Shown here: piece by piece, positions 1 through 35,729 of the stretch
Layout of the letters: every line of letters begins with the position of its first letter
Numbering within the stretch: position 1 is the first letter of the stretch
Virus record (IMG/VR): IMGVR_UViG_3300036768_001444
Location: 1 to 35,729 of that record
Length of the DNA stretch: 35,729 bases
Reading direction: 5' to 3' (one strand)
Origin: a virus
The notes under the pieces: generated by a model
What the model saw: only the letters and a program-made list of their open reading frames with translations
Told to the model about the DNA's origin: nothing
Database searches by the model: none
Position numbers and translations under genes: made by a program

Positions 1-85
1 GGCTTCGGCATCGAAGCCCAGCCGGCCGAAGAGCCGGTCGCACGGGTACTGGCGAACTTGTGGCCACAAAAAAAGAAAGTAGACG

Positions 86-1564
86 CTATCCGCCCGCCGC
101 CCGGACCATCGACAGGCTGCCGGCGCGAATGGCGTCGGGCAGCTTCGGCCAGGCGTTCATCACGGCGACTAGCTCGGAGTTGATGGCGGGCGTTTCGGGA
201 TCGAGTGCGCCGCTTTTTGCGCCGCCTCGACCAGGAATTGCGGTTTTTCTGGGGATTTGTCGCGAGGTTCGAATCCCACTCCCTCCGTTAAGTCCTTTCG
301 CATCAACAGGTTGCGTTTCGCAAGGAATGGCAGAACTGCTCATGACATTGGGGCTTATGTCCCATTCGCACGATTCGTTGCTGCTGTCCGCGTCTGGCTG
401 CTGCGCCTGATTTTGCGCCTCGGATGCGCCGTTTTTTGCGCCGCCTGCCGCCCGGTCGAAGTGGTCCTCGGTTGTCTGGGCGTAGTGCTTCAGGCTCACC
501 TTGGCGTCATGTCCCATCCACAAGGCGACGACGTGGACCGGAAACCATTCGAGCAACTCGGTTTCCCGGCTTGACCGCAGGTTGTGGAACAACCGGGGCC
601 ACGGCTCCAGGCCCGCCCGCTTCACCAGCTTCTGGAACGCCGTCCGCAGGTTGCAGTTCCGCCAGCCGTTGGGGCCCTGGGCCTTTGCCAGGTGTGTCCC
701 GCCGACGACGTGGGTCTGACCGGATTCGGCCAGGTCGAAAGCCTCCTCGAGGAAGGGCCGCAGCTCGGCGAACAGAGGAATCCTCCGGCTCCCCTTGCCG
801 TCGTAGCGGTCGGTCTTGGGGCTCGGGACTGTGATGCGGCTTCGCCCCCAATCGACGTGCCGCCATTCCAAGGACAGCACCTCCGACGGGCAGCGCAAGC
901 CGCCGTAGCGGCACAGGGCGATGATGATTCGCCAGGTCGGGTTGGCCACGTCCAGCAGCTTTCGCACCGCATCGCGGTCGATGAAGCGTTGCCGGGCGCT
1001 GACGTTGGCCGCCGGGATTTTCACTTCCGAGAACGGGTTTTCGTCGATGAGCTTGTGCTTGCGGGCGACGTGGAAGAATGTGCGGGCGAAGGAGAGCCGC
1101 TTGGCCACGGTGGCCGGGGCCAAATCTTGCGTGAGCAACCAGGCCTTGAACTGGTCGCAATCGCCGATCGTGATGCCGCGCAACGGCTGGTCGTCGCCGA
1201 AGAACTCCGTCAGGTTCCGGCAAGGCTGTTGCCAGACCTCCAGGGTGGCGGGCTTCACGTCAGGGCGAGAGAGGATGTAAGAGCGAAGGAACTCGCCCAG
1301 GGCCGCCCGCTTTGGGGCTTCGACCAAACCGACCGCCGCCAGCTTGTCGCGGAGTTTCGCCCCGATGTTCGTCAACCATGCGGCCGTGTCCCGTGGGACG
1401 GGTTGCCCGCCGATCTTCGCCGACAAGAGCGCTTCGACTTGCCGGGCGATGGCGTCGGCGCTCTTGCGGTCGATCCTGCCCAGGCGGATCGCCTTGCGGC
1501 TTTCGTCGGCGTCCACGAACAGGATGCGCTTGCGGCCGTTGGGATCATTCACAACGCTTGCCAT
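86..1564 (-). CDS. int: Tyrosine recombinase (phage integrase)
   Basis: 492 aa. It would carry out site-specific recombination between attP and a tRNA gene. The SAM-like core-binding domain covers about residues 85-175 and the catalytic domain about 190-370. The full catalytic set is visible: R224 in GGLRC, K250 in SPKTD, H327-x-x-R330, H352 in WMGHD and the nucleophile Y361 in HYAQT. After Y361 come about 130 residues with no family counterpart. They are translated from the attP arms and from the antisense of the tRNA-like core, giving GGSGIRTS, so the functional enzyme probably ends near residue 375. The gene follows the toxin gene by 18 bp, in the same direction, and is probably co-transcribed with it. 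The ATG at 1564 has a weak GGAAAAG upstream. Confidence 0.95.
   Translation of the reverse strand: MASVVNDPNGRKRILFVDADESRKAIRLGRIDRKSADAIARQVEALLSAKIGGQPVPRDTAAWLTNIGAKLRDKLAAVGLVEAPKRAALGEFLRSYILSRPDVKPATLEVWQQPCRNLTEFFGDDQPLRGITIGDCDQFKAWLLTQDLAPATVAKRLSFARTFFHVARKHKLIDENPFSEVKIPAANVSARQRFIDRDAVRKLLDVANPTWRIIIALCRYGGLRCPSEVLSLEWRHVDWGRSRITVPSPKTDRYDGKGSRRIPLFAELRPFLEEAFDLAESGQTHVVGGTHLAKAQGPNGWRNCNLRTAFQKLVKRAGLEPWPRLFHNLRSSRETELLEWFPVHVVALWMGHDAKVSLKHYAQTTEDHFDRAAGGAKNGASEAQNQAQQPDADSSNESCEWDISPNVMSSSAIPCETQPVDAKGLNGGSGIRTSRQIPRKTAIPGRGGAKSGALDPETPAINSELVAVMNAWPKLPDAIRAGSLSMVRAAGG
206..227. repeat. Left attP arm-type repeat
   Basis: A 22-bp element made of two TGCGCC hexamers 12 bp apart, followed by GCCT. 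It matches 425-446 at 21 of 22 positions in the same orientation and lies 38 bp left of the tRNA-like core. Paired direct repeats on both sides of a core are the usual form of arm-type binding sites for the N-terminal domain of tyrosine integrases. Binding is inferred; the repeat is directly visible. Confidence 0.6.
266..287 (+). other. attP: attP core: tRNA-Ser 3'-end identity segment
   Basis: The segment starts GGTTCGAATCCCAC and ends CCCTCCG. This is the T-loop, the 3' strand of the T-stem, a TCCCTCC acceptor strand and a G discriminator, as in tRNA-Ser. The bases to its left do not supply the matching T-stem 5' strand (GTGGG expected, CGAGG seen) and no tRNA body lies upstream, so it is not a tRNA gene. 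Integrase DNA lies on its right, so it is not an attL or attR of a simple prophage either. It is best read as an intact phage attachment core targeting the 3' end of a host serine tRNA gene. Confidence 0.8.
402..446. repeat. Right attP arm: four phased TGCGCC hexamers
   Basis: TGCGCC occurs at 402, 414, 425 and 437, with spacings of 12, 11 and 12 bp, or about one helical turn. The last pair (425-446) repeats the left arm element at 206-227. The array lies inside the 3' end of the integrase reading frame, downstream of the catalytic tyrosine codon. There it encodes alanine/glycine/glutamine-rich sequence of no evident fold. A tandem array of integrase arm sites or accessory-protein sites is inferred. 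Confidence 0.6.
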
Positions 1565-1582
1565 GATGTCTTTTCCAGGGAT

Positions 1583-1843
1583 TCAGGGACGATAAACGTC
1601 TTTGCGATGCGCGACGCGAAGTACCAGCACGATCAAAGCTTCATCCTGGACCGTGTAGACGACGCGGTACTGTCCGACGCGAATTCGCCAAAGGTCTTCC
1701 GTGCCGTGCAATTTGACGGCCCCAGGGGGCCGGGGGTCGCCGGCCAGGGCTTCCGTCGCGGCCGCAATCCGCCGCTGCACCTTCTCCGGCAGCTGGCGCA
1801 GGGCCTTGTCTGCCGACGGTTTGTAGATGACGGCATAGGGCAT
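1583..1843 (-). CDS. RelE/ParE-family toxin
   Basis: 86 aa, the usual size for the RelE/StbE/ParE fold. The N-terminus (YKPSADKALRQLP) matches the family's first helix, and the C-terminus (WRIRVGQYRVVYTV then VAHRKDVYR) matches the beta-sheet core with its basic residues. RelE-type members cut mRNA at the ribosome and ParE-type members poison gyrase. WRIRVGQYRV and the HRKDVY ending favour a RelE-like fold, but the target cannot be fixed from sequence. It starts 1 bp after the antitoxin gene, so translation is probably coupled, and it precedes the integrase gene. Confidence 0.9.
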   Translation of the reverse strand: MPYAVIYKPSADKALRQLPEKVQRRIAAATEALAGDPRPPGAVKLHGTEDLWRIRVGQYRVVYTVQDEALIVLVLRVAHRKDVYRP

Positions 1844-1844
1844 G

Positions 1845-2084
1845 TCATTTCATCCCCAGCCGTTTCTTGATGTCTTCGAGAGGGACGCCGCCCTTCTCCT
1901 TCAACGCCTTGCGGGCCGCCTTGAGGTCTTGCTCGTCCTCGATGCGCTCCAAAAGCGCCAGGTCGTCCATCGACACCAGCGCGGCCACGCCCTTGCCCCG
2001 GCGTTCCAGGATGATGCGTTCGCCGGCGTAAGCGACGCGGTTCAGGGCGTCGGCCAGGTTGTTGCGAACGTCCACGACACGCAT
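1845..2084 (-). CDS. Phd/YefM-family antitoxin
   Basis: 79 aa. The N-terminal half (MRVVDVRNNLADALNRVAY, then GERIILERRGKGVAALVSMDDL) is the Phd/YefM DNA-binding fold. The C-terminal half is charged and helical and would neutralise the toxin encoded next. The start ATG has AGGGAG about 8 nt upstream (plus-strand CTCCCT at 2093-2098). Proteins of this family normally repress their own promoter by binding a palindrome. Such a palindrome overlaps the -10 box at 2114-2129, so the antitoxin probably controls the whole antitoxin-toxin-integrase operon. Confidence 0.9.
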   Translation of the reverse strand: MRVVDVRNNLADALNRVAYAGERIILERRGKGVAALVSMDDLALLERIEDEQDLKAARKALKEKGGVPLEDIKKRLGMK

Positions 2085-2113
2085 GGTGGGTTCTCCCTGG
2101 GGGGTGAGCGATG

Positions 2114-2129
2114 GCGTACATTATAACGC
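2114..2129 (-). promoter_or_regulatory. Promoter and operator of the antitoxin-toxin-integrase operon
   Basis: On the minus strand a perfect TATAAT box (plus 2120-2125) sits between the inverted half-sites GCGT and ACGC (2114-2117 and 2126-2129). Transcription would start near 2113, giving a leader of about 29 nt with an AGGGAG ribosome-binding site. No convincing -35 box is seen. The palindrome over the -10 box is a typical place for antitoxin autorepression, which is inference here. This promoter lacks the GTAG box of the late units. Confidence 0.65.
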
Positions 2130-2148
2130 TCAGCGCCTTGAGAGTAAG

Positions 2149-2520
2149 TCAGAAACCTTCCGCGTAGGGGCCGACCGGGGCCGGGCCGCCGAACAGGCCG
2201 GCTGGCCCCAGGCCCGTCGCCGGTCGCACTTCCCGGGCGTCTACACTGTCTACGTCTACACTCGCATGTATTTCCCGAAGATTTTGAGCGAGTGTAGACG
2301 TAGACACCGTAGACAGGACGAAAACACGTCGCGGGTGGCCCCCTGTAGCCGGGGGCGGTTCCGTGACCCATCTGCCGCGCCCGGCTCTGGTCAGCCCCTC
2401 CAGAGCCGCTTCCGCCGTGCCGGGCTCTTTCAACCATCGGCACCCTTGCTGCACCTCGCGGGGCGTCACCGTGCCGCCCTCGCGGCCGATCCTGTCCGCC
2501 AGCCGGCGCTGGTCCCGTCC
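2149..2520 (-). pseudogene. Remnant of a DUF3987-like replication protein C-terminus
   Basis: This open stretch of about 124 codons has no start codon of its own, because upstream it runs antisense into the gene at 2590. It encodes RRLADRIGREGGTVTPREV, then a winged-helix-like segment ending GRGRWVTEPPPATGGHPRRV. That resembles the C-terminal ends of planctomycetal DUF3987 primase/helicase-type phage proteins, where an adenine-lined helix-turn-helix is followed by a proline-rich tail. The resemblance is from memory of the family. If correct, the phage lost its replication gene by deletion and retains only its 3' end. The alternative is a chance open frame in GC-rich DNA. Confidence 0.4.
2239..2314. 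repeat. Large inverted repeat with GTCTAC iterons
   Basis: An 18-bp arm at 2248-2265 (two GTCTAC hexamers then ACTCGC) is perfectly inverted at 2288-2305 around a 22-nt AT-richer loop. Outside it, beyond a 3-nt mismatch, a third hexamer pairs 2239-2244 with 2309-2314. In all there are three GTCTAC on the left and three GTAGAC on the right. It lies in a region without an intact gene, between two divergent promoters. It could be a replication origin, an operator or an RNA hairpin. It also lies inside the replication-gene remnant, where it encodes a Ser/Val/Asp repeat. Confidence 0.7.
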
Positions 2521-2557
2521 AACAACCGAACGGCCCCCTGGGCCGCGCCAAAGCCCG

Positions 2558-2571
2558 GTAGCCCTTACACT
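2558..2571 (+). promoter_or_regulatory. GTAG-N4-TACACT late promoter, portal operon
   Basis: GTAG at 2558-2561, four bases, then TACACT at 2566-2571. This is the same arrangement as at 7588, 13710, 17696, 25660, 30134 and (minus) 17654. The predicted start is near 2578, leaving a leader of about 12 nt before the ATG at 2590. The leader has no Shine-Dalgarno sequence. No conserved -35 box is apparent. It would drive the unit 2590-7570. Confidence 0.6.
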
Positions 2572-2589
2572 GGGCACGAAGCACGAACC

Positions 2590-2934
2590 ATGTTCCCGTG
2601 GGAGTCTCTCGTGTCCGAATCCACCGAACCGATCCCGGTGATCCCCAACGGCATGACGGTATTTCGCCTCCAGGACGGGCCCGAGCTGAAGCTCGATCTG
2701 ATCGAGACGTTCTTTCGCTTCCAGGAGCTGCTCCAGGAGTTCGCTGAGAAGTCCTATCTGGAGCTGCTGCGGGCCATAATCTCGCACGTGCGGGACCGGA
2801 CTGGGGTGGAGCTGACCGTTGGCCAGGCCGACTGGCTCCGGCACACGGTCGATTGCGAATGGCTGCTGCTGAAAAAAAAACGCGACGAAGAGCTGAAGTC
2901 GCTGAGTTCTACGGCCTCAACCCCTGGGCTCTGA
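2590..2934 (+). CDS. Tail assembly chaperone-like protein, zero-frame product
   Basis: 114 aa. A helical protein with the segments LKLDLIETFFRFQELLQEF and VELTVGQADWLRHTVD. It resembles the first domain of siphovirus tail assembly chaperones (lambda G-like) in size, helical content and the frameshift arrangement; I have no specific family match. The frame passes through nine A residues at 2872-2880 and ends shortly afterwards in an unrelated serine/threonine tail. A -1 shift on the A run would add 90 residues instead. It is the first gene of the portal operon, which is odd because such chaperones normally sit just before the tape-measure gene. Confidence 0.55.
   Translation: MFPWESLVSESTEPIPVIPNGMTVFRLQDGPELKLDLIETFFRFQELLQEFAEKSYLELLRAIISHVRDRTGVELTVGQADWLRHTVDCEWLLLKKKRDEELKSLSSTASTPGL
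2874..2880 (+). other. Candidate -1 frameshift site A-AAA-AAA
   Basis: In the zero frame the codons read CTG AAA AAA AAA CGC. The heptamer A-AAA-AAA allows both tRNAs to re-pair after slipping back one base. The -1 frame then reads ACG CGA CGA without a stop for 90 codons and ends at 3152, where the next gene begins with an overlapping ATGA. A run of nine A is exceptional in this GC-rich DNA. Transcriptional slippage or a homopolymer sequencing error are the alternatives. Confidence 0.65.
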
Positions 2935-3152
2935 CCAGGACGCAGGCGGCGGGGCTTTGGGCCAACATTCCGCACCTGACGGCCCGCCGGCAGTTGCGGG
3001 GCCTCGGTTCTCGGCCGCACCCGCCGACGGCCGACGAGATTTACCAGCTCGTCCTGGCGGACACCGGCGACCCGGCGCGGGCCGATGACGCCTGGGCGGC
3101 CTATCGGGCGGAGGAATTGAGGCGGCAGCCCGCCGGAGAGGAAGCCCCATGA
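2880..3152 (+). CDS. Tail assembly chaperone-like protein, -1 frame extension
   Basis: 90 codons reached by a -1 shift at 2874-2880, giving a 187-aa fusion with the product of 2590. The extension contains AEFYGLNPWALTRTQAAGLW, then a basic stretch and a C-terminal acidic helical part. A YG-loop followed by a short helix is common in the second domain of tail chaperones. The stop overlaps the portal ATG (ATGA, 3149-3152), which supports this frame being translated. An independent start at ATG 2859 is possible but has no ribosome-binding site. Confidence 0.6.
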   Translation, partial: TRRRAEVAEFYGLNPWALTRTQAAGLWANIPHLTARRQLRGLGSRPHPPTADEIYQLVLADTGDPARADDAWAAYRAEELRRQPAGEEAP

Positions 3153-6100
3153 TTGCCAACAACGGGGCCGTCAAGGCCTTTCTGTCGCCGAGCGGGACGG
3201 CCGGCTATCGGCCGTCGATAGTCGGCTCGTTGGCCCTATTCTACGACGACGGGATCGACCATTTCCGGGTGTTTCGCGACGTGCCGCGGATGCGTCGCGA
3301 CCCCCGTGTCCGCCTCGGTCTGCGCATCATCGCCGGCCCGGTTCGTTGTGCCAAGTGGCGTATCCGTGGGTCTTCCGACGTGGCCGCCTACGTGGACGAG
3401 ACCCTTCGGTCGGTCTGGCTCCATTGGTTGCCACGCATCCTCGGGCCGCTCCTGGAGTACGGCTGGATGGGCGGCGAGGCCGCCTGGCAGGAGAGGCAGG
3501 GCCGGATTGTCCTGCGCGAGATTCGGGACTTTTGCCCGATGGACGTGCGCCCCCTGACGGTGGGGCGGGTGTTGACGGGCGTGCGCGTGTACAACGTCGC
3601 GTCCCACGGCGAAGTTACGTTGCGGCCGCCGCGGGCGTTGTGGGTCGCGAACGAATCGGAATACGGGCACTTTTACGGGCGTTCGCGCTACGAAGGGGCC
3701 TATGTGCCGTTCGTTGAGAGGCGGGGTCGGCACGGGGCGACGGACGCCCGCCGCCTGTGGTTCGCAAAGAACGCCTTCCGTAGTGGTTTGATTCGTTACC
3801 CGGCCGGCCCGATCCCCGACGAGGACGGGAACCTGGTGGACGGCCAGGACCTGGCCAACGAGATCGTCGAGAAGTTCGCCACGGGCGGGACTTTGTCGTT
3901 GCCGAACGTGCGCGACGAGCGTGGGGATTATGCGTGGCTCTGGGACGACGCGAAGGTGAACGGTGACATCCGGGGCGTCCGCGAATACGCCCACGACCTG
4001 GACCAGGAGATTCTGGAGGGCATGGGCGTGCCGCCGGAGGTCGTGGCCGCCATGAAGAGCGGGTCGGGGTATGCTGGCCGGTCGGTCCCGATGGTCTGTT
4101 TTTTGACGGGCGAGGACGAGATCGTCCAGACCGTCATTGGCGCCCTGGACCGGTGTGTGGTGGCTCACGGAGTGCGTGTCAATTTTGGCAACGTGCCCTA
4201 CACGATTGAGCCCGTGTCGCTGGTCGAGACGCTCCTGGGGCGTCCGTCGGCGGGCCGCCGGGTGCCGCCGACGAAGGCGCTACCGAGCCCAGGCGGTCTT
4301 CCCCCGTCGCACCAGCCCTATGAAGGCCCGCGCGGCGGCGTGGGGTGGCGGGACCCTGACACCGGGTCGGTCCATTACGAACATCCTTCCTGGGACGGTC
4401 CTGATGGCGGCGTGCTCAGTCTGTCGCACGAGCGTGCCCCGAAGGGCGGGATCACCGTCGGCGGCCGGTTTTACAGGGGCGGCCAGTTCATTCCCGGTCG
4501 GGCGATGGAGGAGGCCACGCCCGAGGAGCGGGCCGCGATTGAGGCCGACAAGGAGCGGCACCGTCAGCGGCTCAGGGAGATGGGCGAGCCGGACCGTGGC
4601 CGGCTGCGAGAGGCGCTTCGGCCGTATGAGGGCGTGGACCTCACTGCGGAAAACACACGGTCGGCGAGGCGGGCTTACGGGGCGCTGCGCTCCTTGCACG
4701 GGGACCTGACCGTCCACCGGATTTCCCAGTTGATCGACCAGGACCGTCAGGCGCTGGAGGCGGAGGAGCCGGGCAGTTCCATGCACGAGTTCTACCGGCG
4801 CCGGCTTGCCGCGTTCCGGCGCATGCTCGACTGGCACGAGGCCCACGAGGCCGCGTCCGGCGGTCCGGCCAAGGCGGCCCCGCGTCCTCCGAGTGCGGAA
4901 GGCGGCGGGCCAAAAGGTGGCGGCAAGGGTGGCGGTCGGCATGGCGTGGAGGCGGACGGGCCGGGTGGGAGGTCCGAACCGGCCAAACCGGCCGAACCGG
5001 CCGAACCGGAGGCGTCCCGGTCGCCGGCATCAAGGCCGTCGCGATCGCGCCCGGCTGAGGCTCCACGGGAAACTCCACAGGGCGGTCCGGCCGAGGATTC
5101 GGCTGGGCAAAAGGCTACGGCGGCAACGCCGGATCGGAAGTCGGCGAACGCGGTTGATGTTGCCTACGAGCAGGTCCGGCGGTTTCTGAACGGGATTTCC
5201 GAGCGTATTCCGCCGCCGGCCGAGATCGATGCTTTTGTCAGTGATTTGAAGCGCAACCTGTTCAAGGAGGAGTTTGGCAAACTGTTAAATCGTGTTGGCA
5301 TTGCGGGCCGGCCGCGAAGCCTGGCGGCCGCCGCCAAGGCGTTGCGGGACGTTCTGCGCAACCAAGCGGACATGCAGGCCAAGGTCAATCAGATTGCCGC
5401 CGGCGCGCGTCAGAAGGCCGAACCGGAGGCGGCGGACACAAAAGGGCCCGTTTCCGACGCCCCGACGCCGCCAGGGGGGCCGGCCCGGAAGGCCGAGGCG
5501 AAGTCTTTGGCGGGAGGGACCGCCCTGCACCCCTTGGCCCAGAAGGTGGCCGACCGCTTCGGCGAAATGCTCGATGGGCACCAGGACCTTGACCCGAAGA
5601 AACGGGCCTCGTATCGCGAGGCCATGACCGGAGTTCTGGCCGCAATGCCGCCCGAGGCCGTCGCCCGGATCGACGCCGGCGTCTCCGGCATCCACTTTTA
5701 TTCCGACGCGGACCGGCTCGGCCAGGCCCTGGCCGCCATAAACCCAAGCATCAAGGAAATTGTGAGGTCCGGCCAGCGGGTTTTAGGGGCCTTCTCGATA
5801 ACGAGCCGAAAATTGCACCTCGACGGGGGTGGGCCCAAATATTCGGCACGCGAGGTTTACGCCCACGAGCTGGGGCATGCGCTCGACGGTCCGCGGAACG
5901 AGGTCAGCGACAGTCGGGAATGGCGGCTGGCCTGGAACGCCGAGATCGCCAGTGGGGAAGTCCTGGGGTCTTATGCCGCCATCAACGTCATCGAGGGCAT
6001 GGCTGAGTTTGCCCGCGCCGTTTACGGGGGCAAAGTGGACCTGAGCGTCCTCGCCCGCTCCTGTCCGCGCTGCACGGCGGTGTGGAAGTCCAAGGGGTGG

Positions 6101-6154
6101 TGGCCGGAGTCGCCGCAGGAGCCGAAGTTGGCGAAAAAAAGGAAATCACGATGA
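3149..6154 (+). CDS. Portal protein (DUF935/Mu gp29-like) fused to a C-terminal metalloprotease domain
   Basis: 1001 aa, about twice the usual portal length. Residues 1 to about 385 look like a DUF935-type portal, with the wing and stem regions and the typical LEGMGVPPEVVAAMKSGSG motif. The portal forms the DNA entry ring of the capsid. Next come GPRGGVGWRDPDTG near 391 and GITVGGRFYRGGQFIP near 435-450, short motifs seen ahead of cargo or toxin domains in phage minor head proteins. A long Pro/Gly/Ala-rich linker follows. Residues about 790-985 form a zincin, with H906-E907-LG-H910 in YAHELGHALD and a downstream EGMAEF at 949-954 that can supply the third ligand. An injected effector or head-maturation protease is inferred. 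It starts by ATGA overlap with the preceding frame. Confidence 0.8.
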   Translation: MIANNGAVKAFLSPSGTAGYRPSIVGSLALFYDDGIDHFRVFRDVPRMRRDPRVRLGLRIIAGPVRCAKWRIRGSSDVAAYVDETLRSVWLHWLPRILGPLLEYGWMGGEAAWQERQGRIVLREIRDFCPMDVRPLTVGRVLTGVRVYNVASHGEVTLRPPRALWVANESEYGHFYGRSRYEGAYVPFVERRGRHGATDARRLWFAKNAFRSGLIRYPAGPIPDEDGNLVDGQDLANEIVEKFATGGTLSLPNVRDERGDYAWLWDDAKVNGDIRGVREYAHDLDQEILEGMGVPPEVVAAMKSGSGYAGRSVPMVCFLTGEDEIVQTVIGALDRCVVAHGVRVNFGNVPYTIEPVSLVETLLGRPSAGRRVPPTKALPSPGGLPPSHQPYEGPRGGVGWRDPDTGSVHYEHPSWDGPDGGVLSLSHERAPKGGITVGGRFYRGGQFIPGRAMEEATPEERAAIEADKERHRQRLREMGEPDRGRLREALRPYEGVDLTAENTRSARRAYGALRSLHGDLTVHRISQLIDQDRQALEAEEPGSSMHEFYRRRLAAFRRMLDWHEAHEAASGGPAKAAPRPPSAEGGGPKGGGKGGGRHGVEADGPGGRSEPAKPAEPAEPEASRSPASRPSRSRPAEAPRETPQGGPAEDSAGQKATAATPDRKSANAVDVAYEQVRRFLNGISERIPPPAEIDAFVSDLKRNLFKEEFGKLLNRVGIAGRPRSLAAAAKALRDVLRNQADMQAKVNQIAAGARQKAEPEAADTKGPVSDAPTPPGGPARKAEAKSLAGGTALHPLAQKVADRFGEMLDGHQDLDPKKRASYREAMTGVLAAMPPEAVARIDAGVSGIHFYSDADRLGQALAAINPSIKEIVRSGQRVLGAFSITSRKLHLDGGGPKYSAREVYAHELGHALDGPRNEVSDSREWRLAWNAEIASGEVLGSYAAINVIEGMAEFARAVYGGKVDLSVLARSCPRCTAVWKSKGWWPESPQEPKLAKKRKSR

Positions 6155-6366
6155 AGCCGTTGCTGGATCAGATTTTCGACAAGCCCATTGTCGTTGACGG
6201 GGTCCTGGCCGACCTTGAGGCCGTTGACGGAACGCCAGGCCCGGACGGTGCGGCGGCCGCAACTGGCCAAGACGTGCGGGGCGACGGTCCGGCCATAAAG
6301 GATGCAGGCCGCGACGGTCCTGAAGTGGCGGAGGGTGGGTGGGTAGTTCCCACGCTGGAACCATGA
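6151..6366 (+). CDS. Small hypothetical protein between portal and MuF genes
   Basis: 71 aa and not recognised. The N-terminus (MKPLLDQIFDKPIVVDGVL) is followed by an acidic, Gly/Ala/Pro-rich, probably disordered tail. The start overlaps the portal stop by ATGA (6151-6154), with an AAAGGA ribosome-binding site about 5 nt before it. Its stop overlaps the next start in the same way (6363-6366). It is therefore a translationally coupled member of the head operon. A head-assembly or scaffold role is only a guess from position. Confidence 0.6.
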   Translation: MKPLLDQIFDKPIVVDGVLADLEAVDGTPGPDGAAAATGQDVRGDGPAIKDAGRDGPEVAEGGWVVPTLEP

Positions 6367-6665
6367 GCGCGCCGGCCGAACTGTTTCCCGATTACCCCGA
6401 CGGCGACTTCGATCCCGACGGGGACCTGTTCCCCGACTATCCCGAGGAGCCTCAGGGCGGCCCGCGTTCGCCGGCCGCCCTGAGCCTGGGCGGGGCCGAA
6501 GCCCTGCGGGAGGACCACGAGGCCGTCCGGGCTGGCCGGCTCGTGGACGACGTCATTGCCCGCGGCACGGTCGCCGGCGTCGCCGTCTCCGAGGAAGTGC
6601 GCCGCCAGGTCCGCCAAGCGGTTGCCGAGGCCGTAAAAAAAAACACTTTTCCGCGGCCGTCCTGA
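6363..6665 (+). CDS. MuF-type head protein, zero-frame N-terminal product
   Basis: 100 aa if no shift occurs. The first 40 residues are acidic and repetitive (ELFPDYPDGDFDPDGDLFPD), followed by a helical segment (REDHEAVRAGRLVDDVIARG). The frame crosses nine A residues at 6635-6643 and stops soon after at 6663-6665. The -1 frame joins it directly to the MuF domain. The start ATG overlaps the previous stop (ATGA). A weak GTAG-N4-CACGCT element at 6343-6356 lies 6 nt before the ATG and could be an internal promoter, but its hexamer fits poorly. Confidence 0.6.
   Translation: MSAPAELFPDYPDGDFDPDGDLFPDYPEEPQGGPRSPAALSLGGAEALREDHEAVRAGRLVDDVIARGTVAGVAVSEEVRRQVRQAVAEAVKKNTFPRPS
6638..6644 (+). other. 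Candidate -1 frameshift site A-AAA-AAC
   Basis: The zero-frame codons are GTA AAA AAA AAC ACT. A-AAA-AAC is one of the best-known slippery heptamers for tandem -1 slippage. After the shift the reading continues CAC TTT TCC and stays open to 7570. The A run (6635-6643) is nine bases long, the same as at 2872-2880, and the shift is again -1. The two sites lie in consecutive genes around the portal. Downstream pairing was not evaluated. Confidence 0.7.
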
Positions 6666-7570
6666 TTGACGAGGTGCGGCTGGTCATCGCCCGGTGCGAA
6701 CCCCTTCTGGCCCGGGCCCTGACGGAGACCCTGATCGCCGCTTGGGTCGCCGGCACGGTGCCGGTCGTGGCCAAGCTGCCGCCGCCAGATGCCTGGGGCC
6801 GTCTGGCGGACGCCGCGGCCTTGCCTAGGCCGGTCATTCCGCCGGCCCTGCCACCGCCCCTGTCGCCCGCGTCCGAAGCCGGCGGCGACGGCGGCGATGG
6901 CCCGCTGGTGCGGTTCCCCCTGATCGAGCGCGCGGCACAAGACTTGGCCGCGCGACGGGTCATGACCCGCCAGGACTTTGACCGGCTGGCCGAGGACGCC
7001 AGGGCTTCCGCCTTCACCGTCTCCCGGGTCGCGGGCCTGGACGCCATCGAGAAGGTCCGCGACGCCCTCGCCGGGGACGTGCTCCGGGGCGGCACGCTGC
7101 GGGAGTTCGTCCTCGCGGTCGATGACGCCGTGGGCCGGTCGGCCCTGTCCGGGGCCCATGTCGAAACCGTGTACCGGACGAACGTGCTGACGGCTTACGC
7201 CGTGGGCCGGGAAGCAATCCTGGCCCACCCGCTCGTGTCCGACCTCTTTCCCTACCGCCGGACCGTGCCCGTCCGGGACGAGCGGCTGACGGAACTTTGC
7301 CGGATCATTTCGGAAAGCGGCCTGAACGGCACCGGGGTTTTCCGGGCGGACGACCCGGTGTGGCGAAGGTTCAAGCCTCCGCGACACTGGAACTGCCGTT
7401 GCCTCGCCGTCGCCATGACCGTCGAGGATGCCGCCGCGTCCGGCATCAAAGAGGCCCGTGAGTGGCTCCGGACCGGCCTGCCGCCGTCGGCCCCGGAGTA
7501 TGTTCCCTACCCTCGCGTTGAGCTTCCGGAGGGCTGGGCCCCGGTCGGCGACAGCCTGGTCCCGGCCTGA
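6644..7570 (+). CDS. MuF-type minor head protein, main domain (-1 frame)
   Basis: 308 codons in the -1 frame, about 402 aa when fused to the product of 6363. The C-terminal part has the MuF/gp30 signature: YRTNVLTAYAVGRE, then RADDPVWRRF and the cysteine pair in HWNCRC. MuF proteins bind the portal inside the head and often carry injected cargo. Without frameshifting, the only start is a GTG at 6674 (298 aa), which has no clear ribosome-binding site and would lose the helical leader. The domain assignment is firm; the frameshift product is inferred. Confidence 0.75.
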   Translation, partial: HFSAAVLIDEVRLVIARCEPLLARALTETLIAAWVAGTVPVVAKLPPPDAWGRLADAAALPRPVIPPALPPPLSPASEAGGDGGDGPLVRFPLIERAAQDLAARRVMTRQDFDRLAEDARASAFTVSRVAGLDAIEKVRDALAGDVLRGGTLREFVLAVDDAVGRSALSGAHVETVYRTNVLTAYAVGREAILAHPLVSDLFPYRRTVPVRDERLTELCRIISESGLNGTGVFRADDPVWRRFKPPRHWNCRCLAVAMTVEDAAASGIKEAREWLRTGLPPSAPEYVPYPRVELPEGWAPVGDSLVPA

Positions 7571-7587
7571 CGCCCGGAGATGCTTCA

Positions 7588-7601
7588 GTAGGCCGTATAG
7601 T
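7588..7601 (+). promoter_or_regulatory. GTAG-N4-TATAGT late promoter, tail/glycosyltransferase unit
   Basis: GTAG at 7588-7591 and TATAGT at 7596-7601, then seven bases (GGGGGCC) and ATG at 7609. With the usual distance from a -10 box to the start point, transcription would begin at or one base before the ATG, so the mRNA should be leaderless. It precedes the unit 7609-13030. Confidence 0.65.
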
Positions 7602-7608
7602 GGGGGCC

Positions 7609-9675
7609 ATGCTGATCGAGGTAGGCGGCATGCCGGTCATTCCGCTGCACGACGCGGCCGAGGCCATGGCGGACTGCGCGGACTTCCTGCACCCGGACTT
7701 CACCCGGGCCAATTCTTTCGTCTGCCCGGCCGGGGAGGCGCCGGCCCGGGGCTGGTTCCTCCTCCACCGCGACCAGGTGGACCAGCTCAAAAGCGAAGAC
7801 CGGCTGGTGGACGCCGTGATCGCCGACGACGACGGCTACCGGCAGTGGCTCCGCAAGCTCGTTTTTTTGCACGCCGTCCGGATTTCGCCCGGCGCGCCGA
7901 ACGACCCGAACGCCTGCTATCTGGCGTACTTCGCCGACCGGCGTTGGCTCTGCCACAACCCGACGTTCGCGTTGCCGGTCAACCGGCAGTACAACGTGCG
8001 GGCCCCGGGCTACACGACGACGGACTACTACGAGGATTCCCTGGACGACGGCGAGCCGTGGACCTGGGACCGGATGGTGGAGGACCTCTGGACGCTCAAC
8101 GCGGCCCGGCTGGGAGATTATCCCGGCCTGCCGGTCGTGGACGCGGCGGAATCGACCCTGGAGCCGGACGGCCGGCCGGAGGGTTGGCGGTTCGTGGGGG
8201 TTTCCGCCTGGCGGGCCCTCTGTCAGGTGTTAAGCAGGATCGGCTGCACCGTCGCCGTCGATTTGGCGCAGAGCGAACGCCAGTACACCATCGTGCGTGT
8301 CGGCCAGGCGGACAACGAGGCGGACCGGACCTTGGCTCGGGCAATCGGCCAGGGTCGGGACGTGTTCGACGCCGAGTGCGTCGAGGCCGTTCGCGGGAAG
8401 ATTCCCTACGGCGTCGAGGTTTACTTTCGCCGGGTGGAGAGGCACACCGGCAGCGAGCCGACGACGCCCAGGTCGTCGCGCCAGTGGTCCACGAACCCGG
8501 TATACACGGTGCAGGTGGTCGGCCCCGAAAGCGGCAAGGCGGAACCGGGGGTGTACGCCCCAATCTGGGACGACCTGCCGGCCTACTTCGGTCCGGACGG
8601 GGAGGTCACGGACGATTCGCGGGAGGCGTGCGAGACGCGGGCGAGGGAAAGGGCGGACGACTTTTACCGGCAGCTGCGTTCGTCGGGCGGCGGCCGCCTG
8701 CATCAGGCCTTTGCCGGCGCGGTCGGGTTTCGGCCGGGGAGCACGATCAAGGCCGTGCAGTGGAAGCAGCTCCAGGCGGCGACCGAGCATTTCGGCGGCC
8801 TGGTGACCGAGATCGTCCGGCACCCGTTCCGCGTGATGACCTTCGACGAGGACTGGCAGTCCTACGTCCGGGATTCCAATCGGGCCGCGCCGCCAGACCT
8901 GACGCCCGCGCTGCCGATGTATCCGGAATTGAAGCAAACCGTCCGCGTCGATTCGCTCCCGACCGGCTACGGCCCGGGCACCCGGACGCGGTACGGCGGC
9001 ACGGTGCTGCGGTACAACCCGGAGACGGACAGCTTTCTCGAGGGCGAGACGTGTCTCGTCCGCGACCTCAACGGCAGCGCCCTGGCCGTCGGCCGGAACT
9101 ACACGGGTCGCCTGTCCGGGGAGGCGGACGGCCTTCCGGTCTACCTCGTGGACGGCGAGCTGCCCGCCGGCTACGGGCAGTTCTGCGTCGATTTGGTCGA
9201 AAGCGATTGCGTGAACGGACAGTTCACGAAGGTCTTCAAGAGCCTGCACGCCAACGTGCCAATTTGGATTGAGGATGTGCCGTGCAAGAAGCCGCCGGGA
9301 GGGCCGCCCGGGTCTCCCGGCTCTTCGTGCCCGACCGGGCAGGTGGACACGAAAGGCTTTACCCCGTGCGACTGCATGCCCGCGCAATTCATGATTGATG
9401 CCGTTGGGTACGCCGGCGACGGTTGCGGCAGTCTCAACGGGTCGTTCCTGATGCGCTACCGCCAGGACGGGCAGAAATGGGACACCGGCGGAAGTCCGAG
9501 CGACTTCACGCTCTCCTATGCCGCGCCGCTCTTCCGCGTGACGGACCGCTTCGGCAACGTCTGGACCAAGGACGGCACACAGTGGGACTGTCTGGGGTCG
9601 AACACGTTGACGCTCAGCGTCATGGCACCCGGCTGTCTCGACGTTCCACCCGATGTTACGGTGAGGCCAGCGTGA
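7609..9675 (+). CDS. Probable tail/baseplate hub protein
   Basis: 688 aa; no single family could be named. The middle part has a segment typical of baseplate-hub or late-control-type proteins, including RDVFDAECVEAVRGKIPYGV near residues 265-285. A second characteristic stretch is STIKAVQWKQLQAATEHFGG near 382-401. The C-terminal fifth has a Pro/Gly-rich linker and several cysteines (CKK, CDCMP, GDGCGS), suggesting an exposed appendage. It begins a new transcription unit directly after the MuF gene and ends with TGATG overlap to the cysteine-rich protein. The ATG at 7609 is preferred over the upstream GTG at 7600, because that GTG overlaps the -10 box. Confidence 0.55.
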   Translation: MLIEVGGMPVIPLHDAAEAMADCADFLHPDFTRANSFVCPAGEAPARGWFLLHRDQVDQLKSEDRLVDAVIADDDGYRQWLRKLVFLHAVRISPGAPNDPNACYLAYFADRRWLCHNPTFALPVNRQYNVRAPGYTTTDYYEDSLDDGEPWTWDRMVEDLWTLNAARLGDYPGLPVVDAAESTLEPDGRPEGWRFVGVSAWRALCQVLSRIGCTVAVDLAQSERQYTIVRVGQADNEADRTLARAIGQGRDVFDAECVEAVRGKIPYGVEVYFRRVERHTGSEPTTPRSSRQWSTNPVYTVQVVGPESGKAEPGVYAPIWDDLPAYFGPDGEVTDDSREACETRARERADDFYRQLRSSGGGRLHQAFAGAVGFRPGSTIKAVQWKQLQAATEHFGGLVTEIVRHPFRVMTFDEDWQSYVRDSNRAAPPDLTPALPMYPELKQTVRVDSLPTGYGPGTRTRYGGTVLRYNPETDSFLEGETCLVRDLNGSALAVGRNYTGRLSGEADGLPVYLVDGELPAGYGQFCVDLVESDCVNGQFTKVFKSLHANVPIWIEDVPCKKPPGGPPGSPGSSCPTGQVDTKGFTPCDCMPAQFMIDAVGYAGDGCGSLNGSFLMRYRQDGQKWDTGGSPSDFTLSYAAPLFRVTDRFGNVWTKDGTQWDCLGSNTLTLSVMAPGCLDVPPDVTVRPA

Positions 9676-10373
9676 TGGCGACGGTCATGAATGCCAACCC
9701 GCCGGCCCCGACAAGTCCCGGCGTCCCGCTTCAGCCCGCCGGGTACGGCGGGCCAGGTGGCTCGATGTGCTGCTGTGGCCAGACGGGCGGCGGGTATCTC
9801 AAACGCAGTTACGACATATATCAGCCTTGTTGTGACTGCGGGCCGATGCCTGCCTATTGGGTTGTTCTCGCCGAGGGGTTTACCCCAAATTATTGCAACC
9901 ATCCGGGGTGCAGTCGTTTCAATGGAAGACATATTTTGTGTCAAACTGATCCATTGGGCATCATAAATTGGCCTTTGTTCTGTTATGGTGGGGCCCCCGT
10001 GGGGCGGGATGCTTGCCAATGGGCGATTTTGAGTAAAGAACGATTCGTAATATGTCCCGAAATAGGAATTATAGGAGAAATGACAAACTTGTTTTGGCAA
10101 TTGGTATTTCCTCTTTATTATTTTCCAGACCCAAATGTGCCTTGTCTCTCTCTCGCCAGATTGTTCTGTGGGTACGAAATTGTGTATTTTGGGACAGACA
10201 TTCGCTTTGGAAGCGCTTACGCCCAATATCGGCCAATGACATTGGACACTCTCTGTCATGGAACAACGAGATGGGAAAAAGTCCATTGTTTTGACGCGAC
10301 CTTCAATGGCATCTTCGTACCTGGCCTCTGTCTTTGTCCGCCATTCGTCACGACGGAGCCTTACATTCCATGA
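9675..10373 (+). CDS. Cysteine-rich protein in an AT-rich island, candidate receptor-binding protein
   Basis: 232 aa with about 18 cysteines spread along the chain (MCCCGQ, CCDCGP, YCNHPGC, LCLCPP). There are many aromatic residues and no recognised domain. The first 45 codons are GC-rich like the surroundings, but from about 9800 to 10365 the DNA becomes AT-rich and uses codons such as ATA, AGA and TTA that are rare elsewhere here. The gene is coupled to its neighbours at both ends (TGATG and ATGA). A domain swap bringing in a foreign surface module fits the position after a tail protein. A disulphide-rich tail tip or adhesin is a guess. Confidence 0.55.
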   Translation: MATVMNANPPAPTSPGVPLQPAGYGGPGGSMCCCGQTGGGYLKRSYDIYQPCCDCGPMPAYWVVLAEGFTPNYCNHPGCSRFNGRHILCQTDPLGIINWPLFCYGGAPVGRDACQWAILSKERFVICPEIGIIGEMTNLFWQLVFPLYYFPDPNVPCLSLARLFCGYEIVYFGTDIRFGSAYAQYRPMTLDTLCHGTTRWEKVHCFDATFNGIFVPGLCLCPPFVTTEPYIP

Positions 10374-10924
10374 CAACCTTGACGGTCCTGCCGACATCAG
10401 ACATCGACAAGGAGCGGCCGTGTCGGCACCGCGGCGGGCGGCCTGACCCGGACGAGCCCTTGAGGCCGTGCGGCAGCAAGTGGCTCGTCAACAACCAAAC
10501 GGTGCCCGAGGAATTTTGCCGGGTCTGCCCCTACGCGGACGTGCCGAACCCTCGCACCAGAAGGTGGCAGTCGCTTTGGCGGCGGTTGACGTTTCGGCTG
10601 TGGCGGTTGCGCCGGCAGGGATGGCTGCGGCGGCTGGTCGCGGACCTCTGGCACGTCGTCCGGCGTCCGTGGCTGTTGCCGCGTCTGGCGCGGGCCGTGG
10701 CCGAAGACGCCGCGGACGGGTTCGCGCGTCTGGAGCAAGGCGAGTACCAGCGCCGGCTGGAAACGTGCCGCCGCTGCCCGGGCGGCCACTTCGACGCGGA
10801 CGCCGGGCGTTGCCGGGCGTGCGGCTGTTCCGCCGGGCCGGGATCAATCTACGACAAGCTGGCCATTCCGGGCCAGAGGTGCCCGCACGGTTACTGGGGG
10901 CCGCATGTTTCGTCGCATTCGTGA
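10370..10924 (+). CDS. Zinc-ribbon protein next to the glycosyltransferase
   Basis: 184 aa. There is an N-terminal cysteine cluster (CRHRGG, then FCRVCPY). A strongly basic, Trp/Arg/Leu-rich middle (about residues 63-105) could be an amphipathic membrane or nucleic-acid contact. The C-terminal zinc ribbon has CRRCPG, CRACGC and RCPHGYW. Similar C-terminal ribbons occur in phage proteins encoded beside glycosyltransferases. The ATG overlaps the previous stop (10370-10373), and the end overlaps the next gene by 20 bp. The function is unknown; metal binding is the only supported property. Confidence 0.6.
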   Translation: MTTLTVLPTSDIDKERPCRHRGGRPDPDEPLRPCGSKWLVNNQTVPEEFCRVCPYADVPNPRTRRWQSLWRRLTFRLWRLRRQGWLRRLVADLWHVVRRPWLLPRLARAVAEDAADGFARLEQGEYQRRLETCRRCPGGHFDADAGRCRACGCSAGPGSIYDKLAIPGQRCPHGYWGPHVSSHS

Positions 10925-12401
10925 CTGGTTCGCCAGACGGACCGCCCCGAGGCCGGCCCGGGAGTACGACGTGCCGATGACCGGCCGCGTCGAGTGCTGG
11001 CAGGCGCACCCGGAGATGCCCCTGGAGGCAATGATCGACCTGATCCAAAGGTCGCCGCCCTGCTACTGGTCCGCGCCGGACTGGCACAACTGGCCGGTCA
11101 CAATCGAAGCCCACCGCGAGGCCATGCGCCGCTACGCCGCGAGCCTGCCGCCGTACCCGGAAGGCGAGTTCGACGGGCGGGGCATCGTGATCTGCGCCGG
11201 CGGCTGGCGGTTCTTCGCCAGCCTCTACGTCACGGTCCGCATGATCCGTGCGTGCGGCTGCGAGCTGCCCGTCGAGGTGTGGTATCTGGGGGACAGCGGC
11301 GAATACGACCCGCGCATGGGTCTGATCCTGAAGGGCGTGACCTGGCGTGACGCCAACGCGGTCGCCCGGGAGCGCGGGTTGCGGCCCCGGTTCCTCGGCG
11401 GCGGACAGGGGTATCCGCCGTGGGAGCTCAAGCCGTTCGCGGTACTGTTCAGCGGCTTCCGCCAGGTCCTCTCCCTCGACGCCGACAGCTACCCGGTCCG
11501 GCGGACGCGGCGCGGCTCGCCCGACTGCATCGCCCGCCTCTTTTCGTCCAAGGCGTTTCGCGACCGCGACCTGTTCTGGCCCGACCGGTGCGGCCCCCTG
11601 CGGGCGGAAGGCTGGCGTCGGTTCGGCCTCCCGCCCCAGACGGGGCGGGAGGCCATCGAGAGCGGCCAATTCCTTGTGGACAAGCGGCGGTGCTGGAAGG
11701 CCCTCAACGTGGCCTGGTGGCTCAACGAACACCGGGACTATACCTACAAACTCGAATCCGTCGCCGGCGTTTACGGCGACAAGGACCTCTTCGACATCGC
11801 CTGGACGTATACCCAAACCCCCTGGCAGTTCCCATGGCCGCGGCCGGCGTTCTGGGACAACGCCTACATTCAGAAGGACTTCGACGGGGACGTCCTGTTC
11901 GTCCACCGGACGCACTCCAAGTTCCGCTTCAACGAAACGGACCGGTTCCAGTCTTATGCCGGAGGCCCCGTGGCCCCTTACGGCCTGCGGTTGAAGGAAC
12001 ACTGCCGCGAGGACGAGGCCCACGCCTATTACCGAGAGGCGGAACGGCTGGTTTACCCCGAGCGATTTTTCCGCGTTCGAGGCAGTCGCGACCGCGACGA
12101 GTGGGACGACGCATGGCTGCGGGGCGTTCCGGGACTGCCCGACCGGCTCGACGGCCTGACGGTCCTGGACCTGGACGCCGGCGTGGGCGCCTTCGCGGCC
12201 CTCTGCCTCGAACGCGGGGCCGCGCACGTCACGGCGGTCCAGGACGACCCTGCCCTGATCCCTCATTTCCAGCGGAACGTCGCCCGCTGGGCCCGTGAGG
12301 GCCGGCTGACGCCGGTCTACGTCCGCAACGAAGCACCACCAGAGGCCGACGTGATCCGGCGGCCGAACCAACCGTTGATCATTCGGCCCAAGGAGAATTG
12401 A
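10905..12401 (+). CDS. Glycosyltransferase (mannosyltransferase-like) with a C-terminal methyltransferase fragment
   Basis: 498 aa. The N-terminal two-thirds look like a nucleotide-diphosphosugar transferase of the MNN-type alpha-mannosyltransferase group. The DxD metal site is D192-A-D194 in LSLDADSYPV, followed by ESGQFLVDKRRCW and YGDKDLFDIAW, which are family hallmarks. Residues from about 415 carry a Rossmann-type motif I (TVLDLDAGVGAFAALCLERG) and VTAVQDD. These are the start of a SAM-dependent methyltransferase that then stops short, so that domain is probably truncated. Phage glycosyltransferases modify host surface polymers or virion proteins. It starts inside the preceding gene. Confidence 0.7.
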   Translation: MFRRIRDWFARRTAPRPAREYDVPMTGRVECWQAHPEMPLEAMIDLIQRSPPCYWSAPDWHNWPVTIEAHREAMRRYAASLPPYPEGEFDGRGIVICAGGWRFFASLYVTVRMIRACGCELPVEVWYLGDSGEYDPRMGLILKGVTWRDANAVARERGLRPRFLGGGQGYPPWELKPFAVLFSGFRQVLSLDADSYPVRRTRRGSPDCIARLFSSKAFRDRDLFWPDRCGPLRAEGWRRFGLPPQTGREAIESGQFLVDKRRCWKALNVAWWLNEHRDYTYKLESVAGVYGDKDLFDIAWTYTQTPWQFPWPRPAFWDNAYIQKDFDGDVLFVHRTHSKFRFNETDRFQSYAGGPVAPYGLRLKEHCREDEAHAYYREAERLVYPERFFRVRGSRDRDEWDDAWLRGVPGLPDRLDGLTVLDLDAGVGAFAALCLERGAAHVTAVQDDPALIPHFQRNVARWAREGRLTPVYVRNEAPPEADVIRRPNQPLIIRPKEN

Positions 12402-12403
12402 CC

Positions 12404-13030
12404 ATGCCTTACGTATCGACAGACAGCGGCGACCTTAAGACGGGCAACCCCGTGACCGGATTTTTCGGGTCCAAGACCGAGACGTTCGGCACACCCATCG
12501 TGCGCTGCATCCCGCCGCGGCCGTCGCCGGCGGGGGGCAACCGGACCCGCCTCACCGGCCTGGGTTACAAGCCGGCGGCGACGGCCCACACCCTGACGGT
12601 CCTCGGAGAACTCGGGCGGACCACCGTCGCGACGGACGCCGCCTCCGGGGCGACTTCGATCAAGGTGACGTCGCTGCCCAGCGATTCCAGTGGCGGCCCG
12701 CCGAGCAACGGCGATTACATCGTCATCCAGTACGAGGACGGGTCGTGGGACGCCGTCCTCATCTCCAACTACTCGGCGCTCACCTTCACCGTTCCGGCCC
12801 TGGCGCAGAAGGTCAAGGCCGATTCGACGTTGTACTTCATGGGCGCGCCGGGCGACTGGGCGAACCAGCAGATTACCATGGTCGCCAGCACGGAATTCAC
12901 GTTCGTGGGCAACGAGAAGTGCTGCCTGGGCGTCGGCACCAAGGACAACTCGCCGCTGGTCGTCCACAGCGACAACGCCGGCAACGCCGGGACGCTGCGC
13001 TTCACGAGCTTCGCCTACGGGGCCGCGTAG
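12404..13030 (+). CDS. Probable structural (beta-rich) virion protein
   Basis: 208 aa with no recognised family. Alternating hydrophobic and Thr/Ser/Gly residues (DAASGATSIKVTSLP, SALTFTVPALAQKVK) suggest a beta-sandwich, as in decoration or tail-appendage proteins. A good AAGGAG ribosome-binding site at 12389-12394 precedes the ATG. It is the last gene of its unit and faces the minus-strand zinc-finger gene, with a hairpin in the 32-bp gap. A receptor-binding or decoration role is inferred from composition and position only. Confidence 0.5.
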   Translation: MPYVSTDSGDLKTGNPVTGFFGSKTETFGTPIVRCIPPRPSPAGGNRTRLTGLGYKPAATAHTLTVLGELGRTTVATDAASGATSIKVTSLPSDSSGGPPSNGDYIVIQYEDGSWDAVLISNYSALTFTVPALAQKVKADSTLYFMGAPGDWANQQITMVASTEFTFVGNEKCCLGVGTKDNSPLVVHSDNAGNAGTLRFTSFAYGAA

Positions 13031-13038
13031 CGACCGTT

Positions 13039-13060
13039 CCCGGCGGCCACGCGGCCCGGG
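13039..13060. terminator. Hairpin between convergent genes
   Basis: CCCGG and GCC on the 5' side pair with GGCCCGGG on the 3' side (eight pairs, a 2-nt bulge at 13044-13045, loop ACGC). It lies in the short gap between the stops of two convergent genes and has no T run. It could act as a bidirectional terminator. Confidence 0.45.
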
Positions 13061-13062
13061 CG

Positions 13063-13608
13063 TCAGGCGGCGTCCCGCATGAGGCGGCGGCACCGCTCCT
13101 GGTAGGCCCGCTGCTTTTCCCGCTCGCACTGGAGGCAGTAGGAGTTGACGCCGTCGTCGCTCTGCTGCGAGAGGGAGAATTCGTACCAGAATTTGGCGCG
13201 CTTGCAGTTCTTGCAAGGCTTCTTGGGGGGCCGTCCCGCGGCGGTGAGGACGACCTCCACCAGCCTCCGCCCGCTGACGGTCACGCGGGCCGTCCGCTCG
13301 CCGACCGTCACCAGGCACTGATGGCGGCCAGGCCGGCGTGAGGGGCGGCGGCCCCCTTGTTTGACGCGAGGGGCGGCGGCCCGGACGACGGCCGGCATCA
13401 GGTCGCGGGAAGGGAATTCGCCCAGGAGGGTGAGGCGACACCCGACCGGCCGCTCCGATTCCGCGTCCTCCTCCTGAAGAATGAGGACGCTCCCCCAGGA
13501 CGCCGCCAGTTCCAGGACCGCCTGGCCGACATGAAGGGCTTCGAGCTGGGTTGGCGACAGGGCGGGGAGCGTGAGCGGTTTGAAGTCGCGCCGGCTGTTC
13601 GTCCCCAT
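13063..13608 (-). CDS. Zinc-finger protein, candidate regulator
   Basis: 181 aa. The C-terminal 45 residues hold a four-cysteine finger: CKNCKRAKFWYEFS, then NSYCLQCEREKQRAY. This is the CxxC...CxxC form found at the ends of some phage and HNH-associated DNA-binding proteins. There is a basic stretch in the middle (RRPSRRPGRH). It is transcribed alone on the minus strand between two late operons, and its promoter region is shared with the terminase promoter. The ATG at 13608 lies 6 nt after TACAAT with no ribosome-binding site, so the mRNA is probably leaderless. A role in controlling late promoters is attractive but is inference. Confidence 0.6.
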   Translation of the reverse strand: MGTNSRRDFKPLTLPALSPTQLEALHVGQAVLELAASWGSVLILQEEDAESERPVGCRLTLLGEFPSRDLMPAVVRAAAPRVKQGGRRPSRRPGRHQCLVTVGERTARVTVSGRRLVEVVLTAAGRPPKKPCKNCKRAKFWYEFSLSQQSDDGVNSYCLQCEREKQRAYQERCRRLMRDAA

Positions 13609-13614
13609 GTCTGG

Positions 13615-13620
13615 ATTGTA
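13615..13620 (-). promoter_or_regulatory. TACAAT -10 box, zinc-finger gene
   Basis: On the minus strand TACAAT is followed by CCAGAC and ATG (13608), so transcription would start at the start codon. There is no GTAG at the position used by the late promoters, so this looks like a host-type -10 box. It lies within a 122-bp divergent region shared with the terminase promoter. Confidence 0.55.
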
Positions 13621-13692
13621 ACCGCACGAATGTGAAAGCGGCCATAACACTTTGGGAAAACACGCCCGCAACTGGCCCAGACCCGACCAGGA

Positions 13693-13720
13693 CCGGTAGC
13701 CGTTAGCCGGTAGCCGTTAG
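13693..13720 (+). repeat. Tandem 14-bp duplication of the late promoter box
   Basis: CCGGTAGCCGTTAG occurs twice head to tail (13693-13706 and 13707-13720). Each copy contains the GTAG box and the start of the -10 hexamer. Only the second copy is completed to TAGACT and spaced correctly from the terminase small-subunit ATG. It may be a recent slip duplication, or two binding sites for an activator. Confidence 0.75.
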
Positions 13721-13723
13721 ACT
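13710..13723 (+). promoter_or_regulatory. GTAG-N4-TAGACT late promoter, terminase unit
   Basis: GTAG at 13710-13713 and TAGACT at 13718-13723, then seven bases (GGTGACC) and ATG at 13731. A leaderless mRNA is predicted. An imperfect upstream copy abuts it. Confidence 0.65.
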
Positions 13724-13730
13724 GGTGACC

Positions 13731-14267
13731 ATGGCGCGGAGGCACTATTCCGAGGCGGAGAAGGCGGTCGCCCTGGCGGCCCTGGACGCCAACGGCGGCA
13801 ACGTCCGCCGGACGGCCAGGCAGCTCGGCATGCCCAAACAAACTTTGAAACTGTGGGCCAGGGGCCGGGGCATTCACGAGCCAGTGCCGCAGGCCCGTGT
13901 GGCCCAACGCGCGGCCCTCGCCGACCGCCTGGAGGAAGTCGCCCATCAGCTGCTCGACAGCACCCTGGAGAAGATCGAGGGCGCGCCGCTCCAGGCCGTG
14001 TTCGTGTCGCTCGGCATCGCCGTTGAAAAGATGCGCCTCCTGCGCGACCAGGCAACGAGCATTCTCAATCATGGTGACCTCAGTCACGACGAGCGCGTTG
14101 CCCGCGTCATGGCAATCCTGGTCCAGGGATCGGGTGGAGAAGGCGATCCGCGCCTTGCCGAAGGAGGCCCTCCAGGAACTGGACAAATTCCTCCGGTCGG
14201 TGCCGACCCCGATCTGGACGCCACTGCCCGGCCCGCAGACCCTGGCCTACCGCAGCAAGGCGGATGA
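13731..14267 (+). CDS. terS: Terminase small subunit
   Basis: 178 aa. The N-terminus (YSEAEKAVALAALDANGGNV, then RRTARQLGMPKQTLKLWARG) is a helix-turn-helix like that of phage small terminases and transposase-like HTH proteins. A helical oligomerisation region follows at about residues 60-130. It would recognise packaging DNA and recruit the large subunit encoded next. From about 14130 the frame overlaps the large-subunit gene, and its residues turn low-complexity (Gly/Pro/Asp), so the natural end is uncertain. The promoter leaves no room for a ribosome-binding site. Confidence 0.7.
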   Translation: MARRHYSEAEKAVALAALDANGGNVRRTARQLGMPKQTLKLWARGRGIHEPVPQARVAQRAALADRLEEVAHQLLDSTLEKIEGAPLQAVFVSLGIAVEKMRLLRDQATSILNHGDLSHDERVARVMAILVQGSGGEGDPRLAEGGPPGTGQIPPVGADPDLDATARPADPGLPQQGG

Positions 14268-15675
14268 GGTGTTTTTCGGGGGCGCGGCCGGCGGCGGAAA
14301 AAGTTTCCTCGGCCTAGGACTCGCCCTCACGGCCCATCGCCGCAGCCTGATCCTCCGCCGGGAATCCGTGCAGCTGGGGGAGCTGGTCGAACAGGTCCGC
14401 CGTCTGGTGGGACGCCGCGGCTCGTGGCGGTCCAACGGCCCCTACGGCGGCATCCTGCGGCTGGACGGCCGGGTCATCGAGTTCAACGGCTGCGAGCGCG
14501 AGAACGACAAGTACAACTACCAGGGACGGGCTTACGACCTCTACGTCTTCGACGAGGCGTCGCACTTCTCCCGGACCCAGGTGCAGTTCATCATCGGCTG
14601 GAACCGGACGGACGACCCGAACCAGCGGTGTCGCGTCCTGTTGACCGGCAACCCGCCGACGACGCCGGAGGGGCGCTGGGTCGTCGAGGATTTCGCCCCC
14701 TGGCTCGACGCACAGTTCCACCGCCCGGCCGCGCCCGGCGAACTTCGGTGGTACACGGTCCTCGACGGAAAACTGACCTGGCTCGAATCGTCGGACCCCG
14801 TCCTGCACCGGGGCGAACGCATCGTCCCACGCAGCCGCACGTTTTACCCGGCGCGGCTGCAAGACAACCCCATTTACATGCGGACCGGCTATCTGGCCCG
14901 CCTCCAGGCGATGCCGGAACCGCTCCGGTCGCAACTGCTCTACGGCGACATGACCGCCGGCATGCAGGACGACCCGTGGCAGGTGATCCCCACGGCCTGG
15001 GTCCGGGCCGCGCAGGAACGGTGGCGGCCCGACGGGCGGCCGCCGACCGGACTGTCGTGCCTGGGCGTGGACGTCGCGCGTGGCGGGGCGGACAAGACCG
15101 TCATGGCCGAACGCCACGGCCCTTGGTATGCCCACTTGCACAAGGCGTCCGGCAGCGACACGCCCGACGGGCCGGCCGTAACACGAATGATCGTCCGGAC
15201 GGTCCAAGAGGCCCGGCGGCGGCACCACAACCTGAACCCGCGCGTCAACATCGACGTGATCGGCGTCGGGGCGTCGGTTTACGACGAGTGCCGACGCCAC
15301 TACCGGCAGGACGTGCCATACGTCAAGGCCGTGGACTTCCGCGAGCGCGTCGGCCAACGCGACCGTGCCGGGGTCCTGACGTTCAAGAACTTGCGGGCCT
15401 ACGCCTACTGGTCGTTCCGGGAGGCCCTGGACCCGGAACACGGCGACAACCTGGCCCTGCCGCCCGATTCGGAACTGCTGGCCGACCTGACGGCGGCCCG
15501 CTGGCAGCCCACGCCCGACGGCGTCAAGATCGAGAGCAAGGAGGAGATCGCTAAGCGCCTGGGCCGCTCGCCGGACTGCGCCGACGCCGTCGTCCTGGCC
15601 CACCTGGAACTCGGGCCGATTGTCATTCCGACGCCGACCGTCATCCCTCTGAGGACGCACCATGCAAACCGTTGA
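14134..15675 (+). CDS. terL: Terminase large subunit (packaging ATPase-nuclease)
   Basis: 513 aa from GTG 14134. The Walker A motif is GGAAGGGKS near residues 49-57 and Walker B is YVFDEASH with D140-E141. A coupling motif (LTGNPP) follows. The C-terminal RNase H-like nuclease shows GVDVARGGADKT, IGVGASVYDE and DCADAVVLAH, which supply the acidic metal ligands. It pumps DNA into the prohead through the portal. The start is uncertain: ATG 14071 in the same frame is possible, but GTG 14134 has GGGAT upstream and fits the domain start. It overlaps the small-subunit frame. Confidence 0.92.
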   Translation: MEKAIRALPKEALQELDKFLRSVPTPIWTPLPGPQTLAYRSKADEVFFGGAAGGGKSFLGLGLALTAHRRSLILRRESVQLGELVEQVRRLVGRRGSWRSNGPYGGILRLDGRVIEFNGCERENDKYNYQGRAYDLYVFDEASHFSRTQVQFIIGWNRTDDPNQRCRVLLTGNPPTTPEGRWVVEDFAPWLDAQFHRPAAPGELRWYTVLDGKLTWLESSDPVLHRGERIVPRSRTFYPARLQDNPIYMRTGYLARLQAMPEPLRSQLLYGDMTAGMQDDPWQVIPTAWVRAAQERWRPDGRPPTGLSCLGVDVARGGADKTVMAERHGPWYAHLHKASGSDTPDGPAVTRMIVRTVQEARRRHHNLNPRVNIDVIGVGASVYDECRRHYRQDVPYVKAVDFRERVGQRDRAGVLTFKNLRAYAYWSFREALDPEHGDNLALPPDSELLADLTAARWQPTPDGVKIESKEEIAKRLGRSPDCADAVVLAHLELGPIVIPTPTVIPLRTHHANR

Positions 15676-15907
15676 GTATCAGGTTTTGGTCCTGCCCATC
15701 GGCGACCAGATGTTACGCAGGCTGAACGAAGAGGCCGGCCTGGGTTGGCGCGTCGTCGCGACGCAACCGGTCGGCGTCCAGGAATCGCCCGTGTCACCGA
15801 GGTCGGTGCCGGGCATGTTTTGCCTCCTGGAGCGACCGGTCGCGGCCGCCTCCGCGAAGCCGGAAGCCCATTTGCCCAACGGGAACGGCAGGATCGTCAT
15901 GGATTGA
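15662..15907 (+). CDS. Small DUF4177-like protein
   Basis: 81 aa. The sequence VEYQVLVLP, then LRRLNEEAGLGWRVVATQP and MFCLLERP, follows the DUF4177 pattern: a beta-strand, a helix ending in GW+VV, and a final strand. The function of that family is unknown. It overlaps the end of the large terminase gene by 14 bp, with GAGGA upstream. It is the last gene of the terminase unit, and a hairpin follows at once. Confidence 0.6.
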   Translation: MQTVEYQVLVLPIGDQMLRRLNEEAGLGWRVVATQPVGVQESPVSPRSVPGMFCLLERPVAAASAKPEAHLPNGNGRIVMD

Positions 15908-15928
15908 GGCCGCCAGGATTACGCGGCC
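15908..15928. terminator. Hairpin between convergent genes
   Basis: GGCCGC (15908-15913) pairs with GCGGCC (15923-15928) around a 9-nt loop that holds the stop codon of the minus-strand gene. It starts right after the plus-strand stop. There is no T run, and bidirectional termination is inferred. Confidence 0.4.
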
Positions 15929-17592
15929 AGGGCGTCGGAAATGTTCGGGCTGCCGCTCGACGGCAACTGGACCTTGTAACGCTTGCGGAAAAACTCCTGG
16001 AACTTGCCGGCCTGGTCGTTGGCCACGGTGAAGGTCGTCCGGTCGCCGGAGATCCATCGGGTCTGTCCCGCCACGACGACCAGCCCGACGCCACCGTGAT
16101 ACGTCACGGCCTCCAGCGCCAGGGAATCGACGTACACGGCCACGGCGTTTGTGAGCGTCCCGGTCACCTCGACGACGAGCTTCCAATCGGCCGGCAGAAT
16201 GGTCGGCGTGTTGATCCAGAAATGGGGCAGGGCCCAGTCGGTGGGGAACGCCGCCGCGGGCAAGACGACGCAATCGCCCTCGACCCCGGCCGTCACTCGC
16301 GTGACGGACTTGGCCGGGGACCCGCCGGTCAGACCACTAACGTCCGCGTCCACAAGGTTTTGCGGCCCGGGCAGGCCGTACAGGGTGATTCGGTGCGTGA
16401 CGTCCGGCGGCGACCCCGCTTGCGTCGCGACGACGACACACTCCATACCCTTGAGCAGGCGTAGGGCCGCCTGGACCTGGGCGCTCGTGGCGTTGTAGGC
16501 CAAAGGCGCGGTCGTTTGCGTGCCGCCGTAAGGGCCCGTCCAGGAGATGGTGTACGTCCCGCCGGTGGGCGACCCCGAGATTTGCAAGTCCTGGACTTCG
16601 TTCGTCGGGGCCGTCGTGGCGTAACCCGTCCCGGCGAAGCGTATGCCCAACTGCCCGGACGCCGGGACGGACGAGGCCTTCACGCGCAGGGACAGACAGT
16701 AGCGGCGGCGGCTCTTGAGGAGCGACGGCGGCACCGACTGTTCCAAGCTGATCGTTGCCTGTGCGCCGTTTCCCAGGAGCTTGGCCGCGGAACTGCCACG
16801 GAAGACGTTGGAGGCCTCCCGGAAGACGTGGGTTCCGGCCGTGCCGGCGGCAATCGTCCAGTTGGACGGCGTGTTGTCGGACCAGTTCTCGAAGTCGCCG
16901 TCCTGGACGGTCCTGGACCCGTTGGCGCAGGCGACCGTCGGACCCTGTCCCGAGCCCTCGTCCTGGTATCCGAGTTCCGCGTCGGGGATTCCACCGCGCC
17001 AGGCGAACAGTTCGGCCCCTTCGGCCGTCCCGTCCCGGATGCTGTCGGCGACGCACTCCACGACCATCGTTTCACTCGGCACGGCCAGTTCGGACGCCAG
17101 ACCGTTGTAGCGGATGTGAGGCGCCGCGCCTTGGAGGGGCGAGTTCCACCCGTCGAGGACTTTCGTGGCCAGGACCACGCCGGTGCCGGTGTTGGACGCG
17201 CTCGCCGTCGCGCTGCCGAGCGTGACGGTGTTTTTCTGCACGGTCTTGCCGTCGTCCACCATCTGCTGGATCAGCGCGGCGAGGACGGCCTGGATGCTGG
17301 CCTGGGGCACGCGGAGCTGTTCGAGGACGGTGTCGCGGTCCAGCAGGGTCCGGTCGGCGTAGCCGGCCAGGGCCTGGCGCACGCCCGTGACCTGGCCGCG
17401 GAAGCCCTCATAGGTGCCGTACAGTCCTTCGATGATCGCTGTCAGGTCGGCGGCCTCGTAGAGGTCCACGATCTCCTTGAGGTCGGCCGGGTAGGTGGTC
17501 GTGGCCAGGGACAGGGCCGCGTTGATCTTCTTGATGATCTTGCCGAGGCGGCAAAACACGCCCGAATTCGCCGTCGTGTAGTCGAAGGCCAT
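15919..17592 (-). CDS. Tail-fibre-like structural protein on the minus strand
   Basis: 557 aa. The N-terminal 120 residues are helical (GKIIKKINAALSLATTTYPA onward) and may be a coiled attachment part. A Thr/Ser/Gly-rich segment follows. From about residue 230, DGDFENWSDNTPSNWTI begins a carbohydrate-binding-module-like beta-sandwich of the kind found in tail fibres. A second beta-domain (about 350-420) contains GTYTISWTGPYGG. It is the only recognised virion gene on this strand. It has its own GTAG-type promoter, a leader of about 40 nt and AGGAAC before the ATG at 17592. Its inverted placement suggests a moved or invertible host-range module. Confidence 0.6.
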   Translation of the reverse strand: MAFDYTTANSGVFCRLGKIIKKINAALSLATTTYPADLKEIVDLYEAADLTAIIEGLYGTYEGFRGQVTGVRQALAGYADRTLLDRDTVLEQLRVPQASIQAVLAALIQQMVDDGKTVQKNTVTLGSATASASNTGTGVVLATKVLDGWNSPLQGAAPHIRYNGLASELAVPSETMVVECVADSIRDGTAEGAELFAWRGGIPDAELGYQDEGSGQGPTVACANGSRTVQDGDFENWSDNTPSNWTIAAGTAGTHVFREASNVFRGSSAAKLLGNGAQATISLEQSVPPSLLKSRRRYCLSLRVKASSVPASGQLGIRFAGTGYATTAPTNEVQDLQISGSPTGGTYTISWTGPYGGTQTTAPLAYNATSAQVQAALRLLKGMECVVVATQAGSPPDVTHRITLYGLPGPQNLVDADVSGLTGGSPAKSVTRVTAGVEGDCVVLPAAAFPTDWALPHFWINTPTILPADWKLVVEVTGTLTNAVAVYVDSLALEAVTYHGGVGLVVVAGQTRWISGDRTTFTVANDQAGKFQEFFRKRYKVQLPSSGSPNISDALAA

Positions 17593-17640
17593 GTTCCTGT
17601 TCCCGCAGGACGTGGACGGAATGGCTGCCTGACAGGCCCC

Positions 17641-17654
17641 AGTGTAAGGCCTAC
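17641..17654 (-). promoter_or_regulatory. GTAG-N4-TACACT late promoter, minus-strand fibre gene
   Basis: On the minus strand GTAG (17654-17651), four bases, then TACACT (17646-17641). The predicted start is near 17634 and the ATG is at 17592, so this unit has a true leader with AGGAAC. It is the only minus-strand copy of the late motif seen, and it stands back to back with the promoter at 17696. Confidence 0.6.
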
Positions 17655-17695
17655 TTGCCGGATCGCCTGTCGGACCACTTGACGCGCGGATTTCG

Positions 17696-17709
17696 GTAGC
17701 CCTTAGGCT
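17696..17709 (+). promoter_or_regulatory. GTAG-N4-TAGGCT late promoter, capsid unit
   Basis: GTAG at 17696-17699 and TAGGCT at 17704-17709, then seven bases (GGTACGC) and ATG at 17717, giving a leaderless mRNA. A TTGACG 19 nt upstream of the hexamer is the only -35-like box near any of these promoters. Confidence 0.65.
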
Positions 17710-17716
17710 GGTACGC

Positions 17717-18988
17717 ATGGCAAGGGTCAAGAAGGACATCATGTGGCCTGGCGAGGTGGACCTGCCCGACGGCCGCGGCGGCCGCCGGCGGCTCCGCTTT
17801 ACGCCCCAGTTCGTCGCCCACCTGGGTCGGCGGATGCGGGACATGATGGCCGCCGGCCTGTCGATCCCACTGGCCTGGGAGCACCAAGACGAGGCCAAGC
17901 CGCAGACGCCCGAGGAACAGGCCCGCCGCAAAGCCGAGGCGGCCAAACTGACGCTGGGCCGGGCGACGGCGGCCGAACTCGGCCCCGACGGCGTGGTTCA
18001 CGGGGAATTCGAGGTCCCCCTGGACGAGGACGCGCGGCGTCTGCCGAGCGTCGGCTTCGTCTCGCCAGAAATCCGTTGGAACTTCCGCGACGGTACGGGG
18101 CGACTCTGGCCCGGCCCGTCCATCACCCACGTGGCCGTCACGGCCAAGCCGGTGTGCCATTGGCAGCGCCCGTTTACACAGTCAGCGGTGGCAGCCTCTC
18201 CGGCCGTGGCATTGTCCTTGGCCGTTTCCAGGTTGCGGCGCGGCCCGGCCGCCGCGTCGCCCGATTTGGTCCGCCTGTCACTCACCGACCTAGTCCCCAT
18301 CCGCCTGGGAGAATCCGCGATGCCCGAGACGAGCGAGAAGAACAAGGACCAGGAGCGCCAGGGCGACGCCGGCCTTCGGCCGCTGATCGAGGCCCTGCGC
18401 GAGGCGGGCCTGACGATTCCCGACGAGGTGACCGACCTCGACGGCCTCATCATCGCCGTGAAGGCGTCGGGGTCGCCGGCCGCGGCCGACACGGCCGAGC
18501 CCGAGGCGGTGCCGGAACAGGAGACGTCGCCGCCGGCGGCGGCACTCATGAGCCGCGAGCAGTTGCAAGAGCTGACGCTCAAACTGAGCCGCGCGGAGGA
18601 GCGGGCCAAACTGGCCGAAAGCCGGGCCGTCCAGGCGGAACAGGCGAGCCTGAAGGGCCGCATTCACGCCCTTGCCGCCTCCGGCCGGATCGGCCCTCGC
18701 CTCCGTGAGTCGCTCCTGGCGGAACTCAAGACCGTCCGCCTGTCCTTGGACGAGCGCGGCGAACTGGCACCGGTCCCCATTCTGAGCAAGGTCGAGGCCT
18801 ACGAGGCGCTTGAGCCGAACACCTCATGGGCGGCCGAAGCGGCCCAGTTGTCGCTGGGCGAACGTGAGGTGGAAGTTGAACCACCCGACAGCGTCGCTGA
18901 CGCGCGCGCGACGGTGCAGGAGATCGTCCGGCTTTCTGGGTGCGACGAGAAGACGGCCGAGGGGATCGTCGCCAGGCTAACGCGCTAA
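17717..18988 (+). CDS. Mu I-like capsid protease and scaffold protein
   Basis: 423 aa. Residues 1 to about 160 resemble the Mu gpI protease: a start such as IMWPGEVDLPDG, then PSVGFVSPEIRWNF and HVAVTAKPV. The C-terminal half is charged, helical and coiled-coil-rich (LTLKLSRAEERAKLAESRAV), as expected for an internal scaffold. It would shape the prohead and then process it. An internal ATG at 18320, with GGGAGA about 8 nt upstream, could give a separate scaffold of about 222 aa, as in Mu. Its place before the decoration and capsid genes fits this role. Confidence 0.75.
   Translation: MARVKKDIMWPGEVDLPDGRGGRRRLRFTPQFVAHLGRRMRDMMAAGLSIPLAWEHQDEAKPQTPEEQARRKAEAAKLTLGRATAAELGPDGVVHGEFEVPLDEDARRLPSVGFVSPEIRWNFRDGTGRLWPGPSITHVAVTAKPVCHWQRPFTQSAVAASPAVALSLAVSRLRRGPAAASPDLVRLSLTDLVPIRLGESAMPETSEKNKDQERQGDAGLRPLIEALREAGLTIPDEVTDLDGLIIAVKASGSPAAADTAEPEAVPEQETSPPAAALMSREQLQELTLKLSRAEERAKLAESRAVQAEQASLKGRIHALAASGRIGPRLRESLLAELKTVRLSLDERGELAPVPILSKVEAYEALEPNTSWAAEAAQLSLGEREVEVEPPDSVADARATVQEIVRLSGCDEKTAEGIVARLTR
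18308..18322 (+). promoter_or_regulatory. Internal ribosome-binding site and in-frame start for a nested scaffold
   Basis: GGGAGA lies about 8 nt before an in-frame ATG at 18320, at the boundary between the protease half and the charged helical half of the gene. Nested scaffold genes sharing the 3' end of the protease gene are known in Mu and lambda. Use of this start is inferred. Confidence 0.45.
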
Positions 18989-19062
18989 ACGTGCAGACCA
19001 TCGGCATAGGACGTGGCATCCTGGTCCTGACAACGAGGAGTGCGACGTAACGGGGGTGTGAC

Positions 19063-19548
19063 ATGACGACGGCGGCGAGCGTGACGGGCGAGGACGTGTT
19101 GCGACACCTCAGGGAGACCGGGACCGGTCCGGACCGGTGCCGGCTCGTCCAGGACTTTCTCCGCGGGCGGCCCGACGCGAGCGGGGAAGATGTGGTGCGA
19201 TTCCTCCAAGAATCCCACGTCGCCCTGGGCACGGTCCGCAAGGCCGGCAAGTTCGTGTTCGGGCACGACTGGACCATCGCCGCCGACGAGGCCGTGCCGA
19301 CGGACGAGACGCGACAACTGCGCGCCCAGGTGGCCGAACTGGAGCGACAGCTCCAGGAGGCGACCGGGCGACACCGCTCGCTCATGACCGAGAACCAGAA
19401 CCTGCGGGCCCAAATTCGTTCGCTCAACGATCAGCTCTTGCCCTTGCGGGCGAAGGCGGCGGACGCCGCGACGCCCGGCCAGCCGGCCGCCGGCCACCAG
19501 GCGACGCCGGCGGAGACGAGGGCCGAGCCGAGGGCGAAGGGGAAGTAG
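19063..19548 (+). CDS. Coiled-coil hypothetical protein of the head module
   Basis: 161 aa and not recognised. The N-terminal half is globular and helical (GEDVLRHLRETG, GEDVVRFLQESH, two related helices that look like an internal repeat). A long heptad stretch follows (LRAQVAELERQLQEATGRH, then LRAQIRSLNDQLLPL), and the tail is Ala/Pro/Glu-rich and disordered. GGGGGTG upstream is an acceptable ribosome-binding site. Between protease/scaffold and decoration genes, a scaffold accessory or head-fibre role is possible. Confidence 0.55.
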   Translation: MTTAASVTGEDVLRHLRETGTGPDRCRLVQDFLRGRPDASGEDVVRFLQESHVALGTVRKAGKFVFGHDWTIAADEAVPTDETRQLRAQVAELERQLQEATGRHRSLMTENQNLRAQIRSLNDQLLPLRAKAADAATPGQPAAGHQATPAETRAEPRAKGK

Positions 19549-19627
19549 CGACCAGACCGGCCGCCGTGCGGCGCGGCGATTCCGTGCCATTGCGGACTGA
19601 CCGACACTACTAGTACGAGGTGCAACC

Positions 19628-20344
19628 ATGCCTTTGCTCGATGTTCCCGGATTGCCCGGCGTCCGGTCCCCCAACACGTCCAGTAATCGCCTGGTCTCCC
19701 GCCAGGGGATGCCGACGTTCCTTGCCGGCGGGCGTGTCATTGACGGCACCCTGTCGCGCGACCCGGGCAACTCGGGCGACACGGACGTGCTCCGGTCCGG
19801 CCTCATGATGGGCAAGGTCACCGCGAGCGGCAAGTACCGGCCGTCGGTCATCGGCGTGTCCACGGCCGCCTACGTGGACAACGACACGACCATCGCCGTG
19901 AGCGAGGCGACCGCGACGGAAATCTCCCGCCTGAAGACCCTGGGCGGGGGCGGGAACCTGTCGCTGAAGTTCATCGGCCCGCCCACCGCCGGCGGCACCG
20001 TGGCGGCCACGGCCATCACCGTCACGGCCGTCACGGTCAACGGCGCGTCCAGCACGATCACCGTCGGCGACCTGAACCTCAACAAGGTCGCCGGGTCGTT
20101 CATCACGCCGGCCGACGGTTCAGAGACGCCGATCACCTTCATCCCGGACGGCTGGGGCCTGAAGGTCACGGACAACAACGGGGCCAGCCTGTCGGACGTG
20201 GAATTCCCGCAGGTGCCTGTCGCCGGGGTCATCGACGCGAGCCAGCTCATTAACTGGCCGAGCGATTCGTCCTTGCAGACCTGGGTCAAGCAGGGGTTGA
20301 ACGGGGCCGGCGGCGGCCAGTTCGTCTTTGACGACGGGTATTGA
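19628..20344 (+). CDS. Probable head decoration protein
   Basis: 238 aa. It begins MPLLDVPGLPGVRSPNTSSN, followed by DVLRSGLMMGKVTASGKYRP. The order 'promoter-proximal loop, then VLRSGLLMGK, then a strand-rich domain' is typical of lambda gpD-like decoration proteins placed before gpE-type capsid genes. The middle is Thr/Val/Ala-rich beta structure (TAITVTAVTVNGASSTITV). GAGG lies before the ATG. It would stabilise the expanded capsid. The identification rests on context and the short N-terminal pattern. Confidence 0.65.
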   Translation: MPLLDVPGLPGVRSPNTSSNRLVSRQGMPTFLAGGRVIDGTLSRDPGNSGDTDVLRSGLMMGKVTASGKYRPSVIGVSTAAYVDNDTTIAVSEATATEISRLKTLGGGGNLSLKFIGPPTAGGTVAATAITVTAVTVNGASSTITVGDLNLNKVAGSFITPADGSETPITFIPDGWGLKVTDNNGASLSDVEFPQVPVAGVIDASQLINWPSDSSLQTWVKQGLNGAGGGQFVFDDGY

Positions 20345-20379
20345 TCCCTGCCTGCCTCGGCCGGGATTGTATGAGAACC

Positions 20380-20436
20380 AACGTGGCTAGGCTGACGAGC
20401 CGAAACGGCGGGTCTACCCCACCCGCCCGCCACGTT
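20380..20436 (+). promoter_or_regulatory. Three-way-junction RNA leader before the capsid gene
   Basis: AACGTGGC (20380-20387) pairs perfectly with GCCACGTT (20429-20436). Inside lie two hairpins: GGCT-GACG-AGCC (20390-20401) and GGCGGGT with ACCCGCC around a 7-nt loop (20407-20427). A further CCGCC/GGCGG hairpin follows (20448-20462). This occupies most of the 134-nt gap before the GTG start of the capsid gene. An mRNA stability or translation-control element is inferred, and attenuation is possible. Confidence 0.5.
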
Positions 20437-20478
20437 TACCTAGGGGACCGCCTGGGGGGCGGCTAGCGAGCATGAACC

Positions 20479-21558
20479 GTGGCCAAAAGCCTCCAACAGG
20501 TCCTCGGGTACGTCGAGATCAGCGGACGCATCCAGGCTACCGCCAGCGGCATCCCGCAGCCGCTGCCCCCGGCCTTCCTCAAGCCGACGCGCGGCGTCAT
20601 CGGCAACAAGGCCAGGTACACCCGTTACACGGGCGAGCGGCGCGTGGCCAAGCTCAACAAGTACGGCGCACCGGCCCGCAGGACGAACTTGCGGGACGTG
20701 GGCGAGGTGGACGTTCGGCTGCTGCACTCCTTCGACGAGCAGCCGATGGACGCCGCGACCATGAAGTACCTCCGCTCGCCGGTGTCCTATGAGTTCGATC
20801 AGGGCGAACAGGAGGTCGCCCGGCAGGACCGCGAGTTCGCCATGAAGCAGGTCAACCTGCGCGTCGCCGCCACGCTCCAGGTCCTCCGCGTCGGCAAGAT
20901 TTATTGGGACGCCGACGGCAACCTTCTGCCCAGCAGCAGCGGGGCCGTCGAGACCCACGACTTTCAGCTCGCGGCCAACAACAAGGACCAACTCAACGGC
21001 ATCATTGCCCAAAGCTGGGCCCTGACTTCGACCGACATCCCGCTGCACCTGCGCAACCTCAAGAAGCGGGCCCGCCGCCTGACGGGGCTTCCGCTCCGGT
21101 ACGCGATCTACGGCGAGAACATCCCGACGTACCTCAGCCAAAATGATTACGTTCTGGACTACCTCGCCCGCAACCCGGACATGAACCAGCGCTGGCTGGC
21201 CAGCGCGGAAATTCCCGACGGCCTGTTCGGGTTCACCTGGGTTCCGGCCTACGAGGCGTTCTACGAGGACGACGCCGGCACCAACCAAGACCTCTGGTCC
21301 GGCGACGCCGTGGTGTTCACGCCCGAGGTCGATGAGACGTGGTGGGAGTTCCTCGAAGGCACGTTTCCCGTGCCGACGACGTTGAACGTCCAGGCCGACG
21401 CGGAGGCGGCCATCAAGAGCTTCAAGGACGTGCGCGGCATGTTCGGGTATGCGACGGTCGGCTACAACCCGCCGTCCATCACGACGTACCGTGGCGACAC
21501 CTTCCTCCCGACCCTGAAGGTCCCCGACGCCGTGTTCTCCGCCGACGTGACGCCGTAG
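20479..21558 (+). CDS. Major capsid protein, lambda gpE-type HK97 fold
   Basis: 359 aa, the usual length for the phage major capsid protein E family. Family-like features are the mixed Arg/Tyr N-arm region, VGEVDVRLLHSFDEQPMDA, the long helix with QEVARQDREFAMKQVNLR, and the C-terminal GMFGYATVGYNPPSI followed by TYRGDTFLPTL. It forms the icosahedral shell. The start is GTG 20479; the nearby ATG 20472 is out of frame. No strong ribosome-binding site precedes it, but an elaborate folded leader does. It follows the decoration gene. Confidence 0.85.
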   Translation: MAKSLQQVLGYVEISGRIQATASGIPQPLPPAFLKPTRGVIGNKARYTRYTGERRVAKLNKYGAPARRTNLRDVGEVDVRLLHSFDEQPMDAATMKYLRSPVSYEFDQGEQEVARQDREFAMKQVNLRVAATLQVLRVGKIYWDADGNLLPSSSGAVETHDFQLAANNKDQLNGIIAQSWALTSTDIPLHLRNLKKRARRLTGLPLRYAIYGENIPTYLSQNDYVLDYLARNPDMNQRWLASAEIPDGLFGFTWVPAYEAFYEDDAGTNQDLWSGDAVVFTPEVDETWWEFLEGTFPVPTTLNVQADAEAAIKSFKDVRGMFGYATVGYNPPSITTYRGDTFLPTLKVPDAVFSADVTP

Positions 21559-21635
21559 CCGTGACCGCGGCCGTGCCGCTTCGGCGGACGGCCCTTGGCC
21601 CCTGGGCATTCTCCGAGCAACCGTAGGAGCAACTT

Positions 21636-22415
21636 ATGAGCAGCCGGCACATCCGCGGCAACTTGGTCTACAAGAGCACTTACGTCAAGACGACGGCCGG
21701 CGCCATCAACGCCGCCGACATCGCCAACGCCAGCCTCGTCGTCGTCAACAAAACGAGCGGCGGCGCCACGGCCGTCACCCTGCCGGCCGCACAGTACGTC
21801 GGCCAGGCGTGGAAGTTCGTGGACGCCAAGGGTGACGCGGCGGTCAACCCGATCACGATCACGCCGGCGTCCGGCCTGATCAACGGGGCCTCGACCTACG
21901 TCATCAACGAGAACTACGGGTCCGTCGAAATCGTTTGGGACGGCACGAACTACACGACGGACATGATCGCCCGGCCGCAAAGCGCCATCCGCTTCACGGA
22001 CAAGTTCATCGGCTCCGCGCAGGTGCTCGCGCTCAACGCGACCCCGCAAACCCTCGTGGCCGCGCCCGGGGCGGGCAAGTTCCTGGAGTTTCTGGGGGCC
22101 TACCTGTTCCTGGACTATGCCACGACGGCGTATAACGGCATCGCCGCCGGCGAGGACCTGGTGGTGAAGTACACGAACGCGGCCGGGGCGGCGGTTTCGA
22201 CGCAGGTCGAAACGACCGGGTTCCTCGACCAGACCAGCGACCAACTCCGGGTCGCCCGGCCCGTCGGCACCGACCCGGCCGTGCTGGCCCTGGCGTCCAA
22301 CGCGGCCCTGGTGCTGCACCTGTTGGTGGGCGAAGTCACGACTGGGGACAGTCCGCTCAAGGTGCGGACCTTTTACCGTGTCATCGAGCAGGCCAGCCTG
22401 GAGGCCATTGCGTAG
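21636..22415 (+). CDS. Virion protein, likely decoration or capsid accessory
   Basis: 259 aa and not recognised. It is rich in Ala/Thr/Val/Gly with beta-strand patterns (VVVNKTSGGATAVTLP, NPITITPASGLINGA). The first half looks like a small capping or 'tail-fibre-shaft-like' sandwich and the second half like a compact beta-domain. GTAGGAGC before the ATG is a good ribosome-binding site. It sits between the major capsid gene and the head-tail connector, where capsid accessory proteins are common. Expression as an abundant virion protein is expected but not shown. Confidence 0.55.
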   Translation: MSSRHIRGNLVYKSTYVKTTAGAINAADIANASLVVVNKTSGGATAVTLPAAQYVGQAWKFVDAKGDAAVNPITITPASGLINGASTYVINENYGSVEIVWDGTNYTTDMIARPQSAIRFTDKFIGSAQVLALNATPQTLVAAPGAGKFLEFLGAYLFLDYATTAYNGIAAGEDLVVKYTNAAGAAVSTQVETTGFLDQTSDQLRVARPVGTDPAVLALASNAALVLHLLVGEVTTGDSPLKVRTFYRVIEQASLEAIA

Positions 22416-22437
22416 GCAGGCGTAACGCGGACCGGCC

Positions 22438-22926
22438 GTGGCACAGACCCGTTACCTTACCGAGCAGGACCTGCACAACCGCCTGTCGGCGGAGGGGGTG
22501 GCGCTGCGTGTGGACGACGGCCCGCCGGACGACCTGGGCGACGTGATCGACGACGCCAGTTCGCTCATCGAGGAGTACTGCTGGCAGTTTTACGACGCCG
22601 CCCAGCTGGCGCAGAGCGAATGGGTCAAACAGCGGGCGACGGACCTGGCGGCCCAACTGTTGTGCGAGCGGAGGGGCAATCCGGCCCCGGTCGGCGTGGC
22701 CCGGAGACACGACCGGGCGGTGGAGAGCCTGGAAATGGTCCGGGAGGGAAAGCTGCGCATCCCCTGGCTCCCGCTCCGGAGGACGTGCGCCCCGCGGCTG
22801 GCGAACCAGCGGGCGAGGCTGGAGCCGGTCATTCACGTGGTCACGGAGAAGCGGCGGAGCACGGTGAAGGCGAAGAACTACCGGCAACACGACGACAAGT
22901 GGGAGTTCTTCGACTACTCGATTTGA
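22438..22926 (+). CDS. Head-tail connector, gp36/DUF1320-like
   Basis: 162 aa. It begins TRYLTEQDLHNRLSAEGVAL and continues with DVIDDASSLIEEYCWQFYDA and WVKQRATDLAAQLLCERRGN. This is the helical pattern of Mu gp36/DUF1320 connector proteins, which cap the portal and receive the tail. A basic C-terminus (HVVTEKRRSTVKAKNYRQHD) extends it. The start is GTG 22438 without an obvious ribosome-binding site. Its place after the capsid genes supports the role. Confidence 0.7.
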   Translation: MAQTRYLTEQDLHNRLSAEGVALRVDDGPPDDLGDVIDDASSLIEEYCWQFYDAAQLAQSEWVKQRATDLAAQLLCERRGNPAPVGVARRHDRAVESLEMVREGKLRIPWLPLRRTCAPRLANQRARLEPVIHVVTEKRRSTVKAKNYRQHDDKWEFFDYSI

Positions 22927-23154
22927 CGCGCCAAGGCCAGGGCGCGGCCAAAGCCAAGGCGTGGCCCCGCGCCATAAGCGTGCCGGCCCGGGACGTTTCC
23001 CGGATCACCTGCCGCAGGGGCCGATGGGCTGTTCGTGTCGTGGCGATCCTGTCGTGGCGGTCCCGTTCCGCGCCCGGACAGGTCTCCTCGGGGCCCCGCT
23101 CGCCAGGCCCTGCCGAACGACAGCGGCGAGCCGTAACGGGTCGAGGCTGTCGTC
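22927..23154. other. 228-bp gap within the connector module
   Basis: No confident gene. One plus-strand frame is open throughout and encodes an Arg/Trp/Pro-rich segment, but GC-rich DNA produces such frames easily and no start with a ribosome-binding site is visible. No late-promoter box was found here, so the unit appears to continue through the gap. Confidence 0.4.
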
Positions 23155-23904
23155 ATGGCGCAGGTCGTTTACACCACGGCGAGCCGCGAAGAGGTGCTGG
23201 GCGTGTTGCGCCGCCTGCCCCGCGTACTGGCCGGCACCGAGGCCGACGCCGACCGGGTGGCCGAGGGCCTGCAACTCCGCCTCGGGCTGACCCTTCTGGG
23301 CCGAATCCAGGAGGCCTTCGTCGTCAAGGCCCGCGGCGGCACGGACGAGGCCGGCATCGCCTGGACGCCGCTCAAGCGGGAGACCGTCGCCTCCCGCCGA
23401 CCGGCGCCGCGGAAGCGGTGGGGCGAGAGACCCCGAGGCCTGTTGACCGGCAAGGAGGACGCGACCTGGCGGCGGATTTTTGCCGTCCGGCTGGCCTGGA
23501 TTCAGGCCAAGCACGGCCTGGACTACAAAGAAGCGGCCGCGATGGCCGCCCGGCAGGCCTGGGCCGAGGTCAAGCGGCAGGGGGCCCGCACGAAGCTGGC
23601 CGTCTACGGCGGCCGGCAGGTGGAAATCCTCCGAGACACCGGGGAATTGTTGGCGTCCCTGGGCCCCGGCGTGGACGGCCGGCCTCCGGACGGTCAGATT
23701 CTGCGGATGCTGCCCGGCCGTGTAGTGGTCGGCACGAACAAGAAGACTTGGCACCACCGGGGCGTGCCGGGGCGGCTGCCGCGCCGGCCCCTCTGGCCCG
23801 ACGACGGGCGGCTGCCGGATTCGTGGTGGTCGGCCCTGACCGGCGCCCTGGCGAGCGGTCTGGTTCGGGTCCTGACCCTCATTCTCCAGGGGAGGGTGAC
23901 GTGA
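23155..23904 (+). CDS. Phage virion morphogenesis protein (Mu gpG-like tail completion)
   Basis: 249 aa. Family features are GIAWTPLKRETVASRRP, ILRDTGELLASLGPGVDG, VVVGTNKKTWHHRGVP and PRRPLWPDDGRLPDSWW, with a C-terminal helix. Mu gpG-type proteins help complete and join the tail. The middle (about 100-150) carries an inserted helical segment not usual in the family. It ends by GTGA overlap with the next gene. The order connector, morphogenesis protein, tail terminator matches Mu-like clusters. Confidence 0.75.
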   Translation: MAQVVYTTASREEVLGVLRRLPRVLAGTEADADRVAEGLQLRLGLTLLGRIQEAFVVKARGGTDEAGIAWTPLKRETVASRRPAPRKRWGERPRGLLTGKEDATWRRIFAVRLAWIQAKHGLDYKEAAAMAARQAWAEVKRQGARTKLAVYGGRQVEILRDTGELLASLGPGVDGRPPDGQILRMLPGRVVVGTNKKTWHHRGVPGRLPRRPLWPDDGRLPDSWWSALTGALASGLVRVLTLILQGRVT

Positions 23905-24461
23905 GCCAGAGGGCCCTCCTGTTGGCAGTCCGGGACTGGCTGCGTCGTCCCACGACCGAGGGCGGCTGCGGCCTTTCCGACACGGAATGCGACCTGTCGT
24001 TCGACGGCAGTCCCCCGCCGGTGTGTGGCGAACGGTTTGTCGCGGTCCACGCCGGGTCGTGGGTCGGCAGCGGCAACCGGAACTGCCTGGAGGAGGTCTA
24101 TGGGGTCCAGGTCACGGTCACGGTGCGGATGGGTCGGGCCCCGCGGGACCGGATCGGCAATCTCCTCGTCGGGCCGGAGGGGGAGGCCCTGGACAGGACC
24201 CTTGAGGCCGTTCGGGCGTCACTTCATGCCGACCCGCGGTCCGAATGGGTCCGCCAGCGGGCCAATGAGATCATTGGCGTGGCCGACAACGGGTTCGTGG
24301 AGACGCTGGCGTTTCTGGGCGGCGGCCAGCCCCAGGCAAAAGGTCCGGAATGGTTTGGGGCCGTGGTCGGTGAGGATCAGGGACCGATGCCGGTCGGCAT
24401 CGCCCAAACACTCACGTTCGGCCGGGCGAAGCGGGTTCAGGTCGTTGAGGAGGCATCATGA
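23901..24461 (+). CDS. Probable tail terminator / neck protein
   Basis: 186 aa starting at GTG 23901, which overlaps the previous stop (GTGA). It has a mixed alpha/beta pattern: SQRALLLAVRDWLRR, FVAVHAGSWVGSG, YGVQVTVTVRMGRAPRDRIG and ALDRTLEAVRASLH. The strand-rich VTVTVRMG followed by a helix is common in tail-terminator folds. No specific family was recognised, so the role rests on position between the morphogenesis and tail-tube genes. Its stop overlaps the next ATG. Confidence 0.55.
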   Translation: MSQRALLLAVRDWLRRPTTEGGCGLSDTECDLSFDGSPPPVCGERFVAVHAGSWVGSGNRNCLEEVYGVQVTVTVRMGRAPRDRIGNLLVGPEGEALDRTLEAVRASLHADPRSEWVRQRANEIIGVADNGFVETLAFLGGGQPQAKGPEWFGAVVGEDQGPMPVGIAQTLTFGRAKRVQVVEEAS

Positions 24462-24793
24462 ACGACGAGGCCAGTATGGAGCCAATGTCGGCGGCGGGGC
24501 CGAAGGCGGCGGGGCCGAGGCCAGCGAAAACGCTGCGGATTCACCTGCTCGTGAAGGACCCGGACGGCCGCATCCGGTCGGCGCCGGCCGGGTCGCCCGT
24601 TCTGATCGGGAGCCGGTCGAACTACCGGGCCGCCTGTGACCCGGCCATCGTCCTGGGGACGTACGACCGGGGTACGACCGAGCCCTGGGCCGTCCGCTGT
24701 GCCGCGTGCAAGGCGACGGCGGAGTTTCAGGCGGTTGACCAACCCAAGCCGAACCGGGCCGCCGACCCCCAGGTGGACCCCAAGGACCTATGA
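24458..24793 (+). CDS. Small hypothetical protein with a CxxC pair, tail module
   Basis: 111 aa and not recognised. After a low-complexity Met/Pro/Ala start, a compact domain contains KTLRIHLLVKDPDGRIR, AACDPAIVLG and WAVRCAACKATAEF. The RCAAC could bind zinc with another cysteine. It starts by ATGA overlap with GAGGAGG upstream, and its end overlaps the next ATG. A neck or tail accessory role is inferred from the tight operon only. Confidence 0.55.
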   Translation: MNDEASMEPMSAAGPKAAGPRPAKTLRIHLLVKDPDGRIRSAPAGSPVLIGSRSNYRAACDPAIVLGTYDRGTTEPWAVRCAACKATAEFQAVDQPKPNRAADPQVDPKDL

Positions 24794-25059
24794 CGCTGAG
24801 GGCGGCGCGGCTCGACTTGGGCGACCGCAAGGAAGTCTGGCAGCTGCTCCAACGGCTCGACGAACGGCGGCGGCTGGAGTTCCTCCGGTGGGCGTGCCGC
24901 CAGGTCCGCGGGCCGGACCGGATGGCCGAGGTCCGGGTCACGAATCATACGGGGACGGTCCACGAGACGTACATGGACCTGATGCACCTGGAAGTGGCGT
25001 TCGGCCTGGACCTGGCCGCCGCCCTGGCGGAACTGGTGAGGCGAGTTCGGAGGTTGTGA
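24790..25059 (+). CDS. Small helical hypothetical protein, tail module
   Basis: 89 aa, mainly helical (RKEVWQLLQRLDERRRLEFL, then HETYMDLMHLEVAFGLDL). No family was recognised. It starts by overlap with the previous stop and ends 1 bp before the tail-tube gene. Tail chaperones lie after, not before, the tube gene in most phages. The helical composition leaves a chaperone role open. Confidence 0.5.
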   Translation: MTLRAARLDLGDRKEVWQLLQRLDERRRLEFLRWACRQVRGPDRMAEVRVTNHTGTVHETYMDLMHLEVAFGLDLAAALAELVRRVRRL

Positions 25060-25060
25060 C

Positions 25061-25579
25061 ATGGCGCTGGGGACGTTCGTCGCGGGGCGGTATGCCGGCA
25101 CTTATGACCCCGTGGGGGCCCCGACCGTGGCCGACATCGGCCTTCAGGAGAAGGGCTACGAGATCGGCATTGAGTTCAAAAAGCAGCTCATCCAGGAATC
25201 GGACGGCTACGGCGAAATGATCCTGGACGGCATCTACCGCGGGTGCAATTCCTGGATCATGGGGACGGCCTTGGAGTGGAAGGCCGGCATTCTCAACATG
25301 CTCCTGCCGTATAACACGCTGGCCCCCAGCGGGGCCACATCCCTGGCGGCCGGCGTCATCGGTCGATTGGATTCCGCCGTCGCCGGCATCCTGGTGCTGA
25401 CGGCCGTTGCCGGCACGGCGTCGGCGACGACGCCCGCCAGCCTGACGGCCACCTACGCGATCATTTCGACGGACCAGCTCCGCTGGATGCTCACGAGCGA
25501 GCACCGCAAGATGCCGTGGAAAATGCAAATCCTGCCTTACGACGTGAGCGGCAACGCCACGCTCTGGACCGCGACCTAG
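25061..25579 (+). CDS. Probable major tail tube protein
   Basis: 172 aa. The pattern GTFVAGRYAGTYDPVGAPTV, then GYEIGIEFKKQLIQESDGYG and a C-terminal strand-rich part, fits a tail-tube monomer: a beta-sandwich with an N-terminal arm. The size is normal for tube proteins. It lies just before the tape-measure gene, with a strong hairpin between them. A GTGAC-ATG junction couples it to the preceding gene. The identification is by position and general pattern. Confidence 0.6.
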   Translation: MALGTFVAGRYAGTYDPVGAPTVADIGLQEKGYEIGIEFKKQLIQESDGYGEMILDGIYRGCNSWIMGTALEWKAGILNMLLPYNTLAPSGATSLAAGVIGRLDSAVAGILVLTAVAGTASATTPASLTATYAIISTDQLRWMLTSEHRKMPWKMQILPYDVSGNATLWTAT

Positions 25580-25611
25580 CACGGCGGCCAAGCCACGTTC
25601 CTCCCGCGACG

Positions 25612-25642
25612 GGACGGCCCGGGCACAAGTCCCGGGCCGTCC
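25612..25642 (+). terminator. Strong hairpin between tail tube and tape measure
   Basis: A perfect 12-bp stem, GGACGGCCCGGG (25612-25623) with its complement at 25631-25642, and a 7-nt loop CACAAGT. It follows the tail-tube stop and precedes the tape-measure promoter by 18 bp. There is no T run, but the stem is very stable. It probably lowers read-through from the highly expressed capsid/tube unit. Confidence 0.65.
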
Positions 25643-25659
25643 TCACGTCCGCCCGCCCG

Positions 25660-25673
25660 GTAGGGGCCACAAT
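25660..25673 (+). promoter_or_regulatory. GTAG-N4-CACAAT late promoter, tape-measure unit
   Basis: GTAG at 25660-25663 and CACAAT at 25668-25673, then six bases (GTGGTC) and ATG at 25680. The hexamer departs from TANNNT at its first base, but the box spacing is the same and a leaderless start is again predicted. Confidence 0.55.
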
Positions 25674-25679
25674 GTGGTC

Positions 25680-27350
25680 ATGACCAGCGAAGCCACGCTG
25701 ACCATTGTCCTCCAGGAACAGGCGGCTGCGGTCGCGCCGCCGGCGCCGCCCAGTACCATCCGCCCCCCGCCCCTGCCGACGGCCGCGACGGCGGCAGTGT
25801 CGCCGGCGCCGCCCGGCGCCGTCCGGCCACCGCCCCTGCCTTTGCCGTTGCCGCCCCAGCCCGCCCCGCCGCCGCCACAGACTTCCTCGGCGGTTGTGCC
25901 TCCCGCGAACGTCATGCCGCCGGCGCCCAATGATGCCACGGCCTCGCAGGCGACAGGGGTCCGCCAGCACATCACGTCCGGCGTGATTGCGCAAATCGAC
26001 GACGAGGTGAAGCGGCTGGCGAACGAAATCGAACGGCTGCGATCCCTGCCCAGTTTGCACAAGCTGCCGATGGGGCTCGCCGAGGCCATCGGCATTGTCG
26101 ATGAGGCCAAAAGACAGCTGGACGCCGAGGTCAGGCGGCTGAGGGTCAAGGCGACGAAGCAAAACCTGACCGAAGGCCTGGCCGACGTTTTGCCGGCGGA
26201 AGCGAAGGACGTGGAAGCCGCCGGCATTGCCGCCGAAGCCAGAAGGCAACTGGACGCCGAAATCAGGCGGTTGAAGGTCAAGGCCGCGAAAGAGAATCTA
26301 GCCGAGGGCCCGGCCACCGTCCTGTCGGCGGACACGGAGACAGTCGGGGGCCGGGCCGCCGCGAACACCGTTCTGGCCTGGCTCCGTCCCTTTCTCGGGG
26401 CCAGGCTTCCGGTCGGTCTGAGCGGCCTTCTGGGTGGCGGGTCCGCCGGGTCCGGCGGGTCCGGCCCGGCGGGCGGGGCCGGCGCTGCCGGCGGGGCGTC
26501 GGGCGGGTCTGGGTTCGCGGGGGCTGCTGGCGCCGCCGGTGCGTTCGGCGGCGGGGCGTCGGTCGGGGCCCTGGCGGGCGCGGCCGGGTTGGCCGGACTG
26601 GCGTTCATGGTCGTCCGCGACATCCAGCACATGGCGTCGTCGATCAGCCAGACCTTCCAGACGCAGGCCGGGAATGTCGCCCGGATCGACCCCGACGCCG
26701 TGGCGTCCACGTGGGCGGCCGGCACGGCGGCCATTTTGGACATCACGGACAAGGCGGGCCTGCTCTCGGGCGCGTTCAAGACGCTGACGGGAACGGCCGG
26801 GGAGCTCGTCCGCGGCCTGGACGCCACGGCGAAGCGATTGTCCCGATTCGAGCCGCGACTGGCCGAGGCGCAGGCGATGGCCAACGTGGCCCAGATCATG
26901 GGCGACCTCCGCCGGGCCCAGTTTCTCGGCGGCGAACTGGCGGAGTTTACGGCCGCGCGTTCACGCCTCTCCCAGGTCGGCCAGGACACGCTGGCCGTCG
27001 TGCTCAAACCGATCATCCCCAAGCTCACGCTCGTCCTCCAGCTCCTGGCCGACTTCCTCACGGCGGTCGGCCCCCTCGTCGAGAGCGGCGTCCAGAACAC
27101 CGGCCAAATCGTCAACCTCATTGCCGCCACGCAGCCGCTCCTGGCCAACATGCTGTCGTCTGTTGCGGCCGTCGCCAAGAACACCCGCCGCGACGAGGCG
27201 CTCAAGCTCAACCAGCAGTTCAACTTCATGGAACGTCTTCTGGCACTGAGCTTCCAGGAACGCCCCGGCGACGTGCCGTTCCTGGACCAGCGGGCCGCCG
27301 CCCGCGGGATGCCGCCCGTGCCCCAGGGCGGTGCGGCCGTGATTCGCTAG
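25680..27350 (+). CDS. Tape measure protein
   Basis: 556 aa. The N-terminus is very proline-rich (about 20-85). Two related coiled-coil repeats follow: EAKRQLDAEVRRLRVKATKQ and EARRQLDAEIRRLKVKAAKE, about 50 residues apart. Next come a Gly/Ala/Ser-rich hydrophobic stretch (about 245-310) able to cross a membrane, and helical segments to the end. Coiled coils plus a hydrophobic core between tube and tip genes mark the tape measure, which sets tail length and helps DNA entry. At about 1.5 A per residue it predicts a short tail of roughly 80 nm. No chaperone gene separates it from the tube gene. Confidence 0.65.
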   Translation: MTSEATLTIVLQEQAAAVAPPAPPSTIRPPPLPTAATAAVSPAPPGAVRPPPLPLPLPPQPAPPPPQTSSAVVPPANVMPPAPNDATASQATGVRQHITSGVIAQIDDEVKRLANEIERLRSLPSLHKLPMGLAEAIGIVDEAKRQLDAEVRRLRVKATKQNLTEGLADVLPAEAKDVEAAGIAAEARRQLDAEIRRLKVKAAKENLAEGPATVLSADTETVGGRAAANTVLAWLRPFLGARLPVGLSGLLGGGSAGSGGSGPAGGAGAAGGASGGSGFAGAAGAAGAFGGGASVGALAGAAGLAGLAFMVVRDIQHMASSISQTFQTQAGNVARIDPDAVASTWAAGTAAILDITDKAGLLSGAFKTLTGTAGELVRGLDATAKRLSRFEPRLAEAQAMANVAQIMGDLRRAQFLGGELAEFTAARSRLSQVGQDTLAVVLKPIIPKLTLVLQLLADFLTAVGPLVESGVQNTGQIVNLIAATQPLLANMLSSVAAVAKNTRRDEALKLNQQFNFMERLLALSFQERPGDVPFLDQRAAARGMPPVPQGGAAVIR

Positions 27351-27369
27351 TCGAGAGGAGCCGTGTGTC

Positions 27370-29094
27370 ATGAGCCTGTCCTTGCCGGTGGTCGGCCAGC
27401 TGTCCTACGGGTCGGTCACGTTCAATTGCACGGCCAAGACGAAGGTCACCGGCCGTCCGGTCTACGACGCCGCCCGCCGGATGGTCAAGTACGTCCAGTT
27501 CCGCATTCACGTCGAGGGCTACCTCCAAAGCGACAGCGGCACCGACGCCACGATGAACGTCTGGCGGCAGCAGCTCACGACGCCGGGCCTGGGGCTCTAC
27601 TACCACAACAAGGGTTTCGGCGACTTCTTCGTCAACGTCAACAGCGTCAAGGACGTTCTTTGGGGGCCGATGCCGAGCCTCTTGGAGTTCACGCCCCTGG
27701 GCGGGAACCTGGCGGCCTTCGTCGTTTGGGAGTGCGAGGTCCACGTCCCGCAATGCGGCACGGCGGCCTATTCCTTCGCGCTGTGCGAATTCAATTACGA
27801 AGTGGACTATGACATCGACGAGCACGGCTTGAGCACGGTGACGACCAGCGGCCACATCGAGATCGCCAACAACCGTTACGGCCGGGCGGTGCTGGACAGC
27901 CCGGACAACTATCTGGAGAAGATCATTCCCGACGTGGCGCTGGGCTTCAAGCGCATCCAGCGAACACGACGGTTGGCCAACAACCGCTCCCGCATGGATT
28001 TCCGCTTCGTGGACAGGGAAATTCCGTTCCCCCTGCCCGCCGGGGTCACGGCCATCGACGTGCGGCACCGCGTCAGGAGCAACCTGGGCGACGGGTTCGC
28101 CAACTGGGCCAACACGATTTCGGGGACGGTCCACGTCGCGCCTGGCATGCCCAAGAGCCACGCCATGCTGAAATTCTGGTCGATCTTGCGCGGCCGGATT
28201 GCCGCCACCCAGAGGACGCTGGGCGGCATGTCGAACGTACTCCTGACCGACGTGGACATTGACGAGGATGTGTTCGGCCTGGGGACCAGCTTCTCCGTCA
28301 GCTACATCATTATCTGCTCCCTGGAGCAAATCCTGGCGGCGTCGGGGCTGTGGGAGCCGACGAACGACAGCTTCGGGGCGTGGAAGGCGAGCCTGGCCAA
28401 CAGCGCCTTCCATCCGAGGGGCTATGCCAAACTGAAGTTCAACCCGGCCTCCGACGTGCTCCTCGACCTCTGCTTGACGCCATCGGCCGCCCAGCCCGGC
28501 GCCGCCTCGCCGGGCAACCCTCCGTCACAGATTCTTCAGCCCGGCCCGTGTTCGGGACTGCCGCTCAGGCCCGAGGTCAGCTGGATCAAGTACGAGAACG
28601 CGATTTACTACGAAGAGCAGGGGCGAAAGGTCTTTTGGACCAGCCTGCGCGGGGCGGAGGGCGTCATCGAGAACCCACCGCCACCTGGAAGCGTGGCCAA
28701 CGGCAACGCCCAGGACATGGCCCGCGGCACCGTCGGGCCGCAGAACGAAACGTCCGTTCCCACGGGCGTGGCCGCCTACAGGGCCCAGCGCGTCGGCCAG
28801 CCGTATTACAAGCTCCACCTGATCGGCAAGGCCACCCGCTACGGCTACCCCATCCCCATTCCCCGGCTCATCAGCAAGACTTACATCCTGGAAAGTCTGG
28901 GCGTCCCGCGGATCACTCACAAGGTCATCGGCTCGAATTGCGGCGTGCCGATCTACTCGGCGAAATGGCACGTGGAGTACATTTTGTGGTTGAAAAGCCC
29001 GACCACCATCGACGGGAGCGCCAACCCGAAGACCGGCACGGACGGCGGCCCGTTGCCGACGAACGCCAACAGCAAAACGCCGGGCATTGGTTAG
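27370..29094 (+). CDS. Large distal tail/baseplate protein
   Basis: 574 aa and not assigned to a family. The start (LSLPVVGQLSYGSVTFN) and the central GLSTVTTSGHIEIANNRYGR resemble distal-tail/tail-tip proteins by their strand-rich pattern. The second half has a Pro-rich linker (about 375-400) and a further domain ending AKWHVEYILWLKS. GAGAGGAG before the ATG is a good ribosome-binding site. It follows the tape measure, where tip proteins sit, and ends 7 bp before the convergent HEAT-repeat gene. Confidence 0.55.
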   Translation: MSLSLPVVGQLSYGSVTFNCTAKTKVTGRPVYDAARRMVKYVQFRIHVEGYLQSDSGTDATMNVWRQQLTTPGLGLYYHNKGFGDFFVNVNSVKDVLWGPMPSLLEFTPLGGNLAAFVVWECEVHVPQCGTAAYSFALCEFNYEVDYDIDEHGLSTVTTSGHIEIANNRYGRAVLDSPDNYLEKIIPDVALGFKRIQRTRRLANNRSRMDFRFVDREIPFPLPAGVTAIDVRHRVRSNLGDGFANWANTISGTVHVAPGMPKSHAMLKFWSILRGRIAATQRTLGGMSNVLLTDVDIDEDVFGLGTSFSVSYIIICSLEQILAASGLWEPTNDSFGAWKASLANSAFHPRGYAKLKFNPASDVLLDLCLTPSAAQPGAASPGNPPSQILQPGPCSGLPLRPEVSWIKYENAIYYEEQGRKVFWTSLRGAEGVIENPPPPGSVANGNAQDMARGTVGPQNETSVPTGVAAYRAQRVGQPYYKLHLIGKATRYGYPIPIPRLISKTYILESLGVPRITHKVIGSNCGVPIYSAKWHVEYILWLKSPTTIDGSANPKTGTDGGPLPTNANSKTPGIG

Positions 29095-29101
29095 CGGGCC
29101 G

Positions 29102-29998
29102 TCAGAACGTCCTTTCCACCAGTGCAACCATGCGCTCGGCCGCCTGCCGGACCGCGGCGCTTTTGTCGTACTTCAGCCTCCGCAGTTCGGGGAGCAGTTC
29201 CTTGGATCGCTTGTCGAGGAGGAAGACCGCGTTGACGGCCGCCGTCCGGATGGCGGGCTCAACGTCCTGGAGCCTCTCCTTGATGACCGGAAACGCCTTG
29301 CCGCGCAACTCCTCGTGACGCTCGATGATTTTGACATAGGAGCGAAACGCCTCCCATCGAGGGCTGTCAAGGAGTTTCTCCCACCTGTGCTTGTTGAGGG
29401 GGTGGCTACACCATTCGGCCAGGCGCAGCAGGTCCTTTTCGGTCGTCACGATCTCGCCGAGGGTCCGCAGGGCCTCCACCATGGCGCTAATCCAGTCCTG
29501 AATCCTGTCGATGGTGCCATCATTGAGGTCGTTCTTGAACGCGGCCTTGTAGCAATCGAGGGCCAGAAAGACGAGTGGGGCGGCGTCCGAGGCGTCCTCC
29601 TTCATTTCCGCCAGGTCCTTTATGGCCTTGAGCGCGTTCGGCAGGAAGGCGTCGGTGAGGACGGTCTTGACGGGCCGGTACAGCTGGGGCGCGACTTTCT
29701 CCAGGGCTTCCAGGGCGGCGATGCGGCCGTCGCTTCCCGTATTCTCGATCCCGGCCATGACGATCAGGGCCCGGGCCGCCGGCCGGGCCTGTCCCCCCAG
29801 GGCCCGCAATTCCGCGGCGGCCTTGATCCGCGTCGCCTTGTACGGGCTGTCCAGTTGCTTGACGAGCGCGGCCACGCGCTCGTCAAGCTCCTTGGGGTCG
29901 GCCGCTGGCGTCCCGGCGTCCTGGCCGGCGGCCCGGCAACAAAACCCGAGGGCGGCCACACAGACGCAAACGCGGACGCGGAGGGCTTGGGGCGTCAT
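29102..29998 (-). CDS. Secreted HEAT-repeat protein (probable moron gene)
   Basis: 298 aa. The N-terminal signal peptide is MTPQALRVRVCVCVAALGFC with an AAG/Q cleavage area. Repeated helical pairs of HEAT type follow: TRIKAAAELRALGGQARPAA, RIAALEALEKVAPQL, AVRQAAERMVALV. HEAT repeats bind proteins. It is transcribed alone against its neighbours, with AAGGAG before the ATG at 29998. That placement is typical of morons, lysogenic-conversion genes not needed for the virion. The export and partner are inferred. A possible minus-strand promoter lies in the 189-bp divergent gap, but no clear box was found. Confidence 0.75.
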   Translation of the reverse strand: MTPQALRVRVCVCVAALGFCCRAAGQDAGTPAADPKELDERVAALVKQLDSPYKATRIKAAAELRALGGQARPAARALIVMAGIENTGSDGRIAALEALEKVAPQLYRPVKTVLTDAFLPNALKAIKDLAEMKEDASDAAPLVFLALDCYKAAFKNDLNDGTIDRIQDWISAMVEALRTLGEIVTTEKDLLRLAEWCSHPLNKHRWEKLLDSPRWEAFRSYVKIIERHEELRGKAFPVIKERLQDVEPAIRTAAVNAVFLLDKRSKELLPELRRLKYDKSAAVRQAAERMVALVERTF

Positions 29999-30133
29999 GG
30001 CGTAGCTCCTTGGCGGTTCGACCTTTGGCATTTCGTTGGCGGAACGGAGGAATTGTCGTCTCCGGGCCAAGTTTCCGCAACCTGGACAGACGAGCACGTT
30101 GGGCCGCTCGACAAAATCTCCGCGCCGAATCGG

Positions 30134-30147
30134 GTAGGTCTTACTCT
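30134..30147 (+). promoter_or_regulatory. GTAG-N4-TACTCT late promoter, lysis/accessory unit
   Basis: GTAG at 30134-30137 and TACTCT at 30142-30147. The predicted start near 30154 gives a leader of about 34 nt with GAGGTG before the ATG at 30188. An ATG at 30159 opens only a 20-codon frame. Confidence 0.55.
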
Positions 30148-30187
30148 GAAGGCACGACATGCCACGCGGCCATCCGAGGTGTCGGCT

Positions 30188-30508
30188 ATGGGAGAGGTCG
30201 AAGTCCACTCGCCAAGTGTGAGGGTTGGTGCGGACCGCCGGTCCGGAAGCGGCTGGACGATGGGCGTAAGGGGCTGGGCGGCCCAGGCGGTCAACGTGAC
30301 GGCCGTCGCCCTCATCTGCCTCATGTTCTACCAGGACCGGCACGAGGCCCTCAAGGCCGCGACGGAGGACCGGAACCTCTACCGCGAGGAACTGAAGGCC
30401 GAGCGGGCGGCGCGGGCTGCCGAGATCGCCACCCTGAACCAGACGATTGGCGAGAACACCTCGGCGGTCAAGGACTTGGTCCGCGAGTTCCGGAAGCACG
30501 CACCATGA
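30188..30508 (+). CDS. Membrane-anchored coiled-coil protein, spanin- or holin-like
   Basis: 106 aa from ATG 30188. There is one membrane segment (about 31-46, AQAVNVTAVALICLMF). A charged coiled coil follows (LYREELKAERAARAAEIATL) and ends in a basic tail. One N-terminal membrane anchor plus coiled coil is the form of i-spanins and some holin-associated proteins. GAGGTG is 6 nt before this start; ATG 30260 is an alternative, with GGAAG. The stop overlaps the start of the next small membrane gene (ATGA). Confidence 0.55.
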   Translation: MGEVEVHSPSVRVGADRRSGSGWTMGVRGWAAQAVNVTAVALICLMFYQDRHEALKAATEDRNLYREELKAERAARAAEIATLNQTIGENTSAVKDLVREFRKHAP

Positions 30509-30609
30509 CGCCGGCATTGGTCAACGTGGCTGTGATAGTTCTGGTGGTCTGGCACAAGGCCAACAGGAAGGTCCAACCGTCTGCCCGCCATCCTGTCCGC
30601 TGGGAGTAG
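30505..30609 (+). CDS. 34-residue membrane protein
   Basis: 34 aa. A single hydrophobic segment (LVNVAVIVLVVWH) is followed by a basic tail. It is coupled by ATGA overlap to the preceding gene and followed 11 bp later by the hydrolase gene. Such tiny membrane proteins are often part of lysis cassettes, but no family match can be claimed. It is too short to be detected by length alone; the coupling supports it. Confidence 0.45.
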   Translation: MTPALVNVAVIVLVVWHKANRKVQPSARHPVRWE

Positions 30610-30620
30610 GGAGGCTGCGC

Positions 30621-31205
30621 GTGACTCTCGACGAAGCCCTGCCGGAGCTTGAATCGGGCGATTTGCTCCTGGTTCGGCGAAGCCGCACCTGGTTCGGTCG
30701 GTTGGTCCGTCTCTTCAGTGAATCACCGTATTCGCACGCGGCGATGGTGGTGTTCTTGCAGGCGCCGCGAGTGGCGGCGATGCCCGCTGTGCTGGAATCC
30801 TTAGAGGGTCACGGGGTCCGCCTCTATCCGCTTGACCGGTACGTGCGTGAGTGTGATGCCGCCGGCGTCATCCTCGACTGGTACAGGATCGTGGACGAGC
30901 GTGTGGACCGGGACCGACTTGTGGGCCATGCGCTGGCCCACTGGGGTGAGCGTTACGCGCGGCCGTGGCAGTTTGTGGGCTCCTTCGGCCGCCTGGCTCG
31001 CGCTGTGCGACGGTGGCTGAGGATGCCGCCAGACGCTGACACGTCGGGCTGGTTCTGCTCGGAGATATACGCCGACGCCCTTTTGTTAGCCGGGTATCGC
31101 CCGAACGAGGACGAGCCGCCGCTCGTCCCGGCCTTCACTCGCCCTGGAGACCTAGCGATGTTGGACTGTCTTCAACGCCGCGCCGTCCTGACGGCGAAAC
31201 GGTAG
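30621..31205 (+). CDS. YiiX/NlpC-P60-superfamily cysteine hydrolase
   Basis: 194 aa starting at GTG 30621, with GGGAGG upstream. Features are LESGDLLLVRRSRTWFG, then SPYSHAAMVVF (catalytic His) and GWFCSEIYADALL (catalytic Cys). This is the permuted arrangement of YiiX/DUF830-type NlpC/P60 enzymes, which cut amide or peptide bonds in cell-wall or lipid substrates. There is no signal peptide. Next to small membrane genes, a lysis or entry enzyme is plausible. The substrate is unknown, and planctomycetal cell walls make an unusual target likely. Confidence 0.7.
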   Translation: MTLDEALPELESGDLLLVRRSRTWFGRLVRLFSESPYSHAAMVVFLQAPRVAAMPAVLESLEGHGVRLYPLDRYVRECDAAGVILDWYRIVDERVDRDRLVGHALAHWGERYARPWQFVGSFGRLARAVRRWLRMPPDADTSGWFCSEIYADALLLAGYRPNEDEPPLVPAFTRPGDLAMLDCLQRRAVLTAKR

Positions 31206-31239
31206 GCCGCACGGTGCATACTAGGGACGGTTGAATACT

Positions 31240-31365
31240 ATGGGCGTGGTCTGTCACGTAATTAGCCGCATGTCGTTGGCCAGGGTGGTGCTGGCCACAT
31301 GGGTGTGGGCCATCGCGGCCGGAGTGTTCGTCGGCCGGGTCGTGGCCGACACGGCCCCGACCTGA
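31240..31365 (+). CDS. Signal-peptide-like short frame ending at an in-frame TGA
   Basis: 41 aa. A hydrophobic N-terminus (MSLARVVLATWVWAIAAGVF from the second Met) is followed by VVADTAPT and TGA at 31363-31365. The frame then continues directly into the metalloprotease gene. Together they look like one gene: an export signal plus a peptidase, split by a stop. A weak late-type box (GTAG at 31202-31205, then CACGGT) lies upstream. It may be a nonsense mutation, read-through, or an unrelated small membrane protein. Confidence 0.45.
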   Translation: MGVVCHVISRMSLARVVLATWVWAIAAGVFVGRVVADTAPT

Positions 31366-31374
31366 CTCGGGCCG

Positions 31375-32865
31375 GTGTGCCTGCCGGGCCAGTTGGGCCC
31401 CGCCCCGTCGCTCCTGGAGCGTGGATGGAACACTCCCAGGCGGCCGCCGGAAACCGGTGGTTATGTCACACGCAATTTCGTCGTCTACTGTGCCGACCGC
31501 GAGTTGGCCAGAAAAATCGGCGACTGGGCCGAGCACTGGCGGAAAGAGAAGGCCGTTGAGTGGCTAGGCCAGGAGATGCCGCCCTGGGGCGTGCGCTGCC
31601 CCCTGTACGCCCAGGTAGACGCGAACGCCGGGGGGTACACCGCCTTCGCGTTCACTGACGGCGCGATCCGCAGCCAGGAGATGCACGTCCGCGGACCGGC
31701 GGACCGCATCGTTCAATCTGTGCTGCCGCACGAGATCACGCACACGGTTCTAGCCTACAGATTCCGCCGGCCGCTGCCGCGCTGGGCGGACGAGGGCGCG
31801 GCGGTCCTCTCGGAGGACGAGGTCGAACACCGACGGCAGGAGGCGGTCCTGGAGCAGTGTTTTGCGCGGCGGACTCACTACTCGCTATCCCAGCTCGTGC
31901 GCCTGACCGACTACCCGCAGCAGTCGGACCGGATATTGAGCCTCTACGCGCAGGGCTACTCGGTCACTCGCTACCTGGTGGAGCTCAAGGACCGCTCTGC
32001 TTTTTTGCGATTTCTCGGCGACGGCCTGGGCGGTGACTGGGACGGGGCCTTACGCCGGCATTACGAGATTGCCGGGCTCGCCGACCTGGAGGGTCGCTGG
32101 CTGACCTGGTGCCGCAGGCGGGGTAGGCCGGCAGGCGGAACTGTGCCTGGCTCCGTCCCAGCTGCCGTGCCCGAGCCTCCTGGCGGAGCTGGGCTGCCGG
32201 ACGACCGGTCGCGGCTGGCTGACATTCTCCAGCGACTGGAGCGGGCGCACCAAATCGCCGAGGGCCTGCGCGAGCAGGTCCAAGGGCTCAGGGCCGAGCA
32301 GACCGGAACGACGGGCCGGGTGTTGGGCATCCTGGACCGCCTCGACGGGGTCGGCGACCTTGCGGCGAAGGTTAAGGCGGCTGAGCCGGCCCTGGCCGCC
32401 GCCGCCGAATTCGCGGGCTGGGGGAAATTCCTGCCGTGGATCGCCGGCGGCGCGGCCTCCGGCGGGGCCGTGCCGCTGGTGTGGGCCGGGCTGGCCCTCG
32501 GCCGGTCCCTCCTGCGGCGGTTCGTGCGAAAGCCCGGGACAGATCAGGGCGGAAACCGGATACCGGCCGCGCACGGGACACCGCAGGAGGGACCGGTCGG
32601 CACGGCCACGGGGTCGGCCGTCACGCTTCCGCCAACCCCGTCACCGCCATTGCCCCAGATCGTCCGCACCGAACGGCAGTTCGTGCCCTACGAAACGCCA
32701 TCGGCCGAACTGCAAGCGCTCAAACTGGCGATGGACGAGTACGTCAAATTGCACCCTGGCGCCCGGGCCACGGTCGAAACAATCGAGGCCTACGCCCGCC
32801 AGATTCACAGCGGCATGGACAAGACCAAAGTCTCTGCGCCCGCGATGGGCACGATAGGAGCGTGA
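31375..32865 (+). CDS. Membrane-anchored gluzincin metalloprotease
   Basis: 496 aa from GTG 31375. The peptidase part has SVLPHEITHTVLA with H119-E120-x-x-H123 and RWADEG supplying the third zinc ligand, the gluzincin pattern. A planctomycetal secreted-protein type is suspected from memory. A coiled coil (about 280-325) and a hydrophobic segment (WIAGGAASGGAVPLVWAGLA, about 362-381) follow, so the C-terminus is membrane-bound or virion-anchored. The start is doubtful: there is no ribosome-binding site, and the same frame runs upstream through a TGA into a signal-peptide-like sequence. It ends 3 bp before the next gene. Confidence 0.7.
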   Translation: MCLPGQLGPAPSLLERGWNTPRRPPETGGYVTRNFVVYCADRELARKIGDWAEHWRKEKAVEWLGQEMPPWGVRCPLYAQVDANAGGYTAFAFTDGAIRSQEMHVRGPADRIVQSVLPHEITHTVLAYRFRRPLPRWADEGAAVLSEDEVEHRRQEAVLEQCFARRTHYSLSQLVRLTDYPQQSDRILSLYAQGYSVTRYLVELKDRSAFLRFLGDGLGGDWDGALRRHYEIAGLADLEGRWLTWCRRRGRPAGGTVPGSVPAAVPEPPGGAGLPDDRSRLADILQRLERAHQIAEGLREQVQGLRAEQTGTTGRVLGILDRLDGVGDLAAKVKAAEPALAAAAEFAGWGKFLPWIAGGAASGGAVPLVWAGLALGRSLLRRFVRKPGTDQGGNRIPAAHGTPQEGPVGTATGSAVTLPPTPSPPLPQIVRTERQFVPYETPSAELQALKLAMDEYVKLHPGARATVETIEAYARQIHSGMDKTKVSAPAMGTIGA

Positions 32866-32868
32866 ACG

Positions 32869-33723
32869 ATGCCAGTTTTTCGGTCCGACGAGGTCCTCTG
32901 GTATAACCCGCCCGGCTCGATCTGGGGCCGGTTGGGGTATGCCTGTCCCAACTTCGGCGACGACCCAGCCACCCTCAACAACTCGATCGCGTACTTGGTC
33001 CAGGTCATCGGCCGCAACCTGTCGGCGGTCATGCACCACGGCGACGCGGACCTGCGGCGGCCGCCCAGCGTGAACACTCTCATCCGCGTGCACAAGTTAA
33101 TCACCCGCGCGCGGTCGATCCTGGCCGGTCGCGCCGTGCCGCCAGGTCAGCCCCGGATGGAGCCGGTCCATGCCACCCCGGCGCCGGAGGTTTTCCTGAT
33201 CTTCCCAGTGCCCTACTTCAAAGTTCGCAACGCCTGGATGAAGGAGTGGTGTGGGCTGGCCCTGAACGCGCTGGGCGAGCTCATGCAGCACACCGACAAC
33301 CGTGTCGAGTTCGAGATCGGGCTGGAGTGCGCGGGCCTCGTCAGCCAGTACCTCCAGCGAATCTACGTGCGGATGGCGACCGAGCTCCTCCAAGTCCCGC
33401 TGGCCGAAGCGTCCAAGCCCGACTTCCTCCTCCAGGAGCAGGTATTCGCGGCCTACGACCCGGCGAAATGGTTCACGAGTTCGGAGCTAATCGACACGGT
33501 CAGCCCGCTCGACCTGGTCCCCACCGAGGACGACCTCCGCGTGCTCACCGACGGGATTCCGGCGACACAGCTGGTTGGCCTGGGCCGATACCCCTCGGGT
33601 CTCGATGTCCAGGCTCGGGCGGACGATCTCGGTTCCGTCGGGTCGCCAGCGGTTGGCCCGGCGTCGGCCGCGTCACCTGGCCAACCGGCCGCCCCCGCAT
33701 TTGTGCCGCCGCCCGGTCCGTAG
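32869..33723 (+). CDS. Hypothetical phage protein
   Basis: 284 aa and not recognised. AGGAG precedes the ATG. It contains LNNSIAYLVQVIGRNLSAVM and a long helical central part (WCGLALNALGELMQHTDNRV, GLVSQYLQRIYVRMATELLQ). The C-terminal tail is Ser/Pro/Ala-rich and probably disordered. There is no signal peptide or clear membrane segment. Its position after the metalloprotease gives no firm hint. Confidence 0.55.
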   Translation: MPVFRSDEVLWYNPPGSIWGRLGYACPNFGDDPATLNNSIAYLVQVIGRNLSAVMHHGDADLRRPPSVNTLIRVHKLITRARSILAGRAVPPGQPRMEPVHATPAPEVFLIFPVPYFKVRNAWMKEWCGLALNALGELMQHTDNRVEFEIGLECAGLVSQYLQRIYVRMATELLQVPLAEASKPDFLLQEQVFAAYDPAKWFTSSELIDTVSPLDLVPTEDDLRVLTDGIPATQLVGLGRYPSGLDVQARADDLGSVGSPAVGPASAASPGQPAAPAFVPPPGP

Positions 33724-33777
33724 CCGGTCGGACATGGCCTCACACACTCGATTTCTGGCAGTAGATCGGAAGCGACC

Positions 33778-34209
33778 ATGCGAACGCGACTGCTGACCGG
33801 TATCTGCCTGGCCGCCGTACCCCTCGCGCTGGCCGCGACGGCCGCAGCCCCGCCAGTTCCGCCGGCCGCCGGCTACGCGGACTTTCCGCCGACCATCGGT
33901 CGGCAGCAGGTCATTATCCTGCGGGTGATCGACGGGGACACGGTTGAGATCGGACTGATCTGCCGCGAGCGGGTCCGTCTCGACGGCATCAACAGCCCCG
34001 AGAAGGACACCCCGGAGGGCAAGGCGGCTGCGGCGGCGCTCCGCCGACTGCTCCCGGAGCACACGGTCACCGTGGCCGAGCTCCGGGGCAGGGAGAAGTT
34101 CGGGAGAATCCTAGGTGAGTTGTACACGCCCGGCGGCGATAAGGCGGCCTCCGAACTGGTACGTCTGGGACACGCGCGGCCGTGGGACGGCCGTGGCGAC
34201 CGGCCATAG
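33778..34209 (+). CDS. Secreted thermonuclease (SNase-like)
   Basis: 143 aa. The signal peptide is MRTRLLTGICLAAVPLALAA. The SNase domain then shows VIILRVIDGDTVEIGLICRE, VRLDGINSPEKDTPEGKAAA and EKFGRILGELYT. The catalytic-type Asp/Arg/Glu residues are present, and the length is typical of staphylococcal-nuclease-like proteins without an extension. It would cut extracellular or periplasmic DNA or RNA. GGAAG precedes the ATG. Nucleases of this kind are seen as phage cargo that may help feed nucleotides or exclude other phages; that is inference. Confidence 0.85.
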   Translation: MRTRLLTGICLAAVPLALAATAAAPPVPPAAGYADFPPTIGRQQVIILRVIDGDTVEIGLICRERVRLDGINSPEKDTPEGKAAAAALRRLLPEHTVTVAELRGREKFGRILGELYTPGGDKAASELVRLGHARPWDGRGDRP

Positions 34210-34247
34210 GGAGATAGGTCGCCCTTTGGACCGGGGCGGCCGCCGTG

Positions 34248-34277
34248 GCCCCGCCGCTACGGGAATGGCGGCGGGGC
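34248..34277 (+). terminator. Intrinsic terminator-like hairpin after the nuclease gene
   Basis: GCCCCGCCGC (34248-34257) pairs perfectly with GCGGCGGGGC (34268-34277) around a 10-nt loop, followed by TCTTT. It lies 39 bp after the nuclease stop and 16 bp before the next start. Confidence 0.65.
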
Positions 34278-34293
34278 TCTTTGAGACATCGAG

Positions 34294-34665
34294 ATGTTCG
34301 CCTTGCTCATCCTGGCCGCACTGGAGGCCGCCTCGCCGCTCCGGGACCTGTACCGCTTCCCGAGTAAGGCCGAGGTCGCGGGAGTGCTGAGTTTCAACCG
34401 GACGTTCCGTGAGCGGATGACGGCCCTGGCGGGACACTGGCTCATTCTGCGGGATGAGGAACTGGACGTAATCGCGCTGGCGCATCAGGAGGCGTGGGAG
34501 CAGTACCGGGCGTGGGACGCCCTCGACGACGCGCTGACTGTCAGCCTGTGCATCAGCCGAAGGATTGCGGGCATGCGCCGGCTGCGGGAGCTGCTGGGCG
34601 ATGACGCCTACCACGAGGGCCGGATGCCGCCGCCGGTGCCGATGTGGAGATTTCGGGAGAGATGA
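34294..34665 (+). CDS. Small hypothetical protein
   Basis: 123 aa and not recognised. The N-terminus (MFALLILAALEAASPLRDLY) is hydrophobic and could be a weak signal or membrane anchor. The rest is helical (FRERMTALAGHWLILRDEEL, ALTVSLCISRRIAGMRRLRE). It lies just after a strong hairpin. An ATG at 34662 overlaps its stop, but the frame it opens looks like a shadow. Confidence 0.5.
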   Translation: MFALLILAALEAASPLRDLYRFPSKAEVAGVLSFNRTFRERMTALAGHWLILRDEELDVIALAHQEAWEQYRAWDALDDALTVSLCISRRIAGMRRLRELLGDDAYHEGRMPPPVPMWRFRER

Positions 34666-34848
34666 CGACGGTCGGCAGCTCACGGCGTTCTTCGGGGCCA
34701 CGTCGAGAAGCTTGGCCGGAGGCGGTGCAAGGCGTGCCAGTGGGTGATGGACCGGAAAAACGGCTGGGCCTCTGGCCCTGGACCAAGACCAAGGCCCGCA
34801 TCTCGGAAGGGGTGCGGCTCGCCTTGGCGAGACGAAAGGAAAAGACCA
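34666..34848. other. 183-bp gap without a confident gene
   Basis: The stretch is open in two plus-strand frames. One, starting at ATG 34662 by overlap, is basic and low-complexity. The other encodes CKACQW near 34723-34740 without a start codon upstream. Either may be a remnant. Nothing else was seen. Confidence 0.4.
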
Positions 34849-35112
34849 ATGGGCCTGTACCGATCAAAGGTCGTGGAGGTCGAGGCGAACCAGTTCCTCT
34901 ACCCAGCAATTGCTCCGATCGGCGTCCGCACCCGCGAGGACGGGTCCTGCTACGTCATCACGATTCACGGACAGGAGACGAATGTCGAACCGGGCGACTG
35001 GATCATCCTGGAGGAGCCGCGCCCGGACTCCTCGTGGCGAAAGGGCGAACGGGCCTACCCGTGCAAGCCGGACGTATTCCACAGGAAGTACGAGCACGCG
35101 GGGTATGACTGA
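34849..35112 (+). CDS. Small phage protein with PGDWI motif
   Basis: 87 aa. It contains VVEVEANQFLYPAIAPIGVR, ETNVEPGDWIILEEP and YPCKPDVFHRKYE. This is the pattern of a short phage protein of unknown function that is common in GC-rich phage accessory regions. GAAAGGAA precedes the ATG at 34849. The stop overlaps the next ATG (TGATG). No function is assigned. Confidence 0.7.
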   Translation: MGLYRSKVVEVEANQFLYPAIAPIGVRTREDGSCYVITIHGQETNVEPGDWIILEEPRPDSSWRKGERAYPCKPDVFHRKYEHAGYD

Positions 35113-35315
35113 TGGGCTTTTCATCCTGGGTTCACATTGACGTTGATCGGGTCGTTCGGGAGACCGACGCGGCCTTCCTGTTCGACATCGACGGCGAGGA
35201 GGTTTGGGTGCCCAAGAGCCAAATCGCCGACGCGGACGACTACGGGGCGGGCGACGAAAACGTGTCGGTCAGCGTGACCGCGTTCATCGCCCGCGAGAAG
35301 GGCCTGGGGGAGTAA
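35112..35315 (+). CDS. Small acidic protein with VPKSQI motif
   Basis: 67 aa. AFLFDIDGEEVWVPKSQIAD, followed by a C-terminal strand and helix, is a small beta-rich fold seen in phage and mobile-element hypothetical proteins of unknown function. It is coupled to the previous gene by TGATG and followed 6 bp later by the next gene. It is probably co-translated with it. Confidence 0.65.
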   Translation: MGFSSWVHIDVDRVVRETDAAFLFDIDGEEVWVPKSQIADADDYGAGDENVSVSVTAFIAREKGLGE

Positions 35316-35321
35316 CCAGCC

Positions 35322-35564
35322 ATGCACTACCGCAACGGCCGCGAGGCCAAGAACGGGGACAAGATCGTGAAGCTCGATGGCGGGAAGGTGGTCGCGTTCG
35401 GCGTGCTGCACAGCGCGACGCCGGGCAACGATTACTGCAACGGCAACATCGCCGTGATCCAGCCTCCGAACGACTACGCCTGCATGGTCGATTGCCTCCA
35501 CGTTGACGACGTGGCCGAACTGCTGAAGGAGAAGGGGCTCGACAAACGCCCCGCAGGCAAGTGA
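35322..35564 (+). CDS. Small hypothetical protein
   Basis: 80 aa. It begins MHYRNGREAKNGDKIVKLDG and continues with KVVAFGVLHSATPGND and YACMVDCLHVDDVAELLKEK. It looks like a small beta-barrel-like domain, similar to phage proteins of unknown function that start HYKDGTPAKVGD. GGGGGAG precedes the ATG. It lies in the small-protein cluster 34849-35725. Confidence 0.65.
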   Translation: MHYRNGREAKNGDKIVKLDGGKVVAFGVLHSATPGNDYCNGNIAVIQPPNDYACMVDCLHVDDVAELLKEKGLDKRPAGK

Positions 35565-35569
35565 TAAAG

Positions 35570-35725
35570 ATGACGACGCTCAAGGCCTCGCTCGTAACCG
35601 TGGTGCTGGGCTCCGTACTGGCGCTGGCCGTGACGGCCGTCAGCCTGGCGGACCTCGTGGCGTGCGTCGTCCCGCCCGTGCGGCGGCGGCGCAGCTGGTG
35701 GGATGACGGCCGGTGGGTGAACTGA
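35570..35725 (+). CDS. Small membrane protein
   Basis: 51 aa. One membrane segment (SLVTVVLGSVLALAVTAVSL, about 7-26) is followed by a second hydrophobic patch and an Arg/Trp-rich tail (RRRRSWWDDGRWVN). It starts 5 bp after the previous stop. It is too short for family assignment. A holin-like or regulator-like role cannot be told apart. An ATG follows its stop immediately at 35726, at the edge of the window. Confidence 0.5.
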   Translation: MTTLKASLVTVVLGSVLALAVTAVSLADLVACVVPPVRRRRSWWDDGRWVN

Positions 35726-35729
35726 ATGG

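Follow-up and report, generated by a model that had tools for sequence, protein, structure and literature searches.

A cysteine-rich protein from an AT-rich island in a GC-rich phage probably fills an exchangeable host-contact slot beside the tail hub

The one strong AT-rich island in the viral DNA that we analyzed sits in a gene, P0001, whose product we consider a fairly probable occupant of an exchangeable host-contact (receptor-binding) slot at the tail tip, with a body taken from a lower-GC source. Phage receptor-binding proteins generally combine a retained N-terminal attachment region with interchangeable bodies and are encoded beside the hub. Here, we describe the composition of P0001, the predicted hub encoded directly upstream of it, and the proteins found at the same position in related phages and proviruses.

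Composition and codon usage of the island gene

The window, by which we mean the whole stretch of DNA analyzed, is a single virus record of 35,729 bases with a GC content of ∼0.68 except in one island. Across non-overlapping 570-bp windows, mean GC was about 0.676 to 0.677 (standard deviation, 0.027). The lowest-GC segment of that length (9807 to 10376) had a GC of 0.465, compared to a minimum of 0.605 elsewhere in the window, and the maximum-likelihood AT-rich segment was 9795 to 10410. The P0001 gene (9675 to 10373, plus strand) encodes 232 amino acids, including 18 cysteines, the number that the original prediction had estimated. That prediction located the island at 9800 to 10373, which describes the AT-rich part well but not the gene, since the latter begins at 9675. 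Its central observation, an abrupt change within one gene from a GC-rich 5′ end to about 570 bp of AT-rich DNA, was borne out. Codons 1 to 41 (9675 to 9797) have a GC of 0.715 and a GC3 of 0.70 to 0.85 in 20-codon windows, and they encode a Pro/Gly-rich linker followed by an N-terminal Cys cluster, MCCCG (amino acids 31 to 35). The break comes after approximately codon 41, and the remaining 191 codons (42 to 232; 9798 to 10370) make up an AT-rich, Cys-rich body with a GC of 0.468 (z = −7.9), against about 0.677 for the window.

The codons of this body had been called unusual, and a codon usage profile confirmed that they are. For the same amino acids encoded with the phage's own codon usage, the expected GC3 of codons 42 to 232 is 0.845, and the minimum in 1,000 simulations was 0.764; the observed GC3 is 0.455. 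The amino acid makeup of P0001 is therefore not the cause of its AT-richness, and the signal is carried by synonymous usage. ATA, AAT, TAT, TTT, and TGT are ∼5 to 30 times commoner in the island than elsewhere in the phage. The body thus displays codon usage foreign to its genome beyond any amino acid effect, as would be expected of horizontally acquired DNA.

The reading frame of P0001 is coupled to both of its neighbors. Its ATG overlaps the stop codon of the upstream gene, P0003, in the sequence TGATG (9673 to 9677), and its own stop codon overlaps the start of the downstream gene, P0004, in ATGA (10370), so P0001 looks co-translated with the block. This coupling bears on whether the plus strand is the coding one, because an antiparallel open frame of 293 amino acids (9516 to 10397, minus strand) spans the whole island. 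It would surprise us greatly if P0001 were an open frame that arose by chance in inserted DNA, or if the true gene lay on the opposite strand. The minus strand is open because the island, despite its AT-richness, has no TTA, CTA, or TCA in the plus frame, and nothing in Pfam matches the minus-strand translation. We favor the plus frame because of its coupled start and stop and its protein-level similarity, Cys motifs included, to the C-terminal module of P0003; moreover, this frame passes through 191 AT-rich codons without a stop.

The putative tail hub upstream of P0001

The island had been placed after a tail protein and before a glycosyltransferase. The upstream half of this setting stands, as the product of P0003 (7600 to 9675, plus strand; 691 amino acids) has a predicted tail-hub fold at residues 1 to about 430, followed by extra C-terminal modules. 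The downstream half needs correction, as the glycosyltransferase gene is separated from the island by P0004 (10370 to 10924). Sequence searches of Pfam, PHROGs, and PDB did not reveal P0003 as a hub. For AlphaFold2, we aligned its N-terminal domain with seven homologues (8 sequences), which yielded a model with a mean pLDDT of 64 and a pTM of 0.65; full-length P0003 modeled without homologues had a pLDDT of 32. Foldseek searches of PDB with this moderate-confidence model returned an eCIS hub (E = 1.5e-7), VgrG, a P1 baseplate chain, Mu baseplate chains, and Mu gp44 (E = 2.7e-4), with TM-scores that were modest (0.3 to 0.45), as expected from such a model. Viral tail/GPD proteins were matched as well. 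On the strength of these structural matches, P0003 is a probable tail hub. It shares its predicted fold and its possession of extra C-terminal modules with known tail hubs (VgrG, Mu gp44, T4 gp27, and the GPD family) and differs from them in escaping sequence libraries and in having a Cys module apparently related to P0001.

This module, preceded by a Pro/Gly linker, occupies the C terminus of P0003 (about 9280 to 9672, plus strand) and has a native GC of 0.647. Its resemblance to P0001, which the original prediction did not mention, is found near the start of the two sequences [C..GQ...PCDC(x)MPA...NG] and again at their ends (TxWx...PGxCxxPPxVTxxP) in the A3 alignment. Shuffling gave a z score of about 5, also when every Cys was fixed in place, a significance somewhat inflated because the aligned segments were picked after inspection. 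In the same test, neither the N-terminal part of the hub nor P0004 produced anything consistent against P0001. Judged by their sequences, P0001 and the hub Cys module are probably distant paralogues. A linker and Cys motifs common to both ends would also be expected if P0001 were a tandem duplicate of the hub module that diverged in place and became AT-rich through relaxed selection or mutation bias. We think this unlikely. The hub module has a normal GC, whereas the P0001 body has a GC of 0.468 and a GC3 of 0.455, which makes a simple recent duplication improbable; the flanking genes are GC-rich under the same mutation pressure; and a related locus described below (L185) has a body that is AT-rich too yet shows no similarity to P0001 that we could detect.

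Related loci and their host group

Relatives of the window were sought with the hub and with a Mu-type portal gene (3149 to 6154, plus strand; PF06074), which has homologues in loci L148 and L158 to L164. These searches recovered a pair of proviruses from a single genome, G418 (L148/L149 and L152), six distinct viral contigs with GC contents of 0.45 to 0.53 (L158 to L164, L161 being the same as L162), and loci in another seven genomes of the class (L179 to L185). P0003 matches in two other loci, L146 and L147, were rejected as chance. The peptidase gene at 31375 to 32865 has matches of 39 to 43% identity in genomes belonging to the same phylum as a Phycisphaerales genome, which points to planctomycete hosts and so to a virus of planctomycete-type bacteria.

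Several features of the surrounding genes deserve mention in their own right. The portal is 1,001 amino acids long and contains a zincin-like HELGH motif (YAHELGHALDG) in its C-terminal region, near positions 5850 to 5890; this region is absent from the shorter L148 homologue. Between the portal and hub genes lies a gene for a Mu F-like head morphogenesis protein (6674 to 7570, plus strand; PF04233, phrog_220). Planctomycete proviruses have counterparts of the portal, the hub, and other genes, but for the terminase gene TerL (13897 to 15675) the match, in L149, is weak. TerL shows ∼38 to 51% identity mostly to proteobacterial (pro)phage terminases, and by its sequence it appears to be a mosaic packaging gene. 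A tail-sheath/major-tail-like gene lies on the opposite strand (15919 to 17946, minus strand), with a very similar gene in L149 (E = 1e-83). Finally, an int-alpA RNA (Rfam RF02996; 46.8 bits, above the gathering threshold) was detected at 20380 to 20446 (plus strand), just upstream of the gene at 20479 to 21558, and seven related loci contained no such match.

The slot downstream of the hub

A hub gene followed by a slot gene is an arrangement kept in L148, L152, L158, L159, L164, L179, L180, L182, L184, and L185. P0001, directly downstream of the hub gene, takes the same position, which is the one expected of a tail-tip receptor-binding protein. Across the relatives, the proteins in this slot are largely unlike one another and differ in length and content. 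In L148 and L152 the slot protein comprises a Cys cluster, a propeller-like part (our reading of its repeats, which have no database match), and a Cys module. L159 has a protein of 708 amino acids, L164 one of 226 amino acids with GGSCCC at its start, and L179 and L180 have proteins of 337 to 377 amino acids with an N-terminal CCC or CxCC. Cys-rich proteins also fill the slots of L158, where the protein ends at the contig edge, of L184, where it has two domains, and of L185 (227 amino acids, 16 Cys). Lectin-like proteins are among the occupants too, and shortly downstream of the L180 slot is a protein with a Laminin_G_3 (concanavalin-like lectin) domain (6335 to 7882). In one relative, L182, the syntenic protein is a recognized tail fiber, with a match to Mtd_N (PF18454, E = 3e-16) and to PHROG tail fiber families. 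The original prediction of an exchanged module agrees with these dissimilar occupants, with the Mtd_N fiber in L182, and with the position of the break in P0001, between the Cys cluster region and the body; its alternative suggestion of a decoy found no support.

A further arrangement was seen in L160 (11601 to 14327), L161 (11540 to 14263), and L163 (11636 to 14344), where the hub domain runs directly into a Thr/Ser-rich, Cys-rich tail within one protein (63 to 65 Cys in about 908 amino acids). Family-2 glycosyltransferases come next in these three loci and might glycosylate the Thr-rich linkers of the fusions. Downstream of the glycosyltransferases in L160 is a type II hammerhead ribozyme (RF02276; 18101 to 18165, minus strand).

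Such similarity as the slot proteins show near the N terminus amounts to a motif, CC, and not to an alignable domain. CC occurs within the first 70 amino acids in 10 of the 11 slot proteins, compared to the 3 to 33% expected from the Cys content of each, a statistic that we devised after viewing the sequences and whose significance is therefore somewhat inflated; the bodies are dissimilar. Among the 33 genes of the window, only P0001 has CC in this region. Leaving aside the hub's own module, pairwise similarity between P0001 and the other slot proteins was not significant, and so we do not claim that they form one homologous family.

The genes that follow the slot recur as well, as Zn-ribbon-like proteins or glycosyltransferases come after it in several loci. 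In the window these are P0004 (10370 to 10924, plus strand), a Cys/Zn-ribbon-like protein with the motif RCPGGHF..CRACGC and weak matches to DUF6171 and phrog_13558 that had gone unremarked in the original prediction, and a Mannosyl_trans3-like glycosyltransferase (10905 to 12401, plus strand; PF11051, E = 9.4e-20). The closest downstream arrangement is that of L185, in which the next gene is homologous to the window glycosyltransferase (E = 1e-30) and has a Zn-ribbon-like region fused to it. Such a recurring block, with a Cys-rich P0004 followed by an enzyme and with Cys cluster motifs that could bind metal, might suggest that the P0001 body is itself a Zn-ribbon-like, metal-binding partner of P0004 and the glycosyltransferase in a modification reaction and not an adhesin. 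We regard this as quite improbable, because the other occupants of the position are a tail fiber, lectin-like and propeller-like proteins, and hub fusions, none of them enzymes.

Composition breaks in other slots

L185 also provides the closest parallel to the composition of P0001. Its slot has a GC of 0.47 against 0.58 for the provirus (z = −6.6), with 0.60 in the first 30 codons and 0.45 in the remainder, and its GC3 is 0.41 compared to 0.70 to 0.73 in the L185 hub and glycosyltransferase. The anatomy is that of P0001: a native N-terminal Cys cluster, an AT-rich and Cys-rich body, and a Zn-ribbon/glycosyltransferase gene next. The original prediction had held that homologues with the same composition throughout related phages would indicate long residence; no such homologues were found, and L185 is alike in plan with an unrelated-looking body. 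The slots of L164 and L180 display a modest AT shift, and those of L148, L158, L159, L179, L182, and L184 display none relative to their own genomes (in L184, GC3 is about 0.75 in the slot and 0.72 in the hub open reading frame).

Searches for homologues and traces of transfer

A Pfam search of P0001 up to E = 1 gave no match (and hence no Mtd_N domain of an Mtd-type tail fiber); PHROG, PDB, phage, and plasmid entries gave none either, and no lectin or fiber fold was recognized. The search for homologues that the original prediction had proposed returned none for the body in IMG/VR, genome contigs, phages, or plasmids, and so we infer the donor and the exchange from composition. The sole other copy of P0001 is in IMG/VR record 3300035183_001123, which is identical wherever compared (window positions 1 to 20398), and IMG/VR single-protein pattern scans with P0001, P0003, the glycosyltransferase, the portal, and the Mu F-like protein found this identical record only. 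Of the loci returned by a TerL scan, about 40 from viruses and 80 from genomes, none shared the island neighborhood. When 392 genomes (phylum of a Phycisphaerales genome) were searched with a profile built from the two Cys module sequences, the matches did not exceed chance level. When we looked for a repeat that could have mediated recombination, only 10- to 13-nucleotide matches were present. A diversity-generating retroelement was also considered and rejected, as there is no RVT_1 in the window, a record that may be a fragment.

AT-rich composition and an absence of homologues are typical of morons, and P0001 could be accessory cargo of this kind, acting outside the virion in lysogenic conversion, defense, or superinfection exclusion. 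The island contains one promoter-like match, though 0.6 would be expected by chance. We consider this reading rather unlikely given that P0001 overlaps translationally with both neighbors, that its position is kept in relatives and holds a tail fiber in L182, that it resembles the Cys module at the C terminus of the hub, and that neither Pfam nor PHROGs returned an effector-type match.

DISCUSSION

The reading that we prefer is that P0001 fills a variable tail-tip slot just downstream of the hub in a planctomycete-associated lineage of phages and proviruses. Its N-terminal linker and Cys cluster, which have the phage's own composition, would probably dock the protein at the tail tip. The Cys-rich C-terminal body, which disulfides or bound metal would stabilize, probably touches the host surface as an adhesin or receptor-binding module. 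Receptor binding by P0001 is plausible, and we infer it, as we do the location in the virion, the chemistry of the cysteines, and the donor of the body. Slot bodies would be swapped between phages, with that of P0001 coming from a lower-GC source and not yet ameliorated. The donor may itself have belonged to this lineage as one of its low-GC members; the relatives with GC contents of 0.45 to 0.53 are possible candidates.

Known systems offer parallels. Phage receptor-binding proteins and tail fibers, such as Mtd of BPP-1 and the L182 protein, are likewise encoded just downstream of a hub or tail-tip protein, and they retain an N-terminal part while their C-terminal bodies differ and turn over rapidly. 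P0001 departs from Mtd-type fibers in having no Mtd_N or fiber domain, in its Cys cluster N terminus and Cys-rich body, and in a window without a reverse transcriptase. According to one report (PMC8567305), the walls of planctomycetes contain Cys-rich YTV proteins. These proteins resemble P0001 in being Cys-rich and are found on the surface of bacteria from the likely host group, which would make Cys-rich tail proteins an attractive match; P0001 has no Pfam match linking it to them, and the connection is ecological speculation. More tentatively, we propose that planctomycete-associated phages have a hitherto undescribed class of tail-tip adhesins. In such a class, an N-terminal Cys cluster would serve as a plug, docking to the hub through metal or disulfides, and would bear bodies, whether Cys-rich, lectin-like, or propeller-like, that are exchanged freely. 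These adhesins would be kept alongside a Zn-ribbon protein and glycosyltransferase and would possibly match the hosts' Cys-rich walls.

The tail adhesion proteins of planctomycete phages are little covered in the literature that we searched. Our analysis places a probable host-contact slot across more than 10 related loci, where current family libraries fail to recognize it except in one case. The slot may be found by a simple signature: a hub gene, then an open reading frame with an N-terminal CC cluster, often followed by Zn-ribbon and glycosyltransferase genes. In two of these loci, the window and L185, the compositional break lies at the junction of the N-terminal region and the body, which makes the modular exchange of host-contact bodies directly testable.
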